A DNA stretch of 49,477 nt from Anaerolineae bacterium (GTDB lineage: Bacteria; Chloroflexota; Anaerolineae; UBA4142; SHND01): NCBI GenBank assembly GCA_022072245.1, contig JAJVIA010000066.1:1-49477 (forward strand), read 5' to 3'. The position numbers and the translations under genes were made by a program. Below are positions 1-49,477 of this stretch, in pieces. The notes beneath the pieces are model-generated. The model was not told the origin of the DNA. It searched no databases and saw only the letters and a list, made by a program, of their open reading frames with translations. Position 1 is the stretch's first letter; every line of letters starts with the position of its first letter.

Positions 1-50
1 TTTGGAGACGATTGAATTCAGGTGAGGAATCAGTTAGATTGCGTGGGAGT

Positions 51-127
51 CGGGGCGTAGCGCAGACTGGTAGCGCGTTCGGTTCGGGACCGAAAGGTCG
101 CTGGTTCAAATCCAGTCGCCCCGACCA
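51..127 (+). tRNA. tRNA-Pro (anticodon CGG)
   Basis: The cloverleaf can be read directly. A 7-bp acceptor stem (CGGGGCG with CGCCCCG) is followed by discriminator A and an encoded CCA. The D-arm contains TGGTAGCGC, the anticodon stem-loop is TTCGG-TTCGGGA-CCGAA, and the T-arm is CTGG-TTCAAAT-CCAG. The loop gives anticodon CGG, which matches bacterial proline tRNA. A tyrosine recombinase gene converges on its 3' end from 37 bases away, the usual geometry of an element integrated at a tRNA 3' end. Confidence 0.96.
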
Positions 128-163
128 GTCGTCTCAAGTTCTAAGTCCTTTAGAATCAAGGAC

Positions 164-1441
164 TTATCTCCTAGATAAACCGCTGAAAAATGGCACAACG
201 GAAATCGGTTGTGCCATTTTGTGCCATTCCGCACTTTCGATCCTCTCCAGCAATCCATCGATCTTCTCCGCCACATGCTCGCGGAAAACCTCGACCATTC
301 GCCCTTTCTTGTCTCCGAAGTAGTGCTTCTCCGCCACCGTCTTGGGGGCATGCCCGACATATCGGTCCACGAGATACGTGTTCCAACCTTCGTCGATGGC
401 ATGCTCCATCGCGTGGGTTTGGAGCGTGTTTCGAAGATCCTTGGGGGCGATATCGCACTGGGGGTTCCAGTTCAGGAACGCGCGCTTGAGGAGTTTTCCG
501 TAAGCGTTGTCGTTCCCCTGGTATGGGATGACGGTTCCGATTCCCTGTCCCATCCTTTGGAGGTGGTGATACACCACTCGGGGGAGTGGAATTCTCCGGA
601 CTCGGTACTCGTTCTTCACCCGCTCGCCAAATTCGGGGTTGTCCTGGATGGTGAGGGTGCCCTCCAACAGGTCCACATCCGACCAGCGCAATCGAAGCGC
701 CTCTCGGAGTTGCAGACCGCAGACACCCTGAAGTAGGACTCCTGGAAAGAGAACTGGGCCGTGCTCGTATCTTCTCATCCACCCGGCCAGGTCAAGGACT
801 TCCTTGTAGGAGAGGCAAGGATTTCCATCTTCTTCCCGATACCGGCCATCCCTGCCCGCATGGCGTGGGAGTCTGAGTCCTTGGCAAATGTCGCGGTAGT
901 GTTCGGGCCAGTTGGCGGCAAGGAATCGGCTTGCACTGCGGATGGGTTCGAAGTAGTGGCTGACCGATTTGGCCTTGAGGCCTCGCTCGAAGAGCGAGGT
1001 CATGTACTCCTTGAGATGTTCTTGGCGGAGTTCATGCCACTGCCCGAGGTTTCGGTTCTGCGCCCAATTGCAGAAATACTCCCCGAACTGGTAGAGATCG
1101 TCCTGGTGTTCTTTCGATCCGCCGCCTGCCCGGATGGTCCGGTCGAAGGCGGATGAGAGATCAAGTTTTGGATGACCTGGGTCGTACTGGTTGCCGTAGA
1201 GAATCGCGGCACCCTGCTCGATTGCTTCCGCCAGGCTCGTGGCCGGAAACCTCTCCCGCCTTCGCGAGCCTTCGCAGCTTGTCCCGTTGACTCTCCACTT
1301 GCCCGGACTCTCCTGCCAGACTGTGAATTGCTGTCCGATCCGACTCCCGTGTCCCCGGACCTTCCATGTGCTTTCCCACTGTTCGACTCCGTACGAGCCG
1401 ATCATGAGGATCTGTTTCACCCTGTTTTTCAAAGAACGCAT
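164..1441 (-). CDS. tyrosine recombinase / integrase
   Basis: Site-specific recombinase of 425 aa, probably the integrase of the element inserted at the adjacent tRNA-Pro. The C-terminal half has the tyrosine-recombinase catalytic set: R246 in LREALRLRW, R337 in DLRNTL, H364 in VGH and nucleophile Y374 in KHYFG. The first His of the usual HxxR box is replaced by Lys334. An N-terminal SAM-like core-binding region lies at about residues 100-190. The frame is open upstream to 1597, but ATG at 1441 is preceded by an AAAGGAGA ribosome site, so I chose that start. The 5' part overlaps the excisionase-like ORF in another frame. Family call is confident; the exact integration site is inferred from position. 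Confidence 0.9.
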   Translation of the reverse strand: MRSLKNRVKQILMIGSYGVEQWESTWKVRGHGSRIGQQFTVWQESPGKWRVNGTSCEGSRRRERFPATSLAEAIEQGAAILYGNQYDPGHPKLDLSSAFDRTIRAGGGSKEHQDDLYQFGEYFCNWAQNRNLGQWHELRQEHLKEYMTSLFERGLKAKSVSHYFEPIRSASRFLAANWPEHYRDICQGLRLPRHAGRDGRYREEDGNPCLSYKEVLDLAGWMRRYEHGPVLFPGVLLQGVCGLQLREALRLRWSDVDLLEGTLTIQDNPEFGERVKNEYRVRRIPLPRVVYHHLQRMGQGIGTVIPYQGNDNAYGKLLKRAFLNWNPQCDIAPKDLRNTLQTHAMEHAIDEGWNTYLVDRYVGHAPKTVAEKHYFGDKKGRMVEVFREHVAEKIDGLLERIESAEWHKMAQPISVVPFFSGLSRR

Positions 1442-1661
1442 CGTTGGTCTCCTTTCGGGAAGAGACCCCACGAGGTTGAGACAGGGTATCTTCGCAGAGA
1501 CGGTCGATACTGGCAATGACGGCCTTGCCCCAGTAGCCTCTTCCAGGCATAGCTCGCAGGCCGTGTTGGCGCAGCATATCGAGGCTGACAAAGCCATGCA
1601 GAAGATCCTCGATTTCTGAGGCGGTATACAGAACAGTCGGATAGATATGTCGGATACTCAT
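1161..1661 (-). CDS. excisionase-like small DNA-binding protein (extent uncertain)
   Basis: The first 70 or so residues look like a real protein: TASEIEDLLHGFVSLDMLRQHGL followed by a Gly-rich turn and YWGKAVIASID resembles the small winged-helix/MerR-like domain of excisionases. ATG at 1661 has GAGGAAA upstream at good spacing. The open frame then runs 281 bases into the integrase gene in a different frame, giving a 166-aa product whose second half is low-complexity, basic and probably not conserved. Possible readings are a long natural overlap, a frameshift fusing it to the integrase frame (which is itself open back to 1597), or a sequencing error. Its position just upstream of the integrase suits a directionality factor. 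Function is inferred. Confidence 0.5.
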   Translation of the reverse strand: MSIRHIYPTVLYTASEIEDLLHGFVSLDMLRQHGLRAMPGRGYWGKAVIASIDRLCEDTLSQPRGVSSRKETNDAFFEKQGETDPHDRLVRSRTVGKHMEGPGTRESDRTAIHSLAGESGQVESQRDKLRRLAKAGEVSGHEPGGSNRAGCRDSLRQPVRPRSSKT

Positions 1662-1690
1662 CCCGGTTTCCTCGAATGAAAGGGCAGAGC

Positions 1691-1966
1691 CTACGCTTTC
1701 CCTCCTGACACACTCTTGCCGGTGGCGCGAGCCGTCTTACGAGCGGCAGACTTATCCTCCGACATCACAAGGATGAAGAAATCTGGGAGATTGGCCTGGG
1801 ACTCATCCAATTTCCGGACGGAGACCGGGAGTTTATCAGGCGGACAGAAAGCAAACTTCACGGTATCCCCTTCCAGGCCTTTGAGTTTCCGCTTGTCCAG
1901 TTCTCCCAACATCTGCTCGGGGTCCTCGGGGATTCGGTTAGCTTTTCCAATCAGTTGCAACGACAT
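1691..1966 (-). CDS. hypothetical protein, 91 aa
   Basis: Small protein with no family I recognise. ATG at 1966 follows a strong AGGAGG ribosome site. The sequence is charged, has one beta-rich stretch (DTVKFAFCPPDKLPVSVRKL) and a basic Lys/Ala-rich tail. It sits in the minus-strand series between the conjugation genes and the integrase and follows a hairpin-bearing repeat copy. It may be an element-maintenance or system protein; nothing in the sequence decides this. Confidence 0.6.
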   Translation of the reverse strand: MSLQLIGKANRIPEDPEQMLGELDKRKLKGLEGDTVKFAFCPPDKLPVSVRKLDESQANLPDFFILVMSEDKSAARKTARATGKSVSGGKA

Positions 1967-1995
1967 GGGGACATCCTCCTTCTCTTTGTTCTTCC

Positions 1996-2088
1996 CTCAC
2001 AACCCACCCCCATCCAATCGAGGGGGTGGGTTTCGGCTTTCTGAGCCATTACGGCTCATCGCTGGCCATCATCAGGCGAGGGGCGCGA
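1996..2088 (-). repeat. 93-bp repeat copy 1: gene end plus hairpin
   Basis: A 93-base segment repeated with high identity at 2505-2597. It covers the last codons and stop of the upstream gene (encoding APLA), a small GAGCC-ATTAC-GGCTC hairpin, and an 11-bp stem (AACCCACCCCC with its complement, 2001-2032, 10-nt loop). It lies between two same-direction genes and could act as a terminator, processing site or attenuator. Confidence 0.85.
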
Positions 2089-2476
2089 TTTGCCCGATCC
2101 AGTAAGATGTGCTGCCATCTGCAGCAATCTTCATGTAAACCTCGGCCTTGATGGCTCGCCCTATAAGACTTGAGCAGTCGAGGCCCTCAGAGACATCGAT
2201 ATCATCAGGAGTCATCCCGAATTTCTGGAGTTCCTCCATGAGCCATCTCAAGTGGCCAGCGGTTCGGTACAATCGACGCCACTTGCCGTCGAAGTTGAGG
2301 TTAACCCAAATGCGGTAAGTGGGATGGCACAGTTCCTTTTGGCACTCGATCTTGTATATCTCTCCTACGAAAGTCCCCAATTGAACGTATTTGTTGGTGA
2401 CCGAGAAATCGTCTTCGAGTTCCAATCGTTTGGATCGACAGTTCTTCGTGTTAATCACAGACACTTTTCCAGGCAT
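2072..2476 (-). CDS. hypothetical protein, 134 aa
   Basis: No recognised family. ATG at 2476 is preferred over the upstream in-frame start because GGGAGTG lies 5' of it. The protein is mixed alpha/beta with a Trp/Arg-rich middle (FDGKWRRLYRTAGHLRWL) and ends in IGQIAPLA. The last four residues match those of the neighbouring 138-aa protein because the gene ends lie in a duplicated 93-bp block. It is co-oriented with the ubiquitin-like operon and may be a late gene in it. Function unknown. Confidence 0.6.
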   Translation of the reverse strand: MPGKVSVINTKNCRSKRLELEDDFSVTNKYVQLGTFVGEIYKIECQKELCHPTYRIWVNLNFDGKWRRLYRTAGHLRWLMEELQKFGMTPDDIDVSEGLDCSSLIGRAIKAEVYMKIAADGSTSYWIGQIAPLA

Positions 2477-2504
2477 GTCGTTTTTCACTCCCTTCTCTAA
2501 TCTC

Positions 2505-2597
2505 CTCACGACCCACCCCCATCCAATCGAGGGAGTGGGTTTCGGCCTTCGAGCCCTTACGGCTCATCGCGCGGCCATCATCAGGCGAGGGGCGCGA
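2505..2597 (-). repeat. 93-bp repeat copy 2: gene end plus hairpin
   Basis: Second copy of the 1996-2088 repeat, same length and orientation, with scattered substitutions that largely keep the stem (ACCCACCCCC opposite GGGAGTGGGT). It spans the 3' end of the 138-aa gene and the gap before the 134-aa gene. Confidence 0.85.
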
Positions 2598-2997
2598 ATT
2601 CACGGATTACGAAGCGTTGCTCGGTGCGACCTCCGACGCCCTCACGCTCTTCAGCCTCGACACGGATCCGGACGCGCTTGCCGATCACGTCATCCTTGTG
2701 AAACCTGGAACCGACCTGGGACGGATCCAAACCCAGAGCAGTCGTGAAACGAACCAGACTCCTGCCCCGAAAGACGGGGCCGTACAACGTCTCGCCACCG
2801 GTCTCCGCGTTCGAGATAATCTCAGCACCCACCTGGCGGTAGGGCTTCCCATCCTTGGAAGTCTCATCGGACAGGCTCACAATCTCCGCCGCGTGTTCCC
2901 CAGCAAGATTCAGCGTTGCCCGCTTGCTAACGTCCTCGTGCAGTTCAACGTAGTCCTCCGGCCCACTTGACCGGGTCAACTTGTCCACTCTCGACAT
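2581..2997 (-). CDS. hypothetical protein, 138 aa
   Basis: Unknown family. ATG at 2997 has AAGGTGG five to eight bases upstream and is preferred to the GTG three codons earlier. The sequence is strongly beta-predicting and charged (GKRVRIRVEAEEREGVGG), reminiscent of small OB-like nucleic-acid-binding proteins, but no diagnostic motif is visible. It ends in the shared APLA tail. It lies 56 bases downstream of the JAB-E1 gene on the same strand and is probably co-transcribed. Confidence 0.6.
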   Translation of the reverse strand: MSRVDKLTRSSGPEDYVELHEDVSKRATLNLAGEHAAEIVSLSDETSKDGKPYRQVGAEIISNAETGGETLYGPVFRGRSLVRFTTALGLDPSQVGSRFHKDDVIGKRVRIRVEAEEREGVGGRTEQRFVIREFAPLA

Positions 2998-3053
2998 AGT
3001 TTCCACCTTCTTTCAATCGTCGTTGGATTCCCAATTCTTTCGGGAACGCACCA

Positions 3054-4496
3054 TCATCCCCTATCAGGTTCAGCGGCCACCAAGCTAGCGATCAGTAAGG
3101 AGTCGTCTTCGTCATCGACGGGAGACTGGAGCAACCTCTTCATGGGAGACGCGTCCGCCCAGCCTCGCTCAGCCTCAAAAGCGTCGCCGCAAACCGGGCA
3201 GCCGGGACGGCGCGGAAAAAAGTGCGACAGGTCCTGAACGGAAGGCTCCAACTCCTCGAACTGCAAGTACGCCGGAACATGCGAGACTAACCCAGGATAG
3301 AAATAAGCCAGGATGTTTCGGACCACGAGGGACGCCGCGAACGCGTTCGTGGTCACGACCTGAGGCGCTGGAGCAAGATCCGGACGATCCGAATACGAAG
3401 CCTGCGCCTTGCGCACCTCCTCCTCGATCCGAGGACCATACCCTGCCTCGACGCCCAAACAGTGAAGACAAGGCCCTTCGGGCAACTGCGACAGAACACG
3501 CGCCGTAATCCGGCAAGGCTCCAGGCCTCCGGAGTAGCTGATCAGAGTGCCCGCGTCAAAGAGCGGCTTGTGAAAACGCGCCGCAAACACCGCCAGGTCA
3601 TACCGGGTCGCGTCATTGTCGGGAAAACTGACCAAGACATCCGCGGCCTTGAGAGCCTCGACCGAATCCCCTTCCGGAAAGAACGTCCGGCAACCACGGA
3701 CCTTGATCTCTGGATCGAACTGGCGAACCTCGCGCGCCAATACCTTGACTTTGAACCTCCCCACGTCCCCTTTACGAAACCCCAAAAATCTGTTGGCGTT
3801 GTGAATCTCGACCCGGTCAGGATCCACAAAGATCATCCCCGCAGGCGAATAAAACTTCAGGAACTGCGCCACCACCGAATTGCCCCCACCCGCCCCGACA
3901 AACCCGAAGGTGCAGCGCGAAATCGACTCAAGAGCCTCCCGCGCTCCGGGACCTACCCGTAGTGTCCGGTCGTGAACAGCCTCTTCCAGCCGCGGGCAGT
4001 CCTGAGAGAGAGAGGAGTTCTTCGGCGTAACCCAACGCATACCGGTACGCCCCACAATCTTGATGAGATCAACCGGCTTCCAGGTCTTATCCACGCAGGA
4101 AATGACCTCCGCCACGATCCCATCCGCCCCCGACACCATCCGGACGTAGTCATCACAGAAACCAAGGACGTTATGACAGATTCGGAAGTCTTGGGCATCA
4201 TCCGTCGAACTGAAGTAAGAAGATCCCAAATGGGTATGACTGCTGATCAGCACGCCGTAACCGGAGGATCTGTGCCACACTTCCCAGGCGAGCTCATGCG
4301 AGGTCTCCACCAGCCCCGCCGACCGGTGCAAGTACTCCTCGTTCCTCAAAGTCCTCGAATCCCGCAGCACAAACTCCACCACATCGCCATAGCGAGAGAC
4401 GCTCCCGAACGAGTACACCAAGTGCTCCACGGACGGGTCATCAGACACCGTGATCTTTTTGAACGAACTTTCCGTAACCACCAAGCGATACTCCAT
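3054..4496 (-). CDS. JAB-domain isopeptidase fused to E1/ThiF-like adenylyltransferase
   Basis: A 480-aa two-enzyme fusion. The N-terminal JAB/JAMM metalloprotease has an exact H-x-H-x7-S-x2-D signature (H87, H89, S97, D100) with E41 as the likely upstream glutamate. The C-terminal half is an E1/ThiF/MoeB-type domain: GAGGGNS at 201-207, FVDPDRVE at 223-230 with N233 and R236, the adenylation motif FPDNDATRYD, and a zinc pair C343/C346 plus C433/C436. E1 would adenylate the C-terminal Gly of a ubiquitin-like protein; JAB would cleave it from targets or precursors. ATG at 4496 follows AAGGAGGTGA. The gene lies directly after the ubiquitin-like gene, separated by a hairpin. JAB-E1 fusions are known from bacterial ubiquitin-like systems, so the call is strong; substrates are unknown. 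Confidence 0.92.
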   Translation of the reverse strand: MEYRLVVTESSFKKITVSDDPSVEHLVYSFGSVSRYGDVVEFVLRDSRTLRNEEYLHRSAGLVETSHELAWEVWHRSSGYGVLISSHTHLGSSYFSSTDDAQDFRICHNVLGFCDDYVRMVSGADGIVAEVISCVDKTWKPVDLIKIVGRTGMRWVTPKNSSLSQDCPRLEEAVHDRTLRVGPGAREALESISRCTFGFVGAGGGNSVVAQFLKFYSPAGMIFVDPDRVEIHNANRFLGFRKGDVGRFKVKVLAREVRQFDPEIKVRGCRTFFPEGDSVEALKAADVLVSFPDNDATRYDLAVFAARFHKPLFDAGTLISYSGGLEPCRITARVLSQLPEGPCLHCLGVEAGYGPRIEEEVRKAQASYSDRPDLAPAPQVVTTNAFAASLVVRNILAYFYPGLVSHVPAYLQFEELEPSVQDLSHFFPRRPGCPVCGDAFEAERGWADASPMKRLLQSPVDDEDDSLLIASLVAAEPDRG

Positions 4497-4525
4497 GAAA
4501 CCTCACCTCCTTTCCTCGAACAGAG

Positions 4526-4566
4526 AAAGAGGGCTGACCCCAAACTGACCGAAGCCAGCCCTCTTT
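4526..4566 (-). terminator. intergenic hairpin between Ubl and JAB-E1
   Basis: Eleven-base perfect stem (AAAGAGGGCTG and its complement) with a 19-nt loop. Read on the minus strand it is followed by TCTCTG and then, shortly after, the JAB-E1 ribosome site. It resembles a weak intrinsic terminator or an RNA-processing stem. It could make the ubiquitin-like protein more abundant than the enzyme downstream. Confidence 0.7.
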
Positions 4567-4581
4567 TCATAGGTGGACAGG

Positions 4582-4791
4582 TCACCCACCGTATTGAGCC
4601 TGAACCGTGTTCCCGTAAGAACGACCCGGCTGCAGCACGGAATTCGGATCGACCCGCTGCTTCGTCTGGGCGTCATACACCACCGTCCCGGACGGCAGCT
4701 CCCCCACCTTCACCAACTGGGAGGGGGTCACCGTCTCAACCACCTCAAACTGAGCTCCGCCAGTCCCTTCCCTCGTCTTCATCAATCCCAT
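4582..4791 (-). CDS. ubiquitin-like modifier ending in Gly-Gly
   Basis: A 69-aa protein whose last residues are AQYGG followed directly by the stop, the mature-type end expected of a conjugatable ubiquitin-like protein. The C-terminal 45 residues (strand VVYDAQ, then VDPNSVLQPGRSY, then the tail) fit the end of a beta-grasp fold, resembling the bacterial multi-ubiquitin/Prok_Ub type. ATG at 4791 has GGAGG at good spacing. It lies between the E2-like and JAB-E1 genes, the neighbours such a modifier needs. The fold is inferred from pattern and context rather than from an alignment. The N-terminal 20 residues may be a flexible extension. Confidence 0.75.
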   Translation of the reverse strand: MGLMKTREGTGGAQFEVVETVTPSQLVKVGELPSGTVVYDAQTKQRVDPNSVLQPGRSYGNTVQAQYGG

Positions 4792-4839
4792 GGTCTCGAA
4801 CCTCCACTTCTATAGATTTCGCACCTCGCGTGGAAAGTC

Positions 4840-5286
4840 TCACGCATCGCTGTACAGGTACGTCTGAATACTCGCGATCATGTCCATGATGTTCTCTCTC
4901 TCCCCACAGGTCCCGTTGTAAACACAGATCCACTTCCAACCCGAATTGACCGGACCGCCGTGTGTCGGGTTCTCCCTGGGGGGGTGCCCTCGGCTCAACT
5001 CCCGCCAGCCATTCCGGCGCGGATCGAAGATTTGGAGTTTCTCATCCACAAAGACGTAATGATAAAACTGGTACCGCCCAGACTGTGGCAATGGGTCATA
5101 GAGGTTTGGCGGTATGGGAAGTAACAGATTGCAGTCAGGCAGGTTAAACCGCTGATCCAGCCGGATTGCCCCATAGATGATAATGTGAGAAAGCAAGCCC
5201 AAGTTGTTAAACTTCCACGTGGGCTTCCGCCGGAACCCAGCCTTCTTGAGATACACCAAGTCCTGATTCACCCTTTCAGTATTCAT
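4840..5286 (-). CDS. E2-like (UBC/RWD fold) protein, prokaryotic E2 family E-like
   Basis: A 148-aa protein matching the layout I remember for prokaryotic E2 family E: an N-terminal DLVYLKKAGF segment, a hydrophobic strand, LLLPIPPNLYDPLP in place of the E2 'YPxxPP' flap, then an aromatic strand and a C-terminal helix (MDMIASIQTYL). Candidate active residues are C121 in WKWICVYN, C127, H101 and H109. A Cys at the place where I would expect the family nucleophile (FVFVD, about 77-81) is absent, so the catalytic residue is uncertain. ATG at 5286 follows AAGGAGG. Lying one gene before the modifier and two before E1, it is probably the conjugating enzyme. Confidence 0.6.
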   Translation of the reverse strand: MNTERVNQDLVYLKKAGFRRKPTWKFNNLGLLSHIIIYGAIRLDQRFNLPDCNLLLPIPPNLYDPLPQSGRYQFYHYVFVDEKLQIFDPRRNGWRELSRGHPPRENPTHGGPVNSGWKWICVYNGTCGERENIMDMIASIQTYLYSDA

Positions 5287-5307
5287 TTGAGATTCCTCCT
5301 TTTCTTC

Positions 5308-5565
5308 TCACCGCTTCTCGTTTTGAAGGTCAGCCTCTTCATCCGGCCGGATCAGTCCGGCCGGATTCACGTTGTCATCCAAGCCCGCAATGGGCGGCCG
5401 GCGCACCTCCCCGCCCCTATCAAAACCGCCTGTTCCTCCGAGCAGGGGACCGAGGCCAAGTTTCGGCAACTCCTTCTTGACGTACCCTCCCAGGGAGGGC
5501 GAATAGCGCAGGTCCTCCGGCTCCTCCGGCAGGTCGTACTCGGGATAATCCAGTTCGAGCCGCAT
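5308..5565 (-). CDS. small acidic, glycine/proline-rich protein, 85 aa
   Basis: No recognised family. It opens with an acidic Tyr/Glu stretch (LELDYPEYDLPEEPEDL), has two Lys-Lys/Gly-rich segments and a Gly-rich centre, and looks largely disordered. ATG at 5565 follows AAGGAG. It lies 15 bases after the tubulin-like gene and 21 before the E2-like gene, clearly inside the operon. It could be an adaptor or a conjugation target (few lysines, clustered near residues 30-35). That is inference only. Confidence 0.65.
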   Translation of the reverse strand: MRLELDYPEYDLPEEPEDLRYSPSLGGYVKKELPKLGLGPLLGGTGGFDRGGEVRRPPIAGLDDNVNPAGLIRPDEEADLQNEKR

Positions 5566-5580
5566 CCGATCCCCACTCCT

Positions 5581-8229
5581 TCACACCTTCTGGTGATGAA
5601 GACTCGCCAATTCCTTGAGTTCCCCGGCCAACTGCTGCATGACCTTCGGAAACTCCCCTTTGGAGAGTTCCGGGAGGAGAGCCACATCGCGTAAACGCTG
5701 GAGCGCCCAGCCAAACTTCTTGTCCAACGTTTCGGCGACAAACCACGTACTCGCCTCCACCGCTGTGCGATACACCTCGAACACGCGGCTGACAGAATCC
5801 GGGGAAAGCGAGTCAAGAGAGAGACGAGTCCCGTGCTTGCTGGTGAAATTCCATTCACCATCGCTCTTGTCCACCATTCCCGCCGCCATACCCATCACGC
5901 AAAACCGCATCGCCTCAGTCGCGGAAGGACGCTCCGACACGAACGGCAACAGGTGCAGGATTGGCATGCGATGAGCGCGGCGCTGATCCTCCACACTCGA
6001 TTCCCGGTAAACCTTCTCGGCCCGCTGAATCGAAACCACCGCCCAGGCTGGAATGCGCACCACGACGCGCAGAAAGACAATCTCATTGGAGCTAGGCGAG
6101 GCCAGAAAGACGGGGTCTTCGGACAACCCCGCCGCTAGGGCTGTCTCCCGTATTCTGGGAACGAGTGAGCTTCCGCCTCCACCTGGCAGGAGGACATAGC
6201 AGAGCTGATTAGCAAGCTTGTACGTGGGATCCAACACAATCAGCGGGCTTGCGCTCACAAACGCTTTGTGAAGTACCTGGCCCAGATCAAGCCGGGCCTC
6301 CAAACGATCCGTCACATCAGACTCAGGAAGGCGGATTGCGCTCTCTGCTTCGGACTCAAGCAGTCGCTGGACCTCCTCCGCCGAAGGCCCGCGTCGCTTC
6401 TGGGCGTACGAACTGGCAAAGAGCGCGCGAAGCCGCTGAGCGGCCACCTTCCACTGCGCGGCAGAAATGCCCAAACGTCCGAAGTCCTCAGCGAACTCCT
6501 CCGGGTCGTCCAGGCACAAGCCCAAACCGCGATGAGCCATTCCTGATTCCTGCACCTCCGAAACGAGTTCCCCACAGGAATTCTCCAGAACCTGGAGCGT
6601 TTCCAGCATCCCGACCAGGACGCGTTCACACTCGGGCAAGAGAGCCAGGAAGTGGGCCTGGACCTCGGCGCAAACCTTGAAAATTTCGATATCATTCTCG
6701 ATGGCGAGAAGCAGCTCTCCCAACTGAACCATGGCTGCTGGAATCGGGACCTTTCTGAACGGATGCAGGGCGCACTCTTTGAGACCTCGGCGGGCTGCGG
6801 CCTCGGCGCGGAGCCGCGCCATCTGCTGCCGCACCTGTTCATTCTGATCAACCAGGCGGGCCGTCGCCTCTTCGAGCTGACGCGCCTTCTCCTGGCCGAT
6901 CTCCCGCATAGCGCGCACGAAACCGAGAGTCGTGGCCACGTTAAAGTGCGCGAGGGAGCCGGAAATCACTTCGTCCATCCTCATGCGCATCTGGCCTTTG
7001 ACGGTTTCAGCTGCCTGACGGTGTCGCTTGCGCAAAGGGGCCAGGCCCCGGCGGCACTCCTCGATGTGCTGTCCGATTGCGTCGACCTTGCTCGAAAGCC
7101 GCAGCGCCCGGCGAGGCTTTGAACGGATCCGTGCACCCATCGGGTCCTCAACTCCGAACGCCGCCTGGCGGATGTGCTTATTCAAGCCCTCCCCTTTCCC
7201 ATCCTCGGCCAGCCCATACTGCTTGATCATCTTCGCGGCCATGGTCTGGATGTTGCGGACAGGTTGTTGAGCCTCGGCATAGAGCGCCGCCATGAACAAG
7301 TGGTGATAAACCAATTGCCGCTCTGGGTCGGGACAGTAAAGGCGGTACATGCCCGCCGAACCCACCGTGGCCAATCCGTCGTTTGTCCGGTCCCTTCTGG
7401 CGTCCGGCAAGGCTTGAGCGAAAACCGGACTGACCACCTGGTGCTCAAACAGGAAATACTCCAAGCCTCCCACGGTGGCATCGAAGCTCCCCTGGGTCAG
7501 TCCCCTGTCCCCCGGATCGTGCAAACACCACAGGTTCGACGCCATCCGGAAAGGCTCCGCCACCCCCAGCCCTTTCGATGAGAAACCGGGATGACAAGCG
7601 CCGCCAGCCAGGATCGCGCACATATCCTGAAACGTCGCTGCCTGATTCCTCTTCTGGCGGTCGCTCATCTCAGAAAAGGTGTCCATGGGATGCCCCGTCA
7701 CCACCGCGTGCAGCTGGGTGCTGCTTGCGTGACCGCATTCCTCCTGAACCAGCTGGGCCGCACCGAGGGCGTGCGGAGCCGCCGAGCCACCGGTTCCCCC
7801 CATCGCGGTCAAATCGATCACTAAATGGTTGCCGTCCCGGTCCCGGCCCGCTTCTCCCCGAAACAGTTTGCTCACCACCGAAAGTAAGAGGTCCTTGTTC
7901 CAGGCGGCAAGCACATGACCGACGCCCCGCAAGAGACCCATGCCATCCCCGCCCGGGTCCGCCAAGTCGCGCCGGTCATTCGTGTCCAGGTGCGATATCT
8001 CTTCCCGTTGCATGCGAGCCGCAAGCGCGGGAAAACTGCACACCAGGACCTGCACGCAAACCGTGACCGTGCGCTTAACGAATGCGGGCACGGTCCGGGT
8101 TGAGCGTGACTCCTCCGAAACCATCACCACCGAGCAGGTGTCAGGAGGGCGACGGTCGAGAAAGCAGCGCTGGAAAGCCCTACGCCAGGCACGTCCGTTA
8201 CCCGAAGTTCCAAGGTCTAGAAATCCCAT
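5581..8229 (-). CDS. tubulin/FtsZ-like GTPase-family protein
   Basis: An 882-aa protein with an FtsZ/tubulin-type glycine loop, LTAMGGTGGSAAPH at about residues 140-153, preceded by a hydrophobic strand (LVIDL) and a Gly-rich N-terminus (DLGTSGNG, 5-12). Residues about 390-490 form a long charged helical/coiled-coil section. The C-terminal 300 residues include LIVLDPTYKLANQLCYVLLPGGGG. This pattern and the adjacent vWA gene match the FtsZl1/Tubulin_like families described by Makarova and Koonin as parts of predicted membrane-remodelling systems with vWA proteins. ATG at 8229 starts two bases after the vWA stop, with GAGGAGGTGG inside the end of that gene. Nucleotide binding is predicted, not shown; the family call rests on one motif plus context. 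Confidence 0.6.
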   Translation of the reverse strand: MGFLDLGTSGNGRAWRRAFQRCFLDRRPPDTCSVVMVSEESRSTRTVPAFVKRTVTVCVQVLVCSFPALAARMQREEISHLDTNDRRDLADPGGDGMGLLRGVGHVLAAWNKDLLLSVVSKLFRGEAGRDRDGNHLVIDLTAMGGTGGSAAPHALGAAQLVQEECGHASSTQLHAVVTGHPMDTFSEMSDRQKRNQAATFQDMCAILAGGACHPGFSSKGLGVAEPFRMASNLWCLHDPGDRGLTQGSFDATVGGLEYFLFEHQVVSPVFAQALPDARRDRTNDGLATVGSAGMYRLYCPDPERQLVYHHLFMAALYAEAQQPVRNIQTMAAKMIKQYGLAEDGKGEGLNKHIRQAAFGVEDPMGARIRSKPRRALRLSSKVDAIGQHIEECRRGLAPLRKRHRQAAETVKGQMRMRMDEVISGSLAHFNVATTLGFVRAMREIGQEKARQLEEATARLVDQNEQVRQQMARLRAEAAARRGLKECALHPFRKVPIPAAMVQLGELLLAIENDIEIFKVCAEVQAHFLALLPECERVLVGMLETLQVLENSCGELVSEVQESGMAHRGLGLCLDDPEEFAEDFGRLGISAAQWKVAAQRLRALFASSYAQKRRGPSAEEVQRLLESEAESAIRLPESDVTDRLEARLDLGQVLHKAFVSASPLIVLDPTYKLANQLCYVLLPGGGGSSLVPRIRETALAAGLSEDPVFLASPSSNEIVFLRVVVRIPAWAVVSIQRAEKVYRESSVEDQRRAHRMPILHLLPFVSERPSATEAMRFCVMGMAAGMVDKSDGEWNFTSKHGTRLSLDSLSPDSVSRVFEVYRTAVEASTWFVAETLDKKFGWALQRLRDVALLPELSKGEFPKVMQQLAGELKELASLHHQKV

Positions 8230-8231
8230 GA

Positions 8232-9566
8232 TTACGCCACCTCCTCCTCATCGTCTTCAGCCTGCCCGGCAGGCCGTAACTCGAACTCGAAATACAGTGA
8301 ATGCTTGTCCGAGAGCCGGACGGATGAACCGGGAAGGACCGGATCACGACGAAACCCCTTGGCCTGAACGACTGTGCCATCCGGGTGCGCGAAAAACTTG
8401 GACATCCCGGAAACTTCCGGCACATACATCCGGGCATGCCCCACGCTTCCGACCGTGATCTCCTCCCGGCCAGTCCCAAGAACGAACTCCTGGGACGCGA
8501 CCATCTCTCCCGTTTCATCCAAGACCACACTTGCATGGAGGATTCGGACAACCTCCTCGTTTGGATCAAGACCGGGCAGTGCTCCCAAGGCCCGGCGAAC
8601 CGCCCGGCGATAAATCAGCGGCACGGCCAAGCACATGGTGAAACCGCAGAGACCTGCAACCAGAACCCAGCCTGGGAATTGAATTTTGGGGACGCGGAGC
8701 CATGACCGCGAAGGTCCCTGTTTGGGAGGCGGTTCGGAGACGGTCACCACCGGAACCACCACCATTTCCGTCGCGGTCGGACGGGCAGTCGGAAATGAAG
8801 TCGGCGTCCAAGTCCATGTCGGACTTGGAGATCTCGTTGGAGCAACAGGCAAGAGGATTGGCAACGGAGTCGGGGTAGATGTTGGCGTTACGACAATCCG
8901 CCGCACTTGAACGGGCACGGGTGAGGGCTCTGCCTCTAACCTCTGGTTGAGCAGCGGTTCAAGAATAAGAGGAGAACCCCCGCTCACGCGCGTATCCAGC
9001 CGCAGGAAAGAATACTCCTTGGGCGCAACTATCCGCTGAAAGGACTTTTCGATCTCGTCCGAAAGGCCCACCACCAGCACCGAGTGACCCGCACTCGCCG
9101 GAAAATGCTCCCCGAGCAATCGCAGGACGTCCTTGAAAGAATGGCCGGAAGAGGGGTTACTGATCCCGCGTGTCAAAAGAACCACACAGCAGGGCAAGCC
9201 GTTCCATTTTCGCAGCGCGCCGAAGAGCTCATCGAAGTTGACAAACGGGTCCTTACCACCCGTTTTCGAAATGCGCTCCCGAAACAGGCGCACCTGCTCC
9301 GGAGTAAGCGCATCGGTGTGAGCCGCCTGAACCGGCTCACGCGCGAACTCGTACAGAACGACTTCGCGTGAAAGGTCTAACTGATCTAACAGATCGTTCG
9401 CGAAGGACCTCACCGAAGTCCACACCCAGCGCGTCCCCTCGCTCCTCTCAAGAACGAGAATTACACGGCGAGGAAGGACTTTGACCGTTTCACCCGAGCA
9501 AGAAGCCGGATGAACGCGGATCAAACAGATCGCCGCGACCAATGAGAAGCATGTGACGATACGCAT
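8232..9566 (-). CDS. secreted/membrane vWA-like protein with FHA-like tail
   Basis: A 444-aa protein with an N-terminal signal sequence (VTCFSLVAAICLI), a vWA-like domain at about 30-190 (VILVLERSEG, then VVLLTRGIS), a Pro/Thr/Ser-rich linker at about 225-275, one TM segment at about 305-325 (WVLVAGLCGFTMCLAVPLIY), and a C-terminal beta domain at about 345-430 resembling FHA (ITVGSVGHARMYVPEVSGMS). The MIDAS positions are degenerate: Glu and Gly replace the DxSxS Asp/Ser, and Arg replaces the later Asp. Metal binding is therefore doubtful. The FHA-like domain also lacks the usual GR and SxxH. The orientation implied is outer vWA, inner FHA-like domain facing the tubulin-like protein. GGAGAG precedes ATG 9566. 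Confidence 0.7.
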   Translation of the reverse strand: MRIVTCFSLVAAICLIRVHPASCSGETVKVLPRRVILVLERSEGTRWVWTSVRSFANDLLDQLDLSREVVLYEFAREPVQAAHTDALTPEQVRLFRERISKTGGKDPFVNFDELFGALRKWNGLPCCVVLLTRGISNPSSGHSFKDVLRLLGEHFPASAGHSVLVVGLSDEIEKSFQRIVAPKEYSFLRLDTRVSGGSPLILEPLLNQRLEAEPSPVPVQVRRIVVTPTSTPTPLPILLPVAPTRSPSPTWTWTPTSFPTARPTATEMVVVPVVTVSEPPPKQGPSRSWLRVPKIQFPGWVLVAGLCGFTMCLAVPLIYRRAVRRALGALPGLDPNEEVVRILHASVVLDETGEMVASQEFVLGTGREEITVGSVGHARMYVPEVSGMSKFFAHPDGTVVQAKGFRRDPVLPGSSVRLSDKHSLYFEFELRPAGQAEDDEEEVA

Positions 9567-9587
9567 CGATATTCTCTCCTTTCCTTT

Positions 9588-9809
9588 TTACTTGTGCTTC
9601 GCCCAAATCCTGACAATCGCGACGAGAGCAATCAGAAACATCGCCAGCCACGCAGAAGCCGTCACGACCGGATCAGTAGCACTCGAATCGAGAGCCGAGG
9701 AAAGGAAGCGCAGGATGCCGCCCCCCTCGACCATCGGCCACACCGCCAGGAAGAAAACCAGTAGAACAATCGCCAGTTCAAACCGGCTGAGACCGTCCCC
9801 GTTATTCAT
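9588..9809 (-). CDS. two-TM membrane peptide, 73 aa
   Basis: Two hydrophobic segments, FELAIVLLVFFLAVWPM and AWLAMFLIALVAIVRIW, are joined by a short Ser/Asp-rich loop, with a basic end (WAKHK). The start overlaps the HerA-like stop by eight bases and the stop is 21 bases before the vWA start, so it is translationally linked to both. It may anchor or assemble the vWA/tubulin-like complex. No family recognised. Confidence 0.75.
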   Translation of the reverse strand: MNNGDGLSRFELAIVLLVFFLAVWPMVEGGGILRFLSSALDSSATDPVVTASAWLAMFLIALVAIVRIWAKHK

Positions 9810-11877
9810 AACTCTGCCTCCACCAGCTCACGTAGTCGCGAAGAAAGTCCCCAAGAATCGAAACGTGAATCCGATTTCTCAATTCTCTGGGGATCTCACG
9901 ATCCAAAACTGCCAGTACATTAGATGTGTCTTCTGAGCCCACGATCAGCCACTGGTAAGTAAGCGATTGGACGGCCAGATTTCGCTGGGCATTGGCCAAG
10001 CCCTTGGTGGAAAGCTCAATCTCAATCGCCACCACACGCGGATTCCCGTCACGGTCCTTAAATTTGTGAACCAAGTCGATCGATTTGTGGTCGATGGTCT
10101 GTTCAATCAGAATTTCAAAACCACACTCTTCGAGCGCATAGGCAAATTCGTGTTGATAACCCACGTGCTCCACGCCGCCTTTGCCTTGTGGCGGCGGTGC
10201 TCCAATCACGTCACGACCTTTTTCCGTGAGGAACGCCGTGGTGCGCTGGCCGCCCCGGCCCGGAAGCACCAGCCGATGCGAACCCACCAAACCCTCTGCA
10301 ACCGACTGGTCAAACAGCTTCTTCCCCGTCCCCGGAGCCAGACGGGCGTGCTTGTACACACTGGTGACCCCTTCCCTACCGACAGCCAAGACTGAAAAGA
10401 GAAATCCCAAGAGCCGATGAGAGACGGTTGGAACGACGGGCGCTGGAGTCTTGACCTCCATCGAAGGAGGAGTCCGAGGAGGCACTTCCTCCGCAATCAG
10501 CGGAACATCCGCGAGTGGGAAACGAAGTGAATCCAAGAAGGGGGCTTGATAACGAACAATCTCCTCCGGGTTGAGCGGAGTTGTATCCACAGGCCAGTCC
10601 AGCGTGTGCATGAGGAAGGCCTCACGAAAGTCCCCCGCACCCAGTCGGCAGTAGCAACACCTGTCGCCCAAAGAACCAATCTGGGCCGCCGCTGGAGTCG
10701 GAAGCCCCAGCGACTCCACCATGCTCATTTGCGCTCGCCCCTCCCGCAACGCGAACACAAAGACATTCCCCGCATCGTTTAAGACATTCCGATTGATCTC
10801 AGTCGGATTCTGAACCACAAAGCACAACTGAAGCCCGACCGCGCGCGACTGATGCACCAACTCCGTTATGGCAGTGATCGAGTAGGTCCCAGCCTCCAAT
10901 TTAAGGGATAGGACGTACTCCCCCTCCTCGATGACGACCCACACCAGCGCCGCGTTCTCGCGCACCCCCAACGCGCGCAGGAATAGGAACAACCGCTGGA
11001 GCAGGGTCACCACGAAAGTGACGCGAAGATCCATACGTCCGAGCGATTCCGTCCGGATCACCACCACGCGGTTACGTAACAGATCTTCCGGGCAGACGCC
11101 CCTCTCCACGTTCCAGGCATCTCCAAACACGTCGATCATCGATTGCAAGCGGTCAATGCAGGAATTCAAGGCCTCACGATTGTGGGCATACCTTCGAGCG
11201 TTGGCGCGCAGAAAACGCACCAACCGCAGCACGGTCGGAGTGCGCCCCTCAGCCGCAACCTGAGCGATCCCATCCAAGAGCACATTTTGCGATCGGTGAA
11301 AGAGGCACAGTGTATCGCTCCACGCGGAAACCACGGCGCGCGAATTCGTCTCCAGATCCACGCCACGCTGGGGCGCGAGCGGATTCATGGGGAGCTTGGC
11401 CGCATCCACCACCAACACCTCGCCCGGAAATTGACGAGCCATATGGGTGTAGTCATTGCGAGGATCAATGATGAGAACCGCTTTATGATGCCGCACCTCG
11501 GCCACCAACAAACCAACCAAACTCGACTTGCCCGAACCCGAACTGCCGATGACAACGCACGGCCTCGGTGGTGTGTCGCTGATCAGCACCGGATTCGGCC
11601 CTTCGGGGTCAATGGTGTGGCCCACCAGAAAGTTGCCAGTGACCACCTGTGCCGCACTCGGTGGCGGAACCACAAGACCTGCCTGAAGCATCGCGCTCTG
11701 ACGACTGGCGATGAGTCCGTCCAGCAGCTCGAAATCTTCCCGGCGCGCGCAGCCCACTTCGATCAGGCGAAGGAAGCGGCGAAAGCGCTCAACCGCGATC
11801 AGGTTGAGCCGAGCCCCCATCCGCAAGTAGTGGTCAAAGGACTGCAAGGAAGCCGGGCGTTCGGAATGGTCTGTCAT
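9802..11877 (-). CDS. HerA/TraG-like ATPase with C-terminal nuclease-like domain
   Basis: A 691-aa protein. Walker A GSSGSGKSS is at 111-119, followed by AVLIIDPRNDY (133-143), the strand typical of the HerA/FtsK branch; VWVVIEEGEYV fits Walker B. These ATPases pump DNA or remodel hexameric complexes. After about residue 470 there is a winged-helix-like stretch, then a domain with SIDLVHKF...VVAIEIELS, spaced like the D...ExE/K core of PD-(D/E)xK nuclease folds; the second acidic residue plus Glu instead of Lys makes activity uncertain. ATG 11877 overlaps the preceding stop by four bases. The ATPase call is firm, the nuclease part tentative. Confidence 0.82.
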   Translation of the reverse strand: MTDHSERPASLQSFDHYLRMGARLNLIAVERFRRFLRLIEVGCARREDFELLDGLIASRQSAMLQAGLVVPPPSAAQVVTGNFLVGHTIDPEGPNPVLISDTPPRPCVVIGSSGSGKSSLVGLLVAEVRHHKAVLIIDPRNDYTHMARQFPGEVLVVDAAKLPMNPLAPQRGVDLETNSRAVVSAWSDTLCLFHRSQNVLLDGIAQVAAEGRTPTVLRLVRFLRANARRYAHNREALNSCIDRLQSMIDVFGDAWNVERGVCPEDLLRNRVVVIRTESLGRMDLRVTFVVTLLQRLFLFLRALGVRENAALVWVVIEEGEYVLSLKLEAGTYSITAITELVHQSRAVGLQLCFVVQNPTEINRNVLNDAGNVFVFALREGRAQMSMVESLGLPTPAAAQIGSLGDRCCYCRLGAGDFREAFLMHTLDWPVDTTPLNPEEIVRYQAPFLDSLRFPLADVPLIAEEVPPRTPPSMEVKTPAPVVPTVSHRLLGFLFSVLAVGREGVTSVYKHARLAPGTGKKLFDQSVAEGLVGSHRLVLPGRGGQRTTAFLTEKGRDVIGAPPPQGKGGVEHVGYQHEFAYALEECGFEILIEQTIDHKSIDLVHKFKDRDGNPRVVAIEIELSTKGLANAQRNLAVQSLTYQWLIVGSEDTSNVLAVLDREIPRELRNRIHVSILGDFLRDYVSWWRQSYE

Positions 11878-12260
11878 GGCTTATCACTCCCCGAACTCCC
11901 CACGGGGGAGAACAACCAATTCACGGCGCGCCCCAACCGCGCCCACACCGAACAGCGGCGGCAATAAATCTTCTTATTGATCTCATGCCTGTCCGCACGG
12001 CATAGAACCAAGTCGCACCGGTGACACCGCTTGACGCCCTTGGCGCTGAGCCGTTTGCCACAGGACCCACAGGCGGGCCCAACCGATTTGATGTTTTCGA
12101 CGCCAATCCCGTCCGCAAGGAAGCTGCGACGGGTTCTGGTTTCGAGAATTTCCCCCTCCTCTCCCTCCACGACCGTAATCTCGTCCGAAATGACCACGTC
12201 TTGTCCCGTATCGTTATCCCTGACCACCGCCCGATTAACACTTTGCTTCATGAGCACCAT
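11874..12260 (-). CDS. RING-like binuclear treble-clef zinc protein (candidate E3)
   Basis: A 128-aa protein with eight ordered metal ligands: C64-x2-C67-x11-C79-x2-C82-x4-C87-x4-H92-x7-C100-x2-C103. This is the alternating pair pattern of binuclear treble clefs (RING, B-box, LIM-like). Burroughs, Iyer and Aravind described such domains as E3-like partners of bacterial E1/E2/ubiquitin-like systems. The N-terminal 60 residues are acidic and beta-rich; the tail (WARLGRAVNWLF) is amphipathic and may touch membrane. ATG 12260 follows GGAGGTGA and overlaps the ATPase gene by 13 bases. In this operon an E3 or adaptor role is likely but is inference; spacing is not a textbook RING. Confidence 0.68.
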   Translation of the reverse strand: MVLMKQSVNRAVVRDNDTGQDVVISDEITVVEGEEGEILETRTRRSFLADGIGVENIKSVGPACGSCGKRLSAKGVKRCHRCDLVLCRADRHEINKKIYCRRCSVWARLGRAVNWLFSPVGSSGSDKP

Positions 12261-13783
12261 GACTTCACCTCCGTTTGAGTCTCAGAACCTTCCTGCACGT
12301 CCAACCCGTGAGCCGCCTGCGCCTCGCGCAAAAGTGCTCTGTCCAGCTCGTACACCGTCTTGGGATAATGGTTCGAGCCTTGCCCAGGCATCGACTCGAC
12401 CAATCGAGTCCGATAAGTCCGCGTGATCACACCATGCGCCCGAAGCAGGAACCCAACCTGTTGGATGGTGAAAGATTGAGAGGTGTAATCCGAAAGAAAC
12501 CGCGCCAGGTCGCAGGCCGCAACGACTGGCGATTCTCCCCCTTCCTTGCGAAACGATGCCAAGAACGCTTCCGTCCCCGACAAAGCCAGAAGGGATGGAT
12601 CGACCGCGGCCCTCTCTTCACGCTGCCGGGATACCTGTTCTTCCATCAACGACTCGATTCCAGGAGAGATCGGAGCTGCCGAACGGTCTGAGGAGTCCAC
12701 GTACTTCGCCAATCCCAGGAGCGGCGACCACTTCTCCAACGACCGCCCCTTCAAGCTCGACCGCGCCCGCACCTCCCGGTAAGCCTCACGGATGTTCTCG
12801 AACTGAGTCATAGCCAGCCAAAAATTCTGATCCCGCAAGCGAGACGCCACCTCAATCTGTTCGTCCAACAGGAATGGGGGGAGCGGAACCTGCGAAGGGG
12901 CAGAGCTGACATTGATTGTCCTGTCCTCGAATGCCTCCGAGGAGCGGCATCCCGCGACAACAATCGTGAGCCCGAACAGACTTTGCCTGCGCAACTCGTT
13001 CCCCGGCCCGCACAGGAGGCGCCCAGCATCCCTCTTGTAGGAAGACAGCACCAATGGGTCCCCGGGGGTCGATAGCGCTTCGTCCAGAAGAAGAGTGCAT
13101 GGGTCCAACGCCCTTGCTCTGGATAGAGCCGCAAGGGTGGATGAGGAGCACAATAGAGGTGACCGGGAGAAAGAGGACAGCACGTTAAGGAGAGTGGTCT
13201 TTCCGACACCAACTCCACCACGCAAGACAATGATGGGGATAGCGGGGAAGATCACCACCACAAAAGAAAGCACCGCCAAGAGCGAGATCAAATCCAGGTA
13301 CCGCAAGTCAGGCAGCCGAACAAATCTCTCTATGAAACTGCGCTGTTCTTCAAACGCCTCCCGCGCCGTGACAGGCGCCATATCACCGGCAAGAAAACGA
13401 TCAAGACTTGCCGTTGACCAAACCGAAAGAGTCGGCGGCACAACTATTCGCAACCCATTCTTTGTCTCGCTCAGATACTCGCGCGACGGGCACAAGCCGC
13501 CAGCAGCAAGAGTCTCGAATGAAATCTCAATACTCTCCCTCCGAGATGAAACAAGGAGACCAGCATTGGTCTGCCCACCACGCGGGACCGTTTGATATAG
13601 AACTCCGTTCACCAGATCTTGTGAAAGTCGGACAACCAACAGGTCAGACACGGGATGAAACCTTCCTTTCTTAGAGTTCTGCAGGGGATCGTACAAAAGG
13701 CCCAAGATGTAACGCCGAGGAAGGGCTAAGGAACGAGCGGCATTCCCATTGAAAGCAGCGACGCCATCGACGGGGCACACCAT
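12248..13783 (-). CDS. P-loop ATPase, phage/plasmid primase-helicase-like
   Basis: A 511-aa protein with Walker A LRGGVGVGKTTLLN at about 187-200, preceded by a hydrophobic run (YLDLISLLAVLSFVVVIFPAIP) as in plasmid/phage D5- or DUF927-like ATPases that load on nucleic acid, and Walker B CTLLLDEAL. The C-terminal 120 residues are helical and end in a probable winged-helix (FTIQQVGFLLRAHGVITRTY). No good ribosome site precedes ATG 13783, so a later start is possible. A strong hairpin separates it from the regulator gene. It may be a switch ATPase of the system or an element-replication gene; I cannot tell. Confidence 0.72.
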   Translation of the reverse strand: MVCPVDGVAAFNGNAARSLALPRRYILGLLYDPLQNSKKGRFHPVSDLLVVRLSQDLVNGVLYQTVPRGGQTNAGLLVSSRRESIEISFETLAAGGLCPSREYLSETKNGLRIVVPPTLSVWSTASLDRFLAGDMAPVTAREAFEEQRSFIERFVRLPDLRYLDLISLLAVLSFVVVIFPAIPIIVLRGGVGVGKTTLLNVLSSFSRSPLLCSSSTLAALSRARALDPCTLLLDEALSTPGDPLVLSSYKRDAGRLLCGPGNELRRQSLFGLTIVVAGCRSSEAFEDRTINVSSAPSQVPLPPFLLDEQIEVASRLRDQNFWLAMTQFENIREAYREVRARSSLKGRSLEKWSPLLGLAKYVDSSDRSAAPISPGIESLMEEQVSRQREERAAVDPSLLALSGTEAFLASFRKEGGESPVVAACDLARFLSDYTSQSFTIQQVGFLLRAHGVITRTYRTRLVESMPGQGSNHYPKTVYELDRALLREAQAAHGLDVQEGSETQTEVKSWCS

Positions 13784-13794
13784 AACTTAAGGGG

Positions 13795-13831
13795 GGCGGG
13801 GCGCTGGCAACTTCCTGACCAGCGCCCCGCC
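13795..13831 (-). terminator. strong GC hairpin between regulator and ATPase genes
   Basis: Thirteen-base perfect stem (GGCGGGGCGCTGG with complement) and 11-nt loop in a 62-base intergenic gap. Read on the minus strand it is followed by a C-run, not a T-run. It may be an attenuator, a Rho-type pause or an mRNA-processing structure that lets the regulator be expressed apart from the operon. Confidence 0.75.
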
Positions 13832-13845
13832 AGTCCAAAACTCCA

Positions 13846-14481
13846 TTACCGAGGAACGTCGAAGAGCACAAAGGAAACGCCCTTGATGTGGTACTGCTCA
13901 CCCTCGAAGTCAGTTGAGAACGGACCGGTCTTATTCATCACTTCAACGAGGGCGTCAATCGCCGCACCGACCGAAGCGCGACTCGGCTTCTCCACACCCT
14001 CCCGATCCACAATTTCCTGCCTCAGCACTTCGCTGGAGGCATGCCCATTGTGGCGCAGGAAAGCGTACAGGATGCTCAACTGGCGAGGTGGCAAGTAGAT
14101 GACCTGCCCCAGATACCAGACCCAGCCAGTCAGGATGTCCATAACCAAGTCTGTCCGCCTGCAATGAGTCTCCTGCCCTAAGACGATCTGAAGCGCGTCC
14201 TGAGGCTGGCAGCAGGCCTCAATCCGCAGGAATACCGAAACCGGGTATTCCTTGAGGAAATTCGTGAACACTGTAAAGCCACACCAATCCGCCCCCTCAT
14301 AAGAGGCGTTGGCAAACAGGTGCACGGACAAGTTCCTGACCACCTCAAAAAAGCAGCCGATCGGACGATTCAAATGAATAACCTGCATGACTGCCTGCTC
14401 CGCACTCGTCCTAGGCTCCTTTCCGCTCAAAAGCGCGATAAACACCACCAACAATTCCGCAATGCTGTAGTTGCCGTTCAT
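13846..14481 (-). CDS. winged-helix regulator-like protein
   Basis: A 211-aa protein. Residues about 125-205 (VIYLPPRQLSILYAFLRHNG, then SEVLRQEIVDREG and SVGAAIDALVEVMNKTG) follow the OmpR/SARP-type C-terminal winged-helix pattern. The N-terminal 110 residues are Cys/aromatic-rich and unrecognised, possibly a sensing domain. It is the first gene of the minus-strand operon, so control of that operon is the simple guess. ATG 14481 sits just after a G-run/C-run stem (GGGGGTAACCCCC) rather than a clear ribosome site, which may itself be regulatory. Confidence 0.6.
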   Translation of the reverse strand: MNGNYSIAELLVVFIALLSGKEPRTSAEQAVMQVIHLNRPIGCFFEVVRNLSVHLFANASYEGADWCGFTVFTNFLKEYPVSVFLRIEACCQPQDALQIVLGQETHCRRTDLVMDILTGWVWYLGQVIYLPPRQLSILYAFLRHNGHASSEVLRQEIVDREGVEKPSRASVGAAIDALVEVMNKTGPFSTDFEGEQYHIKGVSFVLFDVPR

Positions 14482-14914
14482 GGGGGTTACCCCCCCGCTT
14501 CTTCGGCCATCAGAGCACCGGGAAAATGCCCGTGGCCGAGTGACTCCTCTCCCGTTCAGAAGCCATTGATCTCCGATGAGAGCCTGCCACCGCCAAGCAG
14601 TCGACAGACAACGAATCGATTCGATTTGCTAGATAGCGTTCGACCAAGCGTAGTCTTGGGACTTCCCTGCCGCCTGATCCCTTCTATCCCTTGATTGCCA
14701 CTGAGTTTCCTGATGTTCAGAACTTTTTTTCTCCGAAGACACTTTTAGTGAATCGAGACTCTCCCGTGGGCAAGAAGCACATATTGGGGGGGGTGGGAGG
14801 CGAGAGCCTACCCCGTTTGGCGGGTACGACTCAGATCAAGTCAGATCGAGTATCCTGAAAGCCAAGCATTTGGTATAATGAAAAGAAGCATTCGCCCTTA
14901 AGGGATAAAAAGTC
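14482..14914 (+). promoter_or_regulatory. divergent intergenic region with extended -10 promoter for the sigma operon
   Basis: A 433-base gap between divergent operons. At 14871-14879 TGG-TATAAT forms an extended -10 element without a good -35, about 35 bases before the sigma start; AAGGGA lies near 14905. Just upstream, the heptamer TCAGATC occurs twice within 12 bases (14831-14848), a possible regulator or sigma site. The minus-strand operon promoter must also lie here, but I could not identify it. No coding region is evident. Confidence 0.6.
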
Positions 14915-15544
14915 ATGTCCAAATACAGCATTGAGGACCTGATCAGGCTTCACCGGGAGAACTCGACCGAGGAAATCAAGGAGGAAGTAAACAATCTTAT
15001 ACGTGCCTACGATCCTGCTCTGCGGAGATTCTGGAGGACCAAGGGATTACGAAAAGAAGATGTTGATGACCTCAGCCAGGAGACCTGGGAGGAGGTGCTC
15101 TATAGATCGGAATACAAAGAAGACCCCAACGCAGAATTCACAACTTACTTGATCGCCGTATCAAAGAATACGAAGGCGGAATCCTGGCGCAGGGAGGGCA
15201 GGAGAAAAAAGCGTGAAGAGCGTGATTATCCCGGAATCCGCCCAAAGCTTAGCAACCCTCGCCAGCAAGCAGAGGCGTCAAAGTTCATGTCAGATTATCG
15301 CGCATGCCTCAGAGATCTTCCGGACGATGCGTTCCAGAAAACTGTTTTCCTCCTTTCGGCCCGCCGCAGCTATTCACAAGAAGAGATCATGAAGCTGATT
15401 GGGGCCAAATCCCGGACTATCGTATGGGACCGCATCGTTATGGCAACGAAATGGATGGAGGAAGCACTCCACAAACGGGAATGGCCAAACCCCGACGTGA
15501 GAGGAATCCTTGAAGAAGGGTTCCAATGGGAGGCGGAAAAATGA
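14915..15544 (+). CDS. ECF-family RNA polymerase sigma factor
   Basis: A 209-aa protein with sigma region 2 at about 22-95 (LIRAYDPALRRFWRTKGL, DVDDLSQETWEEVLYR, TTYLIAVSKNTKAESWRR) and a region-4 helix-turn-helix at about 135-190 (LLSARRSYSQEEIMKLIGAKSRTIVWDRI). It lacks region 3, as expected of ECF sigma factors. ATG 14915 follows AAGGGATA. Its stop overlaps the next start (ATGA), coupling it to the anti-sigma gene. It probably directs its own operon and other envelope genes; the target promoter is not visible beyond the weak upstream repeats. Confidence 0.88.
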   Translation: MSKYSIEDLIRLHRENSTEEIKEEVNNLIRAYDPALRRFWRTKGLRKEDVDDLSQETWEEVLYRSEYKEDPNAEFTTYLIAVSKNTKAESWRREGRRKKREERDYPGIRPKLSNPRQQAEASKFMSDYRACLRDLPDDAFQKTVFLLSARRSYSQEEIMKLIGAKSRTIVWDRIVMATKWMEEALHKREWPNPDVRGILEEGFQWEAEK

Positions 15545-16872
15545 ACTGCGAAGAATGCAAAGAATACCTCCTCGACTACATTAGGGGAATGGCGCCCCCC
15601 TCCATTGCGAAAGCAATCAAAGACCACCTCAACGTCTGCCCAACTTGCGCCGACGAAGTTGATCAAGTGAAGACTCACCTTCGCATCATGGAGGCATTCC
15701 CCGCTAAAGAGGTCACAGAGAAAGTTGTAGAACGGGTGTGCCTTGAATCTGATAAGCATCCGAAGCGGCCCCAGATGTGGGAGATGGTTACTTTGAAGCA
15801 TCTACCCACCCCAGGCCGCGTCGCTGCAGCAATCCTTCTGCTTGTTTTGATCGGGCTTTGGATCAACCCATTCGGAACCAATCCAATCCCTCTCTCGCTG
15901 GTTGAAGCCCCCGCGCTTGGCAACCTCGAAACCGTCCTCAAACAATCGAGAAGCCTGGCCCAGTTACGCCAATCGACCAAGTACAGCCCGGTTCAGGTTG
16001 CTCCCTCGACTCTGGGACCAGAAGGCCGCTCAGAGGTCAATACACTCGACCGATTCAAGCGCCTCCTGGCCGCCATCACGATCCCCAACAATCAAGAAGC
16101 CGCCATCAGCTCAGCAGCCATTATTGTGAACGTGTCGCCAGGACTCGCCCTTGCGCCCCGCCAACCTGGCGAAGCCCCTTTACTTACAACACTCTCCGTC
16201 TCCAAAGACATCGACGGGAATCTCATGGCAGAGCTCAACCGCAATCAACTCCTCCTATCGCAAACCCTTTTCCAGGATGACCACCTCGCGCTTCTCTACG
16301 TCCCCGCGCTCCGCGATACGAGCCTCGGGTATGATCTCCAGTCAGCCAGGTTCGCCGAGAGCGCACCGGTCGGACCGCAACCCTTCATACTCATCAGCCT
16401 CAGCGAGTCGGCCAAACCCATCACCGTCGCCGGAATCGAGGCAACCACCACCCCAGACGGCGCGCTTGCCCCCGCGTTTCCCGAAGACGAACAAGCGCTC
16501 CGGGATGCTCCGGCGGGCACAATCCTCCTAAACGCAAGGAATGAGATCCAAGGCCTAATTGTCGCCGAACCCAGCGGAAGCAAGAAACTCCTGACCACTG
16601 ATCAAGTTCAGTCGTTCCTCAAGAAAGCGACCAGCAGCATCGAGCCCGCCAGCCTGATCCAGAGACCGTCCCCGCTGCCCAGAGAGATTCTCTCCCAAGG
16701 GCGCGAAAGACCTCTTGCCACAACCGAAGGACAATCTCACCTGCTTGAGGCCCGAGTCCGTATCCAGGAAAGCGGGACCTTCGAGATCGCAATTGACGCC
16801 GACAAGGACGGTAGACCAGACCTGGTCCTTCATTCAGACCATCCCGGCCTGCTCAACACCAGTCCTCAATGA
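15541..16872 (+). CDS. zinc-finger anti-sigma factor with large extracytoplasmic domain
   Basis: 443 aa from ATG 15541, chosen because it overlaps the sigma stop as ATGA and has GGGAGGCGG before it. The N-terminus has the ZAS motif H29-xxx-C33-xx-C36 plus C3/C6, which binds the cognate sigma. One TM helix follows at about 93-109 (RVAAAILLLVLIGLWI). The outer 330 residues include AGTILLNARNEIQGLIV, shaped like the GDSGSP strand pair of trypsin-fold proteins but without the catalytic Ser. It may be a pseudoprotease sensor; that fold is only a guess. The gene overlaps the CHAT peptidase gene (ATGA), suggesting the peptidase acts on it or through it. Confidence 0.8.
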   Translation: MNCEECKEYLLDYIRGMAPPSIAKAIKDHLNVCPTCADEVDQVKTHLRIMEAFPAKEVTEKVVERVCLESDKHPKRPQMWEMVTLKHLPTPGRVAAAILLLVLIGLWINPFGTNPIPLSLVEAPALGNLETVLKQSRSLAQLRQSTKYSPVQVAPSTLGPEGRSEVNTLDRFKRLLAAITIPNNQEAAISSAAIIVNVSPGLALAPRQPGEAPLLTTLSVSKDIDGNLMAELNRNQLLLSQTLFQDDHLALLYVPALRDTSLGYDLQSARFAESAPVGPQPFILISLSESAKPITVAGIEATTTPDGALAPAFPEDEQALRDAPAGTILLNARNEIQGLIVAEPSGSKKLLTTDQVQSFLKKATSSIEPASLIQRPSPLPREILSQGRERPLATTEGQSHLLEARVRIQESGTFEIAIDADKDGRPDLVLHSDHPGLLNTSPQ

Positions 16873-19800
16873 GCGGAGGTCATTGCGTGCTGAAGCTCTC
16901 CCTCCGAAGACGCAACCCTTTGGCAATTCTGGCCATCCTCCTGGCCCTTCCCACCACTTGCGCACAACAGACTCTTCAGGATCTTCCAGGTGAAGACCTG
17001 GACCCACGCAAAATGCTGGAAATTCTCCTCTCCTCACCCGAAGCCCTCACCACCCCCATTGAAGAGGCCCTCCTCCTAATCCTCAACACCCCCACAGTCA
17101 CCGAAGGAAAGGAAAAACTCGAAGGCCTCCTGAACATGCTTCTTGAGGCGAAGGGACATCCACAACAGATCGGAAGATGCAAGGCTTACCTCGCCTTCGC
17201 AGAATTCATCACCGGAGACATAGAGAGAAGCAACCGGCTCGCCAACGAAGGGTATAACTTGACAAAGAACGAACCGCTTCGCGCAATTGAAACCAGGACC
17301 TGCCAACTCATCCTATGGACCATACAAGCAGCCAATGGCGCGCCTCAGGCTTTTCCCCAACACCCGCCAAGAATTCAACGTCTCAAGAAAGTGAACCCCC
17401 GAGCGCTTGCGTACTACGGTTTTGTGGTGCAGCGACTGGGCAGGAAGGCGGAGGAACAGGGCCTCCCGGAATTGGCAATCCTCCTCAAGGAAGAAGGACT
17501 TTGGGCGACAGAAGACGTCCCCGAACTCCTCCTGGTAAAAGGGAAATGGCTCGCAAGCATCGCTGACACCCTCGCAAACGAGAAGAGGAATGCCCAAGCC
17601 ATCCAGAAATACAGAGAAGCGATCACCGCATGCAAAAATGACCCGAAGGCCGCGAATCTGGAGGCCGAGTGCCACTTCTTGGCGGGCTTGCTTCTCTTGC
17701 AGGAAGGGATGTGGGCTGACTCAGTTTCTGAATGCGACCAAGCGGTCAAGATGTTCTCATCATTGCACACTGAGAACCGAATAATCGCCGACTGCTATCA
17801 CCTCAAAGGGGAATCGTTAAGAAATCTCGCGTATCCATCGGAAGAACTCTACGTTAAAAACCTTGGCCTCCATTCACACCCCTGGTCGAGCATGCAAAGA
17901 CGGATTCCTCCCATTCACCCGGATCTCATCCATGAAGCGATCACCGCCTACGAGGAAGCGTTGGCTCACTACTCCCGCTTCCGGCGACATGACTCAGGCA
18001 GTCAAGGACAACCACGGAACGAGGCCAGCGAGGACGCGACAGTCCCGATCCCGCGCTTGGTCGCTGACTGCTATCAGCAACTCACCGAACTCCACTCAGC
18101 CAGTGCAGAACTCGAAGAAGCGGTCGAGTGCGGATACGAGGCGCTCCGATGCCTGGGAGAAGAGCCAAACACGGAGGCGGCCCAGCTCAGTTGCATCACC
18201 ATTATGGGGCTTGCGCTGATCGACCTTGGCAGATATGAAGAAGCCCTGGCCATCCTTTCAACAGGCTACAACACTGCAGGAGCAGATGTTCAAGCAAGCC
18301 CACTTGTGGGCCGGTGGAAAGCAGTAACGGGAATTGCGCTTCTCTTCTCCAGCAGATTTGAGGAGGCGATTGAAACTTTCCATGACGCCATCCCACGGGA
18401 CGCCTCATCGCCTATGGGTCTGATGAAGGCTGCCGACTCCTACAAGAAGGTCGGTCTCTCATACCAAGGACTGCGGAAATATGAGGAGAGCGTCGAAAGT
18501 TATGAGATCGCCATCGACATCTGTTCAGTGATACCAGATGCGACACTCGTCCTCGCCGACTCCTATCTCGACTATGCAGCAAGCCTCGGAAGCTTCGCGA
18601 GATACGAGGAAGCCATCCAGATGTGCCAAACAGCGCTCCCCCTGATTGGTGAAGGAGCAGAAACCTCCCGCCAGAGGCAAAGCTGCCTGATCGAAATGGG
18701 ATCCCTCTACGACAAGCTCGGCAACAAACAAGAAGCGGACAAGTGCTACCTGAAAGCCGAAGAGTCCATGCTCGATTCACCATCCATACCCAAATGGCAG
18801 AAGGCGCAGACGCCAATGACCCTCAAGTTCCTCTATCCGGACGGAATCACACGAAACTTCCAGGGAAGAGAGGTTGCGGCCCGATATTCGGACGTTTTAG
18901 CCCGATATGAACAAACAAGAAGGGAAGGCTTCTTCGTGAAAGCCTTGCTTGAGCTGGAATCTTTCGAAAAAGAACTCCCCGAGGGCGAACTCGCGGACAC
19001 GCTCAAGAGGAAATACTACTCCCAGCTTGGAAAGGCCTATGCAACCACCGGTCGAATCGAAGAAGCCCTACGCGAGGAAAGCAGAGCGCTGGCTCTTCTG
19101 GAAAATGTACCCGGCCAAATGGAGTATTCGTATCCCATTCTCAAGAGAATGGCCGAATACAACCGGATGCTTCACCGGTTTGACGAAAGCGAGAAGCTTT
19201 ACCGAGAAGCCCTCGACCTCGTCGAGACAGCCCAGGACATTCCCTCCGAGAAAACGGACATCCTGGTCGGGATCGGCTGGCTCCGCATGGTCAAGCATGA
19301 GTACGAAACCGCCATTGAATACTTCAAGGAAGCGGTCAGCACGATTCGAAACGAGACAGGCGAGGTCGACCACATCACGGAAAGCCTGTGCTCACTCGGT
19401 GTCGCCCTCAACGAGGCCGGGCAGCACGAAGCGGCCAGAGAGTCATTTGATGAGGCTATAATGCTGGCTGGGAGAAACTTCAACGACCACATCACGAGAT
19501 GGGCCCAATGGAACATCGGACTGAATGCGCTTCACTTCGGCGACGCTTCCAAGACGATCAATCTTTGGTCAGGCATCGCAGATCAGGAGTGGACTATCCT
19601 GCACAAGAACCTCCCCCTGATGACCCCTGCGGAGAAGGCCACATTTTGTGCAATGGTCCAGTCACATCAACCTTCAGTCCGATACGCGCTCGCTTTCAGC
19701 AACCTGGCCGACCCGGCTCAACTGGCGAAGTTCGGCCTTGAGTCAGCATTCACCTACAAGGCCATCCTTTCCCCTTCTGCGGCCGCCCGTCCTTCCCAAA

Positions 19801-21548
19801 GGGGCTCGGACCCGTTGTCTGAGGCTGAAAGAGTGGTTCAACAGCTGGCCGCGGCCAAACGGCAGCACGCCACACTTGCGCACGCGCTTGAAAACAAGCC
19901 GGACTCGTCAAACCTTGATGATGTCTCCCAGCCACCAGAACGGGAGCGAACTGTCTCTGAGGAAATTGCAAGGCTGCAAAAAGAAATCCTATACGGAGAA
20001 GAGATGGCGGCAAGGTCCAATCCTCTCGAAGAGGACCGAGCAGGATGGTCAAGACCGAACAGCGAAGAGGTCGCCGAGCACCTCCCTCCGGGCTCTGTGC
20101 TGATTGATTATGTCAGCTTCTGCAAAAGAGACCTCGTAAGCCTGCAATGCCAGGGAGTCCATTACGGCGCCTTCATCCTCGCTGCAGAAAACTCCCAAGT
20201 CCAAGCCATCGACCTGGGACCAGCCAGCCTCATTGACGCAACCATTCACGACTACCTGCGCGAAGTTAGAAAACCCCTCGACCAATCCAGAAACCCGGGT
20301 CCCAATGATGTGCTCAAAGTAAGACGAATTGGCACCTGCCTCCGCAATCTCATCTTTGACCCGCTCAACGAACATGTGAAGCAAGCCCAAAGACTTTATG
20401 TCTCACCCACAGGAAGCCTTGCTCTCCTTCCCTTCGAATCCCTGCCCAACCCCAACCCCGATGGATCCGACCGGTGGCTCGCCGAAGTCCACGAAATCAT
20501 TTACCTCACCTGCGGCCGAGACATTCTAACCCACGCCGCTGGTCCTTCACGCATCAGCGCCAATACCGAAACTAACCCTAAACCCGCGTCCACTTACGCT
20601 CTTCTCCTCGGAAACCCGGACTATGAAATGACCGAAACCGAAAGGCTAAACCAGATCCTCAACTACGAAACTGTGATAAAGGATGACGTAACGGAGTCGC
20701 CATCCGTCGTGCGACCCCATGGAGCAAATGGAGACGGAAAGAGGTGGGAGGCGATTCCGTCCACAGGGGACTTTCTCGAAGGGATAGCCCTCGAACTCCA
20801 GACCTTTGGCATGCGCGTCAAAGTCCTCCAGGGCAAGAGAGCTACAGAGGAAGACCTCGCCAAGTACCCGCAGCCTCGCATCCTTCAGTTCGCCACTCAC
20901 GGTTGGTTTCTGCCCGGAAAGGAAGAACGCCAACAGAGCGCTGAAGACGACCTCGCATTCCCCTTCGAGCAACCGCGAGAGCCGCAAACCCTCCTTGAGT
21001 CTAACCCACTTCTCTGCTCCATGCTCATCCTTTCCGGTGCCAACAGGAGGGGCGAAATCCTGTACTACAAACAAGGCGACGCCATCATCGCCTCCCAAGA
21101 ATACGCCAAATTCCCCGGGCCAAAGAAAGAGGGACCGGAAAGACTCATCATCAGCGACGGCCTCCTCACCGCCGAAGAAGTAACCACGCTCGACCTCCGA
21201 GGAACTGAGATTGTCATCCTCACCGGTTGCGAAACAGGACTCGGCCAGATCCAATCCGGAATCGGCGTAACCGGCCTCCGCCAAGCCTTCACGCTGGCCG
21301 GAGCCGCTTCCCTCATCATGAGCCTGTGGCCCGCCCCAACCACCGAAGCCCTCACCCAAACACTCACCTTCTACGACGAATGGCTGAGCGGAGAAGAGAA
21401 GTACAAAGCCTTCCACAAATCACAACTCCATGCGCTCAACCAAGCAAGAGCCAAGCACAACAACAGCCACCCACTCTACTGGGCAGGATTCATCTACGCC
21501 GGAGACCCAAATAACCGATACGAAACCACTCAAACTGTCGCGCGCTGA
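16869..21548 (+). CDS. secreted TPR-repeat CHAT caspase-like peptidase
   Basis: A 1559-aa protein. An N-terminal signal sequence (LAILAILLALPTTCA) is followed by many TPR units from about 60 to 1000 (for example RYEEALAILSTGY, RFEEAIETFHDA, RYEEAIQMCQTA). The C-terminal 350 residues are a CHAT domain with catalytic H1344 in LQFATHGWF and C1454 in ILTGCETGLG, then the usual SLWPAPTTEA segment. CHAT proteases are caspase relatives regulated by their TPRs. The start overlaps the anti-sigma stop by four bases. An extracytoplasmic CHAT enzyme beside an anti-sigma factor suggests regulated proteolysis releasing sigma; the substrate is unproven. Confidence 0.88.
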   Translation: MSGGHCVLKLSLRRRNPLAILAILLALPTTCAQQTLQDLPGEDLDPRKMLEILLSSPEALTTPIEEALLLILNTPTVTEGKEKLEGLLNMLLEAKGHPQQIGRCKAYLAFAEFITGDIERSNRLANEGYNLTKNEPLRAIETRTCQLILWTIQAANGAPQAFPQHPPRIQRLKKVNPRALAYYGFVVQRLGRKAEEQGLPELAILLKEEGLWATEDVPELLLVKGKWLASIADTLANEKRNAQAIQKYREAITACKNDPKAANLEAECHFLAGLLLLQEGMWADSVSECDQAVKMFSSLHTENRIIADCYHLKGESLRNLAYPSEELYVKNLGLHSHPWSSMQRRIPPIHPDLIHEAITAYEEALAHYSRFRRHDSGSQGQPRNEASEDATVPIPRLVADCYQQLTELHSASAELEEAVECGYEALRCLGEEPNTEAAQLSCITIMGLALIDLGRYEEALAILSTGYNTAGADVQASPLVGRWKAVTGIALLFSSRFEEAIETFHDAIPRDASSPMGLMKAADSYKKVGLSYQGLRKYEESVESYEIAIDICSVIPDATLVLADSYLDYAASLGSFARYEEAIQMCQTALPLIGEGAETSRQRQSCLIEMGSLYDKLGNKQEADKCYLKAEESMLDSPSIPKWQKAQTPMTLKFLYPDGITRNFQGREVAARYSDVLARYEQTRREGFFVKALLELESFEKELPEGELADTLKRKYYSQLGKAYATTGRIEEALREESRALALLENVPGQMEYSYPILKRMAEYNRMLHRFDESEKLYREALDLVETAQDIPSEKTDILVGIGWLRMVKHEYETAIEYFKEAVSTIRNETGEVDHITESLCSLGVALNEAGQHEAARESFDEAIMLAGRNFNDHITRWAQWNIGLNALHFGDASKTINLWSGIADQEWTILHKNLPLMTPAEKATFCAMVQSHQPSVRYALAFSNLADPAQLAKFGLESAFTYKAILSPSAAARPSQRGSDPLSEAERVVQQLAAAKRQHATLAHALENKPDSSNLDDVSQPPERERTVSEEIARLQKEILYGEEMAARSNPLEEDRAGWSRPNSEEVAEHLPPGSVLIDYVSFCKRDLVSLQCQGVHYGAFILAAENSQVQAIDLGPASLIDATIHDYLREVRKPLDQSRNPGPNDVLKVRRIGTCLRNLIFDPLNEHVKQAQRLYVSPTGSLALLPFESLPNPNPDGSDRWLAEVHEIIYLTCGRDILTHAAGPSRISANTETNPKPASTYALLLGNPDYEMTETERLNQILNYETVIKDDVTESPSVVRPHGANGDGKRWEAIPSTGDFLEGIALELQTFGMRVKVLQGKRATEEDLAKYPQPRILQFATHGWFLPGKEERQQSAEDDLAFPFEQPREPQTLLESNPLLCSMLILSGANRRGEILYYKQGDAIIASQEYAKFPGPKKEGPERLIISDGLLTAEEVTTLDLRGTEIVILTGCETGLGQIQSGIGVTGLRQAFTLAGAASLIMSLWPAPTTEALTQTLTFYDEWLSGEEKYKAFHKSQLHALNQARAKHNNSHPLYWAGFIYAGDPNNRYETTQTVAR

Positions 21549-21673
21549 AAAACGCCCAACCGACAGGCAATTGTGATGTAAAACACAGAACGACCTCCAA
21601 GAATTCGACACCAAGCGGCGAACCCTTCAGACTGACCCGCTCTGTCCGTCCATTCCCTCCAGAATGACTCCCT

Positions 21674-22261
21674 TCAAATCGCCCGGAGCAACCCATTTAC
21701 TTCCTCCAAGTCGAACCGTTCAGGATCAAAAGCGCCACCCACCCATTCCAACGTGGACTCGAACTCCTCATGAGATGGATTCGCAAGGACCTCCAACAGT
21801 TCAGGATACCCCCAAGGACCACCGCAATCCTCCGGAGGACAAGCACGCGCGCCAGCCAAGCAAACCGGGTACTCAACCCCCGTCTCAGGAGGACCGATTT
21901 CCTCAACCTCCAACGAGTGATGCCAGCCATCCCCAAAATCATACTCGTACTCAAAATGCATCCCCCGACTCGGAACAACCTCCGAAAGAACCACCCCTTC
22001 CTCCTTCTCCGCATCCAAGTCCTCAAAGTCCCCGACCTCGAGCGCCGCAGCAGCCAACAAGTGCTTCCCCTCGATGACAAACTCATGAAGATGAGAATCC
22101 GTCCAACCCATCACGGCCTGAACAACCCCATGCAAAACATCAAGCGTCGTCGAACCCCGAACGGCAAAGGTCCGCCAGATAGCGGGCTCGATCTCACACA
22201 AAGAAACCCTGATTCGATACACAGCATTCGCGCCCTTGGACTTCACCTTCCCACGCACCAT
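21674..22261 (-). CDS. plasmid pRiA4b ORF-3-like protein
   Basis: A 195-aa protein with the family hallmarks: YRIRVSLCEIEPAIWR near the start, then TTLDVLHGVVQAVMGWTDSHLHEF, YEYDFGDGWHHSLEVE and CPPEDCGGPWGY. The family is common on plasmids and next to mobile elements; its biochemical role is unknown. It is alone on the minus strand and faces the CHAT gene tail-to-tail. No clear ribosome site precedes the ATG at 22261. Confidence 0.88.
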   Translation of the reverse strand: MVRGKVKSKGANAVYRIRVSLCEIEPAIWRTFAVRGSTTLDVLHGVVQAVMGWTDSHLHEFVIEGKHLLAAAALEVGDFEDLDAEKEEGVVLSEVVPSRGMHFEYEYDFGDGWHHSLEVEEIGPPETGVEYPVCLAGARACPPEDCGGPWGYPELLEVLANPSHEEFESTLEWVGGAFDPERFDLEEVNGLLRAI

Positions 22262-22486
22262 AGCAAGTTCCTCCCCAGACTCTGTCTCAAGAATCGTCTA
22301 CCCGCCAGCCGCCCAATGACAAGAGCAACCGCGCTACAAAAGAACACGACAACCCCCGGCCGGGCTCGGTCATTCCCCAGGATCATGACCGAGAAGACCG
22401 ACGCAAACAACGCATGCACACTCGCTCCTTTCTCATTCAACCTCCGCTCAGCACTCACCCTCCGTGCGAAATAACCCTACCACGAT

Positions 22487-22522
22487 TTTCTTGGGGACCC
22501 CCTAGCTGAGGTCCCCAAGAAA
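22487..22522. terminator. 13-bp perfect inverted repeat
   Basis: TTTCTTGGGGACC is repeated as its exact complement after a 10-base loop, ending in AAA/TTT, so it could terminate in either direction. It lies 65 bases upstream of the ArdC module and separates it from the pRiA4b-like gene region (the 325-base gap 22262-22587 otherwise holds nothing I can name). Confidence 0.75.
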
Positions 22523-22587
22523 GGGAATCTAAAAAGAAGTGACCCGAAACAAGGGACGAACAACAGAACAACCCGAGGTGAACCAAC

Positions 22588-22902
22588 ATGAACGAAATCA
22601 AAACCGAACAAATCGAATACGACGCAGTCCGCGAAGCATACGAACACGCAGCAATCCAGGAAGAAGACTTCAACGCCGAAATGGTCCGGAAACAATTGGA
22701 AAGAAATCTCGAAATCCTCTCGAGCAATGCCGCCTTTTACTGCCGACTAACGAGCGAGTACCTCGCGTTAGAGCCTGAACGATCAAGCCCAACCTTCCTG
22801 CAAAGGATCTCCGAGCTGACCGAACAACTCCAAGACGTAATGGACGAAGCCTACCACCTCGTCCTCCAAGAAAGCATAAAAGCAAACCAGGTGAAACAAT
22901 GA
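22588..22902 (+). CDS. hypothetical helical protein, 104 aa
   Basis: First gene of a tightly packed plus-strand module. ATG 22588 follows GAGGTGA. The protein is almost wholly helical and acidic (YEHAAIQEEDFNAEMVRKQLERNL). No family recognised. Its stop overlaps the next start by four bases. Confidence 0.72.
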   Translation: MNEIKTEQIEYDAVREAYEHAAIQEEDFNAEMVRKQLERNLEILSSNAAFYCRLTSEYLALEPERSSPTFLQRISELTEQLQDVMDEAYHLVLQESIKANQVKQ

Positions 22903-23138
22903 AACCCGCAACCATCGAAGAAGAATGCCAGCGAAGCCTCATAAATAACCGGCTTGAGACACTCTCCGAAGAAATCGCCGACCTCAGAGACATCATTGTC
23001 CTCAAAGCCAACGACACAAACCGCGCAGGCGAGCACGTCCTGCCCGCAATCGCCGAACGGCTCGACGAAATCGAGGCCGAACTCCAACGCCACTGGCAAA
23101 CCGCCATACGCATCGGAGTCACTACCACAGAGAGGTGA
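22899..23138 (+). CDS. hypothetical coiled-coil protein, 79 aa
   Basis: Small helical protein (LETLSEEIADLRDIIVLK, then LDEIEAELQRHWQ). ATG overlaps the upstream stop; AGGTGA serves as ribosome site. Probably co-translated with both neighbours. Unknown function within the ArdC module. Confidence 0.72.
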   Translation: MKPATIEEECQRSLINNRLETLSEEIADLRDIIVLKANDTNRAGEHVLPAIAERLDEIEAELQRHWQTAIRIGVTTTER

Positions 23139-23143
23139 AAACC

Positions 23144-24043
23144 ATGACACAAACCCAAACCCTACAACCAGCCCAACGAGGACCACCCCAAGAAGAAGAC
23201 AACAAGACCAAGGCACGATCCCTCATAGAGACCGCCCTCGACCAACTCACCACCGCCCTCGAAAACGGCCACAGCCAAAACCTCAAGGAATACCTCGCCA
23301 CCATGGCGAGATTCCACCCATACAGCGCAGGAAACCAACTCCTCATCCACCTCCAACGACCAACCGCCACCCACATCGCCGGATACCAAACCTGGAAAAA
23401 ACTCGGACGACAAGTCAAGAAGGGAGAAAAAGGAATCCTCATCCAAGCCCCCATCCAATACCGCTACACCACAACAACAGAAAAGCACGAAGGACAACCG
23501 AACGAAGACAACACGGTCACCGTCACCCGACTCTCAGGATTCAAAACCGCCCACGTCTTCGACATCACCCAAACCGACGGCCCCGACCTGCCCGAATTCC
23601 CAACCGTCCAAGGCAGCCCAGGCGAACACCTCGAGCGACTCAAAACAGCCATCCACAAAAGAAGCATCACCCTCAAGTACAGTGACGATATGGGAGGAGC
23701 CATCGGACGATCCAGCGGCGGAACAATCACCATCCAAACAGCACTACCGCCCGCCGAAGAATTCAGCGCCCTCGTCCACGAACTCGCCCACGAACTCCTC
23801 CACCACGGACCCAACCGGCAAAAGACGACGAAAACAATGCGAGAAACCCAAGCCGAAGCCGTCGCATTCGTGGTGAATACAGCCATCGGCCTCGAAACAA
23901 GCACAGCCAGCAGCGACTACATCCAACTCTACCAGGGAAAAAAACAAACCCTGGCCGAATCACTCCACGCCATCCGACAAGCCGCAAACACCATCCTCGC
24001 AGAACTCGACATCAAGAAAACCAACGGACGTGAAGAAGCATGA
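23144..24043 (+). CDS. ArdC-like antirestriction protein (ssDNA-binding plus zinc metallopeptidase)
   Basis: About 299 aa. The N-terminal ArdC domain (LATMARFHPYSAGNQLLI, then GYQTWKKLGRQVKKGEKG) binds ssDNA in characterised relatives; the C-terminal zincin half carries HELAHELLHH with a downstream Glu-rich helix (ETQAEAVAFVV). Such proteins protect incoming plasmid or ICE DNA from restriction. I start at ATG 23144, which has AGAGGTGA at good spacing; the GTG at 23135 is an alternative. It sits in a five-gene module typical of conjugative or mobilisable DNA. Confidence 0.88.
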   Translation: MTQTQTLQPAQRGPPQEEDNKTKARSLIETALDQLTTALENGHSQNLKEYLATMARFHPYSAGNQLLIHLQRPTATHIAGYQTWKKLGRQVKKGEKGILIQAPIQYRYTTTTEKHEGQPNEDNTVTVTRLSGFKTAHVFDITQTDGPDLPEFPTVQGSPGEHLERLKTAIHKRSITLKYSDDMGGAIGRSSGGTITIQTALPPAEEFSALVHELAHELLHHGPNRQKTTKTMRETQAEAVAFVVNTAIGLETSTASSDYIQLYQGKKQTLAESLHAIRQAANTILAELDIKKTNGREEA

Positions 24044-24279
24044 CACACAACGACCCCTTCGCACCCTACCTGGCCAGACGCGAAATCCGACACGCCATCA
24101 GCCAAGCAGTCGGCGAACTCGAACCCACCCACTACGGCAGCGTCCTCTGGATCTGCCTCTCATGCGGACACTCAAGACCCCCACGCCCCAGAGAAAAAAC
24201 ACCAGCGCACTGCAGAGCATGCGGCCAGCCCATGCTCTACACCCCCAAAACATTCATCCAGCGGCACGAAGAACCGTGA
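24040..24279 (+). CDS. zinc-ribbon protein, 79 aa
   Basis: Two CxxC knuckles, ICLSCGHS and HCRACGQP, about 18 residues apart make a zinc ribbon of the kind found in small DNA-associated proteins. The ATG overlaps the ArdC stop by four bases. Function unknown; same transcription unit as ArdC. Confidence 0.75.
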   Translation: MTHNDPFAPYLARREIRHAISQAVGELEPTHYGSVLWICLSCGHSRPPRPREKTPAHCRACGQPMLYTPKTFIQRHEEP

Positions 24280-24306
24280 TGAAAACAAAACAAAGGTGAA
24301 ACAACC

Positions 24307-24594
24307 ATGCAAAACAACCAACAAAGAATTCCAGAAATCGACATCCCCAACCAACCCCTCTGGCGAAACCAAGTCGGACCCTTCCGAGCCAGCATCTGGG
24401 AAAACCAACGAACCGCCAACGGAAAAACCTTCACCGTCCGAGAACTCTCCTTCTCGAAACGGTACCGAACCGAAAACGGCGAATACAAAGACACCACCAA
24501 ATACCAAGCCAACGACATCCCCAAAGCCATCCTCGCCCTCCAAAAAGCCTACGAACAACTCGTAAGCCCCGACGGAAACCAAGACAGCGAATAA
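24307..24594 (+). CDS. hypothetical protein, 95 aa
   Basis: Last gene of the ArdC module; ATG 24307 follows AAAGGTGA. The sequence has a beta-hairpin-like core (GPFRASIWENQRTANGKTF, FSKRYRTENGEY) and a C-terminal helix (DIPKAILALQKAYEQLV). I have a sense that similar small proteins are common next to plasmid-type genes in planctomycete-like genomes, but I cannot name a family. A terminator follows. Confidence 0.72.
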   Translation: MQNNQQRIPEIDIPNQPLWRNQVGPFRASIWENQRTANGKTFTVRELSFSKRYRTENGEYKDTTKYQANDIPKAILALQKAYEQLVSPDGNQDSE

Positions 24595-24630
24595 GGAAGC
24601 AAGGTGAGGAAAAGACACAAACCAGAAAAC

Positions 24631-24667
24631 GGGGACTCCAAAGCGAGCCCCCCACTCTTTTATTTTA
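24631..24667 (+). terminator. intrinsic terminator of the ArdC module
   Basis: GGGGACTC pairs with GAGCCCCC (one mismatch) across a short loop and is followed by TCTTTTATTTT. It lies 36 bases after the last stop of the module. Confidence 0.8.
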
Positions 24668-24709
24668 AATCCCGGATGAACACAGAAAGACACCGCGAAA
24701 AACCAGCGC

Positions 24710-24789
24710 GCGCCTCCAAGCCCCAAGGCCAGGAGGCGCCAGACAGACGACCCCCTACGGGCAGGCTCCCACGAAGACCGAGCCTGCCC
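24710..24789 (-). terminator. two consecutive hairpins downstream of the glycosidase-like gene
   Basis: GCGCCTCC/GGAGGCGC (24710-24739) and GGGCAGGCTC/GAGCCTGCCC (24759-24789, 11-nt loop) lie just past the stop of the minus-strand gene at 24803. There is no T-run, so they may stabilise the 3' end or block read-through between convergent units. Confidence 0.65.
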
Positions 24790-24802
24790 CTGATCCCTCC
24801 GA

Positions 24803-26890
24803 CTACTCGCTGCCCTCTAACTCCACACGCGCTGAAGCAATGCGGCACAACCGCCGATCCAGAAACAAACGAAAATCCGCCCCGCTATTCTGCCGCCCTC
24901 CCAGAAAGGGTAAATCTACCTCGAAGCCGAGGACGGTCCAGCCGCCCTCCTGCCTTCGCCAGGATGGGCGAACTGGACGATAGATATTCTCCACTGTCGC
25001 GGGGCCGCCTGCATCATACTGAAGCAAGACCCCATCCAGCGGCCCCTCCGACTGGAGCCGCACCTCCACGCGCATCCGGCGCGGACTCTCACGAAACGCC
25101 AAACGGTCGTCCACGTCCAGATAGAAATAACTGTTACGCTCCGGATTCACATTCGCAACACAATCCACACCCTGGAAGGCTTCACGGACAAACCCGCCAT
25201 CAGCCGGAGACTTCAACACCAGACCATCCACAGCCGAATCCTTACCAAACGCAATCGTCGCGACCCGCTCAGGGTCACTGAGCGCAAAACGATCCAACTC
25301 CTCCTTAACCCGAGCGATATTCGGTGATCCGGGCGCGGAAAACATCACAACCCAATCACCCCCATCCGGAGGCCTCAACACCGTCCTCACGGACGAGGTG
25401 GCGTTCGCCCCCGCCTGCCAACGCCCGGTCACCGGACTGACCCACAACAAGTCAAAAACCGGGACACAATCACGGAGGTCCAAAACGACCTCCTCATTCA
25501 CCGGCAAGTACAAAAACCCCCACGACCTATCATCGGCAAGCGCGAACGCCATCAAACGGGACTTGTCTTCGGGCTGGTTCAGGATCCTGCCAGGAGCAGG
25601 ATCCATCAGCCACCACGGAACCTGCCTGAGGATGCGGCCTACAAGCGCGACGTGGCCGCTTGACGGCGCATCCATCAACGCAAGCACATTCTCCTCCCAG
25701 GCGTACACCTCATTGATCCCCGCCGTGTAACCAACCGCACCAGAAAGAAAACTCAACCAAGCAGTCCGCCGAACATCAAAAGCACAACCCAAGTCACCCT
25801 CATAAATCGCCTCGCCATTCACAACCGGCTTACGACCCGGCAAGGCCAAGACCTCGGCGGGCATACCCACAGCCCGCGCCGACTGCTTGGCCGCATTCCC
25901 GCCATTGTGACCGCTCTGAAACATGTCAAACGAAAGCCAGTCCTCTGCGTGAAACTTTGGGCCGACACCGGTCCCCATGTGCATGGTGACCAGGCTGTCC
26001 GGAGCCGCCTCGCGCACCGCGCTCGCAGCCGCCAAAGTCTCCGCCTCATGAATCCCACTATCGAAACTAGGAGAAAAGACGACCTCGAACGAACCATACC
26101 GAGCCGCAACGTAACGGCTCAAAACAGCAACCTGTTCAGGAGAAGGATAACGGTAAGGCGTCTCCATCAAACCCACCATCAACACGACCAAACCCGAATC
26201 ATTAGCCAAGGCCAACTTCTTATCCAACTCACGGAAATAAACAGGATTCGGCAACGAAATATCCGGAAGGTTCGAAAGAAACGGCGCAACACCACTGCGC
26301 GAATGCTCAAGCGCCCATTCCGGCGCAATAGCCACCTGAAGGACCGAAAAACCCTTGGCCGCGCGGTTCCCAACGTACCGCTCCCACTCATCCGTGGTCG
26401 CGTGAACAGGCGCGGCCCAACACGTATCACCCAACCATAAAAAAGGCGTACTGTCCGAATGGACCTGGAACCGCCTGTCGTCCGAGACGCGCAAGAACCC
26501 GCGCGCCTGAAATAGATTACCGCCAGTTGCGGGTATGACCAGAACCGTCCCGGTCCGCTCATGCAATCCCTCGTTCGAGGAGTCCGAACAAGTCGTCCTC
26601 CAACGCCACTCACCCGCCGAAGGAAAAGCGCAGCGGAAAACAAACCGCCTCTCGCCATCCCAGAAACCAAGACCCTTCCGAACCTGCCCTTCCGGGCCAA
26701 CTGCCTCAAAACGCACCTCAACATCCACACACGGACTCGCATAATCGCGACCACTCACGAGAACATGCTCCCAACGCTCCCACACACCAACCACCACATC
26801 AGCCGTTGGAACAGCAGACACGGGCTCCACGGAAAAAACCGAAGCGGTCACAAGAGCCAGAAAAACCCAAACCAGTCTCACCATCATCAT
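24803..26890 (-). CDS. secreted DUF5060/DUF4038 glycoside-hydrolase-like protein
   Basis: 695 aa from the first of three ATGs at 26890 (GGAG ten bases upstream). A signal peptide (VWVFLALVTASVFSVEPVSA) is followed by a DUF5060 beta-sandwich (FRCAFPSAGEWRWRTTCSD) and a DUF4038 apiosidase-like TIM barrel starting at FLWLGDTCWAAPVHAT and including RAAKGFSVLQVAI. The last 140 residues form another beta domain, probably carbohydrate-binding. It would act outside the cytoplasm on plant-type polysaccharide. The coding strand runs against the A/C-rich bias of this region, giving unusually Gly/Val-rich, G/T-rich codons. Confidence 0.85.
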   Translation of the reverse strand: MMMVRLVWVFLALVTASVFSVEPVSAVPTADVVVGVWERWEHVLVSGRDYASPCVDVEVRFEAVGPEGQVRKGLGFWDGERRFVFRCAFPSAGEWRWRTTCSDSSNEGLHERTGTVLVIPATGGNLFQARGFLRVSDDRRFQVHSDSTPFLWLGDTCWAAPVHATTDEWERYVGNRAAKGFSVLQVAIAPEWALEHSRSGVAPFLSNLPDISLPNPVYFRELDKKLALANDSGLVVLMVGLMETPYRYPSPEQVAVLSRYVAARYGSFEVVFSPSFDSGIHEAETLAAASAVREAAPDSLVTMHMGTGVGPKFHAEDWLSFDMFQSGHNGGNAAKQSARAVGMPAEVLALPGRKPVVNGEAIYEGDLGCAFDVRRTAWLSFLSGAVGYTAGINEVYAWEENVLALMDAPSSGHVALVGRILRQVPWWLMDPAPGRILNQPEDKSRLMAFALADDRSWGFLYLPVNEEVVLDLRDCVPVFDLLWVSPVTGRWQAGANATSSVRTVLRPPDGGDWVVMFSAPGSPNIARVKEELDRFALSDPERVATIAFGKDSAVDGLVLKSPADGGFVREAFQGVDCVANVNPERNSYFYLDVDDRLAFRESPRRMRVEVRLQSEGPLDGVLLQYDAGGPATVENIYRPVRPSWRRQEGGWTVLGFEVDLPFLGGRQNSGADFRLFLDRRLCRIASARVELEGSE

Positions 26891-26953
26891 CAACAAGATA
26901 CTCCAGCAAGACCGCCCCGAAGTCAAAAGGAAAAGACCGCAACCAGGCACCTC

Positions 26954-26977
26954 CAGAGTTTACCACAGTAAACTCTG
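26954..26977. repeat. palindrome GAGTTTAC-N4-GTAAACTC, copy 1
   Basis: Ten-base arms around CACA. One of three related palindromes in 0.8 kb (others at 27162 and 27736), all between genes. The conserved arms and variable loop suggest a protein-binding site or an RNA hairpin with a selected stem. Confidence 0.8.
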
Positions 26978-27161
26978 AAGCACCGCCAACCAGGCCGCCG
27001 CCTCCCGGACCCAAGGCCCGGAAACCAACACGGCCCAACAGCCAACGGTTGTCCCGGCCCCAAGAGGACCAGGCCAACCAACCATCAACCGGACACGTCA
27101 CGCGCGCCCTTCCTCCAACCATGTTCAGAGGAGGGCCAAGGCGGACGCAAAAACCCGGCAA

Positions 27162-27183
27162 GGAGTTTACACCAGTAAACTCC
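27162..27183. repeat. palindrome GAGTTTAC-N4-GTAAACTC, copy 2
   Basis: Nine-base arms around ACCA. Copies 1 and 2 are each followed, about 90-100 bases later, by the same 18-base block GGTTGTCCCGGCCCCAAG (27047 and 27261), so a larger unit of about 210 bases is duplicated here. Confidence 0.8.
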
Positions 27184-27207
27184 CACAAGGCCCGCCAAAC
27201 TCAAACA

Positions 27208-27364
27208 GACGCTTCCGGGACCCAAAGATCCCGAAGCGTCCACAACCACGATACGAACAAGGTTGTCCCGGCCCCAAGGGCCAAGCCAACCCACACACCT
27301 ATGGAAATCAAATACCGTCACGACGACGGAAGCGGCTCTCTCCATCCAGAAAAGAGAGAGCCGC
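27208..27364 (+). other. two strong hairpins upstream of the 86-aa gene
   Basis: GACGCTTC-c-GGGA pairs with TCCC-GAAGCGTC (27208-27240), and GCGGCTCTCTC pairs with GAGAGAGCCGC (27332-27364). The 515-base gap 26891-27405 holds no convincing gene, only these and the palindromic repeats. Confidence 0.7.
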
Positions 27365-27405
27365 CCACGAACAAAAAGACTCTCAAACAAACGAAGGTGA
27401 AAAAC

Positions 27406-27666
27406 ATGAAAAACAACCAACCACTATCCGTAGCCCGGTTCACCGGAAAATGCGTCTGCGGAACAAACCTAGACATAGCCTACATCCAACCACACGGAGC
27501 ATTCTGGAACTGCTTCAAATGTTTTTACATCTATCCGAGAGCAGACCGAAAAACACGAACCCAATTCCTAAAACAGTTCATCAAAATAAGAAAGTCAGTC
27601 AAGGACCAATACGCCGTAAAATACAGCAAAGCACTCCTCAACAATAAAGAGGAACACCCGCCATAA
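27406..27666 (+). CDS. small cysteine-containing protein, 86 aa
   Basis: ATG 27406 has GAAGGTGA upstream, and the long in-frame extension before it is non-coding repeat DNA. The protein starts with a zinc-ribbon-like stretch (CVCGTNLDIAY, later NCFKCFYIYPR) and continues with a basic helix (TRTQFLKQFIKIRKSVK). It is probably a small nucleic-acid-binding protein of the mobile-type region. Family unknown. Confidence 0.65.
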   Translation: MKNNQPLSVARFTGKCVCGTNLDIAYIQPHGAFWNCFKCFYIYPRADRKTRTQFLKQFIKIRKSVKDQYAVKYSKALLNNKEEHPP

Positions 27667-27735
27667 ACACAACCACACAGGCCAACCCTCCCCCCTTTGT
27701 TGGGGAGGAGGAAACACGCGAGAAAAACCAGCAAC

Positions 27736-27753
27736 AGTTTACAGCAGTAAACT
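27736..27753. repeat. palindrome related to GAGTTTAC-N4-GTAAACTC, copy 3
   Basis: Seven-base arms AGTTTAC/GTAAACT around AGCA, 70 bases past the stop of the 86-aa gene. Confidence 0.75.
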
Positions 27754-27814
27754 CCCAGACCACTAACAACGAAATAAACGTAAAAAGCGCGGGCCTTGAG
27801 AATCCTTCACAAAA

Positions 27815-27880
27815 GGCGTTCTTCACGCCTAAAGGTTTATAAAGAGATTCGCTCGATCGCGAACTCCAATATAAACCTTT
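27815..27880. other. consecutive hairpins with an 11-bp outer stem
   Basis: GGCGT-TCTTC-ACGCC (27815-27829) is followed at once by AAAGGTTTATA (27831) paired with TATAAACCTTT (27870-27880). Inside that stem GAGATTCGC and GCGAACTC pair with one bulge, so nearly the whole 50 bases fold. It lies in the 436-base non-coding gap 27667-28102. Confidence 0.75.
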
Positions 27881-27996
27881 CCCCCCGCAACAAAAAAAGC
27901 GGAACGCGGGGGTCGGCTAAACGCAACCATAAAAGACCCGCGCACACAAAAAAGCACCAATCCCCGCCACCGACGTCAATTCCACCCAACCCCTCC

Positions 27997-28122
27997 TTGG
28001 TTAGTTCGTAAATCAATCCAATCCTCCAGGGACCTTCCCCACTGCAAGTTCCCCCCAATTTGAGGGAACTTGCCCCAAAAAGGCCCCTCGGAGGAAAAAA
28101 CAATGAAACACGAACTAACCAA
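27997..28122 (+). promoter_or_regulatory. structured leader of the 124-aa gene
   Basis: A 13-base element TTGGTTAGTTCGT (27997-28009) is perfectly complementary to codons 3-7 of the following gene (28110-28122). Between them lie a perfect 10-bp hairpin (GCAAGTTCCC, 28044-28073) and the GGAGG ribosome site. Pairing would enclose the ribosome site and start codon in a closed loop, so translation control is plausible. Confidence 0.6.
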
Positions 28123-28477
28123 CGAAGAAAAAGTAGAAAACGGCTTCGAAAGAATCGACGCCAACACCGAATGGATCGACACAGACCTCGCCATGGGAGG
28201 CATGATCGGCATCACCGAAAGCGAAGAACCCGGCAAGCAATACGGAGGACTCAGCCACATCGAACTCGCAAGACTCCAATTCGCAGCCGAACACCCTGAC
28301 CTCGCAGACCCCATCATAGCAAGCCTCCCCAAACGCCACTTCACCCTCAAAGGCGAAGCAGCACTCACCAAAAGACTCCGAGAAGAACTCCGGCGCGAAC
28401 AAGCACAACGCGCCGAACAACTCCGCCGAGTCATCCTTCCCGGAGGACAACTCAGCCTCAAAACATGGACCGGCTAA
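28103..28477 (+). CDS. hypothetical charged helical protein, 124 aa
   Basis: ATG 28103 is preceded by GGAGG; an in-frame ATG at 28070 lies inside the leader hairpin and is unlikely. The protein is acidic at the start, has a Gly-rich centre (MGGMIGITESEEPGKQYGG) and a highly charged C-terminal helix (RLREELRREQAQRAEQLRR). No family recognised. Its stop codon lies inside a stem-loop (28465-28489). Confidence 0.68.
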   Translation: MKHELTNEEKVENGFERIDANTEWIDTDLAMGGMIGITESEEPGKQYGGLSHIELARLQFAAEHPDLADPIIASLPKRHFTLKGEAALTKRLREELRREQAQRAEQLRRVILPGGQLSLKTWTG

Positions 28478-28978
28478 AAGCCAGTCCATTTCACCAAGGC
28501 GGGCAAGACCGGCCAAAGGCCTTAAAAGCCCGCCAACAAAACCAAGGCGCAAGGGCGGCCCCCCACTCCTCCAGGGGGGCCAAGCCCGCGCCAAGACCAC
28601 AGGCTCTCTCCCTAAAGGGACAGAGCCTACCGACGACATAACCCGAAAGTCAGCCAGAAAAAAAGGCTGACCGGGACAATTGAAAAACAACGACCAACAC
28701 CACAACAAAAAGAAAAATCACCGGGGAACGCGGTCCCCCTTTCCAGGGGAACCAGGCTACCCGGAACGAAGACACACCAGACAACCCAAGAGAACTAGAG
28801 CAGTCTAGCCAGACAAACCAACACCAAGAACAACTTTCCCCAAACCCCAAAGGGAGAACACAGCCCAAACGGCAACCCAGAGAGAAAACAATCACGAGAA
28901 ACCAACTAAACCTAACGGACGGAAACGAATGGCGGCTTCGCCGCACTATCAATCTTTCCGGGCCCTACCGGGCCCGGA
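28465..28978 (+). other. array of at least eight consecutive stem-loops
   Basis: Stems at 28465-28489, 28498-28534 (with a nested GGCC-AAA-GGCC), 28546-28592 (extended, core GGCCCCCC/GGGGGGCC), 28601-28628, 28642-28675, 28732-28753, 28932-28944 and 28957-28978 (TCCGGGCCC/GGGCCCGGA). They are separated by unpaired A/C-rich spacers. No ORF here is convincing. It may be a chain of terminators, a structured RNA or a recombination/origin-type region. Confidence 0.65.
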
Positions 28979-29462
28979 CGAAACGAAACGACGAACGACG
29001 ACGAACGAAACAACTAACAACCCAATTCCAAAAAGACCAAAAAAAGAAAAAACAAGGCGTGGAAATGGAAATGGGTCAGCACCTCAGACCCCAAGAATTA
29101 GCCCGGCTCCCCTCCAAGTTTTGAACGTGCCTGACATGAATCGTGAGCCTCCTTTCTCCCCTTACGGCAAGGAACCGGGGCGCTTGAAAATATCTACCGT
29201 GACAACCTCGACCGCCGCATCGAGGCGGCGTCCAGTGTGAGAAGCGGACGACGCTACGTGTTTGGATCCCACATACAATGACGACCGCACCATCATGGAA
29301 ACGAGCCTGCGGAACTTATCGAATGTGCAGAAGAGCAAGCGGGTGGGAAAGCTGGAGTCCGGGGAGGTTGCTTTTGGGGTACCGTTTCGAGTTCCATCCG
29401 CTTAACCTCCTGCGGATGGACGAGTTGTTCCACAATGACTGCTAAAACAACCTAGGTGCCAA
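28979..29462. other. gap without recognised gene
   Basis: The A/C-rich bias ends near 29110, after a short low-complexity run of GACGAACG-type units (28978-29010). From 29110 to 29462 composition is balanced and several short open stretches exist, but none has a start, ribosome site and familiar sequence. A decayed gene is possible; I cannot identify it. Confidence 0.5.
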
Positions 29463-31517
29463 ATGCGAAGAGCACGGTTTGGGTTGATCTATGTGATCTT
29501 TTGTCTCGTCTTTTGTCCAGACGCCGGTCAGACGATGGACGTCCACGTGGCAAGAGACGGGAACGATGCAAACCCGGGAACCGAGGAAGCGCCGTTGGCG
29601 AGTCTGACCGCAGCTCGAGATGCTCTCCGTGCTGCGAGGGCAGGTCTCCCGGCGAGTGCATTGGCCACCGTTTGGATTCATGACGGCGTTTATCCGTTGA
29701 CTGAGTCATTCGTTCTGGAAAAACAGGACAGCGGAACTAGCCAAGCGCTCATTCAGTTTCGAGCGAAGAACATTGGCAAGGTTCGCCTGATTGGAGGACG
29801 GACGATCCCCACCGACGCCTTTACGGAAATCACCCATGCCGAGACACTCACGCGTCTACCCAGCGTGGCGCACGAAGCCACACGCCGTGTCGATCTCGGG
29901 ATCCTGGGGATCACCGATCTTGGAACCTTCCCCGACATTTTCCGTGAACCTCAACCTCTGCCAGAACTCTTCTTCAACGGAAATAGAATGACTCTCGCGC
30001 AATGGCCCAATGAAGGTTGGGCGGAGATCGATACGATCATCGAGAGCGGACCCGCCCCTTGGCGAAATCATGAGTCCGACGCCATCGGAGTTTTCACATA
30101 CAAAGAGGACCACCCCGCAAGGTGGGACGGAGTCAAGGAACTCTGGCTGGAAGGTTACTGGTGTTTCGATTGGGCTTCCGAGACGATTCGCGTAAAGTCC
30201 GTAGACCCCAAAACCCGTCAGATCACTCTGGCCCTACAACATCCCTATGGCCTGGGGAGCGGAAATCCCGCAGCAAGGCGTTTTCGCGCAATCAACCTCC
30301 TGGAGGAATTGGATTCACCGAGAGAATATTTCATCGACCGCGAGGAAAAGGCGCTTTATTTCTGGCCACCCGCCCCGCTCACTGGCGCGGAGATTGTCTT
30401 ATCCATCCTCCGCGATCCGCTGATCGACATCCAAGGCGCCTCAAATCTGAAACTGATCGGGCTGGTTCTGGAATATTGCGCGGGGACGGCGGTAAGAGTT
30501 AAAGACGGCTCAAACATCACGGTCGCGGGGTGCGAGATTCGGAACGCAGGCCAGATCGGACTGTCGATCGAAGGCGGGTCCGGCCACACGGTCTTGAGTT
30601 GCGACATCCACCACACCGGAACGGACGGAATCCATGCCAGCGGCGGTGAAAGGAAAACGCTGACACCCTCGCACCACAGCATTGCGAACAACCATATCTT
30701 CCGTGTCTCGGAACGGATGCGCACGGGAGCCTACAACATTCGCCTGTGGGGAGTTGGAGTGTCGATCACGCACAATCACATCCACGACGCTCCCCATCAG
30801 GCCATCGGCGTATCCGGCAACGATCACCTGTTTGAATTTAACGACGTCCATCATGTGGGGATGGCTTCCGACGATTGCGGAGCATTCTACATGGGGCGCA
30901 ACCCCTCGGACCGCGGCACGATCATTCGTCACAACTACTGGCATGAAATCGGAAGCGACATGGCCCATGGTAGTTGCGCGATTTACTTCGATGATGGAGA
31001 TGGAGGCCAAAGGGTGGAAGGAAACGTCTTCTACAAAGCCTCGGGGGGAAATTTCGGAGCGGTGTTCAACCATGGCGGCCATGGAAACCGGGTCGAGAAC
31101 AACGTGTTCATCGAATGCTCCCGTGCGCTTGGCGCTGCTCCTTGGGGAGAGGCGCGCTGGCAGGAGTTCCTTGCTACGCCGGAATACCGGAAACTTTTCC
31201 TGGAAGAAGTCGACATCACCCGTCCCCCTTTTACCGAACGGTATCCAGAACTCGTCGGATTCCTAGACGGGAAAGGGGGGCTTCGCATGAACACCGCCGC
31301 TCGGAATGTTGGCGTGCGCTGTAAAAACTTTGTGAATGGGAACTGGGAACTCGACCAATGTATGGTCACCGAGGAGGATCCTGGTTTTGTCGATTACCAA
31401 CACGAAGATTTCAACCTCCGTGAAGACTCGGAGGTGTTCCAAAAGATTCCAGGTTTCGAACCGGTACCCTTTCAAAAGATCGGATTGTATGCAGATGAGT
31501 ATCGGGAACGCCGATAG
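29463..31517 (+). CDS. secreted right-handed parallel beta-helix protein
   Basis: A 684-aa protein with a signal peptide (FGLIYVIFCLVFCPDAG). It opens with VHVARDGNDANPGTEEAPLAS, the usual entry of pectate-lyase-like beta-helix proteins. From about residue 330 it shows repeated beta-helix coils (NLKLIGLVLEY, NITVAGCEIRNAG, HTVLSCDIHHTGTDG, THNHIHDAPHQAI, NRVENNVFIECSRAL). Such proteins bind or cleave polysaccharides; no catalytic set can be assigned by eye. AGGTG lies just before ATG 29463. Monocistronic; probably host chromosome rather than mobile cargo. Confidence 0.85.
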   Translation: MRRARFGLIYVIFCLVFCPDAGQTMDVHVARDGNDANPGTEEAPLASLTAARDALRAARAGLPASALATVWIHDGVYPLTESFVLEKQDSGTSQALIQFRAKNIGKVRLIGGRTIPTDAFTEITHAETLTRLPSVAHEATRRVDLGILGITDLGTFPDIFREPQPLPELFFNGNRMTLAQWPNEGWAEIDTIIESGPAPWRNHESDAIGVFTYKEDHPARWDGVKELWLEGYWCFDWASETIRVKSVDPKTRQITLALQHPYGLGSGNPAARRFRAINLLEELDSPREYFIDREEKALYFWPPAPLTGAEIVLSILRDPLIDIQGASNLKLIGLVLEYCAGTAVRVKDGSNITVAGCEIRNAGQIGLSIEGGSGHTVLSCDIHHTGTDGIHASGGERKTLTPSHHSIANNHIFRVSERMRTGAYNIRLWGVGVSITHNHIHDAPHQAIGVSGNDHLFEFNDVHHVGMASDDCGAFYMGRNPSDRGTIIRHNYWHEIGSDMAHGSCAIYFDDGDGGQRVEGNVFYKASGGNFGAVFNHGGHGNRVENNVFIECSRALGAAPWGEARWQEFLATPEYRKLFLEEVDITRPPFTERYPELVGFLDGKGGLRMNTAARNVGVRCKNFVNGNWELDQCMVTEEDPGFVDYQHEDFNLREDSEVFQKIPGFEPVPFQKIGLYADEYRERR

Positions 31518-32194
31518 AGGGAGTGTGTACGGCAACATCGACAAAAACGCTGACAAATCTGGTGACTGTGAAGGGAAGGGAATCTCGGCAACCATCCACA
31601 TTGCTGCAGATAGGCTGAATTCCAATCTTGGAATAATGACATCTGGGATTGGATGCCGGTGGCGTCGATGACCTGGATTTTTCTCAATGCAGTGTCTGGA
31701 CTTCCGGTTCACAAGAAACCAGATGTAGATGGCGATGCTGGGATTGCAAAAGTACCCCATTCCCCTCCCAAATCTTTATCTCTTCTCCGCGACTCCAACC
31801 TTGCATGAAACCTTTCGATAAACCACACCCCGACTCCTGGATCGAGCGACTCTGGCAGGCATACCTCTCCCCTCCCCGAGTGACGTATGACTACACATGT
31901 GAAACTATGCGTGACAATGAAGACAGCTGGAAAGGCGCAAATGTTATAAAGGCATCTTCCCGAACCGATCAAAATGATGTCCATGATTTCCAGATCGAGC
32001 GATCAAAGTAGGAGCTTTTTGTGGTCTCAGTCCAGCGAGAAATCGCGCCTTCTGAACCATTCGCTGAACGGACCTCGCTCAAGTCAAGAATCCCAGGGAG
32101 TTGAACTCTAGAGTCGTACTCCCGGCCAGGGCGTTCGACTCCACAGTAGTACGCCCTAGAAAAGCTTAAATACAGGCACCTCTTTCTCCCAGCC
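31518..32194 (+). promoter_or_regulatory. gene-poor gap ending in a TATA-type, near-leaderless promoter
   Basis: I see no supportable gene in these 677 bases. At 32127-32160 AGGGCGT and ACGCCCT form an inverted repeat, directly followed by AAAG-CTTAAATA centred about 27 bases before the recombinase ATG at 32195. That is the BRE/TATA spacing of archaeal promoters with leaderless transcripts, and no Shine-Dalgarno sequence precedes the ATG (TCTTTCTCCCAGCC). Confidence 0.5.
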
Positions 32195-33385
32195 ATGGCA
32201 CACCACCAAATCCTCACCAATGGTAAGATTGACATACACTCCTTCGCGGATCGAATGAAGACCTACGAAGAGAGACTCCGACACCACTCCGCAATCACGG
32301 AAACGAACAAGAAACTCATCTTCGACTTCTTACGGGACTGTGAATTGGGGAAGACCGTCCTGCACAGCCAGAAAAAGCAGATCGGTATCGCACGCCTGCT
32401 CAAGTACATTCAAACCCTCACTCAACTTGCAGGATGGATCCAAACCGACTTCGATAAAATCACCCAGGCCGAAATGGAAACACTCGTCCTCGCCATTGAA
32501 AAAGACCGGCACACACGAAAAGACGGAAAACCCTTTACACCATCAGTCAAAAGAGACTTCAAAGTTGTCCTTCGAAAATTCTACAAATGGCTCCTTGGCG
32601 ACAACCAAATCTACCCACCCATCGTGCGCTGGATCGACACACGCGACGTTATTCCAGAAATCCCATGTCTACGACGAGAACAGGTCGAACAACTCAGCGA
32701 ACTCGCCACCAATCCACGAGATCGCGCAATCATCTGGACCCTCTTCGACTCCGGAGCACGCGCCGAAGAATTCCTCAACATCCGATTCCGCCACCTCGAA
32801 AAAGTCCAGGGTGAAGGAAAAGAAGAGATCTACCGTATCCGAATCGAATACTCCAAAACCAAACCCCGCTCCATCCTCCTCCCCATCTCATCATCCTACA
32901 TCAACCTCCACCTCCGCCACTCCAAAGACAGCGCCCCCGACCAACAAGTCTTTCCAGTCACCTACGGTAACCTTGCCAAAATACTCCGCGAACTTGGCAA
33001 GAAAGTCCTCAAACGAAGGGTCAACCCACACCTCTTCCGGCACAGCAGCGCCACCTACTACGCCACCCGCCTCTCCCGGGCTTCGTTCTGCAACCGGTTT
33101 GGCTGGAGCTACCGATCCAACATGGCCGACCGCTACATCGACCGCGAAGCGCTCACCGACCAGGAATCTGTACGCGCAGTCCGCGAAGACTCCATGGAAA
33201 CTCTCAAGCGAGAAAACCACGCCCTCAAGGAGGATCTCGCCCAAGTACGCAATCAACTCGACCACATACACCAGATGATGAACACACTAACAGCCGACCC
33301 CAAGGTGACTCAGGCCCTCACCGAGCAAATCCGGAAAACAGGACAAGGCCAACGACTCAAAGAACTCCATGCCAACATGTCCTGA
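32195..33385 (+). CDS. tyrosine recombinase, archaeal-looking
   Basis: A 396-aa XerC/D-like recombinase. The N-terminal SAM-like domain is at 15-135. Catalytic residues are R189 in FDSGARAEEFLNIRF, K221/K223, H279 and R282 in HLFRHSSATYYA, W304 in RFGWSYRSNM and nucleophile Y314 in RYIDR. The RFGW...YIDR ending is the form I associate with archaeal recombinases. A coiled-coil tail (330-372) follows. The gene's last codons share 22 bases with the end of the truncated gene 240 bases downstream. It is unrelated in detail to the integrase at 164-1441. It may mobilise the cassette to its right. Confidence 0.88.
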   Translation: MAHHQILTNGKIDIHSFADRMKTYEERLRHHSAITETNKKLIFDFLRDCELGKTVLHSQKKQIGIARLLKYIQTLTQLAGWIQTDFDKITQAEMETLVLAIEKDRHTRKDGKPFTPSVKRDFKVVLRKFYKWLLGDNQIYPPIVRWIDTRDVIPEIPCLRREQVEQLSELATNPRDRAIIWTLFDSGARAEEFLNIRFRHLEKVQGEGKEEIYRIRIEYSKTKPRSILLPISSSYINLHLRHSKDSAPDQQVFPVTYGNLAKILRELGKKVLKRRVNPHLFRHSSATYYATRLSRASFCNRFGWSYRSNMADRYIDREALTDQESVRAVREDSMETLKRENHALKEDLAQVRNQLDHIHQMMNTLTADPKVTQALTEQIRKTGQGQRLKELHANMS

Positions 33386-33608
33386 CCAGCGGCACAAAGT
33401 ATTTAAGGCTGTTCATCCTCCCCAGTAGTAACACCACCAAGTGGTGGGATGAACAACCATGAACAACACCTGGATCCTCAACCCCAACTTCGACCTCTTC
33501 GGCTGGACCAGCCCAGTCCAGAAAAACCGCAAAGGCACTTCGCGCATTACCATCAACAAACTTGTAGCCACCGGCCTCGCACTCGAACAAGGCCAACGAC
33601 TCAAAGAA
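33343..33608 (+). repeat. 22-bp perfect direct repeats, 33343-33364 and 33587-33608
   Basis: Identical 22-base copies lie in the last codons of the recombinase gene and in the chimeric end of the truncated gene, 244 bases apart. A related site, ACAAGGCCAANNACTC, is present in the intact gene near 40785. The three sites mark a recombination joint. Confidence 0.8.
33381..33596 (+). repeat. 216-bp direct repeat, left copy
   Basis: Matches 40579-40794 over 216 bases without length change and with few substitutions. It contains a TATA-like TATTTAAG, the palindrome CCACCA-AG-TGGTGG (33434-33447) and the first 46 codons of the small gene. The two copies bracket the giant RCC1-like gene. Confidence 0.9.
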
Positions 33609-33629
33609 GCCCACGCTATTCCCAGTTAG
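33459..33629 (+). pseudogene. truncated chimeric copy of the 78-aa regulator-like gene
   Basis: 56 codons. The first 46 encode the same protein as the gene at 40657 (NNTWILNPNFDLFGWTSP...). After ALEQGQ the sequence switches to RLKEAHAIPS, which mirrors the recombinase C-terminus RLKELHANMS. The promoter, palindrome and ribosome site are intact, so a short product could still be made. This looks like a recombination product between the two genes at the shared bases ACAAGGCCAA. Confidence 0.75.
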
Positions 33630-33719
33630 ATCTATGACTAAGGTGAGATGTGTCATACACACAATCGACCAACAAATAGGCTGGACAGGTCGGAATGAGT
33701 GATGCCCGTTCTCCTTCAG

Positions 33720-36700
33720 TCAGTCCCCTCGTAACCAATTGTCCACACCACTCATTATCTCGGTTGGAGTGGGTGTAGGTTCAGGAGTCATCGTCTGAGT
33801 AGGAGTTGGTGACGGTAACGGGAAATACAAAACGCTTATATCCGAGAGAACACCTTGATTGATTTTAACGACACGGTTGATGGGAGTGCGCCAACTAGTA
33901 ACCCCTGTGAAGTCGATGGTGTGGTTTCCCACGGGAACTCCAGTTTCAAGAGAGGTACTCGGCCTCCAGACATAAGTCCCCTGACGATGCCACTTCGCTC
34001 CCGCCGCCGCCACATCGGCAGGTTGCAGAGTTACCCGCAGCATTCCTGTCTGAACCAGCGAAATGCAGTGGGAGGCCCCCAGGTCTATCCGTAGATAACC
34101 CTCGTTGGGGGTGGGTCCTGATTCAAGCCCCATCATTCTCCCCCCCCACGGGACTATCACTCCGTTGCTTCTAAGCCCAACACCGCTGCTTCCTCCCGCA
34201 GAGATCAGGGTAAATGCTGAATTGGGAGAGGGGACTGTACACTGCGATGAGGTGTTAGCCCCCCAACCCACAACCGAACCATTGGGTTTGATAGCAAGGC
34301 TATGCTCCTTCCCAGCTGCGATGGCAACAAATCCAGTATTGGGTAAAGGGACAACTGATTGTCCTTTATCATTGAGTCCCCAGGCTACAATCGAACCATC
34401 CATTTTGAGTCCCAGACTATGACTCCCTCCTGCCGCTACAGCGATAAAATTCTCATTCGGTAACGGGACACTAATTTGGCCTTTATCGTTGAGACCCCAT
34501 CCCACAATGGTCCCATTCGATTTCAATCCCAAGCTATGGTAACCGCCAGCCGCAAGCTCCACGAAATCCGTATTCGGGGCTGGAACCACGGACTGTCCAT
34601 AATGACCGGTTCCCGATTGTCCGGCTTTCCCGGCGCCCCAAGCAGCAATTGAGCCATCGACACGTAAACCGAGGCTGTGCACATCACCCGCCGACACCTT
34701 CACAAAGCCCGTGCTGGGTAAGGGTATGTCACATTGTCCACTGGTATTCGATCCCCATGCCATCAGCGTACCATTGGACTTGAGAGCCAGGTTATGCCTG
34801 ATTCCCGCTGACACTTCAACAAAATCCTCGTTGGGAACCGGTGTAGCGGTTACATTGTACATGGGACTTCCCCAGACCGCGATCGAACAGGGCGGGTAAT
34901 ACTTACGTGACCCGGTATACGTCATTCCACTCTGAATAGTCACCGCTTGCATAAGCGGAGTGATCCATCCATCAATAGGCTTGTATTCAATCCACCGTAA
35001 TCCCGCGGAGACTCCCGTTTCAGTTTCCCCACTATTCCTCCAGGTCGTGGTTCCCACACGTCTCCATTTCGCGCCGGCTGAGACTGCCTCCTCGGGAAGG
35101 AGGGTGACCTGCAACGAGCCAGTGGGCGATGAGATGTATGTTCCGGTAATTGAAGTTAATAGGTTGGCCGTAATGGATACGGAACGAGTCCCTGGACAGA
35201 TCCAGCTCGCTAAGTTCGAGATATCTCTGAACTCAATCGTGTGAGTACCGAGCCAAAGCCTTTCAGAAGCTGACTGAGTATGCCAGACAGCGGTACCCTT
35301 CAACCGCCAAGCCGCTCCCAGAACAACTGCCTCGGGAGGTGAGAGGTTCACCTGCAATGATCCTGTACGTTGAAGTCCCGCGCTATGTTTGCTGCCAGAT
35401 GCCAATCCTACAAAGCCTGTATTTGGCTCTTTGACATTCCTCTGTCCATAGTAATTGTCTCCCCACACGCGGATGGTTCCATCGGCCTTGAGCCCCATGC
35501 TATTAACAAAGCCTGCATCAATTGCCATAAAACCTGAATTAGGAGAGGGAACTGTATTCTGGCCGGAGGCATTTGATCCCCATGCGACAATCGATCCATC
35601 GGTCTTAAGACCAAGACTGTGCGAATATCCAGCCGTCACCGCGGCAAAAGAGTCATTCGGCCAGGGGACATCGCATTGGTGCTCCTGGTTGCTCCCCCAG
35701 GCGGTAATCGATCCATCGGATCGAAGGCCTAAACTATGATAGCCGCCAGCGGCGACCGAGATGAATCCCGAATTGGGTGAAGGGACAATAATCTGCTCAA
35801 ACTCCTGTCCCCATGGGTTGTTATAACGCCCTGCTCCCCACCCGATAATGCTGCCATCCACTTTCAGCCCTAGACTATGGCTCCCCCCGGCTGAGATAGA
35901 AACGAAACCAGAGTTAGGTGAGGGAATCGAAGCCTGACCGTATTGATTATCTCCCCAACCAATCACCGATCCATTGCTTTTGAGGCCGAGGTTGTGGTGA
36001 TTTCCAGCCGAGATAGCGACGAATCCAGTGTTCGGAGACGGGATGTTGGCAAGGCTATATTGGGAATCACCCCACACAAGAGCGGTACCATCCGTTTTCA
36101 ATGCCAACAAGTGGGAAAGTCCGGCGTCCACATCCACAAAACCTGTCTTCACAGCGGGAGGACTTACCTTGAAGCTCAGGCCGGTTCCCCATGACTGAAC
36201 ACTGCAATTGTTCTCATACAAGACCTGACCCTCTGTGATCTGACCCTCTTCGATGAGTACCTGGGAAAAGGGCGTCCTGACCCAGCCAGGAATCTGACGG
36301 TACTCAACCATCCTGGGCCCCACCGAAATGCCAGTTTCAATCTCACCGCTATTCCGCCATGTGGCTGATCCCACCCGCCGCCACTGCGCACCTGCAGTAT
36401 TAGCTTCCGGCGGTTCGATAGTCACCCTCAATGAACCAGTAACGAGAGGCGTATATGTCGCCGAAACGATTAGTATCTGATTGGGACCGAGAGTGACGAG
36501 TAATTCGGATGGTTTCTTCCAGTTCGAGCGGTTTGAGATGTCCATGAAGCCAACTTGATACGATCCCAGAACCACCTCATCTTCGATTTCATCGGATCCT
36601 CTCCAGGGAGAAGTGTTGACACGCGCCCATTTGGCCCCAGCCGCAACTGCTTCTGGAGGGTGAAGATCGACTCGGAGAGAGCTGGTTTGTTGCAGACCTA

Positions 36701-39700
36701 AGCCTGCTTGGAATCTCGCTCCAGAGATTCCAGTATAGGCTCTGTTTGGTTTGTAAGAATTGATGTACTGCGAACCATTTCCCCATGCAATCACACTGCC
36801 ATCGGACTTTAGAGCCACGCTATATTCATCGCCAGCCGCAATCGCTTTGAAACCTGTATTGGGTGAGGGAACATTGCATTGGTGGTTATCATTCTGTCCC
36901 CATGCAAGGATGGATCCATCCGATTTCAAGGCCAGGCTGTGGCTCAGTCCCGCGGCAACTGAAACGAATCCTTCATTAGGAACAGGGTTAGTACACTGTC
37001 CATTCACATTCAACCCCCAACATCTGATCGTTCCATCCTCTTTGAGACCGAGGCTATGAAGCCCCCCCGCCGCGATTGCCAGGAAATCTTCATTGGGATA
37101 AGGAACACTTCTTTGGGAGTGTTCATTAGAACCCCATGCCGTTATCGAACCGTCGGAACGTAGGGCGAGATTGTGATACCATCCCGGCGAGATAGCTGTG
37201 AAACCAATATTGGGAGGAGGTGGAGGGTTCCCTTCTCCATAATAACCCCCTCCCCAGACTACCACTGAGCCATCGGCCTTAAGGGCGAGGCCACGGGCAT
37301 AACCTCCTGCAATTGCGACAAAATTCTCATTGGGTGGAGGGATATTACATTGTCCATCACCATTGGCGCCCCAAGCCGCGATGGTCCCGTCAGCTTTGAG
37401 AGCTAAACCAAAGAGGAAACACCCAGCAACCGAAACAAATCCACTATTAGTCGCAGGCAGCGGGATCTGTCCAGAATAGGGTTGCCACTCTGCAATCGAA
37501 CCCATACCTCCATACTCACCCGTAGCTCCGCTCGTATTTCCGCCATAGACCTTGATACTCCAGAGGGGCGGACTGACCCAGCCAGTGACACGCTTGTATT
37601 CCAACCAGTGAAGGCCGATCGAAACACCCGTTTCAGTTTCCCCACTGTGGTGCCACTCCGTGGTTCCCTTTCGGCGCCATTGTGCCCCCTCGGCAACAAC
37701 GTGTTCAGGCTCAATAACTACTCGTAACGACCCGGTAGAGACTGGGGTATAAACACCATGCAAATGTTGTATCTGATCCTCTTGAATGACCACTGTCTGT
37801 GTAGCGGGTTCTGTGTAGTTTGCGGTTGTAGCGATATCCTTGAATTCGACTGTATATTGTCCCACAGGAATATCGGTCTCGATCTCGCCATTCGACTTCC
37901 ATTCCAGCGTGCCGACCCTTCTCCATCCCGCGCCAGCCTCAATGGCTTCAGAAGGCTCAAGGGTAACTTGCAGAGATCCGACGCGTGCCAACCCCAGAGA
38001 GTGGTAGTAACCCGCTGAGATGGTGAGAAGTCCGCCGATTCCAGTTGGAGCTTTACATTGGCCATAATCCGGATTGCAGCAATTACAACCTGATATTGAC
38101 AGCGTCCCATCTGACCGCAGTCCCATGCTGTGAAAACGTCCTGCCGAAACCTCTACAAATCCACTATAAGGTGGATTCACCTGACACTGGCCGTAATTAC
38201 GGCAATATCCACAACCCCATGGCAATAAAGAGGTATCTCCCCGGATCAGAAGGTTGTGGTACCAGCCGCAGTCAATGGCCAGGTTGTCCGTATTGGGAAG
38301 GGGAATGGCCGGGTCATCCGAGTCCATGTTTCCCCAGACCACCACCGAGCCGTCATATTTGAGAGCGGCGCTGTGGGTATACCCCGCCGCTAAAGCGACA
38401 AAACCCCAGTTCTCATCGGGTGCCTCTCCCTGGGTGTCAAAACCCCAAGCGACGATAGAACCATCTTCTTTAAGAGCCAGGGTGTGCGCACCTCCCGCCG
38501 AAATAGCGGTAAAACCGGAGTTGGGGGAAGGCACATCGCACTGATGAGATATATTCTGCCCCCAAGTGGCGATCGACCCATCGGCTCGCAAGGCCACGCT
38601 GTGATACCCACCAGCTGAAACTGAAACAAAACCGGTACTCGGAACTGGAATGTTACACTGTCCGAACTCATTGGACCCCCAAGCTTCAAGGGAGCCATCC
38701 GAACGCAAAGCGAGGTTATGCTCACCCCCGGCATCAATATCCACGAAATCAGCATTCGGCTCCGGAACCACACATTCTTGGCTGCGGTTCGACCCCCAAG
38801 ACAGAATCGCCCCGGGGAGTTCATATCGAGCTTCGATCAAACCGGTCTCATTTGCCCTGACTTCTATGAGTTGGTTACGTGGTTTCGCCCATCCTACAGT
38901 GAAACGGAATTCGATCCATCTTCGTCCAACCGGAACATGGGGCTCGATCTCGCCACTATCGTGCCAGGCAGAGGTGCCCATTCGCCGCCACTGTGCTCCC
39001 GATGCAGCTGCCTCCGAGGGCGTAATCGTCACTTGCAGTGAGCCCGTTGGGAGGGCTGTGTAAACTGCATTGATCTGGACCTCTTGATTGGGGAGAACCT
39101 CAACTGTGAGATTCGATGGTTTCTGCCAGCCACCTGAGTATCCAAGATCCTGGAATTCGATCTCCCAGTTACCCGCTGGAATGCTTGATTCGGTGGTGCC
39201 ACCCGCAAGCCACTCATTGGTTCCAACTCGTCTCCACATCGCACCAGCGGAGATCGCTTCCGAGGGAGTGATGTCGAGTTTCAAAGAACCATTTTGCTGG
39301 ACCGCAAGGTTATGCTTGTAGCCCGCGCCAATGGCAACAAATCCCCGATTGGGGAGTGGAACATAGCACTGCTGATCACTGTTCGCTCCCCAGGCCGCGA
39401 TCGATCCATCATTTTTCAGCGCCAGGTTATGAGTCTCACCTCTCGATATCGCCACAAAGCCTGCATTGGAAGGAGGATCCATGACCGGATCCACCGCACC
39501 CTGTCCCCATTCCGCGAATGTATGATCTGACCGTAAAACAAGGCTTCCAAACCCACGTGCAGAAATTCCTATAAAACCAGAATTAGGAAAGGGGACAACA
39601 CATTCACCATAATCATTGTTACCCCAACACAAAAGCGTTCCATCTTGTCTCAGTCCCATGTTGTGATCATGGCCTGCGGCAATCGCTACAAAACCTGTGT

Positions 39701-40415
39701 TCGGCTGTGGAATCTCAAGAGAAGCCGGGTTTCCATTCCCCCACACTACAATGGAACCATCTGATCTGAGTCCGAGACTGCGCCAGAAACTCGCTGCCAC
39801 TGCGATAAATCCGCTATTGGGGGCAGGAGGTAAAGTCTCACCATAATCGTTTGCTCCCCAACCCACAATGGTTCCATCCGCCTTGAGTCCCAAGCTGTAG
39901 TAAGCACCTGCCGCAACCGCTACAAATCCGTTATTCGGTGAGGGAACCGCACACTGACGATATGAATTGTCTCCCCATGCAATGATCGAACCATCCGCTT
40001 TCAGCCCAAGGCTGTGATCCTTTCCTCCTGCAACAGCAACAAAATTCTGGTTGGATTTCGGAACCGATGTTTTACCCAGGAAAGAATCCCCCCACGCAAC
40101 AATCGCCCCTGGTCCTTCGTAAGAAGCACTGGCGTGGAATACCTCGCCGCTTACCATGGTTACCAGGAGGTTGTTGGGAAGAGCCCACCCCACGATGGGC
40201 TTGAAGGAAACGATGTGATTGCCCTCGGGTACATCGCCTTCAATCTCTCCACTACTACGCCACTCCCCGGTCCCCACCCGCCATTGCGCTCCCGCCTGGA
40301 TGGCTTCAGGTGGATCAATCCTGACCTGAACTGAACCTGTACCGAAGGAGTCTTTGACCAACATCAACAACAGACTACTGAGGAAGACATGAAGAAGAGT
40401 ACGAGTGGATCGCAT
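33720..40415 (-). CDS. giant secreted RCC1-like beta-propeller / PEGA-like repeat protein
   Basis: A 2231-aa protein with a signal peptide (TLLHVFLSSLLLMLVKD). It alternates blocks of RCC1-type blades (pattern 'F..IsAG..hSlgLk.DGsi..WG.n..gQ..vP.pN.g') with ten beta-sandwich modules starting GSLQV.i.P.EA, which resemble PEGA domains. The tail is Pro/Thr-rich (SPTPTQTMTPEPTPTPT). ATG 40415 follows GGAGG. A TATAAT-like -10 lies 35 bases upstream at 40450-40455, unlike the TATA-type promoters of the flanking genes. The whole gene lies between the 216-bp direct repeats, so it looks like cassette cargo. Probable surface or secreted binding protein; ligand unknown. Confidence 0.85.
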   Translation of the reverse strand: MRSTRTLLHVFLSSLLLMLVKDSFGTGSVQVRIDPPEAIQAGAQWRVGTGEWRSSGEIEGDVPEGNHIVSFKPIVGWALPNNLLVTMVSGEVFHASASYEGPGAIVAWGDSFLGKTSVPKSNQNFVAVAGGKDHSLGLKADGSIIAWGDNSYRQCAVPSPNNGFVAVAAGAYYSLGLKADGTIVGWGANDYGETLPPAPNSGFIAVAASFWRSLGLRSDGSIVVWGNGNPASLEIPQPNTGFVAIAAGHDHNMGLRQDGTLLCWGNNDYGECVVPFPNSGFIGISARGFGSLVLRSDHTFAEWGQGAVDPVMDPPSNAGFVAISRGETHNLALKNDGSIAAWGANSDQQCYVPLPNRGFVAIGAGYKHNLAVQQNGSLKLDITPSEAISAGAMWRRVGTNEWLAGGTTESSIPAGNWEIEFQDLGYSGGWQKPSNLTVEVLPNQEVQINAVYTALPTGSLQVTITPSEAAASGAQWRRMGTSAWHDSGEIEPHVPVGRRWIEFRFTVGWAKPRNQLIEVRANETGLIEARYELPGAILSWGSNRSQECVVPEPNADFVDIDAGGEHNLALRSDGSLEAWGSNEFGQCNIPVPSTGFVSVSAGGYHSVALRADGSIATWGQNISHQCDVPSPNSGFTAISAGGAHTLALKEDGSIVAWGFDTQGEAPDENWGFVALAAGYTHSAALKYDGSVVVWGNMDSDDPAIPLPNTDNLAIDCGWYHNLLIRGDTSLLPWGCGYCRNYGQCQVNPPYSGFVEVSAGRFHSMGLRSDGTLSISGCNCCNPDYGQCKAPTGIGGLLTISAGYYHSLGLARVGSLQVTLEPSEAIEAGAGWRRVGTLEWKSNGEIETDIPVGQYTVEFKDIATTANYTEPATQTVVIQEDQIQHLHGVYTPVSTGSLRVVIEPEHVVAEGAQWRRKGTTEWHHSGETETGVSIGLHWLEYKRVTGWVSPPLWSIKVYGGNTSGATGEYGGMGSIAEWQPYSGQIPLPATNSGFVSVAGCFLFGLALKADGTIAAWGANGDGQCNIPPPNENFVAIAGGYARGLALKADGSVVVWGGGYYGEGNPPPPPNIGFTAISPGWYHNLALRSDGSITAWGSNEHSQRSVPYPNEDFLAIAAGGLHSLGLKEDGTIRCWGLNVNGQCTNPVPNEGFVSVAAGLSHSLALKSDGSILAWGQNDNHQCNVPSPNTGFKAIAAGDEYSVALKSDGSVIAWGNGSQYINSYKPNRAYTGISGARFQAGLGLQQTSSLRVDLHPPEAVAAGAKWARVNTSPWRGSDEIEDEVVLGSYQVGFMDISNRSNWKKPSELLVTLGPNQILIVSATYTPLVTGSLRVTIEPPEANTAGAQWRRVGSATWRNSGEIETGISVGPRMVEYRQIPGWVRTPFSQVLIEEGQITEGQVLYENNCSVQSWGTGLSFKVSPPAVKTGFVDVDAGLSHLLALKTDGTALVWGDSQYSLANIPSPNTGFVAISAGNHHNLGLKSNGSVIGWGDNQYGQASIPSPNSGFVSISAGGSHSLGLKVDGSIIGWGAGRYNNPWGQEFEQIIVPSPNSGFISVAAGGYHSLGLRSDGSITAWGSNQEHQCDVPWPNDSFAAVTAGYSHSLGLKTDGSIVAWGSNASGQNTVPSPNSGFMAIDAGFVNSMGLKADGTIRVWGDNYYGQRNVKEPNTGFVGLASGSKHSAGLQRTGSLQVNLSPPEAVVLGAAWRLKGTAVWHTQSASERLWLGTHTIEFRDISNLASWICPGTRSVSITANLLTSITGTYISSPTGSLQVTLLPEEAVSAGAKWRRVGTTTWRNSGETETGVSAGLRWIEYKPIDGWITPLMQAVTIQSGMTYTGSRKYYPPCSIAVWGSPMYNVTATPVPNEDFVEVSAGIRHNLALKSNGTLMAWGSNTSGQCDIPLPSTGFVKVSAGDVHSLGLRVDGSIAAWGAGKAGQSGTGHYGQSVVPAPNTDFVELAAGGYHSLGLKSNGTIVGWGLNDKGQISVPLPNENFIAVAAGGSHSLGLKMDGSIVAWGLNDKGQSVVPLPNTGFVAIAAGKEHSLAIKPNGSVVGWGANTSSQCTVPSPNSAFTLISAGGSSGVGLRSNGVIVPWGGRMMGLESGPTPNEGYLRIDLGASHCISLVQTGMLRVTLQPADVAAAGAKWHRQGTYVWRPSTSLETGVPVGNHTIDFTGVTSWRTPINRVVKINQGVLSDISVLYFPLPSPTPTQTMTPEPTPTPTEIMSGVDNWLRGD

Positions 40416-40578
40416 GGACACCCCTCCGCTAACAAAGAAAGGCAGTTACATTATAAAGGATATTGAATTCTTAGATGGATGACAAGACATTGCAATCCAT
40501 TCGGAAGATCCCAGTCAGTGATAAGGCGATTTCTATAAAGGGGGGGGTTCTGAAAAGACTCAATCCAATGACCTACCT

Positions 40579-40794
40579 CCTGACCAGCGGCACAAAACTT
40601 ATAAACTTGTTTATCCTTCCCAGTGGTAACACCACCAATTGGTGGGATGAACCACCATGAACAACACCTGGATCCTCAACCCCAACTTCGACCTCTTCGG
40701 CTGGACCAGCCCAGTCCAGAAAAACCGCAAAGGCACATCACGTATCACCATCAACAAACTTGTAGCCACCGGCCTTGCCCTCGAACAAGGCCAA
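40579..40794 (+). repeat. 216-bp direct repeat, right copy
   Basis: Partner of 33381-33596. It carries the promoter and the first 46 codons of the intact 78-aa gene. Confidence 0.9.
40598..40645 (+). promoter_or_regulatory. TATA-type promoter with palindromic operator
   Basis: CTTATAAAC at about 40598-40606 resembles an archaeal TATA box. The perfect 14-base palindrome CCACCAATTGGTGG (40632-40645) begins about 30 bases downstream, over the predicted start of transcription. GGTGGGATGA then serves as ribosome site for ATG 40657. In the left copy the two centre bases differ but the arms are unchanged, which suggests the palindrome is functional, perhaps autoregulatory. Confidence 0.55.
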
Positions 40795-40893
40795 AAACTC
40801 TGCTGCTACGCCGCCAAAGACCCAGACGGAAGACCCATCATGGTCACTTACCTCGACGGCAAACCCCGCAAGAGCGAGGTGATCCCACAATGA
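40657..40893 (+). CDS. small AbrB/SpoVT-like protein (tentative), 78 aa
   Basis: Contains RITINKLVATGLALEQGQKL followed by a beta stretch (PIMVTYLDGKPRKSEV), similar in outline to swapped-hairpin AbrB DNA-binding proteins ('RitIpk.lr..L.l..Gd.v'). It has a palindromic site in its own promoter and overlaps the next gene by four bases (ATGA), so an autoregulator of a two-gene unit is a sensible guess. A 5' fragment of it is duplicated at 33459. Confidence 0.6.
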   Translation: MNNTWILNPNFDLFGWTSPVQKNRKGTSRITINKLVATGLALEQGQKLCCYAAKDPDGRPIMVTYLDGKPRKSEVIPQ

Positions 40894-41417
40894 ACCACCA
40901 AGACCACTACCACTACAAACTCACTCGCGGAACAGTCTATACAGTCCAACCCATGGAATGGCGGCGATTGGACGACACACCCGCAGGACCACCCAGCCTC
41001 CTCGAAACACTCACTGGTCAAGCGGCATTACCCACCACCTTCTCAACCAACCCCACTGAAGTAGACACCTTCTTCAATGACCAACTAAGCCAGGACCGCT
41101 TCGGACTCGACCTACTCACCTGCCAACTCACCGAACGAGAAAACATCAAGGGACGGCACCTCGAGGAGATCGAGGAAAGCATCGCCTACTGCAAAGGCCA
41201 AATCATGCACCTCTGGACCTTCTACCCCGGAACCAACCGAGGCATCGACCAACGCAGACTCACCTTCAGCCGCCAAATCCAAGAACTCGAACACCAACAA
41301 CGCCAAGAAGAAACCCAAGCCTGGAAAGACCAAGCCATGCTCCTCTCCGACTTCCTCGAAAAATGGGACAAGTACAAAGGAGACCTCTGGACCTACTCCT
41401 TCTTCAACCAGAAATAG
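40890..41417 (+). CDS. hypothetical helical protein, 175 aa
   Basis: Starts at the ATGA overlap with the preceding gene. The N-terminal 70 residues have mixed structure; from about 75 to the end it is helical and Gln/Glu-rich (RRLTFSRQIQELEHQQRQEE). No family recognised. It is probably the partner of the AbrB-like protein. Its end overlaps the convergent winged-helix gene by 14 bases. Confidence 0.68.
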   Translation: MNHQDHYHYKLTRGTVYTVQPMEWRRLDDTPAGPPSLLETLTGQAALPTTFSTNPTEVDTFFNDQLSQDRFGLDLLTCQLTERENIKGRHLEEIEESIAYCKGQIMHLWTFYPGTNRGIDQRRLTFSRQIQELEHQQRQEETQAWKDQAMLLSDFLEKWDKYKGDLWTYSFFNQK

Positions 41418-41685
41418 GCACGCTGGATTTAAGGAGTCGGCGCACTTCCAAGAAATGAAAGAGAAGTTGATTGCCCGATGCAGTCAGCACCAACCGGTTG
41501 ATCCCGCCCGACCGTTTTACCTCAATGAAGCCCTGATTTCGTAATGCTTTCAGGACTTCCCGGACGTAACTCGAAGCCGAACCCGACTCACGAAAAACAC
41601 GCTGAAAATAGCGCTGGTGGGGCTCCAGCCGATCCAAAGCCAGTAAGACCTCAGTCCATCTCGGGAGGAACAAACTCGCGCTCAT
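41404..41685 (-). CDS. winged-helix DNA-binding protein, 93 aa
   Basis: Compact winged helix: LLALDRLEPHQRYFQRVFRE, recognition-type helix SASSYVREVLKALRNQGFIEV, then a wing (KRSGGINRLVLTASG). It resembles small archaeal MarR/ArsR-like regulators. ATG 41685 has GGGGTGAG upstream; the GTG at 41694 is less likely. It may regulate the neighbouring small genes. Confidence 0.72.
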   Translation of the reverse strand: MSASLFLPRWTEVLLALDRLEPHQRYFQRVFRESGSASSYVREVLKALRNQGFIEVKRSGGINRLVLTASGNQLLFHFLEVRRLLKSSVPISG

Positions 41686-41802
41686 GCTTCTCACCCCGGC
41701 GCAACAACCATTCCCTGTGGATTCTCTCTTCCAGAACTTCTACCTCGTAGAAATTTCTGTCCATTGGACCTGAAATACCAGTGATCCATGAAAGTCTCGG
41801 TC

Positions 41803-42966
41803 TCATGCAGCCTCAGCCACCTCACCACGCAACTGCTTGAGTGCTCGATGAGCCTCCTTCTGCGCTGACCGCAAGTCCTTTAAAATCATCGAGGCTTTGA
41901 GTTCCCAATGCAGGGCATGATTCACCCAACGGATCGCCTCCTCAGCTCGCGCCCTCCGTATCTCTAGAATCGCCTGGTTGACCGCTTGCTTAAATGCCTG
42001 GTCATACTGACCGAACCTCTGACGCAAAGCATTCAGTGCCTGCTGCAAGGTCATTTCCCTTACTGCATCCCCTTCCGCACGCCGCTCCGCATCCCGCTGA
42101 CCACCCGTCGAATGCTTGAGGGCCACACGAATCTGACCATACAAATTCCGGTCCACAATCCAAATCCGGTTGATGATCGACTGAAGATCCTGCAAGTCCT
42201 GAACGATCTCATGTTCTTCTTTGTTGAGACGGTGAAGATCGCCACTGATCCGCTCACGCCCCTCCTCAGACACCCCATATCGCTCCAGATCCGACCGAAC
42301 GTTTTTAAGCGTGGTAACTGCTTTTTCTGACTGACGGTAAGCCTTTTTGACATCCCGCTTCTCCTGCTTGTCCAGGGACTTGAGTTCGCCGATCTCCCGA
42401 TCCGCACCTTCCACCGGTACAGCATGGCCTTCCCGGAAATGACGCAACGACTCATGCCCCAACCGCCAAGTCCCCACGCTTGTGGCTGCACCTGACGCCA
42501 GCCAAATCATGATCACCAAGGGCAGTGCTTCCGCAAATAACTGAGTGAGTTCCGGAAGGACCTGACTCACAATCGGAAGACCCAAGAAGACAACCAGAGC
42601 CGCTGAAGCGATCTTACCCAGCCCCAGCGCACGCCCGGTTTGAAAGACCATGAAGGACAAGAGGACGGCGACAAGTCCCAGCGCATAAGGCCCCAACGAC
42701 TTGAGCGAGACGTGATACTGAATTTCCGCCCACACCATCGCGACCGAAAGCGCGATCCCTACACCAATAATCAGACCCTTGCCACCACTACCCGGAAACC
42801 GCTTCTCGAAAACGACACGCGCGAGCCCGACGAAAATCAACGTGAAGATCAGCGCATCCACCAACGGCCAGGTCGAATCATACAACTGCGGAAAATTCGT
42901 CAGCGCATGTTCAATCCCAATCCGCCAGTTTTCAACCAAACCATTCAGCCTCTCGACAGGCACCAC
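41803..42966 (-). CDS. membrane protein with five TM helices and long coiled-coil tail
   Basis: A 387-aa protein. Five hydrophobic helices lie between about residues 33 and 165 (LVDALIFTLIFVGLA, GLIIGVGIALSVAMV, ALGLVAVLLSFMVF, SAALVVFLGLPIVSQ, ALPLVIMIWLASGA). About 220 residues of charged helix follow (DKQEKRDVKKAYRQSEKAV...). The general look is like membrane/coiled-coil proteins of DPANN-type archaea, but I cannot name a family. The start is GTG at 42966, or GTG at 42963. TTTATATA lies 13-22 bases upstream and no Shine-Dalgarno is visible, again resembling a leaderless archaeal gene. Confidence 0.68.
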   Translation of the reverse strand: MVPVERLNGLVENWRIGIEHALTNFPQLYDSTWPLVDALIFTLIFVGLARVVFEKRFPGSGGKGLIIGVGIALSVAMVWAEIQYHVSLKSLGPYALGLVAVLLSFMVFQTGRALGLGKIASAALVVFLGLPIVSQVLPELTQLFAEALPLVIMIWLASGAATSVGTWRLGHESLRHFREGHAVPVEGADREIGELKSLDKQEKRDVKKAYRQSEKAVTTLKNVRSDLERYGVSEEGRERISGDLHRLNKEEHEIVQDLQDLQSIINRIWIVDRNLYGQIRVALKHSTGGQRDAERRAEGDAVREMTLQQALNALRQRFGQYDQAFKQAVNQAILEIRRARAEEAIRWVNHALHWELKASMILKDLRSAQKEAHRALKQLRGEVAEAA

Positions 42967-43142
42967 TCAAGAGGCACTGGTATATAAATCTGTCGATTCC
43001 ATCATGCAGACATTCCGGCGAGCCACCTCTCCCCACCCAAACAGTCATAACCACCACTCCACCCCCAAACCATGCCTTGAACCCTCAAGGCACCGCGGCC
43101 AAACCAATCCCAACAAAGATTCGAGAGAGGAGGTGGAAAACC

Positions 43143-43259
43143 ATGACCCTGGACGAAGGCGTAAAAGGGATCCTCAGCGCCATCCTCAACTTCCCCACCG
43201 CAGCCATGCTCATCGTCGCGTTCTGGATCTACATCTGGCGCGACCGGCGACCCTACTGA
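43143..43259 (+). CDS. 38-aa single-TM peptide
   Basis: ATG 43143 follows a near-perfect AGGAGGTGG. The product is MTLDEGVKGILSAILN, then the TM segment FPTAAMLIVAFWIYIW, ending RDRRPY. The basic C-terminus suggests N-out/C-in topology. It is divergent from the large membrane protein gene and may work with it. A GAAA-loop hairpin (43331-43346) ends its unit. Confidence 0.6.
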   Translation: MTLDEGVKGILSAILNFPTAAMLIVAFWIYIWRDRRPY

Positions 43260-43330
43260 CGGCGGAGGAAGTAGAAAACACCAGGACCAAAGTCTCCCGA
43301 ACAACAGGACCCAATCTGGCCGACCCGGAG

Positions 43331-43348
43331 AGCGCCGAAAGGCGCTTT
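43331..43348 (+). terminator. AGCGCC-GAAA-GGCGCT hairpin with short T run
   Basis: Six-base stem with a stable GNRA tetraloop followed by TT, 72 bases after the 38-aa gene. Probable weak terminator. Confidence 0.5.
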
Positions 43349-43413
43349 CCAACCTTCTCTCCCCGTCATCCCCGTGCAAGCCGGATATCCACTATGCCCG
43401 TGCAACCTCATTG

Positions 43414-43477
43414 ATTCCCAATTGACTTGGGAATGATCACAACTTGGTCCTTTTGCGTCGATGGGGCTGCGCCCCAT
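43414..43477 (-). terminator. two hairpins downstream of the giant FGE gene
   Basis: ATTCCCAA-TTGAC-TTGGGAAT (43414-43434) and ATGGGGC-TGC-GCCCCAT (43461-43477). The second lies 50 bases past the stop of the minus-strand gene. It could be a terminator, or the GC-rich cruciform that often follows diversity-generating variable regions. Confidence 0.6.
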
Positions 43478-43526
43478 GCCCCGCTTTCAAAGAATCAAAG
43501 CGCAAATTGACACATGTCCATACAGA

Positions 43527-46500
43527 CTACGGGGAGGTAGACAACACCACCCGAACCCCTATGGAGCGGTCGTGGGAGCCCGGGCCGTGCCTGTCGCGGT
43601 TCGCGGATCGACAGTCCCAGACGAAGGTGTACCAGTAGCCCCCGCGCATCACGCGGTAGCCGGTTGTAGAATCAGTACACAAAGGATTTGGGGCAGTCGC
43701 CCCAGGTTTGCTGTAGAAATCACTCTGGTACCAATCCTCGCACCATTCCCAAATATTCCCGTGCATGTCGAACAACCCGAATGCGTTTGCATATTTTATA
43801 CCCACAGGATGGCTTGAGTACGAATTATTATTCCCACACCACCACATGTACTGATCCGGCAAAGAGCATTCGGCACAAGGAATGTTACAGGAAAGCTCGT
43901 CACCAAAAGAGAACCTAGTCGATGTCTCAGCCCGGCAGGCATACTCCCACTCTGCTTCTGTCGGCAGACGGAATCCGTTGAAACTGCTCTGCGCATCCAA
44001 TCGGTCCAGGAACCCATTGCTCTGCCTTATATCGTTCCACGAAACGTTATAGACCGGGTAGTCATTGTCGACTCCATAGCTCGAAGCCGGATTGCTACCC
44101 ATCACCGCTTGCCACTGGGCCTGAGTCACCTCGGTTTCACCGATATAGAAATCGTTGGTAATCGTGACCCAGTGGAGCTGACCTTCATCCGAATCACGGT
44201 TGCTTTCTGTGTCCGGCGATCCCATCTGGAAGGTCCCTTCAGGGATGCGCACCAGCCTCATCTCCCGCGCGCCGGGGAAGTTCTGGGCGAAGTTTGGGAT
44301 ATCGATGGTAATGATGTCACCGCCGACAGGAACAGCGACTATCGTCACCATCTTTTGTCCTGTCTTGGTCACTCCTCCTGTGGTGTAGGTTGCGCTCACA
44401 GTCACCGACTGATTGGCCGTTACAGGTTTTGTGTTGAGACGACCCTTCACAGAGGAATCCATCTCGGTATACGTAGTTGGATTCACACTCCAAATGGCAA
44501 GTTCCGTCACATCTTGCTGGCTCTGATTGGTGCCGTCCGAAAAATATGCAGTGGCTCTGTAATTCGCGCTGGAGTTCTCGTTGACACTGTCCGGTCCATC
44601 AGTGATGGCGACACTCGTGAGGATGGGAGCACATGGCGTACTTCTGATAGGAACTCCAAGCCAAGTCAGAACCTGCTCCCCAACTCTTTGCTGGGGGCAG
44701 ATGGATGGACTCCCCGCAAGGGCGTGGAGATTGCTGTGGCTGTAGTATTCGTTATTTGTTCCTTGTGGTTCATTATCTCCAAAAACCCGCTCATTCCCAG
44801 AATCATCCGCATCCGGTTGATCGTCTAACCACAGAGAAAGAGCTGAGTCAAGACTAATGAAGCCATCACTGGATCCAGTCCCTTTCTTTCCGGCAGCCAC
44901 ATAATACGTGGTTGACACCTGAGGGGGATTTTGCGCATTCAGTAAACCAAAGAAATCCTGTCCTTCTGGTAAATCAGTTGATGCCTGCAAGATTCCTTGG
45001 AATGACAATCGACCGATCTCATCAATCGGATTTGGTAGAACAAACATGAACAGGTTGGAAAGGCGGATTTGTAGTTCAGAATACGAGTTAAAGCCCGAAT
45101 GTGGTGTTCCGAGAGTTACCAGTTTGCTGACGTTGGCCTCTAAGCCCTCTTTCTCGATTGCCCAACGCGAAACAAGACCTCCCATGCTATGTGCAATGAT
45201 ATCAAACTTGAACGTCCCATTAAGCTCCATCGGAGTCACGGTGGGGCCGCTTGCGTACTTGTAATAGTTCTTCCTGATAAGTCTCACCAAAGCGGATGCA
45301 TTCTCCTTCATACTACTTCCGCTTGGATACTGGAAAGTAACGATCGAGTCATATGCACCGAATAGATCGATCCTGACAGTATTCAGGGAGTTACTTGTAA
45401 TAAAATCATTATTGCCAGTAAACTCACTTGGAGATGAGAGAATTCCGTGGATCACCATGAGCCTTCGCTTACTTGACGTAGGGGTATCGAAGAAGTCTTG
45501 CAGAGTTCCCGATCCAGGAACCTCATTAATTTTCTTCCCTTGGAGTTTGAGACGATAGACTGGATTTGGGGCGACGACGAATTGTGACGCAATGAGGCCA
45601 GCTGATTTAAGGGCTTGGATTGTGTTTTGAGTGTCCTTATTGGAACCACTAGAGGACGATGGTAATGAAGTCCATTCACCTGCAACTTCGTCGAAGGCAT
45701 ATATAAAGAGTTCACTGGTAGCAACCCCATACGTATCAAGAAGATCATCGTTGAATGGAAGTTGAAGATGGAAGCTGCCAGACTGATCAGAAAGGCCTTC
45801 AACTATTATGGGAAGAGCACCTGGGAAGTATTCAGCTGGATTATTCAAGCCGAAGATTGAGATTTCAATACCGGGTTCTGCAGCGCCTTCATCAAGTTGT
45901 ATAACGGTATTCACGAATGGGCTATCTGGGTTTGTTACCTCAATCGAACCCCCGCCTGATGCCGAAGTCAAACCACTTGCCACTAATGTAAGTGTGCCCA
46001 CGCCAATTGAGAATGTGTGCACCACTTCTGAAGTCTTGCCATCAGCGATGCCAATTTTCACGATAGAAGAACCGGTTTGGTTGCTAGCGGGAGTCCAGGT
46101 TACGATACCAGAAGAAGAGCCGACCAGAAGTCCGGATGGGCCGGAAATGACACGAAATGTGAGTGAGTCATCGTTGGGGTCATCAGCCTCGATATGATAG
46201 GTGTATTGCTTCCCAACATAAGCAATTTCAGCAGGATTGGAAAGGACAACAGGAGGGAAATTGGCATCTTGTGCGGTTCCACCACGTACTGGACGTACAA
46301 AATCACTTGTTGATTGCTTATAGGTGATGACATCCCCCCTCCCAAAACCAAGTTCAAAAGAACGGCTTAAGTCCATTGCCGAAACAGTTGATGACCAATA
46401 ATAATCTGAATTACAGATAAAAACAGGATCGATGGATGGGCTTGTGCGACTGTAATCTACCAAGCTTTGGAGCTCATTGAGATTGGGCACGCGCCAATCA

Positions 46501-49477
46501 TCCTTTCCAGCAAAAATAAGTCCCTCACAAGCTATGATCGCATTTGGCCATGAAAATCTTGAGCCGACACCAGCTGCCTGAGGATTCTTGATCCACATCA
46601 GATTGGTAATGATGTCAGTAACAGTACCATCATTGTTATCAACAAACCGAACAAGGTTATTCGATATTCCCCGAACCGGGCGGACATAGTAAAAATCTGT
46701 ATTGTTTTTTCTCTCAACAATAGCATCATAACCGAAAGCATACACCCATGCGTAATTTGATGAACCAGAAAGTGGTGTCGAGGACCAATAATGATGTGAT
46801 TGACAGTAGAATATTGGGTCGATTCCTGGACTGAAACGGCCTGAATCTCTTAGAGTACAAAGCTCTTCGATTGTTGGAAGACGCCAATCTGAAAAATTGG
46901 CGTATGTCAGAGTATCACAAGCTGAGACGGCATTAGCCCAAGTATATAATCCTCCAAGATTTGCGGTTCGCGGATCTTTCACCCACATAAGACCGGTATT
47001 GTTATCAAGGATTGTTCCATCTCCGTTATCCTTATAGGAATGTGGATTCCCTCTTTTGTAGTAGGCATCGTCTCCATCAACAGCAGATGTGGTAGAACCT
47101 GTAGATAGAGTTCCAATTGTTCCCGAGTAGTAGATCTTACTGGTTGCTGTGTCCGTCGGGGTAGGTGTGGGAGAAGACGTTGGTGAGAATGTTAGAGTGG
47201 GAGTCATGGTTGGCGAACCAGTCCGAGTATATGTGGCGGAATAAGTCGTACTTGGAGTAGGTGTGTAAGATGGAGTTCTTGTGAAAGAACGAGTAAAAGT
47301 GACTGTGGGAGTATAAGTCTTTGAAAGAGAAGGAGTCGCAGAATTGGTCTTGGTATACGTCTTACTCAATGTTGGCACTGGAGTCAATGTAGATGTAGGA
47401 GTTTGTGATCGGGTTAAGTACCATGTTGGGGTTGTGGTATGTGACTTCGTGAGGGTAGTTGAGGGTGTGAAGGTCTCTGAAAATATTGACGATGCGGTGG
47501 GAGTGGGTGTTGTTGTTGTTGTTGGAGTCGGTGTCCAAGTATCAGCGAGTGTAGACGTGAACGTGGGTGTAGGTTTTGGAGTGTTTGTCCCCGTCTCAGA
47601 AAGAGTCGGGCTGAGCGATCGTGTCGGCGTCACTGAATTTGTAGCCGTATCCGTAGCTGTGCTAGAGACACTTGGGGTCGGAGTACCCGTCGCCGTGGAC
47701 ATCCCAGCTACTTCCATGACTAAAGTGAACACAAGTGTATCCCCATCGATCCCATCTGGAATTGAAAGAGTAGTGACGGTACCCATATCAATCGTGCCAC
47801 CACCCAAACCCGCTGGAACTCTCAATGTGAAGGTATAACCCATGCCCTCGGGGACCACCCAGTTCATTGTCCCCCCAGGATCACCCACATAACTCACACG
47901 AACCACAAACGACTTACTACCCGAAGAAAATGGTGCCCGAATATCCTTACCCAAAGTAACAGCAGTCCCACCCTCCATATTCCTGATACGAGCAACCAAA
48001 TTATTCGCCGGAGGCGCCGGAGGAGACTCAGCATCCTCAGTACCAACCCCATCCGCAGCACCCTCAGCAACCCCAAAAATCACCTGACTCGGAATACCAC
48101 TATCACGACCCACCACAGTAATCGTCCCAGTCACATCACCAACCACCTCTACCACTGTGTCTGTAGGCGATGGAGTCAGGGTGGAAGTGAACGTCAACGA
48201 CGAAGTCGACGTCAAAGTGGGTGTAATCGTCTTAGATGCACTTGGACTCGGAGAGACCGTCATCGTGGCAGTCAAACTCGGTGTCGGTGTCCAAGTATCA
48301 GCGAGTGTAGACGTGAACGTGGGTGTAGGTTTCGGAGTATTTGTCCCCGTCACAGAACTGGTAACCGTGTGAGAAGGTGTCAATGAGTGTGTCACAGTAC
48401 TTGTGGCAGTTACTGAGATGCTTGGAGTGAGAGTCGCTGTCGCTGTGGTCGTCCCCCCTGCCGTCATGACCAGAGTAAACGCTAATGTATCCCCGTCAAC
48501 GCCATCAGGAATCTGCACACTGGAGACCTCCGACATACTGATCGTGCCACCTCCAAGGACGGCGGGAAGAACCAACGAAAACGCATACCCTGAAATAGAT
48601 GGAACCTGCCAACTCATCATCCCCCCAGGATCACCCACATAACTCACACGAACCACAAACGACTTACTCCCGGTAACAAACGGTGCACGAACATCCTTCC
48701 CAAGCGTCGATGGTGTACCACCCTCGGTATTCCGTATGCGAACCGCCAAGTTGTAGGGCGGTGGTAAAGGTGGAGACTCCGCATCCTCAGGACCAACCCC
48801 ATCCGCAGCACCCTCAGCAACCCCAAAAATCACCTGACTTGGAATACCACTATCACGACCAATAACAGTGATGGTCCCAGTCACATTACGGACCACCACA
48901 CCCCTCAAAAGATCGATGAGATCTTTAGGACCATGATTAGCCTTTCCCCAGAAGAGGGAGAACTCATATAGAGCAAAACGAACACTCCAAAGGTTGCGCG
49001 TCTCAGTCGGAGTGGCGGTCGGGACCAAAGTCTCCGTCCAAGTTGGGATTAATGAGTCCGTCACGGTCGGTGTCAACGTCACCGTATCCGAAGGCGTCAG
49101 CGTCGGAGTATCAGTCGGAACCAAAGTCTCCGTCCAAGATGGGGTCAGTGAGTCCGTCACCGTCGGTGTCAACGTCACCGTATCCGAAGCAGTCACCGTC
49201 GGAGTACCAGTCGGAACCAAAGTCTCCGTCCAAGATGGGGTCAGTGAGTCCGTCACCGTCGGTGTCAACGTCACCGTATCCGAAGGCGTCAGCGTCGGAG
49301 TATCAGTCGGAACCAAAGTCTCCGTCCAAGATGGGGTCAGTGAGTCCGTCACCGTCGGTGTCAACGTCACCGTATCCGAAGCAGTCACCGTCGGAGTACC
49401 AGTCGGAACCAAAGTCTCCGTCCAAGATGGGGTCAGTGAGTCCGTCACCGTCGGTGTCAACGTCACCGTATCCGAAG
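43527..49477 (-). CDS. giant secreted multidomain protein, 5' end outside window
   Basis: At least 1979 codons, open at the window edge. In order: Pro/Thr-rich 32-aa repeats (to about 48,990), a beta domain starting GTITVIGRDSGIPSQVIF (48,880-48,470) duplicated at about 48,135-47,700, PT-rich spacers, two DUF1566/Lcl units (47,100-46,280; GLMWVKDP, DWRLPTIEEL, YYWSS), a cadherin-like Ig module, an alpha/beta hydrolase with HSMGG nucleophile elbow (about 45,180), a beta domain, and a C-terminal FGE/C-type-lectin domain (43,530-44,300; GTFQMGSP, FRLPTEAEWEYACR, GLFDMHGNIWEWCEDW, CRSANR). Probable cell-surface or secreted protein; the final 35 codons look like a diversified binding site. Confidence 0.88.
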   Translation of the reverse strand, partial: SDTVTLTPTVTDSLTPSWTETLVPTGTPTVTASDTVTLTPTVTDSLTPSWTETLVPTDTPTLTPSDTVTLTPTVTDSLTPSWTETLVPTGTPTVTASDTVTLTPTVTDSLTPSWTETLVPTDTPTLTPSDTVTLTPTVTDSLIPTWTETLVPTATPTETRNLWSVRFALYEFSLFWGKANHGPKDLIDLLRGVVVRNVTGTITVIGRDSGIPSQVIFGVAEGAADGVGPEDAESPPLPPPYNLAVRIRNTEGGTPSTLGKDVRAPFVTGSKSFVVRVSYVGDPGGMMSWQVPSISGYAFSLVLPAVLGGGTISMSEVSSVQIPDGVDGDTLAFTLVMTAGGTTTATATLTPSISVTATSTVTHSLTPSHTVTSSVTGTNTPKPTPTFTSTLADTWTPTPSLTATMTVSPSPSASKTITPTLTSTSSLTFTSTLTPSPTDTVVEVVGDVTGTITVVGRDSGIPSQVIFGVAEGAADGVGTEDAESPPAPPANNLVARIRNMEGGTAVTLGKDIRAPFSSGSKSFVVRVSYVGDPGGTMNWVVPEGMGYTFTLRVPAGLGGGTIDMGTVTTLSIPDGIDGDTLVFTLVMEVAGMSTATGTPTPSVSSTATDTATNSVTPTRSLSPTLSETGTNTPKPTPTFTSTLADTWTPTPTTTTTPTPTASSIFSETFTPSTTLTKSHTTTPTWYLTRSQTPTSTLTPVPTLSKTYTKTNSATPSLSKTYTPTVTFTRSFTRTPSYTPTPSTTYSATYTRTGSPTMTPTLTFSPTSSPTPTPTDTATSKIYYSGTIGTLSTGSTTSAVDGDDAYYKRGNPHSYKDNGDGTILDNNTGLMWVKDPRTANLGGLYTWANAVSACDTLTYANFSDWRLPTIEELCTLRDSGRFSPGIDPIFYCQSHHYWSSTPLSGSSNYAWVYAFGYDAIVERKNNTDFYYVRPVRGISNNLVRFVDNNDGTVTDIITNLMWIKNPQAAGVGSRFSWPNAIIACEGLIFAGKDDWRVPNLNELQSLVDYSRTSPSIDPVFICNSDYYWSSTVSAMDLSRSFELGFGRGDVITYKQSTSDFVRPVRGGTAQDANFPPVVLSNPAEIAYVGKQYTYHIEADDPNDDSLTFRVISGPSGLLVGSSSGIVTWTPASNQTGSSIVKIGIADGKTSEVVHTFSIGVGTLTLVASGLTSASGGGSIEVTNPDSPFVNTVIQLDEGAAEPGIEISIFGLNNPAEYFPGALPIIVEGLSDQSGSFHLQLPFNDDLLDTYGVATSELFIYAFDEVAGEWTSLPSSSSGSNKDTQNTIQALKSAGLIASQFVVAPNPVYRLKLQGKKINEVPGSGTLQDFFDTPTSSKRRLMVIHGILSSPSEFTGNNDFITSNSLNTVRIDLFGAYDSIVTFQYPSGSSMKENASALVRLIRKNYYKYASGPTVTPMELNGTFKFDIIAHSMGGLVSRWAIEKEGLEANVSKLVTLGTPHSGFNSYSELQIRLSNLFMFVLPNPIDEIGRLSFQGILQASTDLPEGQDFFGLLNAQNPPQVSTTYYVAAGKKGTGSSDGFISLDSALSLWLDDQPDADDSGNERVFGDNEPQGTNNEYYSHSNLHALAGSPSICPQQRVGEQVLTWLGVPIRSTPCAPILTSVAITDGPDSVNENSSANYRATAYFSDGTNQSQQDVTELAIWSVNPTTYTEMDSSVKGRLNTKPVTANQSVTVSATYTTGGVTKTGQKMVTIVAVPVGGDIITIDIPNFAQNFPGAREMRLVRIPEGTFQMGSPDTESNRDSDEGQLHWVTITNDFYIGETEVTQAQWQAVMGSNPASSYGVDNDYPVYNVSWNDIRQSNGFLDRLDAQSSFNGFRLPTEAEWEYACRAETSTRFSFGDELSCNIPCAECSLPDQYMWWCGNNNSYSSHPVGIKYANAFGLFDMHGNIWEWCEDWYQSDFYSKPGATAPNPLCTDSTTGYRVMRGGYWYTFVWDCRSANRDRHGPGSHDRSIGVRVVLSTSP
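43530..43650 (-). other. candidate variable region of a diversity-generating retroelement
   Basis: The C-terminal lectin-fold segment aligns residue for residue with the common RGGSWNNN...CRSANRN form, yet 16 of the 17 positions I compared (mostly Asn in that form) use NNC codons (TAC, ACC, TTC, GTC, GAC, CAC, GGC, TCC, CGC). That is what adenine mutagenesis of AAC codons produces. No reverse transcriptase or template repeat lies in this window. Confidence 0.5.
49048..49477 (-). repeat. 96-bp tandem repeat with 192-bp higher order
   Basis: Repeat starts at 49144, 49240, 49336 and 49432 are exactly 96 bases apart. Two unit types alternate (encoding GTPTVTASD or DTPTLTPSD inside a shared frame), giving a 192-base period. 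The copy near 48990-49080 is degenerate. The array continues beyond the window. Confidence 0.92.

Follow-up and report, generated by a model that had tools for sequence, protein, structure and literature searches.

Does a bacterial ubiquitin-like (Ubl) conjugation cassette work together with the tubulin-like and von Willebrand factor A (vWA) genes beside it, or do two unrelated modules share one genomic element? This question is raised by a locus at positions 3054-14481 of a 49,477-nucleotide stretch from an Anaerolineae bacterium (contig JAJVIA010000066.1 of assembly GCA_022072245.1; the whole stretch is referred to here as the window).

Gene Organization

The locus consists of 11 close-packed genes on the minus strand. 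The first-pass annotation, made from the sequence alone, had described a minus-strand operon with overlaps or small gaps, and all ORFs that it named were found at the positions claimed. In transcription order, from the regulator to the JAB-E1 gene, the intergenic gaps are 62, -13, -4, -8, 21, 2, 15, 21, 48 and 85 nt. The stretch from the vWA gene to JAB-E1, on one strand with gaps of 2-85 nt, was counted for coupling of the two parts. The earlier gene list omitted an ORF of 85 aa (5308..5565, minus strand), to which no role was assigned. A peptide of 73 aa (9588..9809, minus) has two TM-like segments by hydrophobicity, as had been proposed. The protein previously called a second ATPase (12248..13783, minus) carries the P-loop motif GGVGVGKT and could be placed in no family. 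The ORF read as a regulator (13846..14481, minus) is present; it is possibly a winged-helix protein by weak NCBIfam matches (E 0.063 and 0.19), and no Pfam match was obtained at E 0.5. This protein, the P-loop protein, the HerA-like ATPase and the zinc protein lie in the same gene run and may have a part in its function.

A contig from a second metagenome-assembled genome (MAG) was 99% identical to the window, with 80 differences over 7,635 bases and no gap. It spans part of the integrase, JAB-E1, the candidate modifier, the E2-like gene and the run up to the tubulin-like gene; the join between the tubulin-like and vWA genes falls outside its span. Synonymous and nonsynonymous changes numbered 25 and 13 in JAB-E1, 13 and 9 in the tubulin-like gene, and 3 and 2 in the E2-like gene, all stop-free, and these three ORFs are under purifying selection. 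The modifier (0 synonymous, 1 nonsynonymous) and the 85-aa gene (1 and 0) had too few changes to judge coding.

Ubiquitin-Like Conjugation Genes

The JAB-E1 fusion (3054..4496, minus, 480 aa) matched ThiF with an E value of 1.1e-26 and Prok-JAB with 0.0084, the latter under the Prok-JAB cut-off. Both motifs are intact as had been claimed: the JAMM motif begins at aa 87 (H87-x-H-x7-S-x2-D) and the E1 motif at aa 225 (D225-x-D..NxxR). Furthermore, the E1 part had its best PADLOC match to the E1-E2 model (3.3e-10), and the Citrobacter BubCD chain 9ea4 was among the PDB matches (E 2e-6). In viral contigs, 7 pattern matches were obtained and none was confirmed as JAB-E1.

The E2-like protein (4840..5286, minus, 148 aa) has a candidate active Cys121 in the motif GWKWICVY, which is common to loci L121 and L122. 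It scored 38.9 against a profile of eight E2s adjoining related E1 genes, a score reached by none of 200 shuffles (maximum 20.0) and by none of eight other short window proteins. Seven of the eight profile sequences carry the Cys and two (L121 and L122) are Pfam Prok-E2_E matches; the eight were picked after the shared motif was noticed, so the statistic is not blind. Against an earlier E2_E profile, the score was reached by 1/150 shuffles in local and 0/150 in global mode. An AlphaFold model, run without an alignment, had a pLDDT of 44, and no homologues were found in plasmids and viral contigs. At the level of sequence profiles, these comparisons support homology of the protein to E2s, as the first-pass annotation had it.

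Between the E2 and JAB-E1 genes lies a 69-aa protein ending in QYGG (4582..4791, minus), which had been called a GG-ended modifier. Its size, terminus and position fit that claim, whereas homology by profile did not follow: its score was reached by 66/200 shuffles in local and 11/200 in global mode. The E2s of L121 and L122 carry a fused segment that ends in TYGG. By its position and GG end, the 69-aa protein is a candidate Ubl modifier. The supposed RING-like zinc protein (11874..12260, minus) shows the Cys/His spacing C-x2-C-x11-CH-x-C-x4-C-x12-C-x2-C, which looks RING/B-box-like by eye; its family matches were all below cut-off.

Tubulin-Like Protein, vWA Partner and ATPase

The protein of 882 aa (5581..8229, minus) carries GTSGNG at aa 7 and GGTGGS at aa 144. 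In hhalign it scored 38.1 against a profile built from 27 FtsZl1/Tubulin_2 sequences, with which aa 3-211 were colinear; three Tubulin_2 rows (L015, L026 and L030) had been left out of this profile. The score was reached by none of 200 shuffles (maximum 25.3) and by none of 10 other window proteins. The exact loop GGGTG(S/T)G is absent, with MGGTGGS at aa 143-149 instead. Pfam Tubulin_2 gave no match, and with a plain HMM built on Tubulin_2 proteins only a weak coiled-coil match was obtained. Comparisons with single sequences and with subgroups gave marginal results. When the reference was restricted to five plasmid tubulins, 10/100 shuffles reached the score, as against 0/100 with all sequences. 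The profile evidence thus favours the fold, and the protein is best read as a divergent FtsZl1-type tubulin relative, in keeping with the original call; its middle is likely coiled coil, judged by eye. Its sole Pfam match, ATG14 (E 0.21), was taken as chance.

A search of 149 relatives with the tubulin-like gene recovered, apart from the gene's own locus, a single short match (aa 441-525, E 5e-4); it lay in a long, sensor-kinase-looking ORF and was rejected as coiled-coil similarity. No copy was found in plasmids and viral contigs, and a search of genome contigs returned one near-identical contig.

The vWA gene (8232..9566, minus) lies 2 nt from the tubulin-like gene. Its product has an N-terminal hydrophobic segment and a TM-like segment at aa 299-320, and scored 39.6 in hhalign against 27 trimmed domains, 26 of them chosen by a MIDAS-type motif; 0/200 shuffles (maximum 20.8) and 0/14 other window proteins reached this score, whereas against untrimmed sequences 84/100 shuffles did. 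The MIDAS motif is degenerate (LERSEG). Thus, of the earlier description as a TM vWA/FHA-like protein, the vWA homology and the TM-like segment were recovered, while the FHA-like tail is seen by eye only.

The HerA/VirB4-like ATPase (9802..11877, minus, 691 aa) matched DUF87 (6.8e-10) and PADLOC mad8 (4.3e-14), in line with its proposed HerA type, and may carry a nuclease-like tail, judged by eye. At E 1e-12, a search of 298 genomes from the class recovered it in one, that of the window, at two places. A paralogue lies elsewhere on the window's contig. Beyond the near-identical copy and this paralogue, no close homologues of the tubulin-like and HerA genes were found, which was counted against coupling.

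Comparison with Known Systems

In CBASS with Cap2/Cap3, a CD-NTase is accompanied by an E2-E1 fusion and a separate JAB. In the window, by contrast, the JAB is fused to E1, the E2 is separate and no nucleotidyltransferase match occurs in the operon. Bil encodes Ubl, E2, E1 and JAB as separate genes and so also differs in its JAB. A cluster on Crinalium plasmid pCRI9333.03 comprises E1, a pair of small proteins that look Ubl-like by eye, E2, JAB and a VirD4-like ATPase. As in the window, its Ubl conjugation genes adjoin a DNA-pump-type ATPase; however, that ATPase is unlike the window HerA, and no tubulin or vWA is annotated in the region shown.

Type 6e (polyUbl) operons have a JAB N-terminal to E1 together with Ubl, E2-like and zinc genes (Iyer et al., 2006; PMC1779556). 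As far as the accessible parts of the Type 6e and Bub accounts go (PMC1779556; PMC13373217), the window shares the JAB N-terminal to E1, an E2-like protein and a zinc protein, and has a candidate Ubl gene beside them. Their Ubl is a beta-grasp protein of 70-75 aa, to which the 69-aa GG-ended candidate compares in size but not in profile support, and their E2/RWD-fold partner has a counterpart in the window E2, which matches E2s adjoining E1 genes by profile. The window differs in its single short modifier candidate, the candidate Cys of its E2 and the adjoining vWA-FtsZl1-HerA genes, and its zinc protein does not match the spacing C-x3-C-x35-38-H-x2-C.

FtsZl1-vWA systems were predicted to act in membrane remodelling (Makarova and Koonin, 2010; PMC2875224). 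The window resembles them in its FtsZl1-type N-terminal domain, the adjoining vWA gene and the membrane proteins; however, Ubl genes go unmentioned in the accessible part of that paper, and the window protein lies below Tubulin_2 detection and has an inexact loop. Kaur et al. (2020; PMC7159879) described GAP1-N2 systems with tubulin and vWA and, separately, Ubl-bearing FtsH-ternary systems. These are likewise predicted conflict systems, having either tubulins and vWA or JAB, E1, RING and Ubl-E2, but in the part of the account available the tubulin and Ubl parts belong to two distinct systems. The TRAFAC GTPase gene(s) of the GAP1-N2 tubulin system, as described there, were not found in the window operon: none of its 11 proteins had a GTPase, HSP70, MoxR or FtsH family match over cut-off, and RsgA_GTPase appeared only as P-loop matches below cut-off.

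Co-occurrence in Other Genomes

Each of the two modules, the Ubl cassette and the vWA-FtsZl1 pair, is of a known kind, and they are usually found apart. Whether their co-occurrence was unique to this contig had been set beforehand as a test, and it was not. In a genome of another genus (G423:C159), an E1 gene and a gene for a TM protein that is RING-like at one end stand divergent to a vWA gene and to the first part of an FtsZl1 gene, and in its sister species (G354:C312) E2-E1-RING-like genes stand divergent to the same vWA gene. Between the two, the RING-like/vWA spacer (141 columns) is 84% identical, the E1 alignment 76.7% and the vWA alignment 71.7%. The FtsZl1 match in G423 runs off the contig end (24.7 bits against a Pfam cut-off of 27), and the E2 and RING matches are under their cut-offs. 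At the sequence level the pairing thus occurs a second time, differently built, in another genus, and the two machines may therefore work together.

E1 was found in 1/43 FtsZl1 neighbourhoods, which was counted against coupling; on ThiF alone, a single such case is also weak evidence for a link, since about 0.2 would be expected by chance on a rough estimate. The 43 regions came from 37 of 45 genomes with a Tubulin_2 match, eight having been dropped for ordinary-FtsZ-looking ORFs of 240-410 aa. Conversely, no Tubulin_2 profile match was found in 21 E1 neighbourhoods, many on contigs of 3-7 kb and several matched through the E1 part only, and such profiles would miss genes as divergent as the window's. 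vWA was near FtsZl1 in 23 of 40 neighbourhoods (crude motif search; 40 of the 43 regions covered). Three of six plasmids with an FtsZl1 match show vWA-FtsZl1-hypothetical followed by BrxL, with an IS intervening in one case, and caspase-family genes lie near the locus on a fourth; both were counted for a defence setting. Against coupling, ThiF, E2 or JAB genes were seen at none of the six plasmid loci in the region shown by PLSDB's incomplete gene table.

It is quite conceivable, at somewhat less than even odds, that the two are uncoupled, a Ubl-E2-(JAB-E1) cassette having inserted downstream of the FtsZl1-vWA-HerA genes on a defence-collecting element. The modules are mostly separate elsewhere, the same class has stand-alone cassettes of a small ORF, E2 and JAB-E1 (L142, L148 and L149), and the gaps of 48 and 85 nt among the Ubl genes exceed the vWA-tubulin gap (2 nt). 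However, the second pairing keeps its order in two species of another genus, the window has an altered E2/modifier order relative to the stand-alone cassettes, and between the modules sits the 85-aa gene, with gaps of 15 and 21 nt.

Setting on an Integrative Element

The operon had been described as element cargo next to a tRNA, and both landmarks are present: a tRNA-Pro (CGG) gene detected by ARAGORN (51..127, plus), presumed to be attL, and a tyrosine integrase (164..1597, minus; PF00589 E 5.7e-6, 26.6 bits, just short of the cut-off at 27.1). Bases 101-127 (27 bp) of the tRNA have an exact copy, without a tRNA gene, at G000:C126:10934-10960, and the other end of the element presumably sits on another contig. 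Contig C126 bears Druantia-, Abi- and retron-like genes (DruE 1e-121, Abi_C 6e-20, retron-type RT 4e-68), and a defence setting for the element is plausible. An empty-site search gave 12 places in 4 genomes, all within query bases 39-131 (the tRNA part), and none extends into the right flank.

The tubulin-like, HerA and P-loop proteins might instead form an apparatus by which the element maintains or transfers itself (TubZ-like or conjugative), regulated by the Ubl genes. This is improbable. The HerA paralogue on the same contig, VirB4-type conjugation models among HerA's weak matches, and the ArdC, second recombinase and N6 methylase-SNF2 genes of the contig would fit such an apparatus, but FtsZl1 is commonly near vWA elsewhere, as counted above, and no relaxase was found among the scanned proteins, a part of the contig's total. 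An origin by chance, binning or assembly artefact is very improbable, since the second assembly, in an ungapped 7.6-kb match, also has part of the integrase together with the JAB-E1, modifier, E2 and tubulin-like genes, and the substitutions are of coding type. However, the tRNA-Pro(CGG) of the near-copy's MAG is just 81% identical to the window's, and in two genomes that belong to the same genus as the window the figure is 79-80%; one bin or more may therefore be wrong, and the host is uncertain.

Proposed Mechanism and Implications

The reading that we prefer, with a probability of roughly 45%, is that the locus encodes a conflict machine, possibly anti-phage, on an integrative element, in which Ubl conjugation controls a tubulin-like membrane assembly. 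The vWA protein would serve as the membrane anchor of a nucleotide-dependent, FtsZl1-type assembly. E1 would activate the small GG-ended modifier, Cys121 of the E2 would receive it, and the modifier would be joined to an assembly component or to an invader protein captured at the assembly, with the zinc protein possibly serving as E3. The modifier would be stripped off again by the JAB domain of the E1 fusion, and through this attachment and removal conjugation could switch or aim the assembly. Of the first-pass picture, the contiguous Ubl set and FtsZl1-vWA pair, their place on an element associated with a tRNA and the plausible defence setting were retained, whereas joint action and modification of the filament go further than these results; that the modules act together, what the conjugation target is and the defence role are what we infer here. 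A fuller version, in which a membrane tubulin-family assembly carries the modifier on the FtsZl1-type, vWA or 85-aa protein until JAB removes it, invasion triggers or disarms the system, and the link arose twice (with a JAB-E1/E2_E cassette and with E2-E1-RING genes), appears unlikely.

No published account of a Ubl cassette combined with an FtsZl1-vWA pair was found in the literature searched, the coverage of which was incomplete, and one may already be in print. Among bacterial E1/E2/JAB pathways, some act against phages, while the role of others, for example Bub, is unproven according to the part of the account consulted (PMC13373217). The joined locus and the differently built second case offer a concrete hypothesis for both Ubl pathways and FtsZl1-vWA systems, namely that a membrane-anchored tubulin relative may be the target or the platform of Ubl conjugation.

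Gene Content of the Operon

The contig carrying the operon (C9) is 75,166 bases long, the window being its bases 1-49477, and belongs to a metagenome-assembled genome of 141 contigs that is 79.75% complete. The operon's eleven genes, all on the minus strand, span 14481 to 3054, show intergenic gaps of -13 to 85 nt and are transcribed in the order possible regulator, P-loop protein, zinc protein, HerA-like ATPase, two-TM peptide, membrane vWA, tubulin-like protein, 85-aa protein, E2, 69-aa modifier candidate and JAB-E1. Past JAB-E1 there are three small genes, then a tyrosine integrase and then tRNA-Pro at 51-127. Two repeats (47 nt, 94%; 35 nt, 89%) were seen between these small genes at 1995-2098 and 2504-2607, and the small genes at 2072 and 2581 have identical APLA endings. 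Directly divergent from the operon, an ECF sigma factor, a zf-HC2 protein and a 1559-aa TPR-CHAT protein are encoded consecutively at 14915-21548 (+). Farther away, a 2233-aa ORF (34276-40065) contains fourteen 78-nt copies, and 96-nt repeats at 49000-49477 run up to the window end.

A profile built from 27 FtsZl1/Tubulin_2 proteins matched aa 3-211 of the tubulin-like protein with a score of 38.1, reached by 0 of 200 shuffles and none of 10 other window proteins, and GTSGNG and GGTGGS occupied the aligned positions of the T1 and T4 loops. The protein stays below the Pfam cut-off, has no exact GGGTG(S/T)G signature and yielded little with weaker comparison methods. The adjoining gene encodes a vWA protein (39.6; 0/200 shuffles), an arrangement described for FtsZl1 by Makarova and Koonin (2010; PMC2875224); its MIDAS motif is degenerate. 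Three vWA proteins beside Ubl genes are without the canonical DxSxS, having LERSEG (window 8232-9566), MDNVNQ (locus L089, 1610-4294) and MDNVNH (locus L102, 3832-4848). DxSxS was present in many other FtsZl1-linked vWAs, but that set was selected by motif.

In the Ubl cassette, JAB-E1 has intact JAMM and E1 motifs, a ThiF match of 1.1e-26 and 24 PDB matches, among them ThiF (9e-8) and Citrobacter BubCD (2e-6). Pfam gave nothing useful for the E2. Against a profile of eight E2s, each encoded next to a related E1 gene and seven of them having the Cys, its aa 4-123 scored 38.9 (shuffle maximum 20.0; 0/200 shuffles reached the score), and a global comparison over the whole length gave 31.7 versus a shuffle maximum of 12.3. 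Its P-x3-GWKW-x-CVY segment is also present in genomes G265 and G257, where an N-terminal segment ending TYGG and the E2 form one protein, followed by JAB-E1. The window's class also has cassettes that combine a small ORF, E2 and JAB-E1 (loci L142, L148 and L149); their order is small ORF-E2-JAB-E1, whereas that in the window is E2-modifier-JAB-E1. The 69-aa protein is placed in a cassette of this type and ends in YGG. Because it has no sequence match to the small proteins of these cassettes, it is a candidate modifier.

Host and Presumed Boundaries of the Element

Contig QWHO01000318.1 ('bacterium CPR1') aligned ungapped with window 596-8230 at 98.95% identity, and the nonsynonymous/synonymous per-site ratios were 0.17 for JAB-E1, 0.22 for the tubulin-like gene and 0.19 for E2, the last on five changes only. 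No match to 8300-12000 was returned from that genome, in a search of a kind whose empty result cannot show absence. The tRNA-Pro(CGG) of 'bacterium CPR1' has 81% identity to the window's, and those of the same-genus genomes G001 and G003 have 80% and 79%. Therefore, recent transfer or mis-binning is possible, and any host assignment of the element is tentative.

An exact copy of the 27 bases that end the tRNA gene lies near the end of C126, another contig of the same assembly, with no tRNA there, and a 35-base stretch inside both presumed element ends shows 86% identity. C126 is likely the other end of the same element. It encodes (L045, 356-9793) a DruE-like helicase (1e-121), an Abi_C protein (6e-20) and a retron-type RT (4e-68). 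C9 additionally encodes ArdC, a second recombinase, an N6 methylase-SNF2 gene and a HerA paralogue (C9:61270-63270; L046:12270-14270) similar to the operon HerA along most of its length (E 6e-20).

FtsZl1 genes were found in six plasmid records. On three Thermales plasmids (L159, L162, L163), vWA-FtsZl1-hypothetical is followed by BrxL among helicase, methylase or nuclease genes, and may be a defence module of its own. The Azospirillum TSA2s plasmid has caspase-family genes near FtsZl1; the remaining two show neither BrxL nor caspase-family genes in the surroundings displayed. By word search, the main text of a BREX survey of 2026 (PMC12839542) has no words starting tubulin, FtsZ or ubiquitin. 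Separately, a Crinalium plasmid cluster (L110:11983-17201) carries E1, two small proteins (Ubl-like by eye), E2, JAB and a VirD4-like ATPase.

Co-occurrence and Interpretation

The Ubl cassette and the vWA-FtsZl1 module are each of a known kind, and no description of their combination was found in the literature searched. The first-pass annotation had pointed to this combination, and a pairing of this kind is not confined to this contig: Ubl genes also adjoin a vWA and the start of an FtsZl1 gene on contig C159 of genome G423, with the order from E1 to vWA kept in G354. Tubulin_2 matches occurred in 45 of 400 genomes of the phylum, and an E1 in one of the 43 neighbourhoods fetched, that of C159. 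There, a partial E1 (ThiF 1.3e-34) and a TM protein whose end is RING-like (zf-UDP 3e-4, under the cut-off) are divergent to a vWA and the start of an FtsZl1 gene, of which 74 aa precede the contig end (24.7 bits versus a cut-off of 27). With the G423 vWA as query, 9 of 47 genomes in its class gave a match. Apart from itself, the nearest was contig C312 of G354, from the same genus. That contig has an E2 (UQ_con 0.005, under the cut-off), an E1 (ThiF 2e-44), a gene of RING-like type and a divergent vWA running into the contig end; the Tubulin_2 match of G354 is on another contig. Nucleotide identity between the two is 76.7% for E1, 71.7% for vWA and 84% for the stretch between the RING-like gene and vWA. 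One locus in 43, judged by ThiF alone, is not compelling; the pairing is more compelling because a Ubl gene set is present and the order is kept in two species.

Searching the phylum at E 1e-15 brought up JAB-E1 relatives in 5 of 400 genomes, and searching the class at E 1e-12 brought them up in 17 of 298; each count includes the window's own genome. Tubulin_2 profiles matched 0 of 21 neighbourhoods of these relatives, and would miss a gene as divergent as the window's; many of the 21 were 3-7 kb contigs, and several matched only in the E1 part. Four further JAB-E1 neighbourhoods were searched with single window proteins only. The evidence is bounded by matches below cut-off, by the contig end cutting FtsZl1 in G423 and by profiles blind to divergent genes; the analysis demonstrates the individual parts, their homology and the existence of a second pairing.

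Two cargo modules that simply lie side by side would be an almost equally likely explanation; for the reading we prefer, we infer functional coupling, the identity of the modifier, its target and an effect in defence. On that reading, the likeliest of those considered, the operon would encode a conflict machine, in which a membrane-anchored tubulin-like assembly would be under Ubl control.
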